Part shown: in pieces, positions 1 through 64,000 of the stretch | Layout of the letters: each line of letters starts with the position of its first letter | Position numbering within the stretch: the first letter of the stretch is position 1 | DNA from: Streptomyces sp. DSM 15324 | GTDB taxonomy: Bacteria > Actinomycetota > Actinomycetes > Streptomycetales > Streptomycetaceae | NCBI RefSeq assembly: GCF_001514285.1 | Contig: NZ_KQ949028.1 | Span: 186,001 to 250,000 of the forward strand | Reading direction: 5' to 3' | DNA length: 64,000 bases | Notes under the pieces: generated by a model | The model's input: only the letters and a program-made list of their open reading frames with translations | Database searches by the model: none | Told to the model about the DNA's origin: nothing | Made by a program: the position numbers and the translations under genes

Positions 1-42
1 CTCGACCAGGACAGCGCGTCCGTCGAGTACCGCGAGCCTCAC
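1..42 (-). CDS. Start of a coding region cut by the window edge
   Basis: The reverse strand from base 42 opens with GTG, whose last two bases overlap the TGA stop of the neighbouring FAH hydrolase gene (GTGA overlap). It stays open to the window edge, giving MRLAVLDGRAVLVE. The tight overlap suggests a further member of the same minus-strand operon. The first residues resemble the beginning of another FAH-family or similar small catabolic enzyme, but 14 residues are too few to name the family. Confidence 0.35.
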   Translation of the reverse strand, partial: MRLAVLDGRAVLVE

Positions 43-911
43 CAGTCCACCTTCTGCGGTACGGGGGTGCCGTGGCCCTCTTCCCAGCTGACGATGCGGT
101 TGCGCAGGACGCCGAGGCGCTCCACCTCGGCCTCGATGACGTCACCCGGCTTGAGGTACATGTCGGGGTCGCCGCTGAAGCCCGCGACGCCCTGGACGGT
201 GCCGGTGGTGATCAGGTCGCCGGCGCTGTAGCCCTGCGGGGAGTGGTAGGCGACCAGGTGCGGGATGGAGACGGACATCCGGCTGGTGTTGGACTTCTGG
301 CGGACCTTGCCGTTGACGCGCAGTTCCATGCCGAGGTTCTGTGCGTCGGGGATCTCGTCGGCGGTGACGATGTAGGGGCCGACGGGGCAGAAGGTGTCGA
401 TGGCCTTGCAGAAGGAGAAGACCCCGGACTCCATCTCGCGGCGCTGGATGTCGCGGGCGGTGATGTCGTTGAAGACGACGTATCCGGCGATGTGGTCGGG
501 GGCGTCGTCCACGCCGAAGAACTTGCCGGGCTTGCCGATGACGACCGCGATCTCCAGCTCGTAGTCCAGTTCGGTGGTGAGGTGCTCGGGGTAGATGACC
601 GGCTCGTCCGGGCCGACGATCGCGTCGACGTTCTGGAAGAAGACGATGCCCTTGTGCATGGGGTGCGACCAGTCGACGTTCTTCGACTCGTCCTCGTGCT
701 CACGGAAGTTGCCGGAAGTGTGGAAGAACTTCTTCGGCACGATCGGCGCCCGCAGCTTGACGTCGTCGAGGGCGATGCGCTCGCCGGTCTCCGAGACCTT
801 GCCGTCGAGCTCGAAGTACTCGCGTGTTGAGCCGACCTCCAGAGGGAGGACGAGCTGCTCCTCCAGCTCCAGCCTGCCGACGCGTCCTTCGTCGAAGGTG
901 ACCAGCTTCAT
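39..911 (-). CDS. Fumarylacetoacetate hydrolase (FAH) family protein
   Basis: A 290-residue FAH-fold protein. The family hydrolyses or decarboxylates 1,3-dicarbonyl or hydroxymuconate-type acids late in aromatic catabolism, using a divalent metal in the cytoplasm. The metal-binding acidic residues are visible: E118 and E120 in DYELEIAVVIG and D149 in FNDITARD. The usual C-terminal GTPxGVG motif reads GTVQGVAG here. The start is the ATG at 911, which overlaps the TGA of the upstream carboxymuconolactone decarboxylase-like gene as ATGA, so the two are translationally coupled. Longer open frames upstream are not homologous. The operon is probably controlled by the IclR-type site at 1616-1641. 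The substrate is unknown. Confidence 0.9.
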   Translation of the reverse strand: MKLVTFDEGRVGRLELEEQLVLPLEVGSTREYFELDGKVSETGERIALDDVKLRAPIVPKKFFHTSGNFREHEDESKNVDWSHPMHKGIVFFQNVDAIVGPDEPVIYPEHLTTELDYELEIAVVIGKPGKFFGVDDAPDHIAGYVVFNDITARDIQRREMESGVFSFCKAIDTFCPVGPYIVTADEIPDAQNLGMELRVNGKVRQKSNTSRMSVSIPHLVAYHSPQGYSAGDLITTGTVQGVAGFSGDPDMYLKPGDVIEAEVERLGVLRNRIVSWEEGHGTPVPQKVDW

Positions 912-1555
912 GTGTTCCGCCTGTCCGATGGTGATGGGTGAAGGGTGGTGGTGGGTAGGGATGGCAGTTCTGCGGCCGTCTGGTCGGCCGACGGTCCTTC
1001 GCCGGCGAAGACGCGCAGCTGGAGGGCGAGCAGGCCGTAGTACCCGACCAGCGTGGTGAGCTCGAAGAGGCCGCGCGAGCCCAGCGTCCGTACGGCGTCG
1101 TCGTACTCCTCGTCGGTCAGTTCCCCGGTGAGGATGAGGGCTTGTGTGATCCGCAGTGCGGTCTGCTCGGTCGGATCCGTGAGAGGGGGTACGGCTCCGA
1201 CGCGCAGTGCGGCCATCACGCGGTCGCTCAGTCCGCACGTGCGCCCCACGGCCTCGTGGGCTTCGCGCTCGAAGTCACTGTTCCAGTGGGCAGCGACGGC
1301 GAGGATGGCCATCTCGCGCACCCGGTCGGTCAGGACGCTGTCGTAGCGCACGGCGCTGCCCACGGCCTGCACGGCGTGACCCACCGGGGGGCTCAGGAGC
1401 ATCGCGTTGAACGGGCCGCGCAGACGGCCGTCCGCGTCGGCCAGGGCGAACGACTGTGGTCCCGCCGCGCGGCGTCCGCCCGTGATGGCCTGGTAGACCT
1501 CCGTCTGCTGCCCGTCGAGTTCTCCGGGCAGCAGCCCGGCCAGTCGAGCCCTCAT
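908..1555 (-). CDS. Carboxymuconolactone decarboxylase-like (AhpD-fold) protein
   Basis: About 215 residues, all-helical AhpD/carboxymuconolactone decarboxylase type. The recognisable core is REMAILAVAAHWNSDFEREAH, where the family carries its E-x-x-x-H region. The Cys pair of peroxidase-active AhpD is not seen in the core, so a decarboxylase or lactone-type role is more likely. ATG at 1555 is preferred because AGGAG lies 5 bases upstream; a GTG at 1561 would overlap that site. The gene is first in the operon and its stop overlaps the FAH start. An IclR-type palindrome lies about 60 bases upstream. Confidence 0.8.
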   Translation of the reverse strand: MRARLAGLLPGELDGQQTEVYQAITGGRRAAGPQSFALADADGRLRGPFNAMLLSPPVGHAVQAVGSAVRYDSVLTDRVREMAILAVAAHWNSDFEREAHEAVGRTCGLSDRVMAALRVGAVPPLTDPTEQTALRITQALILTGELTDEEYDDAVRTLGSRGLFELTTLVGYYGLLALQLRVFAGEGPSADQTAAELPSLPTTTLHPSPSDRRNT

Positions 1556-1615
1556 CAGCACTCCTTCGGCCGTTTCATCGATCTGTCCTCACCCTAACGT
1601 CTGGATTCGCTACGC

Positions 1616-1641
1616 AAAAGAAGGTTTCGCATGACGAAAGT
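1616..1641 (+). promoter_or_regulatory. Candidate IclR operator, site 1
   Basis: AAAAG at 1616-1620, four bases, TTTC at 1625-1628, seven bases, GAAA at 1636-1639. The same spacing occurs at three other promoters in the first 5.8 kb. It sits upstream of the decarboxylase/FAH operon (minus strand). Confidence 0.6.
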
Positions 1642-1694
1642 CATGCTTCCGGAAAGTGAGAATTGGCAGGCCCGTGTCCCGGACCCCAACTCCG

Positions 1695-2345
1695 TCAGCA
1701 GAAAGCGAGCTGCCGACGGAGTTCCGTCTCGCCGCCACGCTGATAACCGAGGGGTTCCTTGAGTGACTGCTCGACGGCTCATGCCATCCCGCCCCCAAGG
1801 TCCTGACCCTCGGTCTCTCCGCGCTGCGCGGCCTCGGTCTGGTGCAGCTGGCGGAAGGTCCCCTGCGCCGCCTGGCCGAAGCGACCGCCTGACGGCGAAC
1901 ATGGGGACGCTGCCCGACGACCGCGTTCTCCGTCTCGTCCGGCTGCGCAACGGCGACCTGGTCACCGCCAATATCCAGGTGGGATCGCGCCTTGCGGCGG
2001 TCACCATCTCGATCGGCAAGATGCTCCTCCCCAGCCTCGACGACGCCGAGTTGGAGCGGTGCCTGAGCGAGCGGCCCTTCGCCGGGGCGGCCGGCCCCAA
2101 CGCCATCGGGCCGCTGGACGAACTACGCGATGCACTGGCGGGGATCCGTCGGCGGGGCTGGGTGGCGCAGGGCGAGGAGCTCGCCTATGGCCTGCGCTCC
2201 GTGGCGGCGCCTGTCACGGACGCCGTCGGAATGGCTGCTCCGGCACGGGGGTTGCCCGTGGAACGCCTCGTCGCAGAGCTGTGCCCGGTCCTGCAGAGCG
2301 CCTGCGGCGAGGTCTCGCGATTGCATGGCGGTCGTCGAGGAGCCG
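1695..2345 (+). pseudogene. Decayed IclR-family regulator
   Basis: This stretch matches the intact IclR gene at 4838-5668 over most of its length but cannot make a protein. In one frame ELPTEFRLAATLITEGFLE is followed by an in-frame TGA at 1764-1766, then HPAPKVLTLGLSALRG and LVQLAEGPLRRLAEATA, and a second TGA at 1890-1892. The match then shifts frame to LPDDRVLRLVRLRNGDLVTA and continues to GEVSRLHGGR near 2340, where the stop has also been lost. The N-terminal DNA-binding helices are missing or unrecognisable. It is evidently a duplicated regulator that has decayed, lying divergently from the FAH operon and next to the SDR gene. Confidence 0.85.
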
Positions 2346-2346
2346 G

Positions 2347-3102
2347 TCAGACGAGCGTGCGGCCGCCGTCCACGTAGAGCACCTGGCCCGTCACGAACGA
2401 GGCGCGCTCCGAGGCGAGGAAGAGCGCGGCCCCCACCACGTCCTCCGGGGTGCCGAGGCGTCCGGCGGGCACCAGGCCGACCAACTCCTCGCGCATCCCG
2501 GGCTTGTCGAGGTAGGCGCGGGTCAGCTCGGTCTCCGTGTATCCCGGCGCTACCGCGTTGACCGTCACTCCGCCGTCGGCCCACTCCCGCGCCATGACCT
2601 TGACCAGCTGGTCGAGGCCACCCTTCGTCGCCGCGTACGGGGCGTGGTGTCGATGGGCGAGCTTGGAGGAGACCGATGAGAAGAACACCATGCGGCCCTG
2701 TCCGGCCTCGCGCATGATCCGCCCGGCCGCCCTGCCGATCCAGAAGGCGCTGGAGAGGTTCAGGGTGAGGATCTGCTCCCAGACCGCGTCGGGAGTGTCC
2801 AGTACCGGCCGCCGGTCGTTCGTGCCGACCGCGTGGATCAGTACGTCCAGTCCGCCGAGCAGGCGGGCGGCGGCGGCCACGGCCTCGTCGCAGGACTCCG
2901 GGGTGGTGACGTCGGCGACCAGTGTCCGGATCTCCGCGTTCGCCGACCCGGGATCCTCCCGCAGTGCCTTGAGGCGGGTCTCGTCCACGTCCACCACCAC
3001 GACGCGCGCACCGGTATGGGCCAGCCCTCGGGCGCAGGCCGCACCGAGGCCGCCTGCTCCGAACACCAAAGCACTTCTGCCGTCCAGGCCCAGCCATCCC
3101 AT
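2347..3102 (-). CDS. SDR-family NAD(P)-dependent oxidoreductase
   Basis: A 251-residue classical short-chain dehydrogenase. The cofactor loop reads GAGGLG (residues 15-20), lacking the first T of the usual TGxxxGxG; a D38-type acidic residue after the second strand (VVDVDE) suggests NAD preference. Catalytic residues are the S142-S145 cluster, Y156 and K160 (YAATK). The C-terminal tail FVTGQVLYVDGG is typical. ATG at 3102 has GGAGG six bases upstream. It lies head-to-head with the MFS gene, with one IclR-type site in front of each. It probably oxidises a hydroxy intermediate in the same pathway as the FAH and decarboxylase proteins; the substrate is unknown. Confidence 0.9.
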   Translation of the reverse strand: MGWLGLDGRSALVFGAGGLGAACARGLAHTGARVVVVDVDETRLKALREDPGSANAEIRTLVADVTTPESCDEAVAAAARLLGGLDVLIHAVGTNDRRPVLDTPDAVWEQILTLNLSSAFWIGRAAGRIMREAGQGRMVFFSSVSSKLAHRHHAPYAATKGGLDQLVKVMAREWADGGVTVNAVAPGYTETELTRAYLDKPGMREELVGLVPAGRLGTPEDVVGAALFLASERASFVTGQVLYVDGGRTLV

Positions 3103-3127
3103 CGAACGCCTCCGAATTTCGCTGAGT

Positions 3128-3153
3128 AAAAGCTAGTTTCACCCTACGGGAGG
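3128..3153 (+). promoter_or_regulatory. Candidate IclR operator, site 2
   Basis: AAAAG at 3128-3132, four bases, TTTC at 3137-3140, seven bases, then GGGA in place of GAAA. It lies 26 bases upstream of the SDR start codon (minus strand). Weaker in the right half than sites 1 and 3 but with identical spacing. Confidence 0.5.
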
Positions 3154-3236
3154 ACGATAGCGACTGACCCGTGCGGTGTCCACGGTGTCCGGCGTCTTGA
3201 CTGCCCCTGGGGTGCATGCTTGTGTTTCATCATTGC

Positions 3237-3262
3237 AAAAGTGACTTTCATTCAATGAAAGT
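3237..3262 (+). promoter_or_regulatory. Candidate IclR operator, site 3 (perfect palindrome)
   Basis: ACTTTCATTCAATGAAAGT at 3244-3262 is a perfect 9-base inverted repeat around a central C, preceded by AAAAG at 3237-3241. It lies about 47 bases upstream of the MFS start. It is the best copy of the motif and defines the consensus for the other three. Confidence 0.7.
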
Positions 3263-3308
3263 ATGAGCTGGAGCAGCCCCCGACTGGAGCTCAATGAGGA
3301 GCTGCCAT

Positions 3309-4729
3309 ATGGCTGTCACGAATTCACACAGCACCAGCACCACCCAAGAGGCCGCCGAACTGATCGGCCGCATGGAACGAGTGCCGGTCTCCCGGTTCCA
3401 CGGAAAGATCGTGGGCACGCTCGGAGCCGGAACCTTCTTCGACGCATTCGACATCGTCTCGATCGGCGCCGTCCTCAGCGCCGTGTCGGCGACCTACGGA
3501 CTCACCTCGAGCGAGGCCGGACTCCTGGTCAGCGCCGGCTTCCTGGGACAGGCGCTCGGTGCGATCGGCTTCGGGCTCGTCAGTGAGCGGATCGGGCGTC
3601 GTCCGGTGTTCCTCGCCTCGCTCGTCGTCATGGGCGTGTTCGCGCTCATCTCCGTGTTTTCCTGGAGCAGCGACAGCCTGGGCGCCATCAGGCTCATCCA
3701 GGGCTTCGGCCTGGGGGCGGAAGCCCCGGTGGCCTCCGCGATGCTCGGCGAGTTCGTCGCGGCCAGGCAACGCGGCCGCGTCACCGTGCTGTACAAGCTC
3801 GCCTCGCCGCTGGGCAATCTCATGACCTCACTGACCGCGGCGGTGCTGCTGGCGACGTTCGCCGACGAGAACGCCTGGCGACTGCTCTTCGCCATCGGCG
3901 GCGCGCCTCTCCTTGTGGCCCTCGTGGCCTGGCGCACTCTGCCCGAGTCACCGCGCGTGCTGATTCGCCGCGGCCAGCTGGCGCAGGCCGAGGCCGTGGT
4001 CGCGTCGATGGAAAAGGCGGCTGGTGTCGTACCCGGTCAGAGTCGTGTGGAGCAGTCGGCCACCGCCGATGTCGCGGTGCCGCAGGCGGACCTGCGCTCC
4101 ACGAGGCTGGCCGAGCTGTTCTCCGCGGACTACCGACGGCGCACCCTGATGGTCTGGGTGCTGTGGTTCACCGTCTTCTTCGTGCTGCTCGGCGCGACAT
4201 CCTGGATGCCCAGCCTCTACATCAAGACCGCCGGCGTCGCGCCGTCGACGGCCAGTCTGCTGAGTGCCGTCGTCACGCTGGCCGCGATCGGCGTGATCAT
4301 CCTGGTCGGCAACACCGTGGACCGGACAGGGCGCCGCCGCTGGTTCCTCATCGGCTATGCGACAGCACTGGTGGGTGCCGTACTCGCCACGGTGCTGGCG
4401 GCGACGGGCAACCTCCATACCTGGCCCGCCCTGCTCATCGCCGGTGGGATCATGCTGGTCGGCGTCAGTGGCATCGACCCCCTCGTCTACGCCTACACGA
4501 CCGAGCTCTATCCGACCCGCATGCGTGCCTGGGGTGTGATGAGCGCCAGCTCGCTGCGTGGCTTCGGAGCGGTCGCGGCACCCACCGTGATCGGCTGGAT
4601 TCTGGACAGCGAGGCAGGTGTCGCGGGGGTCTTCGGCCTCTTCACCGCGTGCCTGGTCGTCGGACTGGCCGTCCAGGCGCGCTCGGTATCGAGACCCGCC
4701 AGACCTCCCTCGAGGAGCTCTCGAACTAG
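3309..4729 (+). CDS. MFS transporter, sugar-porter/aromatic-acid type, with C-terminal frameshift
   Basis: A twelve-helix major facilitator of about 470 residues. Seen motifs: the loop 2-3 signature ERIGRRPV, PESPRVLIRRGQ after helix 6, DRTGRRRW in the second half and TELYPTRMRAWG. These place it with sugar porter or NiaP/aromatic-acid carriers. ATG at 3309 follows AGGAG by 7 bases. Near 4676-4684 the frame breaks: the original frame runs on into unrelated residues to 5012, overlapping the opposite IclR gene, whereas the next frame gives the expected tail ALGIETRQTSLEELSN and stops at 4729. It is therefore either a one-base sequencing error or a real C-terminal mutation. Proposed cargo is the substrate of the surrounding IclR regulon. 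Confidence 0.8.
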
Positions 4730-4837
4730 TCGAGGCGCTCCTCGGCAAAAGCACCGCGGCGCCAGTTCGGACGGCCGGCGGGAGGCCGCGGTAGGTGCGG
4801 GTCCGGCCGGCCGGCGCGGGGCCCGGGCCCGTACTGG

Positions 4838-5668
4838 TCACCTGCCGCCCAGCAGCCGGGAGATCTCCGCGCAGGCGTCCTCGACCTGCGGGCGCAACTC
4901 CTTGACCAGCCGGGTGGTCGGGAACTCCATGGCGGGTACGGCGATGTTGACGGCCGCGACGGTGGTGCCCGACGCGTCCCGCACCGGTGCGGCCACCGAA
5001 CGCAGTCCGTAGGCGAGTTCCTCGTCCTGAACCGCCCAGCCCTGGCGGCGGATCTCCGCGAGCACCGGCCGCAGCTCCTCCAGAGACCGGGACGCGTTCG
5101 GGCCCGTCGGTCCGGCGAAGGACTCGGGGGGCAGCCGGGCCTGCAACTCGCCGTCGTTCAGCTGGCTCAGCAGCAGCTTGCCCATGGAGGTACGGACCGC
5201 GGGAAGCCTCGAACCCACCTGGATGTTCGCCGTCACGAGGTCGTTGTTGCGCAGCCGCACCAGATACAGCACAGAGTCGTCCGACAGGACCCCCAGGTTG
5301 ACGGTCTGCCCCGTCGCAGCGGCCAGCCTGCGCAGCGGACCGTCCGCCAGCTGTACGAGGTCCAGGCCGCGCAGCGCGGAAAAGCCGAGGGTGAGTACTT
5401 TGGGAGCCGGCCGGTACGCACCGTCCGGGAGCTGCTCGAGGAATCCCTCGGTCACCAGGGTGGCCGCCATTCGGAACGCGGTCGGCAACGGGACTCCGGT
5501 CTCGGCGGACATGTCAGTGAGCTTCATGGTCGGCCGCTGCTCGGAGAACAGCCCCAGCATCCGCAGACCCTTGGCCAACGCTTCGACCTGGTAGCTGCGC
5601 TTGGCCGGAGCGGATGCGCTGTCGCCCGAGCCGGTCGTCTCGGCCGTCGTGTCCTTGCGCTGCGGCAC
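4838..5668 (-). CDS. IclR-family transcriptional regulator
   Basis: 276 residues with the usual layout: a winged helix-turn-helix at about 25-90 (LRMLGLFSEQRPTMKLTDMS region) and a C-terminal effector-binding domain at about 100-270 with ANIQVGSRLPAVRTSMGK and GLRSVAAPVRD. It probably binds an aromatic-ring-derived acid and controls the four sites carrying AAAAG-N4-TTTC-N7-GAAA, including one in front of its own start, which implies autoregulation. An alternative start a few codons downstream is possible. A broken paralogue lies at 1695-2345. Activator or repressor function cannot be told from sequence. Confidence 0.92.
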   Translation of the reverse strand: MPQRKDTTAETTGSGDSASAPAKRSYQVEALAKGLRMLGLFSEQRPTMKLTDMSAETGVPLPTAFRMAATLVTEGFLEQLPDGAYRPAPKVLTLGFSALRGLDLVQLADGPLRRLAAATGQTVNLGVLSDDSVLYLVRLRNNDLVTANIQVGSRLPAVRTSMGKLLLSQLNDGELQARLPPESFAGPTGPNASRSLEELRPVLAEIRRQGWAVQDEELAYGLRSVAAPVRDASGTTVAAVNIAVPAMEFPTTRLVKELRPQVEDACAEISRLLGGR

Positions 5669-5731
5669 TCACGTCTCGCTTTCTGGTGCGGACCAGGGCA
5701 CTGGTGCGGCGCCGTCGGACCGGGCGCCACG

Positions 5732-5757
5732 ACTTTCATCCTATGGAAGTGACTATT
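5732..5757 (-). promoter_or_regulatory. Candidate IclR operator, site 4 (autoregulation)
   Basis: On the minus strand AATAG, four bases, TTCC, seven bases, GAAA, so 7 of 9 palindrome pairs of site 3 are kept (ACTTTCATCCTATGGAAGT on the plus strand at 5732-5750). It is about 65 bases upstream of the IclR gene start. Confidence 0.6.
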
Positions 5758-5854
5758 GAATCACCTGGGATCCGGGGAATGCGACGATCGAGGTCGGCCT
5801 CGCGGACCGGTCTGTAGAGACGGGCGCAAGGGCACCTTGGCTCGGGCGCCGATC

Positions 5855-6033
5855 TCGGTGTGCTGACATCGGCCCCTGCCACTCTCGGCAGTATGACGGA
5901 ATCACCTGCCGCTACGGCGTGGACGGCCGCGACAAGGAATTTCAGGGCGGCATCGGTGCTGACGACTCCGCCGGTACCGCCCGCAGGCTTCGGCGCGCAG
6001 GGGCTGGCCGTCGATGATCGGCGCCGTGGTCAT
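5855..6033 (-). pseudogene. Remnant of a NarL/LuxR-type response regulator
   Basis: The start MTTAPIIDGQPLRA (ATG at 6033) overlaps the stop of a histidine kinase remnant as ATGA, as in intact two-component operons. Soon after, another frame shows FLVAAVHAVAAGDSVI, which matches the end of a response-regulator receiver domain (typically LLAAVRAVAAGDAVI). The phosphorylated-aspartate region between them and the LuxR DNA-binding domain are missing. This is a deleted, non-functional gene. Confidence 0.6.
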
Positions 6034-6330
6034 GGCAGCTGTCCTCCCGCAATAGGCAGCGCCGGCGTGGACGGTACGTCGAGCACGACGTCCACGATCC
6101 AGCCGTGGCCCGTGGCCCTATGGTGACGGCGCCGCTGTACATGGTGGCCCGTTGACGGATACCGACGAGTCCATGGCCGAGATCACCGATCGGCGGCTGG
6201 AGTTCGTCGGATCGGCTGCTCCGGCCGGGGCGCCCGTGTCGGTGACCCGGATGCGCACGATGCCGGCGCCGGAGGTGATGCTGACCTCTGTCCGGGTCAC
6301 AGAGGGTCGCGGTCGCGCCCATCGTGGTGA
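6030..6330 (-). pseudogene. Remnant of a sensor histidine kinase (C-terminal ATPase part)
   Basis: Frames on the minus strand give EVSITSGAGIVRIRVTDTG, then after a frame change GHGLVGIRQRATMYSGAVTI, and then GWIVDVVLDVPS before a TGA. These are the N, G1 and G2 box regions of a NarX-type kinase ATPase domain. Sensor and dimerisation parts are absent. It is followed by the response regulator remnant with an ATGA overlap. Confidence 0.65.
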
Positions 6331-6440
6331 TCGCCGCAGCGGCATCGGCAGCCGGTCGACGGTCTTCGAGGTCGGCCTGGGGACCCCCTGTCTTGCCGCC
6401 GCATCGATGCGCCAGCACCGCCAAGCACGCGACTGGAACT

Positions 6441-6481
6441 ATCGACTTGTTCAGTTGACTGAGACAGTCGATTGAGTCGAT
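6441..6481. repeat. Nested inverted repeat upstream of the DUF1269 gene
   Basis: Outer arms ATCGACT (6441-6447) and AGTCGAT (6475-6481) enclose the 13-base palindrome GACTGAGACAGTC (6457-6469). It ends 94 bases before the DUF1269 start. It could be an operator or a hairpin at the boundary of the two-component remnant. Its function is unknown. Confidence 0.4.
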
Positions 6482-6574
6482 GATTGTCCTATCGGGGGCC
6501 GGAGAGCCCGCGACAGCAGCCCACCGCTTCGCCTGCGCCACCTCGTACTTTTCTGGAATCCGAAGGAGAGACTG

Positions 6575-7135
6575 ATGACCGACATGATCGCCGTCGCGTA
6601 CCCGAACCAGGACGTCGCCGAGGCGGCGCTGGTCGAACTGCGCCAACTGGACACCGAGCACACGGTTCACGTCGTCGACGCGGTCTTGGTGACCCGTGAC
6701 GACGAGGGAGAGGTGAAGCTCCACGGCCGGCTCAGCCCCGCCGCCGCCGGCGCAGTGGACGGCGCCCTGTGGGGCGGCATCATCGGGATGCTGCTCCTGC
6801 AGCCGCTCCTCGGCGCCGCCATCGGGGCGGCCACAGGTGGCGTCATCGGCGCCAACTCCCGGGACGAGGACCAGACCGAGTTCATCAAGAAGCTCGGTCA
6901 GCGTCTGATTCCCGGCGGCGCAGCCGTGATCGCCCTCATCGCCGAGGCCACACCGGACAAGGCGCTGCCGCGCATGGCCCAGTTCGGCGGCGAGGTCCTG
7001 CACACGTCACTCGACGAGCAGGACGAGGAGACCTTCCGCCTTGCGCTGCGTTCCTGGTCCCATACCGCCAAGGGGCAGACGGCCGACGCCGGCGCCCAGC
7101 ACGTCGGCCTCTCCTCCGCCACGCATCAGCAGTAG
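6575..7135 (+). CDS. DUF1269-family protein
   Basis: 186 residues. An N-terminal alpha/beta half starting MIAVAYPNQDVAEAALVEL is followed by a glycine/alanine-rich hydrophobic segment (about residues 62-90, GALWGGIIGMLLLQPLLGAA), probably a membrane hairpin, and a polar C-terminal half. This is the layout of DUF1269 proteins, whose function is not known; they are often linked to stress or membrane integrity. AAGGAGAG lies before the ATG. The last few codons are close to, or overlap, an IS701-type transposase remnant on the other strand, so the natural C-terminus may have been altered. Confidence 0.85.
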   Translation: MTDMIAVAYPNQDVAEAALVELRQLDTEHTVHVVDAVLVTRDDEGEVKLHGRLSPAAAGAVDGALWGGIIGMLLLQPLLGAAIGAATGGVIGANSRDEDQTEFIKKLGQRLIPGGAAVIALIAEATPDKALPRMAQFGGEVLHTSLDEQDEETFRLALRSWSHTAKGQTADAGAQHVGLSSATHQQ

Positions 7136-7139
7136 GGCG

Positions 7140-7735
7140 CCCGGGAGTACGTGTTTCCAAGTCCGTGGTCGACCGCCGCGAACAGTGCCCCGTTACGGGC
7201 AGTTCGTTGGATCCGGCGGTAGAGGTCAATGCCGTGTCCGGTGGTGACGGCGTCGATCAGGGCCTGGAACTCGGAGGGCGGCTCCTTGTCCGTCCAGGCT
7301 CGCCACCAGCGATTAAGGGTGACGGGGAAAGCCAGGAACGGATGGCGCGTAAGACCCTGGGCCAGCAGGGCTGTTGGGGCCGGTGGGTCAGGGCCAGTCC
7401 TCCTCTCCCTCGTCGGGGGGAACCATTGGTCCCAGCAGAAGGAGAAGGCACAGTTGACCAGGGTCTGGTGGCGGCGGATGGCGAGGTCGGAGCGGACCTG
7501 GAAGTCGGCCCGGCCGAGTCTCGGCGAGGTCGGCCGGCGGGTGCGGGCTGGTCGCGGCGTGGGGGGCGTCGGGGTGGGGCAGGTTAGTGGCCAGATACCA
7601 GGTGGCCTTGTCCGGCAGGCTGGCTGGGGCGGTGGTGGCTACGACCAGGCGGCAGGGTGAGGTGGGGCCGTATCCGCCCAGGCGGGCGTCGGAGGCCCAC
7701 CAGGTCTCGGCGTGCCCGGCGACGAAGCTACGCGG
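7140..7735 (-). pseudogene. IS701-type transposase remnant
   Basis: Minus-strand frames give GHAETWWASDARLGGYGP, RLVVATTAPASLPDKATWYL, then after a deletion and frame change DFQVRSDLAIRRHQTLVNCA and FSFCWDQW, ending GIDLYRRIQRTARNGALF. The order and wording match the C-terminal half of Streptomyces IS701-family transposases. The block with the catalytic E (normally ending in EQSYKQVKHELGW) is deleted and several frames are needed. No inverted repeats were identified. Confidence 0.75.
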
Positions 7736-7739
7736 TCAG

Positions 7740-7956
7740 CCGCTGGGACGCCCCACAGGACTCAGGGCTGCGCGACCGGGCGCTGTTCGACCCGGGGGAG
7801 CGGGTCCGGCAGCGCTTCGGGGTGGGCGACGACACGCTGGTCCTGCTGCGGCCGGACGGTCATGTGGCGGCCATCGTGCCGTACGACCCGGCCGGCGAAG
7901 GCCGCGCGGCCGAGCTGTACGAGCGGATCACCGGCCGCCCGGTGCCCCGTACCTGA
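7740..7956 (+). pseudogene. C-terminal fragment of an FAD-dependent aromatic monooxygenase
   Basis: The reading frame GLRDRALFDPGERVRQRFGV, then DTLVLLRPDGHVAAIVP and ELYERITGRPVP to TGA resembles the thioredoxin-like C-terminus of class A flavoprotein hydroxylases (PHBH or MhpA type). The FAD and substrate domains, several hundred residues, are absent; the fragment abuts the IS701-type remnant, which probably removed them. It sits directly upstream of the cupin gene, so the lost enzyme likely belonged to this catabolic operon. Confidence 0.55.
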
Positions 7957-7994
7957 CGAGCCATCACAGAATATCGAAAACACTGGGAGTCCCC

Positions 7995-8432
7995 ATGACG
8001 ACCGTCACCGCCCCCGACGGCTCCGAGGTCGAGCTGGCCTCTGTGGGCCAGGAGATCGTCTTCGAGAACGACCATGTGCGGGTCTGGGAGATCACCCTGG
8101 CACCGGGCGCCAACCAGCCCTGGCACCAGCACCGCAACCCCTACCTCGTCATCGCGCTCGAAGCGGCCGACAACCGCATCGACGCCCTGGCCGGCGGTGA
8201 ACCCCGGCTGGTGCACGAGCCGTCCGGCGGGGTCGTGTACCGCGAGCCCGGCGAGGTCCACATGCTCACCAACCGCGGCACCACCCGCTACCGCAGCCGA
8301 CTGGTCGAACTGAAGGACCTCGGCGAGAACGCCCCCCAGGAGCACACCCATGACTCTCGCGGCACTCGCACGCCTCCAACCAGTTCATGTTCTGCCTCAA
8401 GGGCCGCTACACGTACGTGCCGACGGGCCTGA
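7995..8432 (+). CDS. Cupin-domain protein (3' end altered)
   Basis: A small cupin: MTTVTAPDGSEVELASVGQ then the metal motif HQHRNPYLVIALE and a second strand region YREPGEVHMLTNRG. Such proteins bind a metal and act as dioxygenases, isomerases or ligand sensors in aromatic catabolism. Homology ends at LVELKDLGENAPQ near 8340, which is probably the natural tail. After this the frame runs through the start of a second, damaged cupin gene and stops at 8432. ATG at 7995 was chosen because homology begins there; the long frame upstream is not homologous. It is followed by cupin, RidA, FAH and XdhC genes. Confidence 0.65.
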   Translation: MTTVTAPDGSEVELASVGQEIVFENDHVRVWEITLAPGANQPWHQHRNPYLVIALEAADNRIDALAGGEPRLVHEPSGGVVYREPGEVHMLTNRGTTRYRSRLVELKDLGENAPQEHTHDSRGTRTPPTSSCSASRAATRTCRRA

Positions 8433-8584
8433 CCCTCACCGAGGGCTCCTTCTACTGGAACCCCAAGGGCAGCCTGCACGGCCCGACCCTGGCCGAGGAG
8501 GAGTCGATCCTCCTGGAGGTCTATGACGGTCCGCACTACCCCACCCAGCCCGACTGGTACTCCAGCCCCGACGACGCCCGCTGA
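8360..8584 (+). pseudogene. 5'-truncated second cupin gene
   Basis: A frame different from the upstream cupin carries HASNQFMFCLKGRYTYVPTG, FYWNPKGSLHGPTLAEEESI and YDGPHYPTQPDWYSSPDDAR before TGA. This is the C-terminal cupin half of a ChrR or 2,4'-dihydroxyacetophenone dioxygenase-like protein. No start codon with a ribosome site precedes it and its N-terminal half is missing, so a deletion has fused it to the tail of the first cupin gene. Confidence 0.55.
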
Positions 8585-8603
8585 CCATCCCGAAGGATCA
8601 CCC

Positions 8604-9001
8604 ATGCCCAAGCAGGAAATCATCTCCCCCGAACTCGGCGCCCCCAACGGTCACTTCGCCCAGGCGACGTGGCCGAGGCCCGCGGCCGGCTGCTGTTCGT
8701 CTCCGGTATGACCGCCCGCGCCAAGGACGGCACCGTGACTGGCGTCGGCGACATCACCGCGCAGACCCACCAGGTCTGCCAGAACCTCCGCGCCGCCGTC
8801 GAGGCGGCGGGCGGCACGCTCGACGACATCGCCCGGGTCGACGTCTACGTCCGCAACATGGAGGACTTCGACGCCATCCACGCCGTACGACGCCAGTACT
8901 TCACCGGCGTGGCGCCCGCTTCCACGATGGTCGAGGTCTCGAAGTTCGTGAACAAGGACTACCTGATCGAGATCAACGCCATCGCCGCGATCCAGGACTG
9001 A
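8604..9001 (+). pseudogene. RidA-family protein with a frameshift
   Basis: The ATG at 8604 follows AAGGA and begins MPKQEIISPELGAPNGHFAQ. At about 8668 one base appears to be missing; the following frame gives VAEARGRLLFVSGMTARAKD and continues through VDVYVRNMEDF and EVSKFVNKDYLIEINAIAAI to TGA. Joined, the two parts form a full-length RidA/YjgF protein (about 132 residues), a family that hydrolyses reactive enamine/imine intermediates. The gene lies between the cupin and FAH genes. The single-base break could be a sequencing error. Confidence 0.8.
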
Positions 9002-9013
9002 GGGGCGGTCGTC

Positions 9014-9901
9014 ATGAAACTCGCTTCCCTCACCGTCGGCGGTGTCCGCAGGGCCGGGGCCGTGAACGAGGCCGACGCGACCGTCGCTCTGCTGCCCGCT
9101 TCCCTCGGCACGGTCGACGACGTCGTCCGCGGCGGCCCGGCGGCACTCGACGCGGCCCGCGCGGCTCTCCGCGGAGCCGAGACGAGGCCGCTGTCCGAGG
9201 TCCGCCTGGAGTCACCGCTGCACCGCTTCAACCGCGACATCCTGTGCACCGGCTGGAACTACTGGGACCACTTCGAGGAGTCCAAGGGCAAGCGCGAGGG
9301 CCAGGACCCCGCCTCCCGCCCCGAGCACCCGGCCTTCTTCACCAAGGGGCCGGACACGGTCATCGGTCCGGTGGACGCCATCGCCTACGACCCCGCCGTC
9401 TCCGCCAAGTGGGACTACGAGGCCGAGATCGCCCTCGTCATCGGCCGCGACGGGCGGTCGATCCCGGAGGAGAAGGCCCTGGAGCATGTCTTCGGCTACC
9501 TCGTCGCCAACGACGTCTCCCAGCGCGACCTCCAGCGGGCGCACGGCGGCCAGTGGCTCAAGGGCAAGAGCATCGACGCGACCATGCCGCTGGGTCCGTG
9601 GCTGACCACCAGCGACGAGATCGACGACATCGGCGGTCTCCAGGTGCAGTGCGAGCTCAACGGGCGGCTCCTGCAGGACGCCTCCAGTGCCCAGATGGCC
9701 TTCTCCATTCCCCGCATCATCGCCGAACTCAGCCACGGCATGACCCTGCGCGCCGGGGACGTCGTCCTCACCGGCACGCCGAGCGGCATCGGCAACGCGC
9801 GTGAACCGCAGATCTTCCTGGGCCACGGGGACGTGGTCGTCACCCGGGTCAGTGGGCTGGGGGAACTGCGCAACAGGGTGACGCTCACCCAGCTGACCTG
9901 A
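9014..9901 (+). CDS. FAH-family hydrolase
   Basis: 295 residues, FAH fold. Metal-binding residues are E136 and E138 in WDYEAEIALVIG and D167 in VANDVSQRD. LTGTPSGIG near residue 255 is the classical motif, here intact, unlike the paralogue at 39-911. HpaG/YcgM-like members hydrolyse or decarboxylate ring-fission products. It starts 12 bases after the RidA stop and is followed by the XdhC gene, so it is in the same operon. Substrate unknown; context with cupin and a lost aromatic monooxygenase suggests an aromatic or heteroaromatic acid. Confidence 0.9.
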   Translation: MKLASLTVGGVRRAGAVNEADATVALLPASLGTVDDVVRGGPAALDAARAALRGAETRPLSEVRLESPLHRFNRDILCTGWNYWDHFEESKGKREGQDPASRPEHPAFFTKGPDTVIGPVDAIAYDPAVSAKWDYEAEIALVIGRDGRSIPEEKALEHVFGYLVANDVSQRDLQRAHGGQWLKGKSIDATMPLGPWLTTSDEIDDIGGLQVQCELNGRLLQDASSAQMAFSIPRIIAELSHGMTLRAGDVVLTGTPSGIGNAREPQIFLGHGDVVVTRVSGLGELRNRVTLTQLT

Positions 9902-9924
9902 CTGGACCATGTGACGAGGAGCGG

Positions 9925-11103
9925 ATGATCGACATCGCCGCGGAGCTGGAGGAGTGGTGCGCGGACGGCCGTCCCTTCGCGCTCGCCACCGTCGTCGAGG
10001 TGACGGGCAGCGCGCCACGGCCGCCGGGCACCTGTGTCGCGGTCGACGCCGGCGGACGGGTCCTCGGCAGTCTCTCCGGCGGCTGCGTCGAAGGCGCGGT
10101 GTACGACCTTGCCCTGGAGGTGCTGGAAACGGGGGTCCCGCAACGGATCTCCTTCGGCTACAGCGACACCGACGCGTTCGCGGTCGGGCTGTCCTGCGGC
10201 GGGGTCATCGATGTCGTGGTGCGGCGCGTCACGGACGACGCATCCCGGGAAGCAGTCCGCTGCGTCCTTGCCGCCCTCGCCGAAGGCCGGGCCGTCGCAC
10301 TGGCCACCGTCGTGGAAAGCCCCGGAGACGAGCTGGGCTCGGCAAGAGCCCTCACCGCCTCCGGCGCGGTGGGCGACCCGCCGGCCCATCCGGACGCGGA
10401 CCGCCTCGGCCGGGCGCTGCTCGCCCGAGGCGCGGGAGGCACCCACCGTTTCGCCGCCGACGGCGGCTGCGACCCCGCCGCACCGGGCGAAGTGACCCTC
10501 TTCACCGCCGTGTACGCGGCGCCACCGCGCATGCTGGTCTATGGCGCGATCGACTTCGCCGCCGCCGTCGCGCGCATCGGCGGCTTCCTCGGCTATCACG
10601 TCACCGTCTGCGACGCCCGTGAGGTCTTCGCCACCCGCGAGCGCTTTCCCGACGCCGACGAGGTCATGGTCGACTGGCCGCACCGCCACCTGCGTTCCCT
10701 GGCCGACGCCGGGGCACTGGACGAACGTACCGTCGTCTGCGTCCTCACCCACGACGCCAAGTTCGACCTCCCGCTGCTGGAGTCGGCCCTGCGTCTGCCC
10801 CTCGCGTACGTCGGGGCCATGGGGTCACGCAGGACTCATGCGCAGCGACTGGAAGCCCTTCGCGCCACCGGACTGACGGACGACGACCTGCTCCGGCTTC
10901 ATTCGCCCATCGGTCTGGACATCGGGGCGACCACGCCGGAGGAGACCGCTGTGTCGATCGCGGCCGACATCGTCGCAGCTCGCACCGACGCCCCGGGATG
11001 TCCGCTCAAGGCCACCGAGGGTCCGATCCACCACCGTTTGCATACGGGGCGCATCGGCCAGGAAGGGAGAGGGCTCGGATCGGCTGAGGGCTGTCCGCGC
11101 TGA
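9925..11103 (+). CDS. XdhC/CoxI-family protein
   Basis: 392 residues. The N-terminal XdhC/CoxI domain contains GSAPRPPGTCVAVD and GSLSGGCVEGAVYDLA; the C-terminal Rossmann domain has RMLVYGAIDFAAAVARIGGF and YVGAMGSRRTHAQR. XdhC proteins bind molybdenum cofactor, help insert its sulfurated form into xanthine dehydrogenase-type hydroxylases and stabilise them. GAGGAG precedes the ATG. No molybdenum hydroxylase subunits are in the window, so the partner must be elsewhere or has been lost. The operon may once have included a Mo-dependent ring hydroxylase. Confidence 0.88.
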   Translation: MIDIAAELEEWCADGRPFALATVVEVTGSAPRPPGTCVAVDAGGRVLGSLSGGCVEGAVYDLALEVLETGVPQRISFGYSDTDAFAVGLSCGGVIDVVVRRVTDDASREAVRCVLAALAEGRAVALATVVESPGDELGSARALTASGAVGDPPAHPDADRLGRALLARGAGGTHRFAADGGCDPAAPGEVTLFTAVYAAPPRMLVYGAIDFAAAVARIGGFLGYHVTVCDAREVFATRERFPDADEVMVDWPHRHLRSLADAGALDERTVVCVLTHDAKFDLPLLESALRLPLAYVGAMGSRRTHAQRLEALRATGLTDDDLLRLHSPIGLDIGATTPEETAVSIAADIVAARTDAPGCPLKATEGPIHHRLHTGRIGQEGRGLGSAEGCPR

Positions 11104-11330
11104 ACGGCGTTGGGATGGAGTTTCCGTGCTTGGTCATGGGCCCGAATTCATGGGCTCGAGGGTGCTTTTCGGCGGCCGCTGATTCGAGCGACGCCGAGAC
11201 GAGTTCCAGGGTTCTGGGCGGCCCTGGGCCGTGGGCCTGGGTGCAGGTTGTGGTGTCGCTGGTGTTGGGGCGGGTTGTAGAGCCTGTGGCTGTTCTTCGT
11301 GGCCGGCCTGGGTCGCGCTGGGGCTGGCGG

Positions 11331-11535
11331 TTTTTGCGGCCAGCGGCTGGAGGGGTGCACGGTCGTAGGCGTTCGCCCTGGGGCCCAACATGATCAGGTA
11401 CTCGACCGGTTGGCCGGGGCCGGCGTTCGCCACGCCGTGTGGGGTGCGGGTGTCGAACTCGGCGACGTCCCCGGCAGTCAGGACGTGACCGACCGGCCCA
11501 GAGGCACCGTCCTGGTGCGCACACCGTACGGGTCG
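11331..11535 (-). pseudogene. Cupin domain fragment
   Basis: The minus strand encodes GPVGHVLTAGDVAEFDTRTP, HGVANAGPGQPVEYLIMLGP and a short tail before homology is lost. GDVAEFDTRTPHGVANAG is the second half of a cupin_2 domain as found at the C-terminus of XRE-cupin regulators. No DNA-binding domain or start codon is attached. It lies just downstream of the aldehyde dehydrogenase fragment and probably results from the same rearrangement. Confidence 0.45.
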
Positions 11536-11611
11536 GCGTCGTGGTGGATGGTGTGCGTGCACGGTCCGACCCGCTGACCGCACCGCTGGAGATCATGGGA
11601 GCACCGGTCGA

Positions 11612-11940
11612 CGCGGACTGATTGACCATCAGCAGGCCGGCGGACACCCTGCGCCGACCGAGTACCCTCCGCGCGTGTCCGGCAGCCCACGCGATGTGTT
11701 CGATCGCGAGCCCTGCCTCGAGCGTCGCGTCGCCGACCGGTTTGCCGGTCTCGCGGTGCACCGTTTCGATGAGCTCGGGCAGTCGCCGGACCATCGTGGT
11801 CTTCCACGCCGTCAGGTGCCGCCCGCGCTCCGTGAAGCTGAGGCCGGCCCACCAGGCGGCCTCGGTGCGGGCGAGGTCGACGGCCGCGCGTACCTCCTCC
11901 TCGGTGTGCACCGGGGGGTGGGTACCGACGACCTCGTCGT
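11612..11940 (-). pseudogene. N-terminal fragment of an aldehyde dehydrogenase
   Basis: About 110 residues on the minus strand: VVGTHPPVHTEEEVRAAVDL, WWAGLSFTERGRHLTAWKTT, ELIETVHRETGKPVGDATLE and HARRVLGRRRVSAGLLMVNQ. This is the N-terminal part of an NAD-dependent aldehyde dehydrogenase; the cofactor and catalytic Cys domains are missing. It directly follows the class II aldolase gene, so the intact operon presumably ended with a dehydrogenase for the aldehyde the aldolase releases. Confidence 0.65.
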
Positions 11941-11970
11941 GCCTTGTGGCGCCGGCGCCAGGAGGTTGGG

Positions 11971-12618
11971 TCAGGGCCGGTATCCGCTGGCTGTGGCACG
12001 GCGCCATACGTCTTCGAGCTGCTCGCTCGTCAGCGTCGCCGGCTCTGCGACGTGGGCTGCCCGCAGGTACAGGCATGCGAGCCATTCGACCGATTCGGCG
12101 TTGTGGACCGCCTCGGCCAAGGTGGCGCCACTGGCGACCGCACCGTGGTTGCGCATGAGCGCGGCCTTCCGGTCGAGCATCGCGTGGCGCACGTTGTCGG
12201 CGAGTTCCTGGGTGCCGAAGGTCGCGTAGGGCGCCACGCGGACCGGGCCTCCGAGCAGGAGGATGGAGTAGTGGACGCTGGGCAGCTCGTCGCGCACCAG
12301 GCCGAGGGCGGTGGCCCACGGCGCGTGCGTGTGCACGATGGCCTCGGCGTCGGTTGTGCGGTAGATCCCCAGGTGGAGGGGGGTTTCCGAGGAGGGTGAG
12401 GTCGCGCCCGCGTCGAGGACGTCGCCGTCGAGTGTGACGCGGGCGATGTCGGCGGGTTCCAGAGTCTGGTAGCTGACTCCGGACGGCGTCACGAGTACCT
12501 GGTCACCGATGCGGACGCTGAGGTTTCCCGATGTGCCGGTGACGAGCCCGGTGTCGTGGAGGTGCCGGCTCGCGTCGACGAGAGCTTGCCGGGTCTTCCG
12601 TTCGGTCGTGTCGTCCAC
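11971..12618 (-). CDS. Class II aldolase/adducin-family protein
   Basis: 215 residues, the size of L-fuculose-1-phosphate aldolase. Zinc ligands are visible: H96 and H98 in VHTHAPW and H158 in MRNHGA; the catalytic Glu would be E78 in SSETPLHLGIY. GTSGNLSVR is the phosphate-binding GN-S motif. GTG at 12618 begins the homologous region; the open frame extends far upstream without homology. It should cleave a phosphorylated keto-polyol to dihydroxyacetone phosphate and an aldehyde, fitting the PfkB kinase at the head of the operon. Last intact gene of the operon. Confidence 0.85.
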   Translation of the reverse strand: MDDTTERKTRQALVDASRHLHDTGLVTGTSGNLSVRIGDQVLVTPSGVSYQTLEPADIARVTLDGDVLDAGATSPSSETPLHLGIYRTTDAEAIVHTHAPWATALGLVRDELPSVHYSILLLGGPVRVAPYATFGTQELADNVRHAMLDRKAALMRNHGAVASGATLAEAVHNAESVEWLACLYLRAAHVAEPATLTSEQLEDVWRRATASGYRP

Positions 12619-12701
12619 TGCGTGGTCACCGTGTCCGTTCTTGTGCCGTTGCTTCTTGCCGTTGCATGGGGTGACGGCTGTCGGGGGCTTGTGCGGACGG
12701 T

Positions 12702-13121
12702 TCAGTGCGTCAGGGCACCGGCCGTCACGTTGCGGACCACGAGGGGGAGCCGGCGTGCGAGTTTCCTGCCGAGCAACACGGCGTAGAGGCGGTGCAGGGG
12801 GCCGTCGAGGACGACGCCGTGGGTGGCGCGCATGCCCTCGCCGACGGGCTCCATGTCGTGGGTGATGGTCAGGGTGGCCAGTGGCAGCCGGATGACGAAG
12901 TCCATGGCGCGTTCGTGTTCGACGCGGGTGAACTCGATCTTCTGGGCCGGGGCGCCGTGGTCCTTGACGACTCCGGTGGTTCCGACGGTGAGGGGGCCGT
13001 CGATCTGGGCCCAGGCGACGCCGGGGTCGTCGAGCTGCCACAGGGCGGCGTTCGTCCATCGCTCCCACAGCTGGGGGGCGGTGGCGGTGGTCAGCTGGCT
13101 GTGGTGGGTGCTCCAGGTCAT
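12702..13121 (-). CDS. SRPBCC (START/polyketide cyclase-like) protein
   Basis: 139 residues forming a helix-grip fold: MTWSTHHSQLTTATAPQLWE, with a beta-rich middle (FVIRLPLATLTITHDMEP) and a long C-terminal helix. These proteins bind hydrophobic ligands; some act as cyclases or co-inducers, and no reaction can be assigned. Its ATG overlaps the stop of the amine oxidase (ATGA), so they are co-translated. About 80 bases separate it from the aldolase start. Confidence 0.8.
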   Translation of the reverse strand: MTWSTHHSQLTTATAPQLWERWTNAALWQLDDPGVAWAQIDGPLTVGTTGVVKDHGAPAQKIEFTRVEHERAMDFVIRLPLATLTITHDMEPVGEGMRATHGVVLDGPLHRLYAVLLGRKLARRLPLVVRNVTAGALTH

Positions 13122-14506
13122 CGGCTTGCCTTCTCGTCGTGCGTGGTGGCGGTGAGTTCGATGGCCGTCTTGCGCGCGGCGCGCTCGCCGGCCGCGACGG
13201 CGCCGTCCATGAATCCGGCCCAGCGTCGCGCGGTCTCGGTGCCGGCCCAGTGGATGGGGCCGACCGGCTCCGCCAGCCGGGCGTGCAACGAGGCGACCGC
13301 TCCGGGGCCCGGTGCCGCCGTGGGCCCGCCGCCGAGCCAGTCCTCCTCGCCCCACCGCTGGTCGGTGTAGCCGCGTGGTTGCAGTGCGCGTTCACCGAAG
13401 AGGTCCGCGAGTGCCGAGAGAGCGCGCACACGCCGTTCGTCGGCGTCCACCGCGTCCCACTCGCGTGCGTAGTCGCCTCCGATGAAGCCGAGGACGACGC
13501 CGCGGGAGCCGTCGGGAGGGCTGGCGTCGAAGGTGATGAAGACGGGGCCTTCGTCGGAGATCGTCATGCCGCTGAGGCCCTGTTCGCGCCAGAACGGCGT
13601 GTCGTAGACGGCGTAGATCTTGGACAGGACGCCGGGCGACCAGCGCTGTGAGAGGCGCCGGTGCGCGGCGGGGAGTTCGGGGACGAACCGGATCCGGCGT
13701 CGCATGGCCGGCGGCACCGCGACGATGACGCGCCGTGCGGTGGTGGGGCCGTCGTCGGTGTGGACGGTCACGGCGTCGTCGCTCCAGTCGATCCGCAGGA
13801 CCGGCGACCCCAGGCGGACGGTGTCCGCACCCAGTCCGTCGGCGACGCGGACCGCGACCTCGTGCGAGCCCTCGACGAAGTGCTGCTCCTGGGCGCCGTC
13901 GCGGGTGTCTAGCATCGAGTCGAGCCCGCCGGCCTGGGCGATGTAGTGCAGCACGTGCAGCAGTGAGATCTCCGAGGGTTCGCAGCCCCACGAGGTCTTG
14001 CACACCACCGCCATCAGGTCTTGGGTGCCCTGCCCGGCGTGCTTGGCGGTGAGCCAGCCGCCGAGCGTCTGGGCGTCGAGGCCCGCAGCGTCGGGGGCGT
14101 CAAACGGGCGGCCGACGGGGATCCTGCGACTCATCCGCTCCAGGGTGGAACGGATACGGGCGAGGTCCAGCAACGAGGTGGCACCGATCGGAGGTACGGC
14201 CCCGCGGTACCGCTTGCGGTCCTTGCGCCACATCAGCAGGTTGTCCCCGGCCTCGTGCGTAAGGTAGCGGCCCACGCCGACCTCGTCGGCGAGGGAGTTG
14301 ATGTGGTCGTGGTCGGGACCGACGAAGGTGCCTCCGAGATCGACACGCGCGTCGGCGACGGTGGCGGAGTCGACCCGGCCTCCGACTCTGTCGAGCGCCT
14401 CGAACACCTTCACGCGCAGTCCGTACCGCTGCAGGCTGCGGGCGGCGGCGAGACCGGAAAGCCCGGCTCCCACCACCACGACGTCGAGATCGACGCTGTC
14501 GGTCAT
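13118..14506 (-). CDS. Flavin monoamine oxidase-family protein
   Basis: 462 residues. The N-terminal FAD-binding motif is GAGLSG at 13-18 followed by VFEALDRVGGRVDS, the GG doublet of the amine oxidase family. The C-terminal FAD motif is IHWAGTETARRWAGFMDGAV. Such enzymes oxidise primary or secondary amines to imine/aldehyde, ammonia and peroxide. ATG at 14506 follows AAGGAG and overlaps the MFS stop (ATGA); its own stop overlaps the SRPBCC start. The combination with a sugar-type kinase and aldolase suggests an amino-polyol or arylalkylamine substrate, which is inference. Confidence 0.9.
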   Translation of the reverse strand: MTDSVDLDVVVVGAGLSGLAAARSLQRYGLRVKVFEALDRVGGRVDSATVADARVDLGGTFVGPDHDHINSLADEVGVGRYLTHEAGDNLLMWRKDRKRYRGAVPPIGATSLLDLARIRSTLERMSRRIPVGRPFDAPDAAGLDAQTLGGWLTAKHAGQGTQDLMAVVCKTSWGCEPSEISLLHVLHYIAQAGGLDSMLDTRDGAQEQHFVEGSHEVAVRVADGLGADTVRLGSPVLRIDWSDDAVTVHTDDGPTTARRVIVAVPPAMRRRIRFVPELPAAHRRLSQRWSPGVLSKIYAVYDTPFWREQGLSGMTISDEGPVFITFDASPPDGSRGVVLGFIGGDYAREWDAVDADERRVRALSALADLFGERALQPRGYTDQRWGEEDWLGGGPTAAPGPGAVASLHARLAEPVGPIHWAGTETARRWAGFMDGAVAAGERAARKTAIELTATTHDEKASR

Positions 14507-15702
14507 GCTGGTTCTCCTTCGGGCAGAGGCTTGAGGGAAGCGGAAGTATGCGTCGGGAGCCGACGGGCGAGGGACAGCACGAGCAGGAGCGCGAGCGCGG
14601 GTGCCACGAACCCGAGCCGGAGGCCGGCACCGGTGCCGAGCAGGCCCGGGACGACAGCTCCGGCGACGGCGCCGGCATAGTTGAAGATGTTGACGCGGGC
14701 GATGACCTCGTCGCTGCGGGCGGGCAGCAGCAGACCGGCGGCCTCGAAGGCGATCGGCACCAGGACGCCGGTGGCGATCCCGGCGACCGCGAACCCCGCG
14801 ACCGTCGCCGCGACGCCCGGGCCGGCGACGACGAGGGCGCACCCGATCGTGCCGACAACGAGGGCGCCGACACCGACGCGACGTCGGCCCCAGCGCAGCG
14901 TGGCCGGGTCGGTCACGAGCCTGGCGAGCAGGACCATCGCCAGGTAGGCCGCGTAGCCGACCGGCGCGACAGCGGCGGAGGTCCTCAACCCGTCGGAGAG
15001 ATAGACAGTGCTCCAGGTCGAGACCGCCGCGTCCAGCACGTACGCGACGAGGACGAGCGACCCGACAGCCCAGATCGCCGCTCGCGGGAGCGGGATGCGC
15101 CGGCGGCCGGGCGAGGTGGTGTCCGCCGGGCGGGGCGGAGGCTGCGGCACGAGCCGGAACCGGCCGGTGAGCGCCACGGCGAGCTGCAGCAAGGCAACGC
15201 CCCCGACCAGGGTCAGTGCGGAGACACCGCGGGTGGCCAGAGCCGAGCTGAGGAGCGCTCCGATGATGCCGCCGACGGTGAAGGCCGAGTACAGGCGGCC
15301 CATCATGGGCACCCCGGTGCGGTTCTGCAGGGCGACGCCCTGCATGTTGTTGCCCGCGTCGACCGTGCCCAGGCCCAGACCGTAGACGGCGACCGCGCCC
15401 AGGTAGACGACTCGGTCGGGGGCGAGGCTCATCCCGGCGAGAGCGGCGGACTGCAGCAGGAATCCGAGGCACAGCGCGCTCCGGCTCCCACGGCGCACGG
15501 CGACCGCGTCCGCCAGCACCGACCCGAACACCGCGGCGACGCAGACCCCGAGCAGAATCACGGAGAGGACGGTGTCGCTGAAGTCCATGCGGTCCTTGGC
15601 CGCGGGAAGCGCGGTGACGACCGCTGCGTAGCCGACACCCTGAGCGGCGTACGCAGCGCAGACCATCAGCGTCGTCCCGCTCGGTCTCCTGCGGCGGCTC
15701 AC
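14503..15702 (-). CDS. MFS transporter (FucP-like/sugar type, 12 helices)
   Basis: 399 residues, hydrophobic throughout, with about twelve predicted membrane helices and DAGNNMQGVALQNR after helix 4, a feature of FucP/GlcP-type sugar facilitators. The GTG at 15702 is preferred because it overlaps the kinase stop (GTGA) and begins homology. It is second in the operon, between the PfkB kinase and the amine oxidase, so it probably imports the pathway substrate. The exact cargo is unknown. Confidence 0.85.
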   Translation of the reverse strand: MSRRRRPSGTTLMVCAAYAAQGVGYAAVVTALPAAKDRMDFSDTVLSVILLGVCVAAVFGSVLADAVAVRRGSRSALCLGFLLQSAALAGMSLAPDRVVYLGAVAVYGLGLGTVDAGNNMQGVALQNRTGVPMMGRLYSAFTVGGIIGALLSSALATRGVSALTLVGGVALLQLAVALTGRFRLVPQPPPRPADTTSPGRRRIPLPRAAIWAVGSLVLVAYVLDAAVSTWSTVYLSDGLRTSAAVAPVGYAAYLAMVLLARLVTDPATLRWGRRRVGVGALVVGTIGCALVVAGPGVAATVAGFAVAGIATGVLVPIAFEAAGLLLPARSDEVIARVNIFNYAGAVAGAVVPGLLGTGAGLRLGFVAPALALLLVLSLARRLPTHTSASLKPLPEGEPA

Positions 15703-16646
15703 TGTGTGTCCAGGCGGTCGGCGGTCGCGGCGAACGCGCGAACGGCGTCGAGCGTGTAGGTGCCGGCGTCGGTCCCGAGGCCGGCGACGACCTGTGCCGA
15801 CGTCGCGCAGCCGATCTCGGCCGCCTCCCGCAGCCCCAGCCCGAGCGACCGCGCACGCAGGAAGCCCGCGCTGAACGCGTCGCCGCACCCGGTGGTGTCG
15901 ACGACCTTCACCGCGTAGGCCGGGACCTCCACCACCTCGTCCGCGGTCACCACCACGGCACCATGGGCTCCGCGGGTCACCGCCACGCACCCGGCGCCGG
16001 CGCTCACGAGCGCGCGGGCGCCGGTGACCAGGTCGTCGGCGCCGGTGAGGCCCATCACCTGCTCATGGTTGGGCAGCAGGTAGTCGGTCTCGGGCAGCGC
16101 GGCGGCGATCCACTGAAGGATGGTCGGGTCGCCGGGGGCGAGCATGTCGACCGAGGTCGTCGCACCGCACGCGCGGGCCCGGGCCAGCAGCGAGGCGGCG
16201 GCGTCGCCACCCAGGAACTCCGGACCACCGAGGTGCAGATGCGTCAGGTCACGCAGTTGTTCGTCGGTGACGTCGACGGGGGTGAACACCGCGTTCGCCC
16301 CGATGCAGTGCCAGGCCGGGCGGTCGCCGCCCGGGCGGACAGGCAGCACGGAGGCCGATGTCTGGTGGCCCGCCTTGCGCAGCAGACCGGAGGTGTCCAC
16401 GCCTTCGCGGACCAGGAGCGCCAGGAGCGTGTCCGCGAGGACGTCGTCCCCGATCGCTCCGATGCTGCGGACATCGGCTCCCAGCCGCGCCGCCACCAGT
16501 GCTGTCCCGCCGGCAGTGCCGGCGGCTGTGGCCCGGATGGTCTCGACCAGCTGACCGTCGTTGTGCTCGGGGATGGACGCGATCCCGATCACCAGATGGT
16601 CGAGCACGTGCACGCCCACGCACGCCATCTTCATCACGTCGCTCAT
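15699..16646 (-). CDS. PfkB-family carbohydrate kinase
   Basis: 315 residues, ribokinase fold. The C-terminal signature DTTGCGDAFSAGFL holds the catalytic base D256 and the anion hole; the N-terminal GGTALVAARLGADVRSIGAI is the first family signature. It would phosphorylate a sugar, polyol or nucleoside using ATP. ATG at 16646 has GAGGAGG just upstream. It is first in the operon leading to MFS, amine oxidase, SRPBCC and aldolase genes, and faces the AraC regulator gene across a promoter region of about 230 bases. Confidence 0.9.
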   Translation of the reverse strand: MSDVMKMACVGVHVLDHLVIGIASIPEHNDGQLVETIRATAAGTAGGTALVAARLGADVRSIGAIGDDVLADTLLALLVREGVDTSGLLRKAGHQTSASVLPVRPGGDRPAWHCIGANAVFTPVDVTDEQLRDLTHLHLGGPEFLGGDAAASLLARARACGATTSVDMLAPGDPTILQWIAAALPETDYLLPNHEQVMGLTGADDLVTGARALVSAGAGCVAVTRGAHGAVVVTADEVVEVPAYAVKVVDTTGCGDAFSAGFLRARSLGLGLREAAEIGCATSAQVVAGLGTDAGTYTLDAVRAFAATADRLDTQ

Positions 16647-16879
16647 CGTGTGTTCCTCCTCCACCTCGCTCCGGCTCGTGGTGCGACGTGCGTCGCCAAG
16701 CGCCGGCCGGTTGCCGGGCCGCGACCACGAACGGTTGAGTGACGGTAGGAAGCGCCGCTTTGAATCTGGGCGCGGTGTGACGCTTATGGCAGCATTTCCC
16801 CCCGTCATGGCGCGAACGCGCACCCTCCTCGCCTCCGGCGCTGGGAGATTGCGGCGACAGGATGCCGAGGAGGCGGACT

Positions 16880-17902
16880 GTGGACAAAGCCAAGCTGAAC
16901 CAGGCCACGATTCCTCCGGTGATCCTGACCGGGTTGCTCGAACTGGCCGACCAGGACCGAATCGAGACGGCCAGGTGGTTCGCGGGCACGGGCCTTGACC
17001 GGGCCCGGCTGGAACAGTCCCGGACGCTGGTCTCCTACCGGCAGGCGATCACCGTGATCCGCCGCGCCCTGAAGGAACTGCCCGCCGGACCGATCGGCCT
17101 CATGATCGGAAGCCGCGACCCACTCCTCACCTGGGGAACACTCGGCACCGCCGTGCGGTCCGCGTCGACGGGCGCCGAGGCTCGCGAGGTCGCGACCCGG
17201 TTCCACCAAGGGGCGGGCACGATGATGGACTACGTCGTGTCCCGCACGGACCAGGCAAACGTGATCGAGCTCCTGCCCCGCACCCACGAGCCGGACCTGC
17301 TGACCTTCCTCAGCGAGGAGGCCTTCGCCGGGATCGTGGTCCTCACCCGGCTCATGTTCGGCCCGTCATCCGGCCCGCTGGCCGCAGAACTGTCCTACCC
17401 GCCGCCACCGTGGGCTGCGGCGTACACCCGACTGTGGCGCTGTCCGGTCACCTTCGACTGCGAACGCACGACTCTCACCATGCCCGGTTCCCTCGAGGAG
17501 CGGCGCATTCCCACGGCGAACGCCACACAGTTCGACGCCGCTCTGCAGGCAACGCGCGCGATCCTGGAGGCTGACCCGGTCGACGACGTCGTAGCGGCCG
17601 TCGAAGGCACACTTCGCCAGGACCTCCGCTCCCGCCGAACGGCGACGCAGGTCGCGGACGCGCTCGGCATGAGCCCCCGCACCCTTCATCGTCACCTCGC
17701 CAAAGCCGGGTACAGCTTCGGCACGATCCAGGACCGGGTACGGCGGCAGCAGGCCGACGTACTGCTGACCCAAACACGCAGGTCGATCACCGCCATCGCA
17801 GCTGAAATCGGCTACAGCGACCCGCGTGAGTTCCGCCGCGCCTACAAACGATGGACCGACACCACGCCCACCCAAGCGCGAAAAAGCGTGCGGCTCTTTT
17901 GA
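16880..17902 (+). CDS. AraC-family transcriptional regulator
   Basis: About 340 residues. The N-terminal part has the OruR/ArgR-like AraC ligand-binding domain (PF12625 type), and the last hundred residues the double helix-turn-helix: TATQVADALGMSPRTLHRHL and ITAIAAEIGYSDPREFRRAY. GTG at 16880 is chosen because GAGGAGG is six bases upstream; an ATG at 16862 is also in frame. Divergent from the PfkB operon, which it most likely activates. No operator could be defined by eye. Confidence 0.9.
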   Translation: MDKAKLNQATIPPVILTGLLELADQDRIETARWFAGTGLDRARLEQSRTLVSYRQAITVIRRALKELPAGPIGLMIGSRDPLLTWGTLGTAVRSASTGAEAREVATRFHQGAGTMMDYVVSRTDQANVIELLPRTHEPDLLTFLSEEAFAGIVVLTRLMFGPSSGPLAAELSYPPPPWAAAYTRLWRCPVTFDCERTTLTMPGSLEERRIPTANATQFDAALQATRAILEADPVDDVVAAVEGTLRQDLRSRRTATQVADALGMSPRTLHRHLAKAGYSFGTIQDRVRRQQADVLLTQTRRSITAIAAEIGYSDPREFRRAYKRWTDTTPTQARKSVRLF

Positions 17903-18065
17903 CGCTTGACTCCGCTGGCGGATCCCCATCGCCATCCTGTCGGGCGAGCTGACCTGCATCACGGAGTCACCGGCTTACCAGGCGCCCGGCCCGATTTTCC
18001 CGTCAGCGAGGAGGCCGACGCAGTCGGCCTGGCATTCCTGTCGGGGATTTGGGAGCGTCGATGAA

Positions 18066-18870
18066 TTAGTGGGTTGATTTGCCTTCGCGGTGTGCGGATG
18101 TCGCGTGCATGACATAGTTGGCGAGGTCGCTGGGGTCGATCAGACGGGCGGGGATCGGTGCCGGGTGGTCGCCCAGGTCTTCCAGGTGGGGTCGGACCTG
18201 CTTGATCAGGGCTCTCATCTGGTTCTCTCCGACGCGGAAGAGGTAGGCGGTCAGGGAGCGGCACAGGCCGCGCTGATCGAGGACGGCGGCCCAGATGACG
18301 TTCTCCGTGGTCATCTTGCGGTGCCGGGCCGCTGCAGGGGCGGGAGAGTGTCGAGGCGTTCGCGGACGTTGGCGGTGAGCGCGTCCAGGTCGTGACGCTC
18401 GAGGCCGGTCAGGAGGGGGTGGGTGGCCAGGGTCGCGCCCAAGGTGTGCGCATGACGGGGCTGCGATCTGGGGCCGGGCGGATGGAGGGGAACGTCGGGG
18501 ATGCCGGGCTCATGCGGGATCGTGTGGTTCCACTCCCCCTGGAAGTCGGCGGGGCGGATGGTGAGCGCGGCGGCGTGCTGTTCGCTGATCTCGATTCCGG
18601 TGGGGTAGCTGCCGGTGTCCAGGCGGGCGGTCACGGTCAACCCGGGTGCGGGTGGTAGTCGCCGAGATCAGGTTCAGGGCGGTCTCGTAGCCGGTCAGCG
18701 GGCGGGCCCGCCAGTTGAAGGAGATGAAGGAGAACAGGCGGCGCTCGACCCGGTAGGCGAGGCGCCCGTCGAACTGGTGAGACCGGGCGGGAACGGCGCC
18801 GTGCCCTGCGCCTGCGCCATCGTGCACGACTGCGGGCCGCCGAACTGGGCCGCTCCCGGGGCGGGTTAAC
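18066..18870 (-). pseudogene. ISAzo13-type transposase remnant
   Basis: Minus-strand frames give ERRLFSFISFNWRARPLTGY and ETALNLISATTTRTR, then after a frame change ARLDTGSYPTGIEISEQHAA and DFQGEWNHTIPHEPG. This is the conserved end of the catalytic domain of ISAzo13-family transposases. Downstream, PLLTGLERHDLDALTANVRE and an ATGA-overlapping 82-codon frame (CRSLTAYLFRVGENQMRALI, then PHLEDLG) look like the C-terminal extension of the same family. The N-terminal catalytic part is absent and the element is dead. Confidence 0.65.
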
Positions 18871-18945
18871 CAGCAAGGTCCACCTCGCTGCCGACCGACG
18901 CTGCCGACCGTTGTCCCTCATCCTCACCCGTGGTCAGGCCGCTTT
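18834..18945 (+). pseudogene. IS5-type transposase fragment
   Basis: The plus strand reads ELGRSRGGLTSKVHLAADRR and CRPLSLILTRGQA, the LGRSRGGLTTKIHL block of Streptomyces IS5-family transposases. Only about 37 residues survive. It abuts the ISAzo13-type remnant at about 18830, so one element may have inserted next to or into the other. Confidence 0.6.
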
Positions 18946-19116
18946 GATCCAGGACGGGTACCGGTCCGCTGCCGCTGCGCTGTACGCCGATGACGGGCGT
19001 ACACCCCGATCATGGCGGGAGTGGAGAGCACCCGATCGTGCGGCAGACCCGTCAACGGTGTGGAGGACATGGGTTTAACGACCACCTTTCTGCCATGAGC
19101 TGTGGACAGGGCCGGG

Positions 19117-20439
19117 TCAGTCGCCCAGGACTCGTCGAAGGTATGGGTTGCCGAAGCGCCGATCCGGATCGAGGCGGTCACGCAGCGCGGTGAATTCACC
19201 GAAGCGTGGATACGCCGCCGAGAAGTAGTCGGCGTCACGTGTGTGCAGCTTGCCCCAGTGCGGGCGTCCGCCGTGCGCGGTGAAGATGCGCTCCGCCGCG
19301 GCGAAGTACTCGCGGTAGGGCATGCCCCGGTAGGTGTGGACGGCGATGTATCCGCTCTCACGGCCCGACGCCGTGGAGAGGGTGATGTCGTCCGCGGGTG
19401 CCGTACGCACTTCGATGGGAAAGCTGATCCGCAGATCCGAACGGTCGACCATGGCCTTCACCTCGCGCAGGGCGTCGATCAGTGCCTCGCGCGGGAGGGC
19501 GTACTCCGTCTCGATCATCTTCACGCGGCGGGGGGATGTGAAGACCTTGTACGGGATGTCCGTGTAGGTGCGGGCGGAAAGAGCCCGGCTCGACACCCTC
19601 GCTATGGCCGGGACGGCGGCGGGCACGGCCCGCCCCAGCGAGTTGGCTGCCTGGAAAACACCGTTGGAGAGAAACTCGTCCTCGAACCAGCCTCTGAACC
19701 GGCCCGTCGGGGCGAGTGGACCGGTGCTGCGGTTGTTGCGCAGGGTGTTGCAGTTGTCGGTGTGCGGGAACCAGTAGAACTCGAAGTGCTCATTGGTGGC
19801 GTGGAGTTCGTCGAAGGTCGCGGTGACCCTGTCGAATGTCATCGGCTCATCGCGCGCGGTGAGAAGGAACAGCGGTTCCACGGCGAACGTGATCGCGGTG
19901 ACCACGCCGAGCGCGCCCAGCCCGATGCGCGCGGAGGCGAACACCTCCGGGTTCTCGTTCTCCGAGCATGTGAGCAAGGAGCCGTCCGCGGTCACCAGTT
20001 CAAGACCGCGTATCTGTGCTGCGATGGCGGCGGAGTCGCGGCCGGTGCCGTGGGTGCCCGTACTGGTTGCTCCCGCGACGGTCTGCTCCATGATGTCGCC
20101 CATGTTCGTGAGAGACAGACCGCTCTGGGCCAGGGCGGCATTCAGGTCTTTGAGTCGCGTACCTGCTTCGACGGTCACGGTGCCGGCGTTCCGGTCGATG
20201 GTGCGGATGCCGGTGAGGCGGTCGGGCCGTATCAGTACGCCCTCCGTCGCGGCCGCGGCGGAGAACGAGTGGCCGCTGCCGACGGGCTTGACCGTCAGGC
20301 CGTCCTCCGCGGCCTGGCGCACGACGGCGCGAAGTTCGTCGACCGAGGCGGGGGCGACGTCTCGCGCCGGTCGGACTGCGACGTTACTGGCCCAGTTGCG
20401 CCACACGCCTCTGTCCGCACCGTGGTGAGTCGTTGCCAT
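19117..20439 (-). CDS. FAD-linked D-arabinono-1,4-lactone/alditol oxidase-like protein
   Basis: 440 residues. The N-terminal FAD_binding_4 (VAO) domain includes PVGSGHSFSAAAATEGVLI; H57 sits where AldO/ALO enzymes attach FAD covalently. The C-terminal ALO domain carries the HWGKLHT motif (HWxKxH) near residue 395. The family oxidises sugar lactones or alditols with oxygen, giving peroxide. The size and motifs match the Streptomyces alditol oxidase/gulonolactone oxidase group. SD GAAGGAAAG precedes the ATG. The downstream (20491-21625) MFS gene in the same orientation lies upstream in the transcript and is truncated. Confidence 0.85.
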   Translation of the reverse strand: MATTHHGADRGVWRNWASNVAVRPARDVAPASVDELRAVVRQAAEDGLTVKPVGSGHSFSAAAATEGVLIRPDRLTGIRTIDRNAGTVTVEAGTRLKDLNAALAQSGLSLTNMGDIMEQTVAGATSTGTHGTGRDSAAIAAQIRGLELVTADGSLLTCSENENPEVFASARIGLGALGVVTAITFAVEPLFLLTARDEPMTFDRVTATFDELHATNEHFEFYWFPHTDNCNTLRNNRSTGPLAPTGRFRGWFEDEFLSNGVFQAANSLGRAVPAAVPAIARVSSRALSARTYTDIPYKVFTSPRRVKMIETEYALPREALIDALREVKAMVDRSDLRISFPIEVRTAPADDITLSTASGRESGYIAVHTYRGMPYREYFAAAERIFTAHGGRPHWGKLHTRDADYFSAAYPRFGEFTALRDRLDPDRRFGNPYLRRVLGD

Positions 20440-20490
20440 ATCCGTCTTCCTTTCTTGACAGCGGCAGGTGATGGCGCCTTCGCGGCGCTG

Positions 20491-21625
20491 CTAGCGGACG
20501 GAACGGATGCGGTAGACGAGCAGGGCTCCGATGGCCGCGGTCACGCCCACGAGGGTGAACAGGAGCGGATAGCCGTGTCGGGAGTTGATGATGACGCTGG
20601 CGATCAACGGGGCCAGGGCCGGTGGGATGATGGAGCCGATGTTCATGATGCCGAGGTCCTGGGCGCGGCTCTCGGCATCGGGCAGCACCTGGGTGATCAA
20701 CGCTTGGTCGACAGCCATGTAGGCGCCGAAGCCTGCGCCCATGAGCGCGGATGTCACCAGCAGGACGGAGTAGGTCGGAAAGCTTGCCAGAAGGAAGCCG
20801 GACGCCGCCTGGAGCAGCGCTGCCAGGGCGACGAAGATCCTTCGCCTGCCGAGGCGGTCCGACAGCGCTCCAGCGACAGCGGTCGCTACCAGCCCGGCCA
20901 GGAGGTAGACGACGGTGCAGACGAGCAGCCCGCTGTCAGGATCGGGCACCTTGAGCGCGTCGGTGAGGTAGTAGAGCGTATAGCAGACACCCAGCGAGTT
21001 CGCCAGGTTGACCAGCAGCCGTCCGCCGAAGGCCCAGGAGAACTCACGGTTCTTCAGTGAGCTGCCCATGGAGGTGAGCACGGCGCGCAGCCGCAGCGGC
21101 GGTTCACTGCCGTAGGCGGCCTCACGGTAATGCAGCAGGAACGGCACCATGCAGATGATCAGCATGGCTGCCATGACGGCGAACGCTGCCTGGGGGGAGA
21201 GGGCGAAGGCCGAGGTAGCGGCGATGCCGACCACCACGCCGAGGGCCTGAGGGCCGTAGATGGCGCTGGAGATCATTCCCCGCTGGTTCTCGGGGACGCG
21301 GTCGGCGATGACGGCGGTCAGTGCGGCGGTGACCGCGCTGAGTCCCAGCATGCTCGCCGACCATGCCACCGTCACGCCTGTGACCGTCGTTTGTGCGCCG
21401 GTGACGATCAGTCCGGCGGCGAAGGCCAGGGCACCGACGGCGAGCCAGAGTCTGCGCCGGCCGAAGCGGCTGCGGGAACGGTCGCACAGCGCGCCGCATA
21501 GGGGGAGGGCGACGAGCGCCGCCAATCCGGAGACACCGTTGACGACGGCGAAGTCGGAGACCTTCGAGGCCGGTTCGATGGCCTCCAGTTGCTGGGGGAG
21601 CAGCAGCTGGAGGGGGACGAGGTTG
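20491..21625 (-). pseudogene. 5'-truncated MFS transporter
   Basis: The frame contains PLQLLLPQQLEAIEPASKVS before the first in-frame start, and then about ten membrane helices with DRSRSRFGRRRLW and DRLGRRRIFVAL loops. Homology therefore begins before any usable start codon: the first helix and start are missing because the region is joined near 21628 to the beginning of an amidohydrolase gene in another frame. An internal ATG/GTG at 21525 could give a 344-residue product lacking the first helix or so, unlikely to be functional. Likely related to glycoside-pentoside-hexuronide or similar carriers. Confidence 0.7.
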
Positions 21626-21627
21626 CG

Positions 21628-21838
21628 TCTGCCAGGTGTGCCGATGTGTGTCGATCATGCCGGGCGCCACGATGTGCCCCGTGACGTCCACCGTCTCCGC
21701 CTCGTCGACGGAGAGGTCCGGTGCCACCGCGGCGATCACACCGTCCTCGATCAGCACGTCACCTCGGGACAGGTCCCCCAGACGCGGATCCATGGTGAGG
21801 ACGGTGCCGCCGCGCAGCACAACGCGATGCCGAGCCAT
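21628..21838 (-). pseudogene. N-terminal fragment of an amidohydrolase
   Basis: MARHRVVLRGGTVLTMDPRL, then DVLIEDGVIAAVAPDLSVDE and HIVAPGMIDTHRHTWQT: the start of an imidazolonepropionase/guanine deaminase/ATZ-type metal-dependent hydrolase including the first metal motif DTHRH. After about 70 residues homology stops and the frame reads out-of-frame MFS sequence. A deletion has joined the two genes. Confidence 0.75.
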
Positions 21839-21997
21839 GATGACTCCTTCGTCATCCGAGCCACAGAGGCAGTGCCTCCCGTGGACTCACCTCACCAGAG
21901 GAGCACGCCGGGGATCATCAGCCTAAATGGTTGTGAACCGGCCGTGACCGAGGTGTTGACGGCCCGGACTCCTCTGACGTAAACGGAAGCACCGGCA

Positions 21998-22909
21998 GTG
22001 CGGGCGGTACGGAGCGGGAGGCACGGAGGTACAGGCAGGGACATCCGGGCGCTCCGCTACGCGGTGACACTGGCAGAGGAACTGCACTTCGGCAGGGCCG
22101 CACAGCGGCACTACATCAGCCCCCAGCCCTTCGGCCGCCACATCCAGCGGCTGGAACGGGAACTGGGCACCCGGCTCTTCGAATGCACCAGCCGCCGGGT
22201 GACCCTCACCCCTGAGGGCGAGCGGCTGATCGCCGAGGCCCGGACTCTGCTCGACACCGTGGACTCCCTCACCGAACACCGCCGCCGCCGCGCCGCTGAC
22301 GAAAAGCTCCTCACGCTGGGCGTCCTGGGATTCGGACTCGCCGAACGCTGGACGGACCTGACCGCGGCGGTGCACGGACACGATCCCGGGATCGCCTTCT
22401 CCTACGCCGAACTGGACCTGGCCGACCAGTACGAAGCAGTCCGCAGCCACCGGGTCGACGTGGGCATCGTCCAGTACGTCGGCCCCGTCGACGGGCTCGT
22501 CTTCGAGCACGCCCTGACCATGCCCCGGGTCGTGGTCGTCCCCGCCCGCTCCCCTCTCGCCGACGCCGACCGTCTGACCGAGGCCGACGTCAGTGACTGC
22601 CCGTGGCTGCCCACCGCCCTCGCCCATCCCGCACTCGAAGCATGGTCCGGCCCCGCCGCCGACGGATCCCACAACCGCGGCGCCCTGCGCCACCCCGCCG
22701 CCATACCGTCAGCTGTGGCGACAACCGGCCGCATAGCCCTGCACGCCGAAGCCGCCGGCCGCTTCTACCCCCACCCGGAGGTCCGGTTCGTCCCGCTCGA
22801 CGGACCGCCCGTGGAGATCGCCGTCGCCACCCGCGCAACCGACGACCGTCACGCCATCACCGTCATCCGCCGCGCCACACGCCTGCTCGGCAGAGTCGGG
22901 TCTGTCTGA
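21998..22909 (+). CDS. LysR-family transcriptional regulator (start codon doubtful)
   Basis: About 303 residues. The DNA-binding region reads IRALRYAVTLAEELHFGRAA and HIQRLERELGTRLFECTSRR, followed by a substrate-binding domain. The position where homologues begin (M-D-I-R) has AGG at 22037-22039, exactly six bases after a perfect GGAGGT at 22025-22030, so the original ATG seems mutated to AGG. The only in-frame start upstream is the GTG at 21998, preceded by GGAAG, adding 13 residues. Divergent from the amidohydrolase remnant. Target genes may already be lost. Confidence 0.75.
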   Translation: MRAVRSGRHGGTGRDIRALRYAVTLAEELHFGRAAQRHYISPQPFGRHIQRLERELGTRLFECTSRRVTLTPEGERLIAEARTLLDTVDSLTEHRRRRAADEKLLTLGVLGFGLAERWTDLTAAVHGHDPGIAFSYAELDLADQYEAVRSHRVDVGIVQYVGPVDGLVFEHALTMPRVVVVPARSPLADADRLTEADVSDCPWLPTALAHPALEAWSGPAADGSHNRGALRHPAAIPSAVATTGRIALHAEAAGRFYPHPEVRFVPLDGPPVEIAVATRATDDRHAITVIRRATRLLGRVGSV

Positions 22910-22929
22910 AAGATCGTGTAGGTCCGTGA

Positions 22930-24090
22930 CGTGACAGGTTGGTCATGCCCCAGGTGCCGTGTTGCTCGGCGACCTTGACCCAGCCCTGTGCCGGCGTTGC
23001 GGTGTGGCCGTTGTCAGCATCCGGGAGGCGGATACCGAAGCCCTCCAGCGCACGTGGCGCGAGGGCCCATGTCTCTCCGGTGTGTTGGACGAGGCCGTGG
23101 TCGGCGAGGCGTTTCAGGGTCCGGTAGGGGTGGTCCACTCCTCAAGTGCCGGGTCGGGGGGAACTGAGTGGACCGGAAACGAGACAGCAGAGCGTGGTCG
23201 CCGTGTCCGGGGATGGTGCCGTCGCCCAGGTACCAGGTGGAGCCCTTGGCCGTGACCGGCTCGCAGGCGGCGGAGCCAGCCTCCCGGCTTCAGGACCGTC
23301 TTGTAGACGGCCCGCAGTGTCGTGCGGGAGACTCCGGCTTCCTCCGCGGTCTGCCGCTCACTGGCGTGGTGCAGCAGGCCGCGCGATCTGGGCGAAGTTC
23401 AGGTGCGCCCGCAGCACCCGCAGCGCGGTCCGGCCCCGTTCCCCGCGGCACGGTGTCGTTTCGATCCGGTCGCGCAGTGCGGCGAGGACCTCGTACGCCT
23501 CGTGCCGGGAGCCCAGTGCGATGGTGGTGCTGATTGCGTCCGAGGCGCTGGCCCACACCCGGGCGGATGTAGTCCAGGGCGCGCGACTGCCCGGAGCGCA
23601 GCGCGATGTGCCGGGTGTGCCGTCCGCCTTCGTGGTCGGGGTGCAGCAGGAGCTGCGTGAGCTGGTCGACGCTGCCGCCGGCGCGGGCGGCATGGCAGGC
23701 GATGGCCGCAGTGATGCGGTGACTGTGCTCGGCCGCGCCCTGACGGTCCGCGCGCTCTATGCGAACGCGGGCCTGCCCGCCAGACCTGTCGGCCGTCGAT
23801 GGTGTGACGGTCGGCGTGTTCGGCGGGGACATGATCGGAGGGGTCTGGCTGGTCGGGCAGGGTGTCCGCCAACACCGAGGACGGCTGGGGGCCGGGGCCG
23901 GTGCCATCGTCTCTGCCTGTACGCGGCTTCGTCGCCACGTTCCAGCCCGACGCGCACTTCCGACGCATCCCTGCCGCTTGCGGTGGCATCTTCCTTGCCG
24001 GACGGCCTCTTGGCGAGGAGATGTACGAGGCCAACCTCTGTCGCCGCTTCAGGCGTGGTTGGTGCGGTGGTTGGTGCCTGCGGACCACGC
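22930..24090 (-). pseudogene. Remnant of an integrative-element/plasmid replication or primase-type protein
   Basis: Across several minus-strand frames: HSHRITAAIACHAARAGGSV, DQLTQLLLHPDHEGGRHTRH, GSRHEAYEVLAALRDRIETT, RGRTALRVLRAHLNFAQIA, GVSRTTLRAVYKTVLKPGGW and DHPYRTLKRLADHGLVQHTG. This order (helical region, first HTH, second HTH) resembles the C-terminal part of large replication/primase-like proteins of actinobacterial integrative elements. Frames are broken many times and no start is visible. No att site or integrase was found nearby. Confidence 0.5.
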
Positions 24091-24128
24091 GCACACCAGC
24101 ACCCGGTCAGCTGCGGAGGGAGTCCGTG

Positions 24129-25754
24129 TCAGCTGGCTCGCAGGACATCGAGTGCTGTGAGTGCCACGTGAAGCTCCGTGCGCTGGTCGCCGGATTCGAG
24201 GTCACGGTCGAGGAGACGCTCGATGGTGCGCAGGCGTTGGTACATGGTCTCGCGGGAAAGGCCGCCCCGGCGGGCGGCGGTCGTCTTGTTGCCGGCCGCT
24301 TCGAGGTAGTGGCGCAGGGTGGTCAGCAAATCGGTGCCGTGCTGAGCGTCACGGTCGATGAGGCGCCGGAGCTGCCGTTCGGTGTACTCCTGGACACGAG
24401 GGTCCTCTCGAAGGGCGTACAACATACGGCGGAGACCGATGTCGGACAGCTCATGGAACGAGCGGTTCCGGGGGAGGGACTGGCCGGGCGGGGTGGCCTC
24501 GGCGACGCGGGCCGCCTCGCGGAAGGACCGGGCGCTGTCGGTGAGGTCGGTGACCTCGCACCCCGCACTCACGATCGCTTCCGGGGCCAGCCCCCGCACC
24601 GCTTCGGACAGGCGCTCCATGAAGGGATGCCAGGGCTGGCCAGGGCGCAGAGCCAGCAGGATGCCGAGGCGGCCGGGGGCCAGCTCGCCGACGAGGGCCG
24701 CCACCCCCACCGTACTCAACTCCTGCACAAGACGTGACTCGGTCTCGACCGCCCCCTTCCCGTCTGGCAGGTCCACCAGGGCGGCGACGAAGTGGCCTCG
24801 ATCCGTTGCCAGGCCCAGGGCGGCGCAGCGGGCGTGTGCGTCCTCCGCGGAGCGGTGGCGCTGTTCCACGAGGTCGAGCAGGGCGTTGCGGTGTGCGGTG
24901 CGTTCCCATGGAGCGGGGTGGATGAGTCGCGCGACGGTCAGTGCCATCGCGGTCCTCTCCAGCAGAGTGATGTTTTCCGGCCCGAACGCTGCTCCTGAGC
25001 TGCGCGCCGGGAGCATGACCACTCGGCCCCAGCGCTCGCCCTGGTACTCGACCGGTGCGGTGAGCCAGCCTTCCGGGCCGCCTGTGGTGGTGGCGTCGCC
25101 GGGGCCGGTCGCCCTGGAGCGTTGTTCCCAGTCGGCGAGTGCCTCCTCCACGGTGAGCCCGGACGGTTCGCAGATCAGAGCCTGGTGCACCAGGTTCTCC
25201 AGCACCACCGTGCTTCCGCTCATGTCCGCAGCCGCACGCACCACGTCCTCCGGGCCGGCGCCGCGCAGGGTCAGGGCGGTGAACGCCTCGTGGATGCGCT
25301 GAGCGCGGCGCATCGCCTCCGTCTGGTTGCCGAGCAGCAGGGAGTGCACGACCTGCGTGACCTCCAGGAAGTTGACGTCCTTGGCCAGTGTGACGAGGGG
25401 GAGGCCGCGCCGCCGGCAGGCGTCGACGAGGGTGTCCGGCGGGCGGTGGTAGCGGCGTACGAGTTCGATGACCAGGGCAGCGGCCCCGGTGTCGGCGAGT
25501 TCGTCGACGTACCGGCGCACGCCGGCCGAGTCCTGGGGCAGGGGCATTCCGGTGGTCAGGACTAGCTCGCCGCCCTTGAGGAACGACGCGGGGTCGGTCA
25601 GCTCGGTGATGTGCACCCACCGGACCGGACGGTCCAGATGCGGCGCGCCGGTGACGACCGTCGGTTGTCCGGCAGCCAGAACAGGAAGGGCCAGGACAGT
25701 GGCGACGGTGAGTGGACGGGTGGGTCCCTGGACGGCCGATTGGTTGTCGTTCAC
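24129..25754 (-). CDS. PucR-family transcriptional regulator
   Basis: 541 residues. The N-terminal PucR (purine catabolism-type sensing) domain begins near residue 16 with VATVLALPVLAAGQ and includes VRWVHITELTDPASFLKGGE. A GGDEF-like middle region follows and the C-terminal HTH_30 reads AAGNKTTAARRGGLSRETMY and QRLRTIERLL. GTG at 25754 has GGAGAG upstream. It is divergent from the aminotransferase gene, which it probably controls. It is paralogous to the PucR at 30330-31931. A GTCACTGTGAC palindrome lies about 45 bases upstream. Confidence 0.93.
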   Translation of the reverse strand: MNDNQSAVQGPTRPLTVATVLALPVLAAGQPTVVTGAPHLDRPVRWVHITELTDPASFLKGGELVLTTGMPLPQDSAGVRRYVDELADTGAAALVIELVRRYHRPPDTLVDACRRRGLPLVTLAKDVNFLEVTQVVHSLLLGNQTEAMRRAQRIHEAFTALTLRGAGPEDVVRAAADMSGSTVVLENLVHQALICEPSGLTVEEALADWEQRSRATGPGDATTTGGPEGWLTAPVEYQGERWGRVVMLPARSSGAAFGPENITLLERTAMALTVARLIHPAPWERTAHRNALLDLVEQRHRSAEDAHARCAALGLATDRGHFVAALVDLPDGKGAVETESRLVQELSTVGVAALVGELAPGRLGILLALRPGQPWHPFMERLSEAVRGLAPEAIVSAGCEVTDLTDSARSFREAARVAEATPPGQSLPRNRSFHELSDIGLRRMLYALREDPRVQEYTERQLRRLIDRDAQHGTDLLTTLRHYLEAAGNKTTAARRGGLSRETMYQRLRTIERLLDRDLESGDQRTELHVALTALDVLRAS

Positions 25755-25798
25755 GGTCTCTCCAAGGGTTACTGCACGGACGCGACCGGCTGTGTCCG

Positions 25799-25812
25799 GT
25801 CACTGTGACAAG
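25799..25812. promoter_or_regulatory. Candidate PucR operator
   Basis: GTCACTGTGAC at 25799-25809 is a perfect 5+1+5 palindrome followed by AAG. The GTGACAAG end recurs at 31985-31992 upstream of the second PucR gene. It sits between the divergent PucR and aminotransferase genes. The evidence is two sites only. Confidence 0.35.
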
Positions 25813-25992
25813 CGTCCCTGACCTGCGCAAGAGCGATCAGGGCGTCGTTGGTGTCCGATGGGTCGTCGATGAGCCTGACACAACGTCCGGATGTCGTGTG
25901 CCGGCCGGACAGATTGCGCGTTGGTGCGGCCCCGCTCCGCCGAGATGCTCGGAAGGCCGCAGCAGACCGCACACCGAGGCCGGGAGATGAAC

Positions 25993-27261
25993 ATGACCGC
26001 ACTGTCGCCGCACCTTCGCCAGGCCACGCCCGTGGTGGTGGCTCGGGGCGAGGGCGTCCACCTCTTCGACCAGGACGGCCGCCGCTATCTGGACTTCACC
26101 GCCGGCATCGGCGTCACCAGCACCGGTCACTGCCACCCCAAGGTCGTGGCGGCGGCGCAGGAGCAGGTGGGCTCACTGATCCACGGCCAGTACACGACGG
26201 TCATGCACCAGCCGCTGCGCCGCCTCGTCGACAAGCTCGGCGAGGTGCTGCCGACCGGCCTGGACAGCCTGTTCTTCACCAACTCCGGCAGCGAGGCGGT
26301 GGAGGCCGCGCTGCGGCTGGCCCGCCAGGCCACCGGCCGCCCGAATGTGATCGTCTGTCACGGCGGCTTCCACGGTCGTACGGTCGCCGCTGCCTCCATG
26401 ACGACTTCGGGTATTCGTTTCCGCTCCGGCTTCTCCCCGCTGATGAGTGGCGTGGTCGTCACCCCCTTCCCGGCGGCCTTCCGCTACGGCTGGGACGAGG
26501 AGACCGCAACCCGGTTCGCACTGAAGGAGCTCGACTACACCCTCCAGACGATCTCCTCCCCGGCTGACACGGCCGCGATCATCGTCGAGCCGGTCCTGGG
26601 CGAGGGCGGCTACGTCCCCGCGACCCGCGCCTTCATGGAGGGCCTGCGCGAGCGTGCGGATCGCCACGGCATCCTCCTCATCCACGACGAGGTGCAGACC
26701 GGCGTCGGCCGCACCGGCCGCTTCTGGGGCCACGACCACTTCGGTGTGACGCCCGACATCCTCGTCACCGCCAAGGGCCTGGCCAGCGGGTTCCCGCTGT
26801 CCGGCATCGCCGCCTCGGAGGAGCTGATGAGCAGGGCGTGGCCCGGCTCGCAGGGCGGTACGTACGGCGCCAACGCCGTCGCCTGCGCCGCGGCGTGCGC
26901 GACCCTGGACGTCGTACGCGACGAGAAACTGGTCGAGAACGCCGAGGCGATGGGCAAGCGGCTGCGCCAGGGACTGGAGGCGGTGGCCGACCGGACGCCC
27001 GGCATCGGCGACGTGCGCGGCCTCGGCCTCATGCTGGCCACCGAGTTCGTCACCGAGGACGGCAGCCCCGACCCGGAGACGGCCGCCCGCGTTCAGCGCG
27101 CCGCCGTCGACGAGGGCCTGCTCCTGCTGCTGTGCGGCGCCTGGAACCAGGTCGTGCGCATGATCCCGGCACTCGTCATCGACGAGATGGCAGTGGACGA
27201 GGGCCTCCGGGCATGGGTGAGCGCGGTCGAGGCCGGCACGTCCGGAGAGGCGAGCCGATGA
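25993..27261 (+). CDS. Class III aminotransferase (GABA/acetylornithine type)
   Basis: 422 residues, PLP fold type I. The PLP lysine is K261 in VTAKGLASGFPLSG; D232 in LIHDEVQTG pairs with the pyridine nitrogen; TNSGSEAVEAALRLAR binds the phosphate. It transfers an omega- or alpha-amino group to 2-oxoglutarate or pyruvate, in line with GABA aminotransferases. ATG at 25993 has GGGAG six bases upstream; an ATG two codons earlier is possible. With the semialdehyde dehydrogenase at 38578-40029 it could form a GABA-shunt-like route. Divergent from a PucR regulator. Confidence 0.9.
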   Translation: MTALSPHLRQATPVVVARGEGVHLFDQDGRRYLDFTAGIGVTSTGHCHPKVVAAAQEQVGSLIHGQYTTVMHQPLRRLVDKLGEVLPTGLDSLFFTNSGSEAVEAALRLARQATGRPNVIVCHGGFHGRTVAAASMTTSGIRFRSGFSPLMSGVVVTPFPAAFRYGWDEETATRFALKELDYTLQTISSPADTAAIIVEPVLGEGGYVPATRAFMEGLRERADRHGILLIHDEVQTGVGRTGRFWGHDHFGVTPDILVTAKGLASGFPLSGIAASEELMSRAWPGSQGGTYGANAVACAAACATLDVVRDEKLVENAEAMGKRLRQGLEAVADRTPGIGDVRGLGLMLATEFVTEDGSPDPETAARVQRAAVDEGLLLLLCGAWNQVVRMIPALVIDEMAVDEGLRAWVSAVEAGTSGEASR

Positions 27262-27991
27262 CCGGCGCCGCCTCGGCCGTACCCGGCACGCGGGTGGAGA
27301 CCGCTGTCAACCGGCTTCTCCGACGCCTGCCACCACCGGCTGTCCGGAGAGGGCCACCGTACGCGGTGGCACCAGCACGTCGGACGCGGGGTCGTGCTCT
27401 TGCCCTGGTCGCTCTGATCACAGCCGAAATGCTCCGCGATCCGCACCACGAGCACTCGGCGGCCTGACCGCTCTTGACCTCGCTCGTGGTCACCGCGGTT
27501 ACCTGCCCACCGGGCTACGTCCTCCGCCGGCTGCTGCCGGTCGGACGCGCCGACTGAGTGCTCCAGGAGGTGCGCCCGGGCGCGGGGTTCATCCATCGTC
27601 ACGGTGGGCTGTTCCTGGTTGGAGCCCTCGCGGCAGGCCCCCGCGGCGCCGTCGGGCCGGGCCGGGTCGGATGGGAGTGCGCGATCGCCTCGGGGGAGCA
27701 GGCGGAGCCGGGGGAGTGCGGTGATGACCGCGCGCCGCGCGAGCGGCGTAAGGGCGCAAGTCATGACGGTGTCCGTCCGGCAATGGGTGTGGTGCGATTG
27801 GTCTTGATCGACCGTGTGGCGATGGCACCGGGTTCCTGCCTCGGACCGACAGCAACTGCGTGCCTCCGTCGGCTGTGACCGACGTTCGGTGACGCATCGG
27901 TGGTCCGTGCTTCGTCGGGGCGGTCCTTCGGACCACCATGGTCGGGACCGACGAGTCGTCGGCTTGTTTCTTGCAGGGACAGAGGGCGTGT
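27262..27991. other. Intergenic region, no convincing gene
   Basis: 730 bases after the aminotransferase. An open frame of 69 codons (27258-27467, plus) overlaps the aminotransferase stop as ATGA but shows no recognisable motif. Other frames have shadow character. Parts may be decayed mobile DNA. No repeat or hairpin stands out. Confidence 0.4.
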
Positions 27992-28909
27992 ATGGACGTT
28001 CGGCAGTTGGAGTACTTCCTGGCGATTGTCGACCGCGGTGGGTTCAACCGTGCGGCCTCGGCCCTGTACGTGTCGCAGCCGTCGCTGTCGCAGGCGGTGC
28101 GGGCACTGGAGCGTGATCTCGGATCCGAGCTTTTCCACCGCATCGGACGCAGGGCGGTGCTGACGGAAGCCGGAAGAGCCCTGATCGAGCCTGCCCGGGA
28201 GGCCGTGCGGAGTCTGCAGACGGCCCGGGCGAGCGTCGCGGCGGTGCACGAGCTCCGTGAGGGCCGCCTGGACGTGGCATCCGTGCCCTCGCAGGCGGTG
28301 GAACCTCTGACAAGTCTGGTGAGTACCTTCAGCCACCGCTACCCCGGCGTCTCCGTGGCCATCAAAGCGGCGTTCACCGCACGTGATGTGGTCGACATGG
28401 TGCGCACGGGTGCCGTGGAACTGGGTCTCCTGGCGTCCACCGGGCCGTTCTCCGACAAGGAGGTCGTCGCCTACGCGCTGGAGCGGCAGCGCTTCGTGCT
28501 GATGGTGCCGGCCGACGGGCCGTTCGCCGGTCGGACCGCGGTGGAATGCCGCGAGCTTGCCGGACAGCGGCTGATCGTCGGACAGCCGGGTACAGGGATG
28601 CGCGCCTACGCCGACGCGCTGCGGGAACAGGGGATCGAGTTCACCATCGCCGCCGAGACGGAGCACCGGGTGTCGCTCATGCCGCTGGTGTTGGCCGGGG
28701 CAGGGCTCGCGGTGATCATGGATTCCTGGCAGGACCTCGCCCGGCGGCTGGGCGCCCGCGTCCTGGACATCGAGCCGGAGACCAGCTTGGACATCGCTCT
28801 CGTCAGCCGTCGCGGCAGCCTGTCACCGGCAGCCGCCGCGTTCGTCGCGGCCGCCACCTCGGCCACCGGCGGCCGACAGGCACCAGTGGCGGCCGACAGG
28901 CGCCGCTGA
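27992..28909 (+). CDS. LysR-family transcriptional regulator
   Basis: 305 residues. The DNA-binding region is MDVRQLEYFLAIVDRGGFNR, AASALYVSQPSLSQAVRALE and RDLGSELFHR; a periplasmic-binding-like effector domain follows. ATG at 27992 begins the family homology; only a weak GAGGG precedes it. It lies 79 bases upstream of, and in the same direction as, a tartrate/D-malate dehydrogenase gene, which it may control. The last codons contain a 14-base direct repeat (GGCGGCCGACAGGC twice). Confidence 0.9.
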   Translation: MDVRQLEYFLAIVDRGGFNRAASALYVSQPSLSQAVRALERDLGSELFHRIGRRAVLTEAGRALIEPAREAVRSLQTARASVAAVHELREGRLDVASVPSQAVEPLTSLVSTFSHRYPGVSVAIKAAFTARDVVDMVRTGAVELGLLASTGPFSDKEVVAYALERQRFVLMVPADGPFAGRTAVECRELAGQRLIVGQPGTGMRAYADALREQGIEFTIAAETEHRVSLMPLVLAGAGLAVIMDSWQDLARRLGARVLDIEPETSLDIALVSRRGSLSPAAAAFVAAATSATGGRQAPVAADRRR

Positions 28910-28932
28910 AGCTGATAAGCGCCGCCTATAAG

Positions 28933-28940
28933 GGATATCC
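28933..28940. promoter_or_regulatory. Small palindrome before the dehydrogenase gene
   Basis: GGATATCC within AAGGGATATCCGCTT, 49 bases before the start codon of the tartrate/D-malate dehydrogenase. It could be a LysR half-site or promoter element. Weak evidence. Confidence 0.2.
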
Positions 28941-28988
28941 GCTTTGCGTCTTGGACGCCCCACGGCCTGCCTTGCTGCAATCGACGGC

Positions 28989-30047
28989 ATGACGACAAAC
29001 CACCGCATTGCCCTGATCCCCGGCGACGGCATAGGCGCCGAGGTACTGCCCCCAGCACAGCAGGTGCTCGACGTTCTCGGCCGCCGCCACGGCTTCAGCC
29101 TGTCCTACACGTCGTACGACTGGTCGTGCGAGCGGTACCTGCGGGAAGGCGCCATGATGCCCGCCGACGGGCTCGACCAACTGCGCGACAAGGACGCCAT
29201 TCTGCTGGGCGCCGTGGGATACCCGGGAGTGCCCGACCACGTCTCGCTGTGGGGACTGCTGATCCCGATTCGGCGCAGCTTCCGCCAGTACGTCAACCTC
29301 CGGCCCATCCGTGTCTTCGACGGCATCGAGAGTCCCGTGCGGGGCGCGCGTCCGGGCGAGGTCGACATCGTCGTCGTCCGGGAGAACGCCGAGGGCGAGT
29401 ACAGCGAGATCGGCGGACGGCTGAACCAGGGCACGTCCGAGGAACTGGCCATCCAGGAAGCGGTGTTCACCCGCGCCGGGGTCACTCGGATCGCCGACTA
29501 CGCCTTCTCGCTCGCCGCCCGCCGCCGAGGAAGGCTCACCTCCGCCACCAAGTCCAACGGCATCATCCACACCATGCCGTTCTGGGACGAGCTGATCGCC
29601 GAACGGGCCGCCGGGCACCCCGACGTCACCTGGGACCAGGAACACATCGACGCGCTGGCGGCCAAGTTCGTTCTCGACCCCGCCCGCTTCGACGTCGTCG
29701 TCGCCTCCAACCTCTTCGGCGACATCCTGAGCGACCTCGCGGCCGCGGTCGCCGGATCCATCGGCATCGCCCCGTCGGCCAACCTCAACCCCGAGCGGGA
29801 CTTTCCCTCGATGTTCGAGCCGGTGCACGGTTCCGCGCCCGACATCGCGGGCCAGGGCATCGCCAACCCGCTGGGCGCGATCTGGTCCGCGGCCCTGATG
29901 ATCGACCACCTCGGCCATGGAGCGGCGGCCAAGGACATCACGGATGCGATCGCGGCGATTCTGGCCAAGAGTGATACCCGTACCCGTGACCTGGGCGGAA
30001 CCGCGACCACCGCCGAGTTCACCGACAAGCTGATCGAGCTCCTCTGA
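28989..30047 (+). CDS. Tartrate/D-malate dehydrogenase (isopropylmalate dehydrogenase family)
   Basis: 352 residues of the beta-decarboxylating dehydrogenase family. The start RIALIPGDGIGAEVLPPAQQ is the NAD-binding strand; VRENAEGEYSEIGGR is the catalytic/substrate region; SNLFGDILSDLAAAVAGSIG holds the metal-binding Asp residues; EPVHGSAPDIAGQGIANPLG is the adenine-binding loop. The lack of the 3-isopropylmalate-specific residues and the tartrate-dehydrogenase-like ERYLREGAMMPADGLDQL point to TtuC/DmlA-type oxidation of D-malate or tartrate to pyruvate or oxaloglycolate. ATG at 28989 is chosen by homology. Transcribed after the LysR gene. Confidence 0.88.
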   Translation: MTTNHRIALIPGDGIGAEVLPPAQQVLDVLGRRHGFSLSYTSYDWSCERYLREGAMMPADGLDQLRDKDAILLGAVGYPGVPDHVSLWGLLIPIRRSFRQYVNLRPIRVFDGIESPVRGARPGEVDIVVVRENAEGEYSEIGGRLNQGTSEELAIQEAVFTRAGVTRIADYAFSLAARRRGRLTSATKSNGIIHTMPFWDELIAERAAGHPDVTWDQEHIDALAAKFVLDPARFDVVVASNLFGDILSDLAAAVAGSIGIAPSANLNPERDFPSMFEPVHGSAPDIAGQGIANPLGAIWSAALMIDHLGHGAAAKDITDAIAAILAKSDTRTRDLGGTATTAEFTDKLIELL

Positions 30048-30204
30048 GCCGTCCCCCTCCGCGGTGCGCGGCGGGGACGACGCCCCCCGCCGCTCGCCGG
30101 GCCACTCCGGCGCGCTGCGCCTTTCCGATCCGCGCCCTGCCGGCACCCGTGGCAGGGGTCGTTCGAACGGTGCAGGGCGCTCTGCGGTATCGGCGATGCC
30201 GACG

Positions 30205-30264
30205 GTCCGGCCCCGTGGTAGGGCCCCGCCTGCTTCCAGTCGGGCCCCCACCACGGGGCCGGAC
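30205..30264. terminator. Strong hairpin between convergent genes
   Basis: GTCCGGCCCCGTGGT (30205-30219) pairs perfectly with ACCACGGGGCCGGAC (30250-30264); the stem continues inward for about nine more bases with two mismatches around a loop near TGCTTCCAGT. It lies between the dehydrogenase (plus) and the PucR gene (minus), so it probably terminates both transcripts. Confidence 0.75.
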
Positions 30265-30329
30265 TGTCGTCGACGCTCTTCAGAGCGGCGCCGGGTGTGC
30301 GTACCTGCCCTCGCCGCCCCCGCAGGCGC

Positions 30330-31931
30330 CTAGCCCGCGTCCAGGACCAGTACCGCGACATGCAGGGACGTGCGCTGCAGTCCGGATTCCAGGTCGCAGC
30401 CGAGGAGACGTTCGATGGTGTGCAGTCGCTGGTAGTACGCCTGCCGGGACATGCCGGCGTGTTTCGCCGCGACCGACTTGTTTCCGGCAGCCGCGAGATA
30501 GGCGCGCAGCGCCGGGAGCAGATCGCCGTTGTTGCGGTCGTCGTGCTCTATGAGGCGGGTCAGTTGCCGTTCCGCGTACCGTTGAAGGCGCGTGTCCGCG
30601 CGCAGGACGCCCAGCAGGTCCGGCAGCTGGACGTCGGCGGGTACGTAGAACCACCGCTCCGGGGTGGCCGCGGTGATGGCCTCGGCGGTCTGCTCCGCCT
30701 CCTGCCACGACCGGGCGATCCCGCCGAGGTCGGTCACGCCGGGGCCGACGGCGACGACCGCCCGCGGTCCGAGTTCTTCCCGGGTCAGCCGACCGATCCG
30801 CTCGGCGACCGGCTGCCAGGCGCTCGCCTGTGCCAGTGCCATGAGGACGCCGATCCGGCCCGGGGCCGTCTCGCCGACCAGGGCGCGCACGCCCGTGTGC
30901 GTCAGCGCCTTCGCGATCCGTTCGTCGAGGTGCTCGTCCTCGGTGCTGGAGCACGGGTGGCGGATGACCACGGCGAAGAGCCGGTGTCCGGAGGTGGGCA
31001 GCCCCAGCGCCTCGGTGCGGGCACGCGCGTCGGCGGGGGAGCGGAAACGCCGTTCGTACAGGTCGCGCAGTACGGTGCGGTGGGCCCGGCGCTCCCACCA
31101 GGCCTGTCCCGCAAGGCGCGCCATGGTCAGCGCGACCGCCGCGCTTTCCAGCACGAGGACGTGTTCGGGGTCGGGCTCGGCGTTGAGCCGGCTCTCCAGC
31201 AGCACAAGCCGCCCCCATGGCCCGTGATGGTCCTGCACCGGTGCGATCAGCCACCCCTCCGGGCCGCTCGGCGTGATCGTCTCCGGTGTCGGTGCGGCTC
31301 GTGAGCGCCGCGACCAGGCCGAGACCACCGGTTCGTACGGCCGACCGAGCAGTTCGCACATGAGGACCCGGTGGGTGAGGTCCTCCAGTACCACGGGGGC
31401 TCCGGTGAGCTCCGCGGTGGTGTGCACCAGTTCCTCGGGGTCCGCGCCGCGCAGCGTCAGGGCGGTGAAGATGTTCTGGATGTCCCTGCCGCGGCGCAGC
31501 AGGGCCCCCTGGGCGTCGAGGATGAGCGTGTGCACCGTCTGCGTGACGTCGACGAACCGGACGCCACGGGCCAGCTCGACCAGCGGCACGTCGTGAGCGC
31601 GGCACGCCGCCACCAGCTCGTGGGGCACCTTCTGGTATCGGTAACCGAGCTCTACGACCAGGCCGGCCGCGCCGACGTCCGCGAGCTGGTCGACGTAGCC
31701 GCGCAGCTCGGAGGGATCCTCGGGATGCGGCATTCCGGTCGTCAGTACCAGCTCGCCGCCCTCCAGGAAGTCCGCGGGGTTGAGGAGCTCGGTGACGTGC
31801 ACCCAGCGCACCGGGCTGTCCAACCGTGACTCCCCGGCCAGCACGCGCGGCATCCCTTCGGCGAGCACGGGCAGGAGCAGTACCTCCCTGAGGGTGGGGA
31901 AGTGCCCGTTTGCGGGGTGTCTGGGCGGCAT
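30330..31931 (-). CDS. PucR-family transcriptional regulator (second copy)
   Basis: About 533 residues from ATG 31931. The N-terminal PucR domain (FPTLREVLLLPVLAEGMPRV, VRWVHVTELLNPADFLEGGE) and the C-terminal HTH_30 (AAGNKSVAAKHAGMSRQAYY, QRLHTIERLL) are clear and parallel to the copy at 24129-25754. Longer starts (ATG 31967, GTG 31979) are possible but add non-homologous residues. Divergent from the sarcosine oxidase-like gene. Probably controls the amine utilisation genes to its right. Confidence 0.93.
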   Translation of the reverse strand: MPPRHPANGHFPTLREVLLLPVLAEGMPRVLAGESRLDSPVRWVHVTELLNPADFLEGGELVLTTGMPHPEDPSELRGYVDQLADVGAAGLVVELGYRYQKVPHELVAACRAHDVPLVELARGVRFVDVTQTVHTLILDAQGALLRRGRDIQNIFTALTLRGADPEELVHTTAELTGAPVVLEDLTHRVLMCELLGRPYEPVVSAWSRRSRAAPTPETITPSGPEGWLIAPVQDHHGPWGRLVLLESRLNAEPDPEHVLVLESAAVALTMARLAGQAWWERRAHRTVLRDLYERRFRSPADARARTEALGLPTSGHRLFAVVIRHPCSSTEDEHLDERIAKALTHTGVRALVGETAPGRIGVLMALAQASAWQPVAERIGRLTREELGPRAVVAVGPGVTDLGGIARSWQEAEQTAEAITAATPERWFYVPADVQLPDLLGVLRADTRLQRYAERQLTRLIEHDDRNNGDLLPALRAYLAAAGNKSVAAKHAGMSRQAYYQRLHTIERLLGCDLESGLQRTSLHVAVLVLDAG

Positions 31932-31984
31932 AGGGGGTCTTTCTTCCGAAGGAATGCGGCTCACCATGACACCGGCCACTCATC

Positions 31985-31993
31985 GTGACAAGA
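31985..31993. promoter_or_regulatory. Second GTGACAAG element
   Basis: CGTGACAAG at 31984-31992 repeats the half-site seen upstream of the other PucR gene; CGTGACAGAC occurs again near 32028. It lies between the second PucR gene and the divergent oxidase gene. Low confidence. Confidence 0.25.
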
Positions 31994-32208
31994 GGCGGCC
32001 CGTCATTCGGGCAGTCCGGTCGTCCGCCGTGACAGACCGTCTCGAGAAGGCTCCAAGCCGGAACAGAGTGTGGGTTGACCTGCAGGTTCCGCCGGGCGGA
32101 AAGTGAACGCCATCCCCGGCAGGATCCGAGCTACGAAGGTCCGCACGGTATCCGCAGCGTGCTGGGGCCCACTGCCACCCAGACCACACCATCGAGAGGA
32201 GCGACCTC

Positions 32209-33345
32209 ATGCGCATCCCGAAGCGCGTCGCCGTGATCGGTGCCGGCAGCATGGGCAGCCAGGCCATGTGGCGACTGGCCGCCCGCGGAGCCGAGGTCAT
32301 CGGCTACGACCGGTACGCACCGGGTCACGACCGCGGCGCGGCCGGGGGCGAGAGCCGCATCTACCGGGCCGTCCACCTCGGGGAGCCCGCGTACATTCCT
32401 CTGCTGCGGCTGGCGGACCGGATGTGGGAGCAGCTGCAGGCGGAGACGGGCCGGTCGCTGCGACGCCGCAGCGGCAGCCTGGTGATGGGGGAAGCCTCCT
32501 CACCGTCCATGAGCCTCCTCCTCTCCACCAGCACCGCCCAGGGACTGGATCACGAGGTCCTGGAGAGAGAGGAACTTGCCCGCCGCTACCCGCAACACCG
32601 GCTCCCGGACGGACACATCGCCGTCCTGGACCGGTTGGGCGCCGTCATCAGGCCGGAGGCGTCCATCCAGGCCGCCGCTACGCGTGCCGAGCACCTGGGC
32701 GCCCGGCTCCACCGCTACACCACGGTGCGCGAGGTCGTCCCCGCGGCGGGCGGCGGGGTGCGGGTCGTCACCGACCAGGGCACCGACCACGTGGACACCG
32801 CCGTGGTGACCGTGGGCCCCTGGATCAACACACTGCTCCCGGACCTTCCCCAAGCCGTCGACGTACGGCGGGTGGTCTGCTCCTGGCACCTGCCCACCCG
32901 CCACGACTGGTTCGCGGGCGGTGCTCCCTCGTTCGTGCGCGCCGTACCGCACGACTGCTTCGGAATCCCGTCACCCGACGGCATCTCCGTCAAGCTCGGT
33001 CTCTCCTTCAAGTACCACACGCCGGTGCCCGAGCCCGAACGGCTCGACCGCACCGTCCGCCCCGAGGAACTCGGCACCTTCCGCGAGCTCATCGATGAAC
33101 TCATGCCCGACCTGAACCCCGACCCCATCAGGATGTCGGCCTACATGGAGGGCTACACCCGGTCCGGGAACCCGCTCGTCGGTCACCTCCCTGGCGAGGA
33201 CGACATCATCGTCATGGCCGGGTTCTCCGGCAGCGGCTTCAAGATCTCGCCCGCGATGGGAGAGATCGCCGCCGACCTGGCGCTCGACGGCACCACCCGG
33301 CACCCCGCCGCCTTCCTCGCTCCGGCGGGTGTCGGCGCCGCCTGA
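32209..33345 (+). CDS. FAD-dependent oxidoreductase, sarcosine/N-methyltryptophan oxidase-like
   Basis: 378 residues of the SoxB/SolA family. The N-terminal dinucleotide motif is IGAGSMGSQAMWRLAARG; GGESRIYR matches the family's (H)GxSR(I/T)xR; the C-terminal FSGSGFKISPAMGEIAADLA is the second FAD region. In monomeric sarcosine oxidase a Cys just before YT carries FAD covalently; here the segment is AYMEGYTRSGNPLVGH with no Cys, so FAD binding is probably noncovalent. It oxidises an N-methyl or secondary amine. GAGAGGAG precedes the ATG. Next gene is the HAD protein, about 110 bases on. Confidence 0.85.
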   Translation: MRIPKRVAVIGAGSMGSQAMWRLAARGAEVIGYDRYAPGHDRGAAGGESRIYRAVHLGEPAYIPLLRLADRMWEQLQAETGRSLRRRSGSLVMGEASSPSMSLLLSTSTAQGLDHEVLEREELARRYPQHRLPDGHIAVLDRLGAVIRPEASIQAAATRAEHLGARLHRYTTVREVVPAAGGGVRVVTDQGTDHVDTAVVTVGPWINTLLPDLPQAVDVRRVVCSWHLPTRHDWFAGGAPSFVRAVPHDCFGIPSPDGISVKLGLSFKYHTPVPEPERLDRTVRPEELGTFRELIDELMPDLNPDPIRMSAYMEGYTRSGNPLVGHLPGEDDIIVMAGFSGSGFKISPAMGEIAADLALDGTTRHPAAFLAPAGVGAA

Positions 33346-33454
33346 TCACCGGCGATCGTCCACGGCGTCGCCCCGCACTCCATTGCCTGTCGCGAGCATG
33401 ACAAAAATGCCGCATCTGATCGGTCACCCACGCACAAGAGACTGGAGTACCTCC

Positions 33455-34135
33455 ATGCCCATCCCCTCGTTCCAGTTCCGCCCGAAGTACGTCTCGTTCG
33501 ACTGCTACGGCACGTTGATCGAGTGGCCGATGACCCCCATCACCCGTGAACTCGTCGGTGACCAGATCCCGGCCGAGCACTGGGACCAGTTCGTCAAGGA
33601 GTTCCGCGGCTACCGCTACGACTCGATCCTCGACGCGTTCCGCCCCTACGAGCAGACGCTGCAGGACGCCTTCGAGCGGGTCTGCCGCAAGTGGGGCGTG
33701 AAGGCCGCTCCGGACGGCGGCAAGCGGTTGGCCGACGGCGTGCGCAGCTGGGGCCCGCACGCGGACGTGCCGGAACCGCTGAAGAAGATGGGCGAGCACT
33801 ACAAGCTGGTCATCCTCTCCAACGCCGAGGACTCCTTCCTCGCGGAGAGCGTGCCCCGGCTCGGCGCGGACTTCCACGCGGTCTTCACCGCGGAGCAGGC
33901 CGGCTACTACAAGCCCCGCTACGCGGCGTTCGAGTACATGCTCGACCAGCTCGACGCGTCCCCCGACGACTTCGTGCACGTCTCCTCGCACACCCGCTAC
34001 GACCTGCTGCCGATGCACGACATGGGTTTCCGCAACCTCGTCCTCCTGGACCGCGGATACGACCCGGTCACCCACGGCTACGACTACGTGACCGTCAAGT
34101 CCCTCGACGAGCTCAACCGGATGCTGGGCATCTGA
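33455..34135 (+). CDS. HAD-superfamily, haloacid dehalogenase type II-like hydrolase
   Basis: 226 residues. The nucleophile D16 is in YVSFDCYGTLIEW, motif II is VILSNAEDSFL, the lysine is in GYYKPRYAAFEY and the acidic motif is HVSSHTRYDLLPMHDMGFRN. This is the layout of L-2-haloacid dehalogenase-like enzymes; the type II N-terminal D-x-Y-G-T motif fits. True dehalogenase activity cannot be concluded; phosphatase activity on a pathway intermediate is possible. GGAG precedes the ATG at 33455. Confidence 0.85.
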   Translation: MPIPSFQFRPKYVSFDCYGTLIEWPMTPITRELVGDQIPAEHWDQFVKEFRGYRYDSILDAFRPYEQTLQDAFERVCRKWGVKAAPDGGKRLADGVRSWGPHADVPEPLKKMGEHYKLVILSNAEDSFLAESVPRLGADFHAVFTAEQAGYYKPRYAAFEYMLDQLDASPDDFVHVSSHTRYDLLPMHDMGFRNLVLLDRGYDPVTHGYDYVTVKSLDELNRMLGI

Positions 34136-34180
34136 CGCGCCACGACGACGTCCCACCCCCGGACCGACCCACACATCGTC

Positions 34181-34257
34181 CCCCCGCATCACGGGCTCCC
34201 CGTATCCCCCGCATCACGGCCCCCGTGTCCCTCGCATCACAGGCTCCCCGTATCCCC
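34181..34257. repeat. Three imperfect tandem repeats
   Basis: A unit of about 25 bases (CCCCGCATCACGGGCTCCCC plus GTATC) occurs three times with changes in the middle and last copies. It occupies the gap between the HAD gene and the substrate-binding protein gene. It may bind a regulator or just be a slippage product. Confidence 0.6.
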
Positions 34258-34279
34258 GCGTTCCCCAGGAGGCACCGCC

Positions 34280-35299
34280 ATGGAAATCAACCGCACAGGC
34301 CGCAGAACCGTACGCCGCACCGCAGGCGCCGTCGCGGCCGCCATGCAGGTCAACAGGCAGTTGAGCATCCCGATCGTCACGACCGCCCTGGCCCTCGCAC
34401 TCGCCGCGTGCGGGGCCGGCGCCACCGGGCAGAACGTGGGGGCGAAGAGCACGGCACAGGGCGGAGGATCCGGCCCCTCTGCCGAGCACACCGACGACAT
34501 CTCGATGGGTGTGAAGCCCGACCCGAACGCGGTGAAGCTGCTACCCGCGGCGGTGAAGGCCAAGGGCACGCTGTCGGTGGCCATGGACCTGGCGTACCCG
34601 CCCACCACGTTCATGGCATCGGACAACAAGACCCCGGTCGGGTTCAACCCGGACATGGCCCGGCTGATCGCCGCCGAGCTCGGGCTGAAGCTCCAGATCA
34701 ACAACGTCAAGTTCGACACCATCATCACCGGACTGCAGGCCAACCGGTACGACTTCACCGCCTCCACCATGGGCGCCACGAAGGAACGGCTGCAGGCGCT
34801 CGACATGGTCGACTACTTCAACGCCGGGACCGGGGTGTCCGTGCCCTACGGCAACCCGCAGAAACTGGGCACCCACACGCTGTGTGGCCACCGGGTCGGT
34901 GTCACGTCCGGCAGCACCCAGGAGCTGCAGTGGCTGCCCCAGCTGTCGAAGGAGGACTGTACGAGCAAGGGCAAGCCGGCCATCAAGGCCGTGACCCTGC
35001 CCAGCGTGAACGACGCTCTCACCCAGCTGGTCTCCAAGCGGATCGACGCCGTGATGTACGACTTCGTTGCGCTCGAGTGGGCGGCCACGCAGCAGCCCGA
35101 GACGTTCGACGTCCTCAAGCCCCTGGTGACCACCAAGCCCGTGACCGTCGCCCTGAAGAAGGACTCGCCGCTGACCCCCGCGGTGCAGGCCGCCCTCCAA
35201 GCGATCATCGACAGCCCCAAGTACGCCCAGGCACTGGGCCGCTGGGGGCTCCAGGACCTCGGCATCAAGACCGCGGCCGCGGCCGTCCCGCAGGACTGA
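34280..35299 (+). CDS. ABC transporter substrate-binding lipoprotein (polar amino acid type)
   Basis: 339 residues. A long type II signal peptide ends in the lipobox LALAAC, with C44 as lipidation site; the mature part is an SBP_bac_3 domain (GTLSVAMDLAYPPTTFMASD, NPDMARLIAAELGLKLQINN, DFTASTMGATKERLQALDMV). AGGAGG seven bases before the ATG supports the start at 34280. It captures an amino acid or amine for the permease and ATPase that follow. Confidence 0.92.
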   Translation: MEINRTGRRTVRRTAGAVAAAMQVNRQLSIPIVTTALALALAACGAGATGQNVGAKSTAQGGGSGPSAEHTDDISMGVKPDPNAVKLLPAAVKAKGTLSVAMDLAYPPTTFMASDNKTPVGFNPDMARLIAAELGLKLQINNVKFDTIITGLQANRYDFTASTMGATKERLQALDMVDYFNAGTGVSVPYGNPQKLGTHTLCGHRVGVTSGSTQELQWLPQLSKEDCTSKGKPAIKAVTLPSVNDALTQLVSKRIDAVMYDFVALEWAATQQPETFDVLKPLVTTKPVTVALKKDSPLTPAVQAALQAIIDSPKYAQALGRWGLQDLGIKTAAAAVPQD

Positions 35300-35306
35300 G
35301 ACGCCG

Positions 35307-36262
35307 ATGGACGTGATCGAGACGACGACCAGGAGCGGACCGGTGCCTCAACTACGGGCCGAAGAGAAGAAGAGGATCACGCCGAAACGTCCGCGCGACT
35401 ATGTCGCCTGGGCCGTCGCCATCGCGATCGTCGGCGGCCTGGTGTGGACCGCGGTGACGAACGAGCACTACCGCTGGCCCGTGGTGTTCAGCTACTTCAC
35501 CACGCAGACCATCCTCGACGGCCTGCTGGTCACGCTGCTGCTGACCGCGGCGAGCATGGGTCTGGGCACGCTGCTGGGACTGGTGCTGGCGGTGATGCGC
35601 ATGTCGCACCAGCGGCCCGTGTCCGGGCTGGCCCAGCTCTACATCACCTTCTTCCGCGGCACCCCGGTGCTCGTGCAGCTGGTCTTCTGGTTCAACATCG
35701 CGGCGCTGTACCCGAATCTCTCGATCGGCGTCCCGTTCACCGACATCTCCACGCCGGTGAACGTGAACGCGATCATGACGCCGATGACCGCGGCCATCGT
35801 GGGGCTGACGCTCAACCAGGCCGCCTACATGTCCGAGATCATCCGCGGCGGGTTCGCCTCGGTCAGCCGCGGACAGCATGAGGCCGCAGAGTCACTGGGC
35901 ATGTCGGGTTTCACCAAGCTCCGCCACGTGATCATCCCGCAGACGATGCCGGCGATCATCCCCGCCACCGGCAACCAGGTGATCGGCATGCTCAAGGAGA
36001 CGTCGCTGGTGAGCGTGCTCGGCGTCGCCGACCTGCTGCAGAGCGCCCAGGCGATCTACGCCCGCACCTACCAGACGATCCCGCTGCTGATCGTGGCCAG
36101 CCTCTGGTACCTGATCATGACGCTGGCGCTGAGCGTGCCCCAGTCCATGATCGAACGCCGCTTCTCCCGCTCCACCCGGGCACGGCTGACCCCGGCCGCC
36201 ACCTCGGCCGAGCCCGGGACCGGGGCCGGCCAACTCGTTCCCCCTACGAGGGAGTCGCTACT

Positions 36263-36266
<4 letters not shown>
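35307..36266 (+). CDS. ABC transporter permease (HisM/GlnP type)
   Basis: 319 residues with about five to six membrane helices after a polar N-terminus. The cytoplasmic EAA loop [20 protein letters not shown] contacts the ATPase. [16 protein letters not shown] is typical of polar amino acid permeases. It starts eight bases after the binding protein stop and its TGA overlaps the ATPase GTG (GTGA). Confidence 0.92.
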
Positions 36267-37030
<764 letters not shown>

Positions 37031-37253
37031 AAGCGGCTGGACACGCGGAAGCGGCCGTGCCGACAAGCGTGGAGAAGGCGCCGGCCGACCGCGGGTGACG
37101 CAACGCCCTCCCGCCCGTCCGCGTCCTCAACACCCCCAATACGACGTCGAACTCGCCCTCGCCGGCGTCAGCGCCCCCGCCATCTCTCAGTCCGCGAACT
37201 CCGGGCGGTGCCCGGTCACCCCCCACTTCGAAACTCCCCGCTAAGGACCCGAC

Positions 37254-38534
37254 ATGAAGACGATTCCCTACTGGATAGAAACCGCCGGGGCGTTTCCCGA
37301 CCGATCAGGCAAGCCGCTGACCGAGGACACCGACCTGGTGGTCGTCGGCGCCGGCCTGACGGGTCTGTCCACCGCCCTCCACTCCGCCCGCAAAGGCGCC
37401 CGCGTCACCCTCGTCGAGAAGGGCCAGATCGGCTCCGGTGCCTCCGCGCGCAACGGCGGCATGGCCAACCTGGGCTTCACGATCGGCGTGGGCCAGGCCA
37501 TCCGCCGGTACGGACTGGAGCGGGCCCGCGAGATCTACAACTCCTACGGCGAGGCCGTGGACACCGTCGAGCGGATCGTGAAAGAGGAGTCCATCGACTG
37601 CCAGTTCCGCCGCGTCGGACGCCTGGGCGTCGCGTCCCGCCCCGCGCACTTCGAGAGCAAGAAGGCCCAACAGCGCGACCTGGCCAAGCACTTCGGACAC
37701 GAGACCACTCTGGTCGGCAAGTCCGAGCTGCGTTCCGAGATCGGATCCGACGCCTACCACGGCGGCCTGCTCGACCCGTTCAGCGCCGCACTGCACGTCG
37801 GCCGCTTCGTGCGCGGCATGGCCGAGGCGTGCGAGCGCGCCGGTGTCGAGATCCACGAGCGCAACGCGGCCATCGGCGTGCGCCGTACCGCCGCGGGCCG
37901 GTTCGAGGTCAGCACCGAGCGCGGTGTGATCCGCGCCGGGCAGGTCATGATGGCCACCGACGCCTACACCGACAAGAACTTCCCGTGGCTGCGCCGCCGG
38001 CAGGTCTGCCTGGGCAGCTTCATCATCGTGACCGAGCCGCTCGGCGAGGACCTCGCCCGGGACATCATCCCGAAGGCCCGCCTCATCGTCGACTCCAACC
38101 AGGTCTGCCACTACTTCCGGCTCACCCCGGACAACCGGCTGCTGTTCGGCGGCCGCGCCCGCTTCGCACCCTCCGACCCCGCCTCGGACAAGAAGAGCGG
38201 GGCCGTCCTGTTCCGTGAGATGTGCGAGATCTTCCCCCAACTCGCCCGCACGAAGGTCGAGTACGTGTGGGGCGGCTCCGTCGGTTTCGCGATGGACCGC
38301 ATCGTGCACGCCGGGCAGACCGAGGACGGCGTCCACTACTCCATGGGATACGCGGGCCACGGCGTGCAGATGGCCACGCACATGGGGCAGGTCATGGCCG
38401 AGGTGCTGGACGGCCACCCCGAGGCCAGCCCGGTCCGCGACCTGGCCCCGCCCCGCATCCCCCTCTACAACGGCACTGCCTGGTTCCTGCCCTTCGCGGG
38501 CGCCTACTACAAGACGCTGGACCGCATCCGCTGA
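37254..38534 (+). CDS. FAD-dependent amine/amino-acid oxidase (PuuB/DadA type)
   Basis: 426 residues, DAO family. The N-terminal FAD motif VVGAGLTGLSTALHSARKGA and EKGQIGSGASARNGGMANLG are clear; the C-terminal GYAGHGVQMATHMGQVMAEV is the second FAD contact. Closest by layout to gamma-glutamylputrescine oxidase. It would convert an amine to an aldehyde that the next gene's dehydrogenase oxidises. AAGGA precedes the ATG. Directly follows the importer. Confidence 0.88.
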   Translation: MKTIPYWIETAGAFPDRSGKPLTEDTDLVVVGAGLTGLSTALHSARKGARVTLVEKGQIGSGASARNGGMANLGFTIGVGQAIRRYGLERAREIYNSYGEAVDTVERIVKEESIDCQFRRVGRLGVASRPAHFESKKAQQRDLAKHFGHETTLVGKSELRSEIGSDAYHGGLLDPFSAALHVGRFVRGMAEACERAGVEIHERNAAIGVRRTAAGRFEVSTERGVIRAGQVMMATDAYTDKNFPWLRRRQVCLGSFIIVTEPLGEDLARDIIPKARLIVDSNQVCHYFRLTPDNRLLFGGRARFAPSDPASDKKSGAVLFREMCEIFPQLARTKVEYVWGGSVGFAMDRIVHAGQTEDGVHYSMGYAGHGVQMATHMGQVMAEVLDGHPEASPVRDLAPPRIPLYNGTAWFLPFAGAYYKTLDRIR

Positions 38535-38577
38535 CCGGTCGGCAGCCCCTCACCACACATCCAAGGAGATACCCACG

Positions 38578-40029
38578 ATGACTGTCGTCCGTGATGTTCC
38601 CAAGCAGCTGTTCATCGGCGGTGGCTGGCAGGACGCCGAGTCCGGCCGGACCCTGTCCGTCGCCAACCCGGCCACCGGCGAGGAGCTGTGCCAGGTCGCC
38701 GACGCCTCTCCCGCGGACGGCCGGCGTGCCGTCGAGGCGGCGGTCGCCGCGCAGGCCGCCTGGGCCGCCACTCCGCCCCGGGTGCGCAGCGAGATCCTGC
38801 GCCGCGCCTACGACATCATCATCGCGCGCACCGAGGACCTCGCGCTGCTGATGACCCTGGAGATGGGCAAGCCCCTGGCCGAGGCGCGTGCCGAAGTCGC
38901 CTACGGCGCGGAGTTTTTCCGCTGGTTCTCCGAGGAGGCCGTCCGTATCGACGGCGGGCTGACCACCGCCCCCGACGGCAGGAACCGCCTGCTGGTCACC
39001 CGCCAGCCCGTGGGCCCCTGCCTGCTCATCACCCCCTGGAACTTTCCGCTGGCCATGGGCACCCGCAAGATCGGCCCCGCCATCGCCGCCGGCTGCACCA
39101 TCGTCCTCAAACCCGCCCCCCAGACCCCCCTGACCAGCCTCGCCCTCGCCGCGATCCTGAAGGAAGCCGGTCTGCCCGACGGCGTCCTCAACGTCGTCGT
39201 CACCACCGACGCCGCCGGCGTCGTCGAACCCCTCCTGCGCGGCGGGAAGATCCGCAAACTCTCCTTCACCGGCTCAACCCAGGTCGGCCGGATCCTGCTG
39301 GCCCAGTGCGCCGACACCGTCATCCGCACCTCGATGGAACTGGGCGGCAACGCCCCCCTCATCGTCTTCGACGACGCCGACCTCGACGTCGCCGTCGAAG
39401 GCACGATGGTGGCCAAGATGCGCAACATGGGCGAATCCTGCTGCGCAGCCAACCGCATCTACGTCCACACCTTTGTCGCCGAGGAGTTCGCCACCCGCCT
39501 CGCCGCCCGCATGGCCGCCCTGAAGGTCGGCGACGGCACCGAACCCGGCACCGACGTCGGCCCCCTCATCGACAACGCCGGCCGCAGCAAGGCCCACGAC
39601 CTGGTGCGGGACGCCGTCAAGCGCGGCGCCACCGTCCTGACCGGCGGTGAACTCCCCGAGGGACCGGGCTGCTTCTACCCGCCCACCGTCCTCACTGGCA
39701 TCGCCCCCGACTCGGCGATCATCGACACCGAGATCTTCGGCCCGGTCGCCGCGATCCGTACCTTCGAGACCGAGGACGAGGCCGTCACCGCCGCCAACGA
39801 CACCGAATTCGGCCTGGCCGCCTACCTGTTCACCCAGAACCTCGACCGCGCCCTGCGCGTCAGCGAACGTCTCGAAAGCGGCATGATCGGCCTGAACACC
39901 GGACTGGTCTCCAACCCGGCCGCGCCCTTCGGCGGGGTCAAGCAGTCCGGCCTGGGCCGCGAAGGCGGACGCGTCGGCATCGACGAGTTCCTGGAGTACA
40001 AGTACATAGCCGTACCCGTCGGAGCCTGA
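38578..40029 (+). CDS. NAD(P)-dependent succinate-semialdehyde/aldehyde dehydrogenase
   Basis: 483 residues. Catalytic C288 is in GESCCAANR and general base E254 in MELGGNAP; the cofactor loop is SFTGSTQVGR and PWNFPLAMGTRKIGPAIAAG is the GabD-type signature. AAGGAG precedes ATG 38578; the longer open frame upstream is a shadow of the oxidase gene. It probably takes the aldehyde made by the amine oxidase, or succinate semialdehyde from the aminotransferase, to the acid. Confidence 0.92.
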   Translation: MTVVRDVPKQLFIGGGWQDAESGRTLSVANPATGEELCQVADASPADGRRAVEAAVAAQAAWAATPPRVRSEILRRAYDIIIARTEDLALLMTLEMGKPLAEARAEVAYGAEFFRWFSEEAVRIDGGLTTAPDGRNRLLVTRQPVGPCLLITPWNFPLAMGTRKIGPAIAAGCTIVLKPAPQTPLTSLALAAILKEAGLPDGVLNVVVTTDAAGVVEPLLRGGKIRKLSFTGSTQVGRILLAQCADTVIRTSMELGGNAPLIVFDDADLDVAVEGTMVAKMRNMGESCCAANRIYVHTFVAEEFATRLAARMAALKVGDGTEPGTDVGPLIDNAGRSKAHDLVRDAVKRGATVLTGGELPEGPGCFYPPTVLTGIAPDSAIIDTEIFGPVAAIRTFETEDEAVTAANDTEFGLAAYLFTQNLDRALRVSERLESGMIGLNTGLVSNPAAPFGGVKQSGLGREGGRVGIDEFLEYKYIAVPVGA

Positions 40030-40030
40030 C

Positions 40031-41014
40031 ATGCCCGAGCGACTCGTCGTCCTCTACCGCGGCAACCGGCCCCCAGCCACCGCACTCATCGAACGCCTCG
40101 CGGACACCGTCTACGCCACCGAGGAGGAACTGCCCTACCTCCTCCCCGGTGCCGACGCCCTCCTGGCCTGGGTCACCATCACCTCGGCCATCCGCGAGGC
40201 CTGGCCCGACAACCCGGACAAGGCGCCCCGCTGGGTCCACGCGGCCTCAGCGGGCGTGGACTCCTTCCTGTTCCCCGCCCTGGTGGACGATCCGGGCGTC
40301 GTCCTGACCAACGCCCGCGGGGTCTACGACCAGCCGACCGCCGAGTACGTCCTCGGCCTGATCCTCGCCCTCGCCAAGGACTTCCCCGGCACCTGGGAGC
40401 ACCAGCGGCGCCGCGAGTGGCGTCCGCGCCCCAGCGACAGCATCACCGGACGCACCGTGCTGGTCTGGGGGACGGGCCCGATCGGCCGGGCCATCGCCCG
40501 GCTGCTGCGCGCCGTCGGGATGCGGGTGTCCGGCGCGGGCCGCAAGGCCCGCACGGACGACCCCGACTTCGGCACGGTCCACGGTGCGTCGACCCTGCGC
40601 TCCGCCCTGACGGAAGCGGACTACGTCGTCCTGGCCGCGCCCCTCACCCAGGGCACCCGGGGAATGGTCGACGCCCCCGTGCTCGCCGCCATGAAGCCGG
40701 GGGCACGGCTGATCAACGTGGGCCGGGGCGGACTCGTCGACGAGGAGGCGCTCGTCGACCACCTCGCCGCCGGACGGCTCGGCGGCGCAGCCCTGGACGT
40801 GTTCGCCCAGGAACCGCTGCCTGCCGCATCACCCCTGTGGAACATGCCCGGTGTGATGATCTCCCCCCATACGGCGGGCGAGACCACCAGCGAGCGGGAG
40901 GCGCTCGTCGAGGTGTTCCTCGACAACCTCACCCGGCACCTCGAGGGCCGACCGCTGCGCAACGTGGTGGACAAGCGGCGCGGATACGTGGTCGACGGCA
41001 CGCACCCCGCCTGA
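40031..41014 (+). CDS. D-2-hydroxyacid dehydrogenase
   Basis: 327 residues. NAD motif GTGPIGRAIARLLRAVG (147-163); catalytic R232 (NVGRGGLVD), E261 (FAQEPLP) and H280 (ISPHTAGE). The start overlaps closely with the preceding gene (TGACATG), so they are co-translated. It interconverts a 2-oxo and a D-2-hydroxy acid; the substrate may be a side product of the pathway. Last gene of the importer/oxidase operon. Confidence 0.9.
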   Translation: MPERLVVLYRGNRPPATALIERLADTVYATEEELPYLLPGADALLAWVTITSAIREAWPDNPDKAPRWVHAASAGVDSFLFPALVDDPGVVLTNARGVYDQPTAEYVLGLILALAKDFPGTWEHQRRREWRPRPSDSITGRTVLVWGTGPIGRAIARLLRAVGMRVSGAGRKARTDDPDFGTVHGASTLRSALTEADYVVLAAPLTQGTRGMVDAPVLAAMKPGARLINVGRGGLVDEEALVDHLAAGRLGGAALDVFAQEPLPAASPLWNMPGVMISPHTAGETTSEREALVEVFLDNLTRHLEGRPLRNVVDKRRGYVVDGTHPA

Positions 41015-41088
41015 AGGCCAGCAGCACGGATGGGACCGGGCGGTAGCCGCCCGGTCCCATCGCCTCGTACCGCATCGCCGAGCTGGGT

Positions 41089-41442
41089 CTATGAAACGGT
41101 CAGGCAGATCTTGCGCACGGTTTCGACGGTTTTCCAGACACCGACGTAGCCCGGCTTCACGACAAAGCTGTCGCCTGCCCTGTAGACCACCGGCTCGCCG
41201 CCTTCCGGCGTGAGTTCGATGACGCCGGAAAGGATGTGGCAGAACTCGAAGAACTCGCCCTTGATCGAGTGCGTCTCGCCGGGGGTGGCTTCCCAGACAC
41301 CCGTTTTGACCGTTTCCCCGCGGGCGGCGTCCTGGGCCCACGTCTTGTAAGTCGGGTCACCGGAAATCAGGCGTTCCGGCTGCGGGCGGAAGGAGGGTCT
41401 GACGGCTGCCCGCGACGCTCTCGGCGCACGATGGACCGACAC
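41089..41442 (-). CDS. Cupin-domain (DUF861-like) protein
   Basis: About 117 residues. ERLISGDPTYKTWAQDAARG, WEATPGETHSIKGEFFEFCH and VYRAGDSFVVKPGYVGVWKT match small ureidoglycine-type (DUF861) cupins. Homologues begin a few residues before RPSFRPQPE. No ATG is there; the nearest in-frame start is the GTG at 41442. The 5' end adjoins IS256-type debris, which may have replaced the native start. Convergent with the hydroxyacid dehydrogenase. Confidence 0.65.
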   Translation of the reverse strand: MSVHRAPRASRAAVRPSFRPQPERLISGDPTYKTWAQDAARGETVKTGVWEATPGETHSIKGEFFEFCHILSGVIELTPEGGEPVVYRAGDSFVVKPGYVGVWKTVETVRKICLTVS

Positions 41443-41518
41443 GCCCGGGGTGGGCGCTACGCGGAAGTGCTGCATAGTCGGCCCACAGGCGTTGAGGCGG
41501 TGCTGCCCGGCCTGCGCC

Positions 41519-41998
41519 GGCGGCGTGAAACGTGTGACATCACAGGTCAGCGCGATGGCCAAGCACCTGGACGAGCAGGTCGCCGCGTTTCGTAACCGCC
41601 CCCTGGACGCCGGCCCCTACGCCTTCGTCTGGGTCGACGCACTCACGCAGAAGGTCCACGAGGGCGGCCGCATCACCAACGTCCACGCCCTGATCGCGGT
41701 CGGCGTCAATGCCGACGGGCACCGCGAGATCCTCGGCCTGGACGTTGCCACCGCCGAGGACGGCGCCGGCTGGCTCGCGTTTCTGCGCTCGCTCATCGCC
41801 GCTCGCTCATAGCCCGCGGCCTGTCCGGCGTCCAACTCGTCATCTCCGACGCCCACGTGGGCCTGGTACACGCGATCGGCGCCACCCTGTCCGGCGCGAG
41901 CTGGCAGCGATGCCGCACCCCCTACGCCCGCGCGCTGCTGAGCCGGGTGCCCAAGTCCGCCCAGCCATGGGTGGCCACCTTGCTGAGGACCGTCTTCA
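41519..41998 (+). pseudogene. IS256-type transposase fragment
   Basis: The plus strand gives SQVSAMAKHLDEQVAAFRNR, WVDALTQKVHEGGRITNVHA and GVNADGHREILGLDVATAED, then near 41810 a frameshift linked to a 14-base repeat of CGCTCATCGC-like sequence, and LSGVQLVISDAHVGLVHAIG with PKSAQPWVATLLRTVF. These are the central catalytic parts of IS256-family (mutator type) transposases. Both ends are missing and no inverted repeats were seen. Confidence 0.8.
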
Positions 41999-42150
41999 GA
42001 CCCGGTTGTCGGTTCTTCGAGCCGAGCGGGCGGCCGGGGCCGGGCCTGGTGGCTTTCGGTGCACCGGCTGGCGTGCCCGTCTTCGCCCACAGGTTCCTGA
42101 ACCCCCGCCTCACTCGGGCCGGGGTGAGCCTGCTCGGTTCCGCCGGCCGC
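41999..42150 (-). pseudogene. C-terminal transposase fragment of a second family
   Basis: On the minus strand GFRNLWAKTGTPAGAPKATR and PGPGRPLGSKNRQP match the arginine/proline-rich tail of a common Streptomyces IS701/IS1380-like transposase. It abuts the IS256-type fragment at about 41998 in the opposite orientation. Only about 45 residues remain. Confidence 0.5.
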
Positions 42151-42439
42151 TCACACGGCCGACGGAGGTCCCTTGCGAGCGGGCGAGTGAGGGGGAGCTG
42201 AGCATGTGCGGCCAGGACGAGCCAGGTCCAGCGGTCGGCCGCTTCCGAATCCCGCAGACGGGGCCTGGTCGAACCGAGCGTCTGCTTGAGCAGCCGAAAC
42301 GTGGGCCCGATGGCAGATCGAACGGGGACAACTCAAGAAGCTCATCCTCGCGCCGGCCCTGGACTCGGGCCGGTGGGCGGACGAGCAGGCCGAGGACCAA
42401 GGCGCGCCGCGACCAGATCGTCGAGGTGCTCGGCACGCA
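42151..42439. other. Junk between IS debris and the broken FAH gene
   Basis: No convincing gene. The plus strand at about 42310-42420 reads WQIERGQLKKLILAPALDSG in one frame without a start, probably another gene fragment. No inverted repeats or promoters stand out. Confidence 0.3.
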
Positions 42440-43032
42440 CCCCGGCGCCCGGCGCCCACGCCGCCCGGGGTACGGGTGAGGATCAGGTCGCCGGGCAGCA
42501 GCGTGATGACGGTGCTGATGTAGGCGATGGTGTCGGTCACGTCGAAGAGCAGGTCGGCGGTGTTGGACTTCTGCATGGTGTGGCCGTCGACGCTGCAGGA
42601 GATGTCCAGTCCCGAGGCGCCGGGCGGGAGTTCGTCGGGGGTGACCAGGACGGGTCCGACCGGGGTGGTGGCCTCGAAGGTCTTGCCTGAGAGGAACTCC
42701 CGGGTGCGGTGCTGCCAGTCCCGCACGGTGACGTCGTTGGCAACCGTGTATCCGGCCACGTGGGGGGTCGGGCGGCCCATCTCCCGGATGTGGGTGCCGT
42801 AGTTGAGGCCCAGGCAGACGATCTTGTTGGGGTGGGGGACGAGCGGGGCCGGTGAGGCCCCGGCCGGCTGCAGGCGCTCGCCGTCCGCGGCGGCCGCCCG
42901 TTCCTGCCAGTCGTCGCCGGTGGCGAGCAGCGCGCCGACGTCGGAGTGGGGCAGCAGGACGAGTTCGTCGCCTTCCTGCCGGGCGGCAGCGGTGTGGCGG
43001 CCGTCGGCGACGCGAACGGTGCTCAGTCTCAT
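42440..43032 (-). pseudogene. FAH-family hydrolase gene with deletions
   Basis: ATG 43032 starts MRLSTVRVADGRHTAAARQE and LVPHPNKIVCLGLNYGTHIR. Between HIREMGRPTP and HVAGYTVANDVTVRDWQ about fifty residues, including the metal-binding Glu pair, are missing in frame. The end TRTPGGVGAGR has R where G is expected and the last 25 or so residues are gone. It therefore cannot form an active site. The third FAH gene of the window (a fourth if the edge gene is one). Confidence 0.75.
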
Positions 43033-43044
43033 CGGGGTGTCCCC

Positions 43045-43715
43045 GTACGCCGTGGACGTGCAGCCCCGTGGCCTCGACGCCGAGTACGTCAGCGGCGGCG
43101 AGAGTCTGGGCCGGGTTCGCCGCCCGCTGCCGCTGGCCAAGGCGCTGGACGACGTGCTGCTCGCGTACGAGATGAACGGCGAGCCGCTTCCGTACGACCA
43201 CGGCCACCCGGTGCGGGTGCTCGTGCCCTCGTGGGAGGGGATCGCCTCGATCAAATGGGTCGGCGACATCGAGGTGTCGGCGCAGCCGCTGTACTCGCCG
43301 TGGAACACCCACCTTCTACCGGCTGTTCGGCCCCGCCCACCCGCAGGAGGGCAGTACGCCGCTCACCCGGCAGACGATCAAGAGCGCCTTCGAGCTCGCG
43401 AGCGGCGCGACGTTCCCGGCAGGGGAGAGCCAGGTGCTGCACGCCCGATCCTGGTCGGGTGCGGGCGCCGTCGTACGGGTCGACGTCAGCACCGACGGCG
43501 GTACGACATGGCGGCGGGCCCGACTGCACGAGCGGCCGCGTTCCGCCACCTGGACGCGCTGGTCCGTCCCCTGGACACCTGGTACGCCCGGCCCGACCCA
43601 TTTGCCGGCCCGCGCCACGGACACGGCGGGCCGCACCCAGCCGGACACCGCCGTGTTCCACACGCAGGGCCATCTGTTCGACGCGGTGGTACGCCACCCG
43701 GTGACCGTGGTCTGA
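43045..43715 (+). pseudogene. Sulfite oxidase-like molybdoenzyme, C-terminal fragment with frameshift
   Basis: DVQPRGLDAEYVSGGESLGR, AKALDDVLLAYEMNGEPLPY, DHGHPVRVLVPSWEGIASIK and DIEVSAQPLYSPWNT are the Mo-pterin domain end; after a one-base break near 43310 TFYRLFGPAHPQEGSTPLTR, SQVLHARSWSGAGAVVRVDV and HLFDAVVRHPVTVV give the dimerisation domain. The N-terminal half with the molybdenum Cys ligand is missing; the fragment begins just at the 5' end of the broken FAH gene. Dead gene. Confidence 0.75.
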
Positions 43716-43716
43716 C

Positions 43717-44055
43717 GTCGGCTACGACGTGATGCCCGGGCCCACCCAGCGCTTCCACGGGCGCGACGACTTCGCCGCCCTCATGTCCGCGGGCCGGTCC
43801 GGCCGGCACGAGCCCACGGTCGCGCACGTCGTGGGCCAGCCCCTGATCGAGTGGACCGACGGGCGGCCCCACCGGGAGGCCTACGCCACGGTGTGGCACG
43901 GGATGGCCACCCGCACGGCGGACGGGCGGCACCGGCCCGCGGACTGGACCGTGGTGGGGCTGGTCGAGGACGATCTCGAACACGAGGACGGCCGCTGGCT
44001 GATCAGCCGCCGCCACGTGGAGCCCGTCGCGGGACTCGTCGCGGCCGGCAGGGGG
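43717..44055 (+). pseudogene. SnoaL/NTF2-like protein fragment
   Basis: PTQRFHGRDDFAALMSAGRS, REAYATVWHGMATRTADGRH and WTVVGLVEDDLEHEDGRWLI then SRRHVEPVAG resemble the C-terminal half of an NTF2/SnoaL-like polyketide cyclase or dehydratase-type domain. There is no start with a ribosome site and the first strand is missing. It directly follows the sulfite oxidase fragment. Confidence 0.45.
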
Positions 44056-44070
44056 CCGGTGCAGCCCCCG

Positions 44071-44190
44071 TCAGTCGATCCCGGACCGTTCCCCGCCCGC
44101 CACGATCCACCGTCGGAAGCACAGGAACACGACCGGCAACGGCAGGATCGACACGGCCGCCGCCTTCACGGCCTGGGTGGACCGGGGGAG
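44071..44190 (-). pseudogene. ABC permease C-terminal fragment
   Basis: The minus strand ends AVKAAAVSILPLPVVFLCFR and RWIVAGGERSGID before TGA, resembling the last helix and tail of sugar-type ABC permeases (PVLVVFFLFQRHIVAG pattern). About 35 residues only. Opposite orientation to the SnoaL fragment, so the two come from separate loci. Confidence 0.4.
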
Positions 44191-44278
44191 ACCCGGATCG
44201 GCCGCTGTCCGGGGGCAGACGACCGGTACGTTGCCGGGGTGGTGTCCGTGGCCCGGTCCGGCTGGACGAGCCGCCGGA

Positions 44279-45262
44279 TCAGGAGTCGGCCCCTGCCTCG
44301 AGCGTCCCACGGACGTCGCGCCGAGGGGACGCAGGCCCCTCGGGGCCGTACCCGAGGCGGATCACCATCTGCGCTCGGGCGCTACCGGCATTCGTCGACG
44401 GTTCGAGCTGTCGGCGCAGGTCGGGCCATTCCAGTGCCTGGTGCAGAAGTGACGTCCGGACGCCGTGGACGGTGGCGACCAGCAGGACCCGCTGGAGGGC
44501 CTCACCCGCCCGCAGCCAGTCCGCCCGGCGATCGTGCGGGGTGGAGAGTACGGCGATCGAGGGCCGTTTCTCGAAGGTGAGGGCGGGCAACCCGCCGAGT
44601 GTCCGGTGAGCGGCGAAGTCCCTCATGGGGACGACTTCCCGGAAGTCCTGTGGGCCGAGCGCTTCGGGCGGCATACCGAGGCCGCTGACGTCCTCCGGCC
44701 GCACCCAGCGGCGGCTCTCCGCGGCACGGTCGTGATGGGTCGCGTTCCGGTGCTCCGCGTCGCGGGTGAGCCGGAGGAGGCGGTCGGTGTCCGCGGAGGA
44801 GAAGTGGCGCAGTACGGCCCCTTCGGCCTGGGCGGCTTCGGTGAGTCCCGTGACGACCGCCGAGGGCAGTGGCCGCTCGGAGAACGGGAACCGGCTGCTG
44901 TGCCGGCGCCAGACGGCGTCGTACAGACCAGGGAGGGTCCCCCGGGCAGGGCCGCCGATTCGTACGGCGGCGAGCAGGTCGGGCCGGTCGGGACAGGGCA
45001 GCAGCCGGGTCACCGGCTCCCAGCCGAAGTGCGTGATCGCCACCCTGAGGTTGAACACCGCGCAGCCGGCCGAAAGATGGAGGGCGCGGCCGAGCGGGTC
45101 CGTGTGGGGCAGTCCCCGGTCCGTGTTCGCGTAGATCCGCAGCGTGCGTGTCTCCGTGTCGAGCCGGAAGCGCCAGGGCTGGGTGTTGTGGATCGAGGGG
45201 GCTGTCACAGCGGCGGAGACCATCGTCTCCAGGGTCTGGACGTCGAGGGCGACGGAGGACAT
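44279..45262 (-). CDS. Acg-like nitroreductase-family protein
   Basis: 327 residues. The N-terminal APSIHNTQPWRFRLD is the FMN-binding signature, and the longer-than-usual two-lobed layout matches the Acg (Rv2032) group, which closes over the FMN. Mycobacterial Acg belongs to the dormancy regulon; reductase activity is often absent and FMN storage or stress roles are proposed. Start ATG 45262. It marks the left end of the dormancy-like block; a poor devR-like box lies about 105 bases upstream. Confidence 0.85.
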   Translation of the reverse strand: MSSVALDVQTLETMVSAAVTAPSIHNTQPWRFRLDTETRTLRIYANTDRGLPHTDPLGRALHLSAGCAVFNLRVAITHFGWEPVTRLLPCPDRPDLLAAVRIGGPARGTLPGLYDAVWRRHSSRFPFSERPLPSAVVTGLTEAAQAEGAVLRHFSSADTDRLLRLTRDAEHRNATHHDRAAESRRWVRPEDVSGLGMPPEALGPQDFREVVPMRDFAAHRTLGGLPALTFEKRPSIAVLSTPHDRRADWLRAGEALQRVLLVATVHGVRTSLLHQALEWPDLRRQLEPSTNAGSARAQMVIRLGYGPEGPASPRRDVRGTLEAGADS

Positions 45263-45394
45263 CGGGGCTCATCCCCTCACTCTGCGGAAAGGCGGCGCCG
45301 GCATCGGCGGTCGTCCCAGCGTTTCGTGCGGGGTGTCGTCGAGGCAGGGGCCGTCCGGCCCGTCGGGGGTTCCGATGGGCCCGTCTCTCACGTG

Positions 45395-45640
45395 GTGCGG
45401 GTCCGACCGACAGGTAGAGCTTCTTGCCGATCTCCCGGCTGGTGAGCCCCTCGCCGATCAGGTCCAGGATGCCTTCTCCCGTGGCGAGAGGCCCGCGAGT
45501 TCGGACGGCACGGCCGGGCTCTCCGCGGGCTCCGGGCGCAGCGAGCGCATCGGACGGGCCGTGGTCGCGGGGGCCGGCATCGACTGGCCCGAGGCCACCG
45601 TGCGGACCGCAGAGGAGAGGCCGGAGCCCTTGATCCGCTG
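45395..45640 (-). pseudogene. Broken DevR/NarL-type response regulator fragment
   Basis: On the minus strand GLSSAVRTVASGQSMPAPAT and SELAGLSPRE end the receiver and linker; after a one-frame break GILDLIGEGLTSREIGKKLY then LS is the LuxR helix-turn-helix, cut before the KTVKNYVS recognition end. This is the pattern of DevR/DosR-type regulators. The N-terminal receiver and the last 20 residues are gone. It sits between the nitroreductase and formate-lyase genes, among the sites such a protein would bind. Confidence 0.7.
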
Positions 45641-45701
45641 AGATCGTGCACGGCCGCTCGGGCACCCGGGTCCGCCCGGACCTCACGGGCGGCTGACGAA
45701 G

Positions 45702-45717
45702 TGGGCCGTACGGCCTT
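45702..45717 (+). promoter_or_regulatory. DevR-like box 1 for pfl
   Basis: GGCCGTACGGCC at 45704-45715 is a perfect 12-base palindrome. Its centre is 23 bases from the stronger box at 45723-45742, two helical turns apart. Confidence 0.6.
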
Positions 45718-45722
45718 TCGCC

Positions 45723-45742
45723 CCGGGGCCGTACGGCCCCGG
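45723..45742 (+). promoter_or_regulatory. DevR-like box 2 for pfl (perfect 20-bp palindrome)
   Basis: CCGGGGCCGTACGGCCCCGG, 86 bases before the formate-lyase start codon. Best copy of the motif that recurs before DoxX, alcohol dehydrogenase, PPDK and CBS/USP genes. Confidence 0.7.
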
Positions 45743-45827
45743 CCGTGGGCGCCGTCCGACACTCCCCGCGACGATCAACGCGGACCAGCATGGGAGTGCC
45801 GGACAGACGACGAGGAGAGGAACGGCG

Positions 45828-48086
45828 ATGACCGCAACCGGGACAGTCGGCGACCGGGCCACCGCGACCTGGCGTGGCTTCGCCGGGACCCGCTGGCGCG
45901 AGCTGATCGACGTGCGCGACTTCATCCAGGCCAACTACACCCCGTACGAAGGTGACGCGTCCTTCCTCACCGGCGCCACCGACCGCACCCGGACCGTCTG
46001 GGAGAAGGTCAGCTCGCTGTTCCCGGAGGAGCGGGAGCGGGGCGTCCTCGACGTGGACGCCGCGACTCCGTCGACGATCACCTCGCACGCCCCCGGCTTC
46101 ATCGACCGCGACCGCGAACTGATCGTCGGCCTGCAGACCGACGCCCCCTTGAGGCGCGCGATCATGCCCAACGGCGGTCTCCGTATGGTGGAGAACGGGC
46201 TCAAGGCGTACGGCTACGAGCCCGACCCGTTCGTGACGAAGGTCTTCGGCACCTACCGCAAGACCCACAACGACGGAGTCTTCGACGCCTACACACCCGA
46301 GATGCGAACCGCACGCAAGGTCGGCATCATCACCGGGCTGCCCGACGCCTACGGCCGCGGCCGGATCATCGGCGACTACCGGCGCGTCGCCCTCTACGGC
46401 ACCGACCGGCTGATCGAGGCCAAGCGCGCCGAGAAGGCCCTGCTCGACGCCCGGCCGTCCACCGACCACGTCATCCGCGACCGCGAGGAACTCGCGGAAC
46501 AGATCAAGGCGTTGGGCGAACTGACCCGTATGGCGGCGACCTACGGCTGTGACGTCTCCCGCCCGGCGCTCACCGCGCACGAGGCCGTGCAGTGGCTCTA
46601 CCTCGGCTACCTCGCCGCTGTGAAGGAGCAGAACGGCGCCGCGATGTCGCTGGGCCGCACCTCGACCTTCCTCGACGTCTACCTCCAGCGCGACCTCGAC
46701 GAGGGGACCCTCGACGAGATTCGCGCGCAGGAGCTGATCGACGACTTCGTGATCAAGCTGCGGATCGTCCGGTTCCTGCGCACGCCCGAGTACGACGCCC
46801 TGTTCTCCGGCGACCCGACCTGGGTGACCGAGTCGATCGGCGGCATCGGCGTCGACGGCCGTCCGCTGGTCACCCGCACCTCCTTCCGTTTCCTGCAGAC
46901 CCTCTACAACCTCGGCCCCGCCCCCGAGCCCAACCTCACGGTCCTCTGGTCGCCCCGGCTGCCCGCCGGCTTCAAGGAGTTCTGCGCGCAGGTGTCCATC
47001 GACACCAGCGCCGTCCAGTACGAGTCGGACGAACTGCTGCGGCCCGGCAACGGTGACGACACCGCCATCGCCTGCTGCGTCTCCGCGATGGCCGTCGGCA
47101 AGGAGATGCAGTTCTTCGGGGCCCGGGTGAACCTGGCGAAGGCGCTGCTGTACGCCGTCAACGGCGGCCGGGACGAGATGACCGGTGACCAGGTCACCCC
47201 CGTGATGCCCGCGCTGACGGGCGAGTACCTGGAATACGAGGAACTGTCCGCGGCGTACGACCGCGTCCTGGACTGGCTGGCGGAGACGTACGTCAACACG
47301 CTCAACGTCATCCACTCCATGCACGACAAGTACGCCTACGAGCGCATCGAGATGGCGCTGCACGACCACCCCGTCCACCGCTTCATGGCCTGCGGCATCG
47401 CCGGTCTGTCGGTCGCGGCGGACAGCCTGTCCGCCGTGAAGCACGCCCGGGTGAAGGTCTTCCGGGACGCGACCGGGCTGGCCGTCGACTTCCGCACCGA
47501 GGGCGAGTTCCCGGCCTACGGCAACAACGACGACCGCGCCGACGCCATCGCCGTCGGCCTGGTGGAGTCCTTCATGGCCAAGGTCCGCCACCACCCCACG
47601 TACCGGGACGCCGAGCACACCCAGTCGGTGCTGACCATCACCTCGAACGTCGTCTACGGCAAGCACACCGGGAACACGCCCGACGGACGCAGGTCCGGGC
47701 AGCCCTTTGCGCCGGGCGCCAACCCGATGAACGGCCGTGACCGGCACGGGGTGGCCGCCTCCGCGCTGTCGGTGGCCAAGCTGCCGTACGAGCAGGCCCG
47801 CGACGGCATCTCGCTGACCACGACCATCACCCCGGAGGGACTGGGGCACGCCCCCGAGGAGCGCGCCGGCAACCTGGTCGGCATCCTCGACGGCTACACG
47901 GCCGCCGGTGGCTTCCACATGAACGTCAACGTCCTGGACCGTGCCACCCTCAAGGACGCGATGGAACACCCGGAGAAGTACCCGGAGCTGACCATCCGGG
48001 TCTCCGGATACGCCGTCAACTTCGTCCGGCTGACCCGCGAGCAGCAGCTCGACGTGATCAGCCGCACCTTCCACGGAACACTGTGA
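45828..48086 (+). CDS. pflB: Pyruvate formate-lyase (glycyl radical enzyme)
   Basis: 752 residues, full length. The adjacent catalytic cysteines C416-C417 ([10 protein letters not shown]) that separate true PFL from other glycyl radical enzymes are present, as is the radical glycine G727 in RVSGYAVNF. It splits pyruvate with CoA into acetyl-CoA and formate, without making NADH; oxygen destroys the active radical. GAGGAGAGG precedes ATG. The activase gene overlaps its stop (GTGA). Two DevR-like palindromes lie upstream. Unusual for an obligately aerobic genus, and a sign of an anaerobic survival pathway. Confidence 0.96.
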
Positions 48087-48820
48087 AGGCCATGACGACC
48101 GGCCGGATCCACTCCTGGGACCTGTCCACCGGCGTGGACGGTCCCGGGACCCGGTTCGTGCTCTTCGTCTCCGGCTGCCCGCTGCGCTGTCTGTACTGCG
48201 CCAACCCCGACACCTGGCACATGCGCGACGGCCGGGAGACGACCGTGGACGAGGTGATGGCGGAGATCGAGAAGTACCGCGCCTTCCTCACCACGGCCGG
48301 CGGTGGGGTGACGATCACGGGGGGAGAGCCGCTGCTCCAGTCGGCCTTCACCAGTGAGGTGCTGCGGCGCTGCAAGGAGACCGGGTTGCACACCGCCCTG
48401 GACACCTCCGGCTTTCTCGGGGCCCGTGCGGGCGACGAGCTCCTCGCCGACACCGACCTGGTCCTGCTGGACATCAAGTCCTTCGACATCGGCGCCTACC
48501 GGAAGCTGACCGGCGGCCGGCTCGCACCCACCCTCAGCTTCGCCACCCGCCTGGACCGCCTCGGCGTCCCGACATGGATCCGCTACGTGCTGGTCCCCGG
48601 CTGGACCGACGACCCGAGGTCCGTGGATGCCCTGGCCCGGTTCGTCGCCGGTCTGGGCACGGTCCGACGGGTCGACGTGCTGCCCTTCCACAAGCTCGGC
48701 GCGCCCAAGTACGCGGCCCTCGGCATCCCCTTCCCGCTGCGCGACACCCCGGTCCCCGACCCGGCCCTGACCGAGAGCGTCCGCGCCCGCTTCCGCGCGC
48801 GGGGTGTGCCCGCCTACTGA
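48083..48820 (+). CDS. pflA: Pyruvate formate-lyase-activating enzyme (radical SAM)
   Basis: 245 residues. Cluster motif CPLRCLYC gives C32, C36 and C39 (Cx3Cx2C); [14 protein letters not shown] is the SAM-binding loop. It uses SAM and a 4Fe-4S cluster to make the glycyl radical in PflB. GTG at 48083 overlaps the pflB stop; an ATG three codons later is possible. Co-translated with pflB. Confidence 0.95.
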
Positions 48821-48860
48821 CGGTCGAGCATGCGCGGGACGCTCAACGGCCTTCCGACGC

Positions 48861-48876
48861 AGGGACGTTCGGCCCC
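48861..48876 (+). promoter_or_regulatory. DevR-like box before the DoxX gene
   Basis: AGGGACGTTCGGCCCC, matching GGGGCCGTACGGCCCC at 13 of 16 bases, 100 bases before the DoxX start. Confidence 0.5.
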
Positions 48877-48975
48877 ACGACCGCAGACCTTCGGCATCCG
48901 GTGCCGCCCGGCGACCGAGGCCAGAGTGAGTGACGTCAGGCAACGCCCCGACCGTCCCCGAAGGGAACCACGACC

Positions 48976-49605
48976 ATGGCCGTGCACGAGCACCCTCACC
49001 GGAGCTCCGGCTTCCACCTGCCGTCGCTGCGCACGAACCGGAAAGCGTCCGCATCCGAGTCCGCCGCATCGGCGGACACCGGCACGCACACCGCGCGGGC
49101 CTACGCCTTCGCCTCCCTGCGCCTGCTCACCGGGTTCGTCTTCCTGTGGGCGTTCCTCGACAAGACCTTCGGCCTGGGCTATGCCACCCAGTCCGGTAAG
49201 GCCTGGACCGACGGTGGCTCGCCGACCAGGGGCTTCCTCGGATCCGTCGCCGTCGGGCCGATGGAGTCGACCTTCCACGCCTGGGCGGGTGACCCGTGGG
49301 CGGACTGGCTGTTCATGCTCGGTCTGCTCGGGATCGGCCTCGCCCTGGTCGCGGGGGTCGCGCTGCGGATCGCCGCCGTCACCGGCACCGCCATGATGGC
49401 GCTGATGTGGATCGCCGAGTGGCCGCCGGCCAAGCACCTCTCGGACGGCTCACTGAGCATGTCGACGAACCCGTTCGCCGACTACCACGTCGTCTACGCC
49501 GTCGCCCTGATCGTCCTCGCCGCTGCCGCCGCGGGCGACACGCTGGGCGCGGGCCGGCTCTGGGCCAGGCTCCCCTTCGTCCGCGACCACAGCTGGCTGC
49601 GCTGA
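48976..49605 (+). CDS. DoxX-family membrane protein
   Basis: 209 residues with a polar N-terminal stretch of about 40 residues and four membrane helices (ASLRLLTGFVFLWAFLDKTF, LFMLGLLGIGLALVAGVALR, TGTAMMALMWIAEW, YHVVYAVALIVLAAAAAG). DoxX-type proteins are linked to quinol oxidase or stress function. GAAGGGAA precedes the ATG. A DevR-like site lies 100 bases upstream. Similar proteins occur in actinobacterial dormancy regulons. Confidence 0.85.
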   Translation: MAVHEHPHRSSGFHLPSLRTNRKASASESAASADTGTHTARAYAFASLRLLTGFVFLWAFLDKTFGLGYATQSGKAWTDGGSPTRGFLGSVAVGPMESTFHAWAGDPWADWLFMLGLLGIGLALVAGVALRIAAVTGTAMMALMWIAEWPPAKHLSDGSLSMSTNPFADYHVVYAVALIVLAAAAAGDTLGAGRLWARLPFVRDHSWLR

Positions 49606-49669
49606 CCGCCGACGGTGGGGTGCCCGCGACGACTCTGGAATCGGTCCTTCACCCGAGGAGGCAGAAGTC

Positions 49670-49992
49670 ATGCTCCGCACCATCACCGTGGGCATCGACG
49701 GCTCGCGCGAGAGCCCCCTGCTCGCCGGCGAACCCGCGCGACTGCACGAGCAGCACGCACCGAGGTCCTGGAGAAGGCGCCCAACCACGCGCCGGCGGAC
49801 CTGCAGGTGCACGCGCGCACGCTGGAAGGGCCGACCCGAGAGGTTCTCCTGGCCGCCTCGCACGCGGCCGACCCGCTGGCGGTCGGTGCCCGACGCAATC
49901 CCGGGCACTTCGGCCTCCGGCTGGGACGGGTCGCCCACGGGGTGCTCCACCACGCCGCCTGCGCCGTAGCGGTCGTACCCGAGCGGACGTGA
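49670..49992 (+). pseudogene. Universal stress protein with frameshift and internal loss
   Basis: AGGAGG precedes ATG 49670 and MLRTITVGIDGSRESPLLAG, the start of a USP; the core of the first half is missing and after a frame change EVLEKAPNHAPADLQVHART, ADPLAVGARRNPGHFGLRLG and VAHGVLHHAACAVAVVPERT form the normal C-terminus. Only about 108 codons span it, against about 145 for a single-domain USP. Broken paralogue of the intact USP at 60000-60896. Confidence 0.75.
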
Positions 49993-50077
49993 GAGAAGCG
50001 CCCACCCACGTGATCGTGCCCCGTCGCCCGTGACCGCTCCTGCCGCCTCCACCAACCGATGACTTCCGGAGCACCCC

Positions 50078-52459
50078 ATGCCCAAGGTCGAACACCAGGA
50101 CGCCACCGCTCTCTCCGCCGAGGAACTGCGCACCCTGGATGCCCACTGGCGGGCCGCCAACTACCTGGCCGCCGGGCAGATCTACCTGATGTCCAACCCA
50201 TTGCTGACCGAGCCCCTGAAGCCGGAGCACATCAAGCCCAGGCTGCTCGGCCACTGGGGTACCTCACCCGGCCTCAACCTCGTGTACACCCACCTCAACC
50301 GCGTCATCAAGGCGCGCGGACTCGATGCCCTGTGCGTGTGGGGGCCGGGCCACGGAGGGCCGTCGATCGTGGCCAACTCCTGGCTGGAGGGCAGCTACAG
50401 CGAGACCTACCCGGACGTGCCGCGGGACGGCGTGGGCATGGCGCGGCTGTTCCGGCAGTTCTCCTTCCCGGGAGGCGTACCCAGCCATGTGGCCCCGGAG
50501 ACGCCCGGCTCGATCCACGAGGGCGGTGAGCTCGGCTACTCGCTGGCGCATGCCTACGGCGCCGCCTTCGACCACCCGGACCTGCTGGTCGCCTGCGTCA
50601 TCGGCGACGGCGAGGCGGAGACCGGACCGCTGGCCGCGTCCTGGCACTCCAACAAGTTCCTCGACCCCGTCCATGACGGTGCCGTCCTGCCGATCCTCCA
50701 CCTCAACGGCTACAAGATCGCCAATCCGACGGTCCTCTCGCGGCTCCCCGAGTCCGAACTCGACGCCCTGCTGCGCGGCTACGGACACGACCCGATCCAC
50801 GTCACGGGCGACGACCCCGCCCGGGTCCACCGGGCCATGGCCGCGGCGATGGACGACGCGCTCGACCGTATCGCCGTCATGCAGCGGACCGCCCGCGAGG
50901 ACGGCGTCACCGAACGCGTCCACTGGCCGATGATCGTGCTGCGCACCCCGAAGGGCTGGACCGGCCCCGCCGAGGTGGACGGCGAACCGGTCGAGGGCAC
51001 CTGGCGGGCCCACCAGGTGCCGCTGGCCGGCGTCCGCGAGAACCCCGCGCACCTGCGTCAACTGGAGGACTGGCTGCGCTCGTACAAGCCCGAGGAGCTC
51101 TTCGGGCCCGACGGTCGCCCGACCGCCGACGTCCTCGACTGCGTCCCCGGCGGTGTCAAGCGGCTCGGCGCCACTGCGTACGCCAACGGCGGCCTCCTCG
51201 TGCGCGACCTGCCCATCCCCTCGCTCGACGACTTCGCCGTGTCCGTCGACAAACCGGGCACGACGCTGCACGAGCCCACCCGAGTCCTCGGTGACCTCAT
51301 TGCCCGGGTGATGCACGACACCGGCGGACGCCGGGACTTCCGCCTGGTCGGCCCCGACGAGACCGCCTCCAACCGGCTCCAGGCCGTCTTCGACGTCAGC
51401 GGCAAGGCCTGGCAGGCCCTGCACCTCCCGATCGACGAACACCTCGAGCACCACGGCCGGGTGCTGGAGATCCTCTCCGAGCACACCTGCCAGGGCTGGC
51501 TCGAGGGCTACCTGCTCACCGGCCGGCACGGGTTGTTCTCCTGCTACGAGGCGTTCGTGCACATCGTCGACTCCATGGTCAACCAGCACATCAAGTGGCT
51601 GAAGACCTCCCGGGAGCTGGCGTGGCGCGCGCCCATCGCCTCCCTCAACTACCTGCTCACCTCCCACGTCTGGCGGCAGGACCACAACGGCTTCTCCCAC
51701 CAGGACCCCGGTTTCGTCGACCACGTCCTCAACAAGAGCCCCGACGTCGTACGGGTCTACCTGCCGCCGGACGCCAACACCCTGCTGTCGGTGGCGGACC
51801 ACGCCCTGCGCAGCCGCGACTACGTCAACGTCATCGTGGCCGGGAAACAGCCCTGCTTCGACTGGCTGTCCATGGACCAGGCCCGAGCCCACTGCGCGCG
51901 CGGAGCCGGGATCTGGGACTGGGCCGGCACCGAGAACGGCGGCCAGCCGGACGTCGTCCTCGGCTGCGCCGGGGACGTGCCCACCCAGGAGGTACTGGCC
52001 GCCGCCCAGCTGCTGCGCAGGCACCTCCCGGACCTCGTCGTCCGCGTGGTCAACGTGGTCGACATGACCCGGCTGCTGCCGCGCGAGGAACACCCGCACG
52101 GCATGAGCGACTTCGAGTACGACGGACTGTTCACCACCGACAAACCGGTGATCTTCGCCTACCACGGCTACCCGTGGCTGATCCACCGCCTCGCCTACCG
52201 CCGCACCGGACACCGCAATCTGCATGTGCGCGGCTACAAGGAGTCGGGGACGACGACCACACCGTTCGACATGGTCGTCCGCAACGACCTCGACCGCTAC
52301 CGCCTCGTCATGGACGTCATCGACCGCGTCCCCGGCCTCGCGGTGCGCGCCGCCGCCGTACGCCAGCGGATGGCCGACGCCCGCACCCGTCACCACGCCT
52401 GGATCCGCGAGCACGGCACCGACCTGCCCGAGGTCGCCGACTGGACCTGGGACGCCTGA
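50078..52459 (+). CDS. xfp: Xylulose-5-phosphate/fructose-6-phosphate phosphoketolase
   Basis: 793 residues, full length. The thiamine diphosphate region [20 protein letters not shown] and the family stretches [20 protein letters not shown] and [20 protein letters not shown] are present. It cleaves xylulose 5-phosphate or fructose 6-phosphate with phosphate into acetyl phosphate plus glyceraldehyde or erythrose 4-phosphate. CCGGAG precedes ATG. With formate-lyase it supplies acetyl units without NADH. Upstream of the truncated gap gene in the same direction. Confidence 0.95.
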
Positions 52460-52489
52460 CCGCCTCTCCCCTCGAAGGAGTTCACCGCC

Positions 52490-52558
52490 ATGACCGTCCG
52501 CGTCGGGATCAACGGCCTCGGCCGCATCGGCCGCACCTATCTGCGCGCCCTGGACCGT
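52490..52558 (+). pseudogene. gap: First 23 codons of glyceraldehyde-3-phosphate dehydrogenase
   Basis: AAGGAG then ATG MTVRVGINGLGRIGRTYLRA, the NAD motif of GapA. Homology ends at ALDR and unrelated sequence follows, ending in the upstream region of the alcohol dehydrogenase. Most of the gene has been deleted. It starts 30 bases after the phosphoketolase stop, as an operon partner would. Confidence 0.8.
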
Positions 52559-52587
52559 GCCGAGGCGGGGCCGACGGGGTGGGTGGA

Positions 52588-52603
52588 AGGGCCGTTCGGT
52601 CCC
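52588..52603 (+). promoter_or_regulatory. DevR-like box before the alcohol dehydrogenase
   Basis: AGGGCCGTTCGGTCCC, centred about 160 bases before the ADH start. It matches the consensus at 13 of 16. Confidence 0.55.
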
Positions 52604-52757
52604 TGTTCGGGTGGGTCCGGCGGTGCCTTTCGCCCTGACCCACGGGACTGTCGGCAGGCGAGGGAGGAAGGACTGCTCAAGCGGATCGTGCGATTGCCGG
52701 ACAAGCTGGATGTGAGAGGAGATCCCGTCAGTCGTGCACAGGAGGGTGAGGAGCGTC

Positions 52758-53828
52758 ATGAAGGGCTATGTCTTCCACGGCCCCGGGCAGTCCGCATGGC
52801 AGGACGTCCCGGACCCGGCCGTCAAGGAACCCACCGACGCGATCGTGCGGGTCGGAGCCGTCACGATCTGTGGCACGGATCTGCACATCCTCAAGGGCGA
52901 CGTTCCCGAGGTGCGGCCGGGTACGGTCCTGGGCCACGAGGCGGTCGGCGAGATCGTCGAGGTCGGCAGCGACGTGCGGACCGTCCGTCCGGGTGACCGG
53001 GTGCTGGTCTCCTGCATCAGCTCCTGCGGCCGCTGCCGGTTCTGCCGGGACGGCATGTACGGCCAGTGCCGGGGCGGCGGGGGCTGGATCCTCGGTCATC
53101 TGATCGACGGCACGCAGGCCGAGTACGTCCGCGTCCCCTATGCCGACCTCTCCGTGCACGCGCTGCCCGGATCCGTGCCGAGCAAGGACGCCGTGCTGCT
53201 GGCGGACATCTTCCCGACGTCGTACGAGGTCGGCGTGCTCAACGGCCGCGTACACCCCGGCGACACGGTCGCCGTCGTCGGCGCCGGGCCCATCGGCCTC
53301 GCGGCGATCGCCACGGCGCGTCTGTTCTCGCCCGAGCGGGTCGTCGCCGTCGACCTGGCCGCGTCCCGGCTGGAGGCCGCGAAACAGCTCGGCGCGGACG
53401 CCGTGGCCGACGCCGCCGAGGACCCCGGGCAACTGATCGCCGACCTCACCGACGGGCTCGGTGCCGACGTGGTCATCGAGGCGGTCGGCGTCCCGGAGAG
53501 CTTCGAACTGTGCACCCGCATGGTGCGGCCCGGCGGTCGCGTGGCCAACATCGGCGTCCACGGCCGGCCCGCCACGCTGCACCTCGAGGACCTGTGGATC
53601 AAGAACGTGACGATCACCACCGGTCTGGTGGACACCCACTCCACCCCCACCCTGCTGCGCATGGCCGCCGCCGGCCGGCTGCCCACCGCGCAGTTGGTCA
53701 CCCACACCTTCCCCCTCGATCAGATGGAGCAGGCGTACGACGTCTTCGCCCGGGCCGCCGACACCGGAGCCCTCAAGGTGGTGCTCGGCGGGCAGCCGCA
53801 CGACGAGGTCGCCGTCCCGGCGGCCTGA
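52758..53828 (+). CDS. Zinc-dependent alcohol dehydrogenase
   Basis: 356 residues, medium-chain family. Catalytic zinc ligands C38 (ICGTDLH), H60 and E61 (GHEAVG); the structural zinc Cys are C90, C93, C96 and C104 (CGRCRFC plus GQC). The NAD motif is VVGAGPIGLAA. It can reoxidise NADH by reducing an aldehyde, a fermentative role; the direction is inferred from its context. GAGGAG lies upstream of ATG 52758. Its layout matches the alcohol dehydrogenase of the S. coelicolor OsdR regulon. Confidence 0.92.
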   Translation: MKGYVFHGPGQSAWQDVPDPAVKEPTDAIVRVGAVTICGTDLHILKGDVPEVRPGTVLGHEAVGEIVEVGSDVRTVRPGDRVLVSCISSCGRCRFCRDGMYGQCRGGGGWILGHLIDGTQAEYVRVPYADLSVHALPGSVPSKDAVLLADIFPTSYEVGVLNGRVHPGDTVAVVGAGPIGLAAIATARLFSPERVVAVDLAASRLEAAKQLGADAVADAAEDPGQLIADLTDGLGADVVIEAVGVPESFELCTRMVRPGGRVANIGVHGRPATLHLEDLWIKNVTITTGLVDTHSTPTLLRMAAAGRLPTAQLVTHTFPLDQMEQAYDVFARAADTGALKVVLGGQPHDEVAVPAA

Positions 53829-53893
53829 CGAGGCGGCCGACCGGGCGGACCACCGCGCTCACCGGGCCCGGCAGGGCCGGTCTCGGGCGGTCG

Positions 53894-53909
53894 GGGAACC
53901 GATGGCCCC
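53894..53909 (+). promoter_or_regulatory. Possible degenerate DevR-like box before the PPOX gene
   Basis: GGGAACCGATGGCCCC, 11 of 16 consensus positions, 76 bases before the start of the PPOX-family gene. It lacks the central symmetry of the stronger boxes. Confidence 0.3.
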
Positions 53910-53984
53910 TGGCCAGGGACACGGGTGGCCGTCGACGATGGGCAGTGCCCGTACGGCGATGTCAGCCGAGGGACGAGAAGGAAG

Positions 53985-54424
53985 ATGGACGCCAACGACG
54001 GATTCCGCGAACTCGACCGGCAGGAGTGTCTGCGTCTGCCGGCCGAGGTGCCTGTGGGGCGCATCGTGTACACACGGCGGGCGCTTCCCGCCGTTCTCCC
54101 GGTCGACTTCGGCCTGGACTCCGACAGCGCGGTGCTGGTGCGGACCTCCGCCTCCTCCGAACTCGTGAGCGCGGTCGACGGAGCGGTGATCGCTTTCGAG
54201 GCCGAGAAGTCGACGCCGCAGCCCAGGCCGGATGGAGCGTCGTGGTCACCGGGGCCGCCACCCTGGTGACCGACCCCGCGGAGCACGCCCGGCTGCTGCG
54301 GACCGGGCCCCGTCGCTGGGAGCCGACGCCGCAGCAGGTCTTCGTACGCATCGACCTGGAACTGGTCACAGGACGCGTACTCGTCGGCGGACACACCCTG
54401 TACGGCGCACGCCTCCCCTTCTGA
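53985..54424 (+). pseudogene. Pyridoxamine 5'-phosphate oxidase-family (split-barrel) protein with frameshift
   Basis: ATG 53985 follows GAAGGAAG. First part: RLPAEVPVGRIVYTRRALPA, VLVRTSASSELVSAVDGAVI and AFEAEK. Near 54204 the frame breaks; the other frame continues with QAGWSVVVTGAATLVTDPAE and TPQQVFVRIDLELVTGRVLV to TGA at 54424. Joined, it is a full FMN-split-barrel protein (about 145 residues) of the PPOX/F420-linked group. Such proteins occur in mycobacterial dormancy regulons. Sequencing error is possible. Confidence 0.75.
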
Positions 54425-54532
54425 ACGCCCGTCACCACGCCCTCTCAGGGCATCCGGCATGGGAGGGGTGATGCTCCCGGGCAGCCTCGCTCGTCAGCGG
54501 GGTCCGGGAGCAGGTCCCGCCGGTCCCTTCGA

Positions 54533-54548
54533 AGGGCTGATCGGTCCC
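54533..54548 (+). promoter_or_regulatory. Orphan DevR-like box
   Basis: AGGGCTGATCGGTCCC matches the boxes before ppdK and the alcohol dehydrogenase, next to a CCCTTCGAAGGG palindrome at 54525-54536. It lies between the ends of convergent genes with no start nearby, so it either belongs to a deleted gene or drives an unrecognised RNA. Confidence 0.4.
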
Positions 54549-54626
54549 GGAATCTCCTCGTCCACGACAGGCGGTCGTACCTCGGCACAGGCACTCGTAC
54601 CTCGGCGGCAGCACGGGCGGAGAGGC

Positions 54627-54647
54627 GTGGGTGGGGAACCCACCCGC
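54627..54647. terminator. Hairpin terminator candidate
   Basis: GGGTGGG (54629-54635) and CCCACCC (54639-54645) with a GAA loop, extended by one pair. Between the PPOX gene and the end of ppdK, which converge. Confidence 0.55.
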
Positions 54648-54669
54648 CCTCACCGAGTCCGCCCCCCTG

Positions 54670-57354
54670 TCACCCGCTGTCGCTCGTGCCGGTGTCGGGG
54701 AGCGCGGCCCGCCCGGCCTCCAGACGGGCGACCGGGACCCTGAACGGCGAGCAGGAGACGTAGTCCAGTCCCGCGGCGTGGAAGAAGTGGACGGAGCCCG
54801 GGTCCCCGCCGTGCTCGCCGCAGACGCCGATCTTCAGCTCGGGGCGTGCGGCGCGCCCTTCGTCGACGGCGATGCGGACCAGCCTGCCCACGCCGTCGCG
54901 GTCGAGGGTCTCGAACGGCGAGGTGGCGAAGATGCCCTTGTCGAGGTAGGCGGAGAAGAAGGCCGCCTCGACATCGTCGCGGGAGAAGCCCCAGGTGGTC
55001 TGGGTGAGGTCGTTGGTGCCGAAGGAGAAGAACTCCGCCTCCTCGGCGATCCGGCCGGCCGTGAGCGCGGCCCGGGGAAGCTCGATCATGGTGCCGACCG
55101 GGCAGTGCACGGGCACGCCGGAGTCCTCGGAGACCTCGGCCAGGACGCGTTCCACCTCGGCCCGCTCGATGCGCAGTTCCTCGACCGCGCCGACCAGCGG
55201 CACCATGATCTCCGCCCGGGGCCGCCCCCCGGAGCGGGTGCGTTCGACGACCGCCTCGGCGATCGCGCGGACCTGCATGGCGACCAGCCCGGGGACGACG
55301 AGGCCCAGCCGCACGCCGCGCAGTCCGAGCATCGGGTTCTCTTCGTGCATGCGGCCCACCGCGTCGAGCAGTTCGGTGTCGTGCGGATCGGGAACGGCGC
55401 CCCGGGCCTCGGCGGCGGCGATGCGCACCGCGAGGTCGGTGCGGTCGGGCAGGAACTCGTGCAGGGGCGGGTCGATGAGCCGGATCGTGACCGGCAGACC
55501 GTCCATCGCCTCCAGGATGCCGGTGAAGTCCCGCCGCTGGAGTGGCAGCAGAGCGCCCAGCGCCTTCTCGCGCTCGCTTTCGTCACGGGCCAGGATCATC
55601 GCCTCGACCAGCTTGCGGCGCTCCCCGAGGAACATGTGCTCGGTGCGGCACAGGCCGACGCCCTGAGCGCCGAACCGCCGCGCGCGGGCCGCGTCCTCGG
55701 GGGTGTCGGCGTTCGCCCGGACCTCCAGTCGACGCGTGCCGTCCGCTCGTTCCATGGCGCGGGCCACGGCCTCGACCAGAGCGCCGGACCGCTCACCCGT
55801 TTCGAAGTACCGCATCACGGCGGAGTCGGCCGGGGGAGCGGCGCCCAGGTACACGGTGCCCTCGGAGCCGTCGACGGAGACGACCGTGCCCTCCTCGACG
55901 ACGGTGTCGCCCACGGTGAACCGGCGCGCCCCGGTGTCCACGGTGATCGCCTCGGCGCCGCACACGCAGACCCTGCCCATGCCGCGGGCGACCACGGCCG
56001 CGTGGCTGGTCTTGCCGCCGCGGCTGGTCAGCACCGCCTGCGCGGCGATCATCCCGGGCAGATCGTCCGGGGTGGTCTCCTGACGTACGAGGACGACCTT
56101 CTCGCCGGCTGCGGCCCGGCGGACCGCCTCGGCCGAGTCGAACACGGCGGCGCCCACCGCGGCGCCCGGCGAGGCCGGCAGCCCGTGCGCGAGCGGCTCG
56201 CCGACGGCCGAGGTGTCGAACCGGGGGAACATCAGCCGGGCGAGACCCTCCCCGTCGACGCGGTCCAGCCCCTCGTCCGGGGTGATCAGGCCCTCGTCGG
56301 CCAGTTCCGCGGCGATGGCGAACGCGGCTTCGGCGGTGCGCTTGCCGACCCGGGTCTGGAGCATCCACAGCCTGCCGCGCTCGATGGTGAACTCGGTGTC
56401 GCACAGATCCCGGTAGTGGGCCTCCAACGTCCTCATGTGCATGAGCAGTTGCTCGTACGACACCGGGTCCAGCTCCGCGAGAGCGGTCAGCGGGACGGTG
56501 TTGCGGATGCCCGCGACGACGTCCTCGCCCTGCGCGTTCGCCAGGTAGTCGCCGTACAGGCCGGGCCGCCCGGTGGCCGGGTCCCGGGTGAAGGCGACCC
56601 CGCTGCCGGAGTCGGCGCCGAGGTTGCCGAACACCATGATCTGCACGTTCACCGCGGTGCCCAGGTCGTCCGGGATGTGCTCGCGGCGGCGGTAGACGCG
56701 GGCGCGCTCGCCGTTCCAGGACTCGAAGACGGCGAGGACCGCCCGGCGCAGCTGTTCGGCCGGGGACTGCGGGAAGTCCTCGCCGGTCTCCCGGCGGATC
56801 AGCTCCTTGTACGTCGCCACGAGCCCGGCCAGGTCCGCCGCGTCGAGGCCCAGATCGTTCACCGCGCCCCTTGTCCGCTTGAGATCGGCCATGGCGTGCT
56901 CGAAAACCGCGCCGTCTACGCCCATGACCGTGCTGCCGAACATCTGGACGAGTCGGCGGTAGGAGTCCCAGGCGAAGCGATCGTTCCCGGAGACCTTCGC
57001 CAGGCCGAGCACGGACTCGTCGTTGAGGCCGATGTCGAGGATGGTCTCCATCATGCCGGGCATCGAGAACCGCGCCCCGGAGCGGACGGACAGCAGCAGC
57101 GGATCGTCGGGTTGCCCCAGCCGCCGTCCCGCCGCGTCCTCCAGAGCCGTGAGACGGTCGGAGACCTCCTGGGCCAGCCCCTCCGGCTCGGTGCCGGTGG
57201 CGAGGAAGGCCCGGCAGGCCTCGGTGGTCACGGTGAAGCCCGGCGGGACCGGCAGCCCCAGCCGGGTCATCTCGGCCAGATTGGCGCCCTTGCCGCCCAG
57301 CAGGCCGGCCAGGTCACGGCCGCCCTCGGTGAAGTCGTACACGTAACGGACCAT
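54670..57354 (-). CDS. ppdK: Pyruvate phosphate dikinase
   Basis: 894 residues. N-terminal ATP-grasp part (VYDFTEGGRDLAGLLGGKGA, RFSMPGMMETILDIGLNDES); central phosphohistidine domain with the TSH motif (LTSRGGKTSHAAVVARGMGR); C-terminal PEP/pyruvate barrel with SFGTNDLTQTTWG and KIGVCGEHGGDP. It interconverts pyruvate, ATP and phosphate with PEP, AMP and pyrophosphate. ATG 57354 follows GGAGGAG; the open frame upstream is not homologous. Two DevR-like boxes lie 73-110 bases upstream. An orthologous ppdK sits in the S. coelicolor OsdR regulon. Confidence 0.96.
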   Translation of the reverse strand: MVRYVYDFTEGGRDLAGLLGGKGANLAEMTRLGLPVPPGFTVTTEACRAFLATGTEPEGLAQEVSDRLTALEDAAGRRLGQPDDPLLLSVRSGARFSMPGMMETILDIGLNDESVLGLAKVSGNDRFAWDSYRRLVQMFGSTVMGVDGAVFEHAMADLKRTRGAVNDLGLDAADLAGLVATYKELIRRETGEDFPQSPAEQLRRAVLAVFESWNGERARVYRRREHIPDDLGTAVNVQIMVFGNLGADSGSGVAFTRDPATGRPGLYGDYLANAQGEDVVAGIRNTVPLTALAELDPVSYEQLLMHMRTLEAHYRDLCDTEFTIERGRLWMLQTRVGKRTAEAAFAIAAELADEGLITPDEGLDRVDGEGLARLMFPRFDTSAVGEPLAHGLPASPGAAVGAAVFDSAEAVRRAAAGEKVVLVRQETTPDDLPGMIAAQAVLTSRGGKTSHAAVVARGMGRVCVCGAEAITVDTGARRFTVGDTVVEEGTVVSVDGSEGTVYLGAAPPADSAVMRYFETGERSGALVEAVARAMERADGTRRLEVRANADTPEDAARARRFGAQGVGLCRTEHMFLGERRKLVEAMILARDESEREKALGALLPLQRRDFTGILEAMDGLPVTIRLIDPPLHEFLPDRTDLAVRIAAAEARGAVPDPHDTELLDAVGRMHEENPMLGLRGVRLGLVVPGLVAMQVRAIAEAVVERTRSGGRPRAEIMVPLVGAVEELRIERAEVERVLAEVSEDSGVPVHCPVGTMIELPRAALTAGRIAEEAEFFSFGTNDLTQTTWGFSRDDVEAAFFSAYLDKGIFATSPFETLDRDGVGRLVRIAVDEGRAARPELKIGVCGEHGGDPGSVHFFHAAGLDYVSCSPFRVPVARLEAGRAALPDTGTSDSG

Positions 57355-57426
57355 GACGTCGGTCTCCTCCGTCGGCCTTCTGGCTGGGTACTTCTTCAGC
57401 CTCCGCCCGTCGGGACCCGAAGGGGC

Positions 57427-57442
57427 AGGTGCTGTCGGTCCC
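57427..57442 (+). promoter_or_regulatory. DevR-like box 1 for ppdK
   Basis: AGGTGCTGTCGGTCCC, 12 of 16 in common with the alcohol dehydrogenase box. Nearest to the ppdK start on the minus strand. Confidence 0.4.
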
Positions 57443-57448
57443 CTCCAC

Positions 57449-57464
57449 AGGGCCGGTCGGCCCA
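57449..57464 (+). promoter_or_regulatory. DevR-like box 2 for ppdK
   Basis: AGGGCCGGTCGGCCCA, close to the consensus. Centre 22 bases from box 1, matching the two-box spacing before pflB. Confidence 0.55.
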
Positions 57465-57559
57465 GCGGATCCGCACCCCTTTGCCCGAGACATCCCCGGA
57501 GAGGTCCCGTCGTGGGGCGCGAGGCACATGCGGCAGGGGCGCACGCCGGGCCTGCCGCC

Positions 57560-58175
57560 GGGTGGATGCATGCAGACACAACAGGGAGCTTCCACCGCTC
57601 CATGAGCCGTACGACGTCCTTGAACGGCGCGTGGCGGTCGTCGGCGACACCGTGCGCGGCGAGGCGGGTGGGCTGAGGGGGCCTGGCGTCGATGCGGTAG
57701 GAGAGGTGGTCGACGACGTCCACGACGCCGTCCGGGCGCCGCGTCATACCGACCGCGATCGGAACCCCGCTGCGCCGTGCCGGCTGACCGGTCAGCGTGA
57801 CCGACCACGCCGTTCTCCACGGCTGCCTCGACGGTGTACGGGGCCGGCCAGAGCGTGTTGAGGAAGACCTCATGCCGCACGTCCCGCCGGATCTCGTCGT
57901 CGGTGCGCAAGAGACCTGGAGCAGGTCCCGGCGCGTGACGACGCCGACGAGTGTGCCCGTTTCGTCCACGGCGGGCTTCGCCATCACCCCGTCGGCCGCC
58001 CCGGGACGGTTCCCGGCCTCGGTGGGCCGGGCACGGGCGCTGAGCAGACGCCGGCAGCGAGCCCGGACGCCCTCGGGCTGCGGCCTGCGATCCCGGCGCA
58101 GTACGAGGTCGGGTCGGAGATCACTCCGACGACCTCGCGGTCGTCGTCGATCACCGGGAGCCCGCTGACGCGGTG
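57560..58175 (-). pseudogene. Remnants of CBS-BON domain proteins
   Basis: Minus-strand frames give LEEHRVSGLPVIDDDREVVG with VISDLVLRRDRRP, then after a deletion MAKPAVDETGTLVGVVTRRD, then in another frame DDEIRRDVRHEVFLNTLWPA, and RPDGVVDVVDHLSYRIDARP. These are CBS motifs and a BON domain. Further on HAPFKDVVRLMERWKLPVVS looks like the start of a second CBS protein. Several frames and lost segments show decay. Intact paralogues follow. Confidence 0.65.
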
Positions 58176-58283
58176 CTCCTCGAGCAGACCCGTGGGTGTG
58201 CGCGGGCCGCCACGGCCGAACTCACGGAGCCGAGGAGCAGGACCTTCACCTCCGGACGACGCACGGGACTGGACGACAGCGGC

Positions 58284-58964
58284 TCAGGAACCGTGCGCCC
58301 GCCGTCCGCCGGGGTCACTCGACTCACCGGTGAGCTGCGGTTCGACGTCCACGACGCCCTCGACGGCGCGTGCCAGGCGCACGGCGACCGAGATGAGCGA
58401 GGAGTCGCCGATGTGTCCGCGCAGGGTGACGACACCCTCGTGCACGTCCACATGGATGGCGTGGCTGAAGCTCGGGAACAGGTACGACACCACCGTGCGG
58501 CGCACCTCTTCCTCGATCTCGTCGTCCGGCCGGAGGAAGACCTTGAGCAGATCGGCACGGCTGACGATGCCCTGGAGCATCCCTATGCCGTCGATCACGG
58601 GCAGCCGCTTGACATGCCGGACGGCCATGATTCTCGCGGCCTGGGCGAGGGTGGCGTCCGCGTGGACGGTGACGGCGGGGGTGCTCATGAGTTCCTCGGC
58701 CCTGGTCGCACCGGCCTTCGCGACATCGACCAGGCGCTGCCGCTGCAGCGTGAGGCTCTGCTCCTCGTCACGGAACTCCTCCTTGGGCAGGAGGTCCGCC
58801 TCGGAGACGACACCGATCACGCGTCCCTCGCCCTCCAGCACCGGCACGGCGCTGACCTTCCACTGCTCCATCGTCCGCACGATCTCCTTGAAGGGCGCGT
58901 CACGTCCGACGGCCACGACCGTCTGGGTCATCACATCGCTCACGATGTGCGGAGTGCCGGTCAT
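58284..58964 (-). CDS. CBS-BON domain protein
   Basis: 226 residues. Two CBS motifs (VVAVGRDAPFKEIVRTMEQW with VSAVPVLEGEGRVIGVVSEA; VTVHADATLAQAARIMAVRH with VKRLPVIDGIG) and a C-terminal BON domain (about 150-215, IHVDVHEGVVTLRGHIGDSS). CBS pairs sense adenosine nucleotides; BON domains often bind membrane or phospholipid. No catalytic role is assigned. Cytoplasmic energy/stress sensor in DevR-type regulons. Confidence 0.88.
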   Translation of the reverse strand: MTGTPHIVSDVMTQTVVAVGRDAPFKEIVRTMEQWKVSAVPVLEGEGRVIGVVSEADLLPKEEFRDEEQSLTLQRQRLVDVAKAGATRAEELMSTPAVTVHADATLAQAARIMAVRHVKRLPVIDGIGMLQGIVSRADLLKVFLRPDDEIEEEVRRTVVSYLFPSFSHAIHVDVHEGVVTLRGHIGDSSLISVAVRLARAVEGVVDVEPQLTGESSDPGGRRAHGS

Positions 58965-59086
58965 GTCCGACCACCTCGTCTCGGGTTCGTCAGGTCACGT
59001 TTCGGTGGCACCCATGTCCAGGCGCAACGGGGGATGGGCGTTCGCAGGAGCGTCACCGCGTTCATGGCGATCAGCTCCAGCCCCGG

Positions 59087-59791
59087 TCAGGAGGCCAGTC
59101 CGGCGCGGTGTGACGTCTCGGGTCCCGGCGGGGCGGACGCGGTGTCGTCCACCCTGTGGTGCAACTCCGCGGCGACGTCGACCACCCCGTCCACGCCCTG
59201 GCACAGCCGTACGACGACCGGGACGAGCGAAGCGCGCTCGACGGTGCCCGTCAGCGACACCCGTCCGTCAACGACGCGCACGGTGACCGCACCGGGGGTG
59301 ACACCGAGGGTGCGTACCAGCACCTCCCCGGAAATCTCCTCCCGGATGGCGCTGTCGCCCCGGAGGAAGACCCGCAGCAGATCGGCCCGGCTGACCAGAC
59401 CGACGAGTCGGTCGGCCTCGTCGACCACCGGCAGCCGTTTGACGTGGTGCCGCTCCATGACCTGGGCCGCCTCCACCGCCGTCCACTGCGGCCTGGCCGC
59501 CACGGCCGGGCTGTTCATCAGCCCTTCGGCGGTGGTGGCCGCCGCCTTGGCGCGGTCGGCGGGCCCAGGGCGCAGGACCGGCAGCAGACCGGCCGGATCC
59601 AGCAGGCCCGCCTCCTTGCGCAGCAGATCCGCCTCGGAGACCACGCCCAGGACGCGGTCGTCGTCATCCACGACCGGTACGGCGGTGATGTCGTGCTCGG
59701 CGAGCAGCTTGGCGATCTCCTTGAAGCCGGTGTCCCGGCGCACGCCGACGACCGGTGTGGTCATGAGGTCGCTCACCATCCGGTGCCACAT
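59087..59791 (-). CDS. CBS-BON domain protein (second copy)
   Basis: 234 residues with the same layout as the neighbour: CBS (VVGVRRDTGFKEIAKLLAEH and ITAVPVVDDDDRVLGVVSEA; VEAAQVMERHHVKRLPVVDE) and a BON domain near 155-215 (TVRVVDGRVSLTGTVERASL). GAGGAGG precedes the ATG. It is divergent from the USP gene, sharing an intergenic palindrome. The two copies are diverged tandem duplicates. Confidence 0.88.
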   Translation of the reverse strand: MWHRMVSDLMTTPVVGVRRDTGFKEIAKLLAEHDITAVPVVDDDDRVLGVVSEADLLRKEAGLLDPAGLLPVLRPGPADRAKAAATTAEGLMNSPAVAARPQWTAVEAAQVMERHHVKRLPVVDEADRLVGLVSRADLLRVFLRGDSAIREEISGEVLVRTLGVTPGAVTVRVVDGRVSLTGTVERASLVPVVVRLCQGVDGVVDVAAELHHRVDDTASAPPGPETSHRAGLAS

Positions 59792-59858
59792 GACTTCCGC
59801 CTCCTCGTGTCGTGTGCGGTCCCTCCCTCCACTCTCCGCCGGACCCGCGCGAGCCGCA

Positions 59859-59874
59859 TGGGCCGATCGGCCCC
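59859..59874. promoter_or_regulatory. DevR-like box between CBS and USP genes
   Basis: TGGGCCGATCGGCCCC; GGGCCGATCGGCCC is a perfect 14-base palindrome. It lies 68 bases from the CBS start and about 126 from the USP start and may serve both. Confidence 0.55.
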
Positions 59875-59999
59875 AACCGGCCCGACGCCGCGGAGCCGCT
59901 GCGCGCTCGTGGAGCCGTGGCGTGGCGGTGTCCGACGGACGGGGTGAGGCTGGAGGGAGAGCGGGCCGAAGCCGATGTCGAGGTCAGAGGGAGGACGAC

Positions 60000-60896
60000 A
60001 TGGTCGGTGCGGACGGACGTCGGCCGATCGTCGTGGGCGTCGACCCCGACCCCGCGAAGCGGCTCGCGCTGGCCTGGGCCGCCGACGAGGCGGACCGGCG
60101 GGGGCTGCCGCTGCGTCTCGTCCACGTCCGGGGGGTGCTGTTCGGCGGATACCGGCAGGGAGAGGCACGGCCGGCCTGGGAGCAGTGGGGCCAGGCGCTG
60201 CGCACCGTCGGGGAACGGGCGCTCGACGAGGCGGCCGCCTTCGTCGGGTCCCGGCGTCCGGCGGTGGAGGTGTCGGCCACGCTGGCCGACGGGGAGCCGG
60301 CATGGGCTCTGCGGGAGGAGGCACAGGGCGCCGCGATGGTGGTCGTGGGGTCCTGGCATCTGAGTACCCGGCGCGAACTGTTCGGCTCCGCCTCCGTGGC
60401 GCTCCCCCTCACCGCCCATGCCCCTTGCCCGGTCGTGGTCGTCCCGGAGCCGGAACACGTCACGCAGCAGCCCGCGTACTTCGTGGTCGGTGTCGACGGC
60501 AGCCCGCATTCGACGGCCGCGGTCGATCTCGTGTTCGAGGAGGCGGCCCTGCGCGGCGCGGCCGTCAGGACCCTGTACGTGTGGCACCCACCGCTCCTGG
60601 GGGTCCTCGACGAGGGCGCTGCGATCCGGGAGTGCCGTCGGGTGCTGTCCGAGACGGTCGCGGGCCGGACGGCGACGCACCCGGAGGTGGAACTGCACCA
60701 CGAGGTCGTCCGCGGTCACCCGGTGCGCGTCCTGACGGAAGCCTCGGAGCACGCTCTCGGCCTGGTCGTGGGTACGCGCGGGCGCGGCGGGTTCGCCGGC
60801 ATGCTGCTGGGTTCGGTGAGCCAGGGAGTGCTGCACCACGCCCGCTGCCCCGTCATCACCGTCCCCACCCGAGGGCCGGACGGCCCGGCCCCCTGA
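60000..60896 (+). CDS. Tandem universal stress protein
   Basis: 298 residues with two USP domains. First: IVVGVDPDPAKRLALAWAAD and ATP-loop GSWHLSTRRELFGSASVALP; second: YFVVGVDGSPHSTAAVDLVF and GTRGRGGFAGMLLGSVSQGV. The second carries the full G-2x-G-9x-G(S/T) ATP motif. GGGAGG precedes ATG 60000. Typical of DosR-regulon USPs, which help slow growth under hypoxia. Confidence 0.92.
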   Translation: MVGADGRRPIVVGVDPDPAKRLALAWAADEADRRGLPLRLVHVRGVLFGGYRQGEARPAWEQWGQALRTVGERALDEAAAFVGSRRPAVEVSATLADGEPAWALREEAQGAAMVVVGSWHLSTRRELFGSASVALPLTAHAPCPVVVVPEPEHVTQQPAYFVVGVDGSPHSTAAVDLVFEEAALRGAAVRTLYVWHPPLLGVLDEGAAIRECRRVLSETVAGRTATHPEVELHHEVVRGHPVRVLTEASEHALGLVVGTRGRGGFAGMLLGSVSQGVLHHARCPVITVPTRGPDGPAP

Positions 60897-60912
60897 CCCG
60901 GACGGCCCTGGT

Positions 60913-60928
60913 GACCCCGGTCGGTCCG
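60913..60928 (+). promoter_or_regulatory. Weak DevR-like half-box before the P-type ATPase
   Basis: GACCCCGGTCGGTCCG, 11 of 16 in common with AGGGCCGGTCGGTCCC. Right half conserved, left half poor. About 150 bases before ATG 61076. Confidence 0.25.
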
Positions 60929-61075
60929 GCAACACGATCAGAGGGCGCCGTCGCCTGAACCGCGAGAGGGTGAGACCGCCGCCGGACTCCGGGAGTTGGT
61001 GATGGAAGCCTCATGCAAGGCCTTCCGCGTCATCCGTGCGGCGATCCCGTCCCCGTCACCGTACGGACGTGTCTG

Positions 61076-63886
61076 ATGCGCACGAGCGAGGCCCCGCCCG
61101 GCGCCGGTGAACGGACGACGACGGCGCCCGACTCCGGCCCGTCGCCGCGGGTGCGAGAACTCGCCGCCGCCGAGGTCTTCTCCGCACTGGACACCACACG
61201 CCGTGGCCTCACGCCGGCGCAGGCGGCGGAGAGGCTGGAGGAGCACGGGCCCAACGAACTGCCGCGGACGCGGCGCCGAGCCGTATGGCGGGACCTGGCG
61301 GCCCAGTTCACAGACCTCTTCGCGGTGGTCCTGCTGGTCGCCTCGGCGATCACCTTCCTGGCGTACGGACTTCAGGAGCCGCGTGAGGCGGGCACCCTGC
61401 AACTGGCGATCGCCATCCTGGCCGTCGTCGTGCTGAACGCGGCCATCGGCTTCGCGCAGGAGTACTCGGCGGAGCGCACGGCGCAGGCCCTGGCGGCGAT
61501 GGTGCCGCACGCCTGCCGGGTGCTGCGCGGTGGGGAACGGCTGGAGGTGCCCGCCCGCGACCTGGTGCCGGGGGACGTGGTGGTGCTGGAGGCCGGGGAC
61601 GCCGTGTCGGCGGACTGCCGGGTGGTCGAGGCGCACGAACTGGCGGTCGACAACGCGCCGTTGACCGGTGAGAGCAACCCGGTGGGCCGCACGGCCGAAC
61701 CGGCGGCGGCCGGGCCCGCGCTGGAGGCCCGCAACTGCGTCTTCATGGGGACCGACGTCGTCGCCGGATCCGGGCGTGCCGTGGTGATCGCCACGGGCGC
61801 GTCCACCGAGTTCGGGCGGATCTACCGGCTGGCCGCCGCCGCGCCGCGGCAGAAGACCCCGCTTCAGCTCCAGGTGGCCGTCATGGCCCGCCGGGTGGCG
61901 GGGGCGGCCCTGGCGACCGGGGCCCTGATGTTCGTCGTACGGCTGCCCACCGGCGAGTCGGTCCTGCCGGCGTTCGTGTTCGCGCTGGGGGTGATGGTGG
62001 CGCTGGTGCCGGAAGGGCTGCCCGCCACCCTGTCGGTGTCCCTGGCGATCGGCGTACGGCGGATGGCGCGCCGGCAGGCCCTGATCAAGCAACTGCTGGC
62101 GGTGGAGGCGCTCGGATCGACCACCGTGGTGTGCACCGACAAGACCGGCACGCTCACCCAGGCGGAGATGACCGTCACCCGGGTGTGGGCGGACGGCGTG
62201 ACGCATGACGTGACGGGCGTGGGCTACGCCCCGGGCGGGGAGGTCGCCGACGCGGCGCCGGTGCGCGAGCCGCTCAGGGTGGCCGGCCTGTGCTGCGACG
62301 CCCGGCTGGTGCCGCCGACGGGCCCCGGGGAGCACTGGCGCGTGCTCGGCGACACGACCGAGGGCGCGCTGCTCGTCGTAGCGGCCAAGGCCGGTCTGGA
62401 CCTGGAGGCGGAGGCGGCCGCGACACCCCGGGTGACGGAGTTCCCCTTCGACTCGGACCGGAAGCTGATGACCACTGTCCACCGCACCGCGACGGGCCAC
62501 CAGGCATACGTCAAGGGAGCCCCCGGGGAGGTGCTGACGCGCTGCACCGCGAGGAAGCGGGAGGGACGGCAGGAGCCGCTGACGGAGCGGGACTGTGCGG
62601 CGGTCGTCGCGGCGGGCGACGCGCTGGCCTCCCAGGGGCTGCGGGTGCTGGCCGTCGCGCGGCGGGAGGTGGACGGGCCCCGCCCCGCGCAGGCGGAGGC
62701 CGAGTCCGGGCTGACCCTGCTGGGACTGGTGGGCATGCTGGACCCGCCGCGCCCGGAGGTCACCGACGCGGTCGCCGCATGCCGCCGGGCCGGCATCCGG
62801 ATCGTCATGGTCACCGGGGATCACCCGCTGACCGGGGAGGCCGTGGCCCGCCGGGTGGGGATCGTACAGGGGCCCGATCCGGTCGTCGTGACGGGTGCCC
62901 GGCTCGACGCGATGGACGAAGGCGAGCTCGACGCGCTGCTCGCCGAACCGTCCGAGCTGCTGCTGTGCCGGGTCAGCCCGGAGCACAAGATGCGCGTGGT
63001 CACCGCCTTCCAGCGGCGGGGCGAGGTGGTGGCGGTCACCGGGGACGGTGCGAACGACGCCCCCGCGCTCAAGCACGCGGACATCGGTGTGGCGATGGGG
63101 GCCGGGGGCACCGACGTGGCCCGCGAGGCGGCCGCGATGGTCCTGCTGGACGACTCCTTCGCCTCCATCGCGGCGGCGGTACGGCTCGGCCGCGCCGTCT
63201 ACCAGAACATCCGCAAGTTCCTCGTCTATCTCTTCAGCCACAACATCGGCGAACTGGTGCCGATCCTGGCGGCCACCTTCGCGGGATTCCCGCTGGTGCC
63301 CATCAGCGCGGTGCAGATCCTCGCCATCGACCTGGGCTCCGACGTACTGCCGGCCCTGGCCCTGGGCGCCGAACCGCCCGAGCCCGATGTCATGGAGCGT
63401 CCGCCGCGCTCGCGCCGGGAGCGGCTGTTCTCGGCCGCCGTGCTGGGACGGATCCTGTTCCTCGGCGGCATCCAGGCGGCCTGCGTCACCGCCGTCTTCT
63501 TCTGGCACGTCGTCGCCTCGGGGATCCCGTTCGACGACTTCACCAAGGACACGCCCGTCTACCGGGAGGCGATCACCATGGTCCAGGCGGGGATCGTGCT
63601 CAGCCAGTTCTTCAACGCGCTCGCCGTACGCACCGAACGGCAGAGCATCCTGAAGGTGGGCCTGCTGTCCAACCCCGCCCTGCTCGCCGCGGGCGGCTTC
63701 GGCGTCGCCCTCATGGCCGCGATCAGCTACCTGCCCCCGCTGCAGGCCGTTTTCAACACCGCCCCGCTCGACGCCGCCGACTGGGCCGTCCTGGCCGCAC
63801 TCGGCACCCTGCCCCTGCTCGCGGACGAGATCCGCAAGGCGTGGCTGCGCCGGCACGACGCGCGCCGGAAAGGAGCCCCACGGTGA
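61076..63886 (+). CDS. CtpF-like P-type cation ATPase
   Basis: 936 residues. Actuator TGES (PLTGESNP), PEGL motif in helix 4 (PEGLPATLSVSLAIG), phosphorylation D in DKTGTLT, TGD hinge (MVTGDHPLTGE) and GDGANDAP are all present, with about ten membrane helices. Type II (calcium/manganese-like) ATPase; the mycobacterial counterpart CtpF is in the DosR regulon. Start at 61076 begins near the homologous region; ATG 61013 is an in-frame alternative. Its stop overlaps the next GTG (GTGA). Cargo not established. Confidence 0.92.
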   Translation: MRTSEAPPGAGERTTTAPDSGPSPRVRELAAAEVFSALDTTRRGLTPAQAAERLEEHGPNELPRTRRRAVWRDLAAQFTDLFAVVLLVASAITFLAYGLQEPREAGTLQLAIAILAVVVLNAAIGFAQEYSAERTAQALAAMVPHACRVLRGGERLEVPARDLVPGDVVVLEAGDAVSADCRVVEAHELAVDNAPLTGESNPVGRTAEPAAAGPALEARNCVFMGTDVVAGSGRAVVIATGASTEFGRIYRLAAAAPRQKTPLQLQVAVMARRVAGAALATGALMFVVRLPTGESVLPAFVFALGVMVALVPEGLPATLSVSLAIGVRRMARRQALIKQLLAVEALGSTTVVCTDKTGTLTQAEMTVTRVWADGVTHDVTGVGYAPGGEVADAAPVREPLRVAGLCCDARLVPPTGPGEHWRVLGDTTEGALLVVAAKAGLDLEAEAAATPRVTEFPFDSDRKLMTTVHRTATGHQAYVKGAPGEVLTRCTARKREGRQEPLTERDCAAVVAAGDALASQGLRVLAVARREVDGPRPAQAEAESGLTLLGLVGMLDPPRPEVTDAVAACRRAGIRIVMVTGDHPLTGEAVARRVGIVQGPDPVVVTGARLDAMDEGELDALLAEPSELLLCRVSPEHKMRVVTAFQRRGEVVAVTGDGANDAPALKHADIGVAMGAGGTDVAREAAAMVLLDDSFASIAAAVRLGRAVYQNIRKFLVYLFSHNIGELVPILAATFAGFPLVPISAVQILAIDLGSDVLPALALGAEPPEPDVMERPPRSRRERLFSAAVLGRILFLGGIQAACVTAVFFWHVVASGIPFDDFTKDTPVYREAITMVQAGIVLSQFFNALAVRTERQSILKVGLLSNPALLAAGGFGVALMAAISYLPPLQAVFNTAPLDAADWAVLAALGTLPLLADEIRKAWLRRHDARRKGAPR

Positions 63887-64000
63887 AAGTGATCGTCGTC
63901 GGCTGCGGACGGGTGGGCGCCGGCCTCGCCGCCCTGCTCGCCTCGGAAGGACACGACGTCGAGGTCGTCGACCGGCGCCCCAAGGCCGCCCGGCGGCTGC
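63883..64000 (+). CDS. TrkA-like NAD-binding potassium channel/transport protein (partial)
   Basis: GTG overlaps the ATPase stop (GTGA). The first 39 residues, VKVIVVGCGRVGAGLAALLA then SEGHDVEVVDRRPKAARRL, are a Rossmann NAD-binding start (GxGxxG) of the TrkA-N family that regulates potassium uptake. The window cuts the gene. Co-transcribed with the ATPase. Confidence 0.75.
   Translation, partial: MKVIVVGCGRVGAGLAALLASEGHDVEVVDRRPKAARRL

Follow-up and report, generated by a model that had tools for sequence, protein, structure and literature searches.

Pairs of a kinase and a class II aldolase are commonly classed under the salvage of sugars or nucleosides. In 5-deoxyribose disposal, or the DHAP shunt (DrdK, DrdI and DrdA), such a pair yields dihydroxyacetone phosphate (DHAP) and an aldehyde, as would an operon of Streptomyces sp. 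DSM 15324 located in the window, the whole 64,000-nucleotide stretch of DNA that was analysed. According to the parts of the report drawn on here (PMC6079011), the shunt uses a kinase of the 5-methylthioribose kinase type (MtnK) and an isomerase-made ketose, whereas the window operon encodes a PfkB kinase and adds an amine oxidase, replaced elsewhere by an aminotransferase. No isomerase was found among the operon proteins scanned, and an MtnK-type kinase is also absent there, placing the operon outside the drdKIA type. The non-carboxylating pentose bisphosphate pathway of halophilic archaea, as described in the cited sections of its report (PMC9700705), resembles the operon in its ribulose-1-phosphate aldolase, which is the closest curated model for the window aldolase, and in the products, DHAP plus an aldehyde, but it employs R15P isomerase and RuBP phosphatase, which are both absent from the window operon.

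Among the closest solved relatives of the window oxidase are cyclohexylamine oxidase (CHAO; 4i58) and the bacterial monoamine oxidase 8p84. CHAO has an open aromatic cage formed by Y321, F368 and Y459 and prefers alicyclic and sec-alkylamines (PMC3608611, in part). In fumonisin breakdown, the C2 amine is removed after hydrolysis by an amine oxidase (yeast) or by FumI, a GSAM-related, pyruvate-dependent aminotransferase; the portion of the source used here describes no kinase-aldolase step, and the likeness is by analogy alone (PMC2933618). In P. aeruginosa, the regulon of the AraC-type regulator SphR (sphBCD) includes one gene for an oxidoreductase and another that is aldolase-like (PMC3900636, in part). 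By description, SphC, a predicted periplasmic FMN-linked oxidoreductase (PMC11893366, in part), is set apart from the window oxidase, and SphD, a PLP threonine-aldolase-like enzyme, from the window aldolase. A narrow search of the open-access literature returned, among the matches listed, neither the gene set nor a phytosphingosine or sphingoid-base aldolase pathway, in line with an earlier note on this DNA that knew of no described pathway using the set. The kinase and DHAP aldolase are of a known kind; the putative deamination entry is the addition, and no description of it was found in that search.

The five operon genes lie on the minus strand in the order kinase, transporter, oxidase, SRPBCC and aldolase, and are faced by a divergent regulator gene. 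The features are as follows:

16862..17902, plus strand: AraC-type regulator with an Arabinose_bd N-terminal domain (PF12625)
16647..16861, no strand: promoter region separating the divergent regulator and kinase genes (from the sequence)
15699..16646, minus strand: ribokinase-like kinase of the PfkB family, encoded by the first operon gene (PF00294, 144 bits)
14503..15702, minus strand: MFS transporter (PF07690, 78 bits)
13118..14506, minus strand: flavin amine oxidase (PF01593, 238 bits)
12702..13121, minus strand: SRPBCC-fold protein (no Pfam match; predicted structure)
11971..12618, minus strand: class II aldolase of the FucA / ribulose-1-phosphate type, GTG start (PF00596, 182 bits)
11606..11935, minus strand: broken aldehyde dehydrogenase (ALDH; PF00171, 50 bits on the typed piece)
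11353..11571, minus strand: possible remnant of a cupin gene (Cupin_2 at 24.5 bits, under the cut-off of 27.2; match at about 11392-11487)

The kinase/MFS, MFS/oxidase and oxidase/SRPBCC joints were read from the sequence as 4-nt GTGA or ATGA overlaps, bearing out the stop-to-start overlaps described in the earlier note, and a gap of 83 nt separates the SRPBCC stop from the aldolase start. The GTG start of the MFS gene overlaps the kinase stop, and a later ATG at 15666 is an alternative start. The AraC-type protein, whose gene is 215 bp from the kinase start, is the likely switch of the operon; a search for AraC sites in the divergent promoter found no direct repeats, and the sole inverted repeat (arms 128 nt apart) was unconvincing. 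The five genes and the facing regulator were recovered as claimed, by Pfam matches or, for SRPBCC, by fold, but the segment 11970-11612, included in the claimed operon span, is not aldolase: it is the broken ALDH, which had been missed. An operon of S. jeddahensis (L113) has the same gene order, an intact ALDH and 92% DNA identity to the window. Since this order is shared and the partner genes recur in other families, the gene set is more than chance. The set of five genes with a divergent AraC-type regulator is confirmed as a genuine operon.

The closest NCBIfam model of the regulator is QhpR (NF049968), at 139 bits, below the cut-off of 250, and the protein is not assigned to QhpR. The kinase belongs to the PfkB family by its PF00294 match and ribokinase fold, and its structure model superimposes on 3in1 over 305 residues (Z 36.9, rmsd 2.6); against the named PfkB equivalogs of NCBIfam (ribokinase, fructokinase and others), its best score was 106.4 bits versus the ribokinase cut-off of 299.65. 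The aldolase belongs to the class II family (FucA / Ru1P type) by its PF00596 match and FucA residues. E73, H92, H94 and H155 of FucA are kept in all 90 kinase-clustered aldolases and Y113 in 87 of the 90 (duplicates included); we take the aligned residues to be the metal histidines and catalytic Glu. The closest aldolase model is ribulose-1-phosphate aldolase (NF053831), at 212.5 bits against a cut-off of 300, and neither kinase nor aldolase reached any NCBIfam equivalog cut-off. Because the aldolase retains the catalytic and metal residues of FucA, its sequence predicts a substrate of the ketose-1-phosphate type. This is consistent with the phosphorylated keto-polyol proposed in the earlier note.

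The window ALDH aligns with the S. jeddahensis ALDH (502 residues) over residues 28-136 only; its beginning and roughly the final three quarters are missing. With the ALDH broken, the pathway may be decaying in the window strain, which would need another genomic ALDH. The intact copy also bears on a biosynthetic reading, in which the oxidase would make an aldehyde for the aldolase to condense with DHAP. One study did find that a FucA-type aldolase condensed DHAP with every aldehyde tried (PMC9700705, in part), but the S. jeddahensis ALDH would remove that aldehyde, the kinase would be superfluous, and no further biosynthetic enzyme was found among the operon proteins scanned; we regard biosynthesis as very improbable.

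The oxidase belongs to the flavin monoamine oxidase family by its PF01593 match and a conserved Lys, presumably the residue near flavin N5. Its GGP motif contains a Pro, as in CHAO. At the CHAO cage positions, counted by hand on the alignment, Tyr321 is replaced by Leu and Tyr459 by Phe, whereas F368 is kept. Lys, Leu, Phe and Pro occupied the mapped positions in all 36 kinase-linked oxidases counted (L112_05, L145_04 and L146_06 were left out), and the pocket residues Leu, Phe, Pro and Phe/Tyr are mostly apolar. The pocket Pro was rejected as a pathway mark: Pro and Phe also occur in five of 18 oxidases with no kinase seen alongside, as judged for 17 of them from 1.5 kb flanks, indicating that the pocket is a clade trait. 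In an oxidase tree that excluded L112_05, L145_04, L146_06, L144_08 and the uncalled oxidase of L165, the kinase-linked oxidases formed two groups (two changes forced by the starred branches), and the two are associated with different SRPBCC types.

The window SRPBCC protein, which matched no Pfam family, was modelled with a pLDDT of 95.6 and has the SRPBCC / START-like fold (TM 0.87 to 3ijt and about 0.7 to PYR/PYL receptors). A search with it gave matches in 38 of 394 genomes, but in the 1.5 kb flanks of the 30 SRPBCC loci examined, an oxidase or aldolase was found only at the window's own locus, and an MFS gene in two others. By itself, the window SRPBCC protein is not a guide to the gene set.

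Conservation was examined in 121 distinct loci drawn by kinase similarity, a sample dominated by Nocardioides and Streptomyces. L112, which lacks a kinase by design, L193 and L208, where no kinase exceeded the threshold, and five duplicates, defined as identical kinase segments among loci with a called kinase gene, were dropped before counting. Within 6 kb of the kinase, an aldolase was present in 93 loci and an amine oxidase in 38; a class III aminotransferase took the place of the oxidase in 15, and both deaminating enzymes were missing in 68. SRPBCC genes were found in 14 loci, all 14 with an oxidase, and ALDH genes in only 12, the window's broken copy counted. All five partners were missing within 6 kb in 12 loci, including most Mycobacterium loci. 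In the part of the sample that was drawn evenly from the class (394 genomes), a kinase was scored in 44 other genomes, with an aldolase in 28 of them, an oxidase in 12 and an aminotransferase in 15.

AraC, MFS, aldolase, kinase, oxidase and SRPBCC genes also occur together at L098 and L149, and a plasmid of Streptomyces sp. NBC_00015 carries TetR, aldolase, kinase, oxidase and SRPBCC genes together, its oxidase-search and kinase-search matches being 1 kb apart. In the 22 loci from named Streptomyces records, an oxidase was present in S. jeddahensis only. An artefact of one clade was rejected, as oxidase-linked loci were found in Streptomycetaceae, Nocardioidaceae, Nocardiaceae, Dietziaceae, Pseudonocardiaceae and Frankia. 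Three MAGs labelled non-actinobacterial have ALDH, aldolase and kinase together, and an alanine dehydrogenase gene lies near the aminotransferase variant G440 and also at L207. The comparative survey suggested in the earlier note thus found the set conserved together.

Since 83 of the 121 loci are without an oxidase, we consider the kinase and aldolase to be the core and deamination to be one entry. The absence of the oxidase from these loci qualifies the earlier claim of prior deamination; a non-homologous aminotransferase beside related kinases fits it. The kinase and aldolase without an oxidase (59 of 121 loci: 51 with no other scored partner, five with ALDH and three with aminotransferase), together with oxidase relatives whose flanks contain no kinase, would also suit a bundle of two functions, such as nitrogen supply and ketose disposal, in which the amine handled by the oxidase and SRPBCC protein is unrelated to the kinase-aldolase step. 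We consider such a bundle unlikely: stop-start overlaps join the kinase, MFS, oxidase and SRPBCC genes, and two oxidase groups as well as the aminotransferase occur beside the same kinase family.

We propose that the operon is probably catabolic, serving an imported amino-alcohol that is deaminated, phosphorylated and cleaved to DHAP and an aldehyde, which ALDH converts to an acid. The MFS protein would import the compound, and the oxidase, by the chemistry of its family, would convert the amine-bearing carbon to a carbonyl with release of ammonia and hydrogen peroxide. Given the CHAO-like pocket and the requirement of the aldolase, the product would be a ketone rather than an aldehyde. Phosphorylation by the PfkB kinase at the terminal hydroxyl would then yield a 1-phospho-2-keto-3,4-diol, which the zinc aldolase, judged by its residues, would split into DHAP and an aldehyde for oxidation by the ALDH whose gene is intact in S. 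jeddahensis. As SRPBCC genes were found only where an oxidase is present in our sample, the SRPBCC protein is assigned to the oxidase step, perhaps holding a hydrophobic intermediate. A 2-amino-1,3,4-triol fits as the substrate, with phytosphingosine as the boldest of the candidates.

A small polar amino-polyol or amino sugar alcohol, giving DHAP and glycolaldehyde, glyceraldehyde or a similar product, is possible, though we would not expect it. The kinase and aldolase families act mostly on small sugars, the enzyme of the closest aldolase model produces glycolaldehyde (PMC9700705, in part), and a distant kinase (L189) lies alongside Dak1, Dak2, RpiB-like and triose-phosphate-isomerase genes and an ABC importer. 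However, the mostly apolar oxidase pocket and the preference of CHAO for alicyclic and sec-alkylamines (PMC3608611, in part) argue against a polar substrate, the SRPBCC partner would be unexplained, and the window importer is an MFS protein, not a sugar ABC system. A chloramphenicol-type aminodiol was rejected: cleavage by a DHAP aldolase requires a 3,4-diol, and the neighbouring hydrolases of L088 and L135 scored 218 and 192 with the chloramphenicol hydrolase model, far below its cut-off of 500; they were nearer the LipP1 model (321 and 304), whose cut-off of 350 was not reached either.

The phytosphingosine head group is exactly that required by the oxidase, kinase and aldolase steps, and proteins of the SRPBCC fold bind hydrophobic ligands. 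Phytosphingosine, or another sphingoid base whose head is a 2-amino-1,3,4-triol, would be oxidised to the 2-ketone, phosphorylated to the 1-phosphate and cleaved to DHAP and a long-chain aldehyde, from which ALDH would form a fatty acid. The match of the head group to the three steps, the pairing of two different SRPBCC proteins of hydrophobic-ligand type with the oxidase, the mostly apolar pocket and a hormone-sensitive-lipase-type hydrolase common to three loci all favour such a substrate. In 12 loci of the Nocardioides type, an S1P-lyase-like gene adjoins the kinase (at one of them a gene apart), and in G440 it lies about 8 kb away; the L084 protein is related by sequence to solved S1P lyases (287 bits to 3mad). 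As proof of a sphingolipid substrate, this neighbour was rejected as weak: S1P-lyase-like genes are frequent (107 of 394 genomes) and stand beside the kinase in only five of the 44 sampled genomes in which a kinase was scored, all of one genome type. The window strain's genome contains no S1P-lyase match at E <= 1e-60. Neither a ceramidase nor a sphingomyelinase came up among the neighbours that were annotated, and Streptomyces loci with the kinase and aldolase only are hard to explain by this route. We know of no PfkB kinase for long-chain bases, which also weighs against a sphingoid base. Exchange of oxidase and aminotransferase has a precedent on hydrolysed fumonisin, a sphingoid-like C2 amine (PMC2933618, in part). 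On balance, a sphingoid-base substrate seems improbable, and we are doubtful of the specific scheme of C2 deamination of phytosphingosine by an exchangeable oxidase or aminotransferase, C1 phosphorylation by PfkB and DHAP-aldolase cleavage to a fatty aldehyde.

A deaminating enzyme stands beside the kinase-aldolase pair in several actinobacterial families, through two unrelated enzyme types. An unassigned sugar-kinase family thereby becomes testable, and a substrate named for one member could hold for many genomes. If the substrate is lipophilic, the operon would give actinobacteria of the soil a new route for using sphingoid bases from plants and fungi; if the sphingoid route is true, the head group would enter glycolysis as DHAP and the tail would leave as a fatty aldehyde.

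We examined the anatomy of the operon, which consists of five consecutive genes and is faced by a divergent AraC-type gene, its putative regulator.

Genes of the operon
16646-15699, minus strand: PfkB kinase, first gene
15702-14503, minus strand: MFS transporter, second gene
14506-13118, minus strand: flavin amine oxidase, third gene
13121-12702, minus strand: small SRPBCC-fold protein (fold from model), fourth gene
12618-11971, minus strand: class II aldolase, fifth gene
16862-17902, plus strand: AraC-type gene with Arabinose_bd domain, divergent, 215 bp off the kinase

In the sequence, the kinase/MFS, MFS/oxidase and oxidase/SRPBCC joints read as 4-nt stop-start overlaps (GTGA, ATGA and ATGA, respectively), and a gap of 83 nt leads from the SRPBCC gene to the aldolase, which begins at GTG. 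The small protein had no match in Pfam or NCBIfam; its predicted model (pLDDT 95.6) adopts an SRPBCC fold, with a TM score of 0.87 against 3ijt and of about 0.7 against PYR/PYL receptors.

Past the aldolase, the end of the operon is broken. Positions 11935-11606 matched residues 28-136 of the S. jeddahensis aldehyde dehydrogenase (ALDH) and no other part of it; its beginning and roughly its final three quarters are missing. The sister operon of S. jeddahensis, 92% identical in DNA to 11938-17881 (regulator to aldolase), carries an intact 502-residue ALDH after its aldolase end. The best of the five other ALDHs listed for the window's genome (E <= 1e-60) is 39% identical to that enzyme. Beyond the remnant lies a possible cupin remnant, scoring under the Pfam cut-off, and another apparently broken gene was seen by eye near the operon, an amidohydrolase-like N-terminal fragment (21122-21838, minus strand) that overlaps an MFS reading frame.

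Two other regions of the window were noted. By eye, 32209-40029 holds a row of FAD oxidoreductases, a HAD-type gene, an ABC importer and an ALDH, the last also matched in the ALDH search; it may be another catabolic cluster, for an amine or a sulfonate. The stretches 45828-48820 and 50078-63886 hold, by Pfam match, a pyruvate formate-lyase-like protein with a glycine-radical domain, a radical-SAM neighbour, a phosphoketolase and a PPDK-type enzyme and then, by eye, apparent CBS-domain genes and a P-type ATPase, in the style of a low-oxygen island in Streptomyces.

To determine whether the gene set is kept together, a comparison that the earlier note suggested, we examined loci around relatives of the kinase. 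Of 394 genomes of the class, 46 have such a relative (E <= 1e-30), the window's own among them. The pooled sample of 128 sequences (45 loci of other genomes, 80 from a genome-collection scan, the second kinase locus L100 of the window's genome, an extra piece of genome G440 and the window) was reduced to 121 distinct loci by removing five duplicates and L193 and L208, where no kinase scored above the threshold. The sample was chosen by kinase similarity, and Nocardioides and Streptomyces are over-represented. Within 6 kb of the kinase, an aldolase was found at 93 of the 121 loci, an oxidase at 38 (83 had none), a class III aminotransferase at 15, an SRPBCC gene at 14, all 14 also with the oxidase, and an ALDH at 12, counting the window's broken copy; 12 loci, including most from Mycobacterium, had none of the scored partners. 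Leaving out the window's own genome, 44 of the sampled genomes had a scored kinase; 28 of them had the aldolase, 12 the oxidase, 15 the aminotransferase and two the ALDH. Oxidase-family matches numbered 0 to 16 per genome (61 genomes); even at 16 per 5-Mb genome, we estimate a chance of about 4% that any particular gene has one within 6 kb. L098 and Nocardia seriolae (L149) both combine AraC, MFS, aldolase, kinase, oxidase and SRPBCC genes; oxidase, SRPBCC, aldolase and kinase occur together in L088, L090-L092, L135, L144, L146, L150, L152, L153 and L165. Streptomyces sp. NBC_00015 has TetR, aldolase, kinase, oxidase and SRPBCC genes on a linear plasmid, where the kinase reading frame is present though missing from the record's incomplete gene list; a hormone-sensitive-lipase-type hydrolase (62 to 65% identity) is common to this plasmid, L088 and Dietzia L135. 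The partners thus recur in other genera, and the set is kept together.

An oxidase or aminotransferase lies near the kinase at 53 of the 121 loci. The class III aminotransferase, a relative of glutamate-1-semialdehyde aminomutase (GSAM), replaces the oxidase in 14 genomes of one family (f19) and in G440, where an alanine dehydrogenase lies close to it. That two unrelated deaminating enzymes adjoin one kinase family is the strongest support for the prior deamination proposed in the earlier note, whose place in the order of steps would be the first.

An oxidase tree comprised 35 kinase-linked sequences and 18 others (unlinked as judged from 1.5 kb of flank, one also from 18 kb); on it, the linked label needs two changes, forced by the starred branches. 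Oxidases of the window, S. jeddahensis and Rhodococcus spelaei form a group separate from the remaining linked oxidases. Each group has its own type of SRPBCC protein, and some members of the second, such as the leader-bearing ones, have none. The tree allows two recruitments of the oxidase to the kinase, or one recruitment plus losses. In the Nocardioides-type group (L081-L143), where the oxidase is divergent to TetR-aldolase-kinase, a simple pattern picks out a twin-arginine-type leader in 19 of 21 linked oxidases. Where a neighbour gene is SMP-30-like, 17 of 18 loci have the oxidase; two of these neighbours were scanned, and one reached the SGL cut-off while the other gave no match. Deamination in Nocardioides-type loci may occur outside the cell, because of these leaders and the SMP-30-like protein beside most of the oxidases.

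The substrate of a FucA-type aldolase is a 1-phospho-2-keto-3,4-diol, which the enzyme splits into DHAP and an aldehyde. In the alignment, 90 of 90 aldolase cluster members keep the metal histidines and the catalytic Glu of FucA, and 87 keep Tyr113. The aldolase scored under every equivalog cut-off, the nearest being ribulose-1-phosphate aldolase (212.5 of 300), with L-fuculose-phosphate aldolase at 170 of 264. In both sequence and fold the kinase resembles ribokinase, but it matches no named type. The nearest solved relatives of the oxidase are the bacterial MAO 8p84, then MAO-A and cyclohexylamine oxidase; the Pro of the GGP motif is common to it and the last of these. The mapped pocket of all 36 linked oxidases has Leu, Phe, Pro, then Tyr (32) or Phe (4), and the conserved Lys is kept; the Pro also occurs in 5 of 18 unlinked oxidases. 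Cyclohexylamine oxidase has an open cage and prefers alicyclic and sec-alkylamines (PMC3608611). A ketone product is therefore plausible.

The likeliest mechanism, which we consider fairly probable, is a catabolic route in which the substrate would be imported, oxidatively deaminated to a ketone, phosphorylated at an end hydroxyl and cleaved to DHAP and an aldehyde, which would then be oxidised; the SRPBCC protein may have a part in it. The layout of the genes, their co-conservation and the kept residues are shown, and the order of the steps, the substrate and what the SRPBCC protein and the regulator do are inferred. The operon would work like 5-deoxyribose disposal (PMC6079011) and the haloarchaeal ribulose-1-phosphate route (PMC9700705). 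We assigned it to neither, because its kinase type differs from that of the former and, unlike both, it has a deaminating enzyme instead of an isomerase or phosphatase. No described pathway with this gene set was among the matches listed in narrow searches of the open-access literature.

Every 2-amino-1,3,4-triol fits the proposed route, and phytosphingosine is a common natural one. We consider a sphingoid base such as phytosphingosine a rather unlikely substrate. Hints at it are the mostly apolar oxidase pocket, the SRPBCC folds and the S1P-lyase-like neighbour in 12 Nocardioides-type loci (nearby in G440), each weak alone; S1P-lyase-like genes are widespread (107 of 394 genomes). A further such hint comes from hydrolysed fumonisin, whose sphingoid-like C2 amine is removed in yeasts by an amine oxidase and in a bacterium by a GSAM-related aminotransferase (PMC2933618). 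A small amino-polyol is a somewhat likelier but still tentative candidate, favoured by a distant kinase relative (38%) from an uncultured actinobacterium, whose sugar-type cluster (L189, 9974-20504) holds Dak1, Dak2, RpiB-like and triose-phosphate-isomerase genes as well as an ABC importer.

A simpler form was also found. The second kinase of the window's genome, 55% identical to the first, adjoins an aldolase and a TetR gene, and all 22 loci of named Streptomyces records from the genome-collection scan have the aldolase, with the oxidase in S. jeddahensis alone. In Kitasatospora and Williamsia (L173, 7903-9276; L179, 7830-9203), a protein with PF17885, the styrene-monooxygenase substrate-binding domain, directly precedes the aldolase-kinase pair and may be yet another, third type of enzyme for the entry step. 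ALDH, aldolase and kinase stand in a row in three MAGs labelled Deltaproteobacteria, Binatus and proteobacterium (L185, L186 and L187). TetR-aldolase-kinase is thus the usual form in Streptomyces, and the core extends past Actinomycetota if these MAG labels hold.
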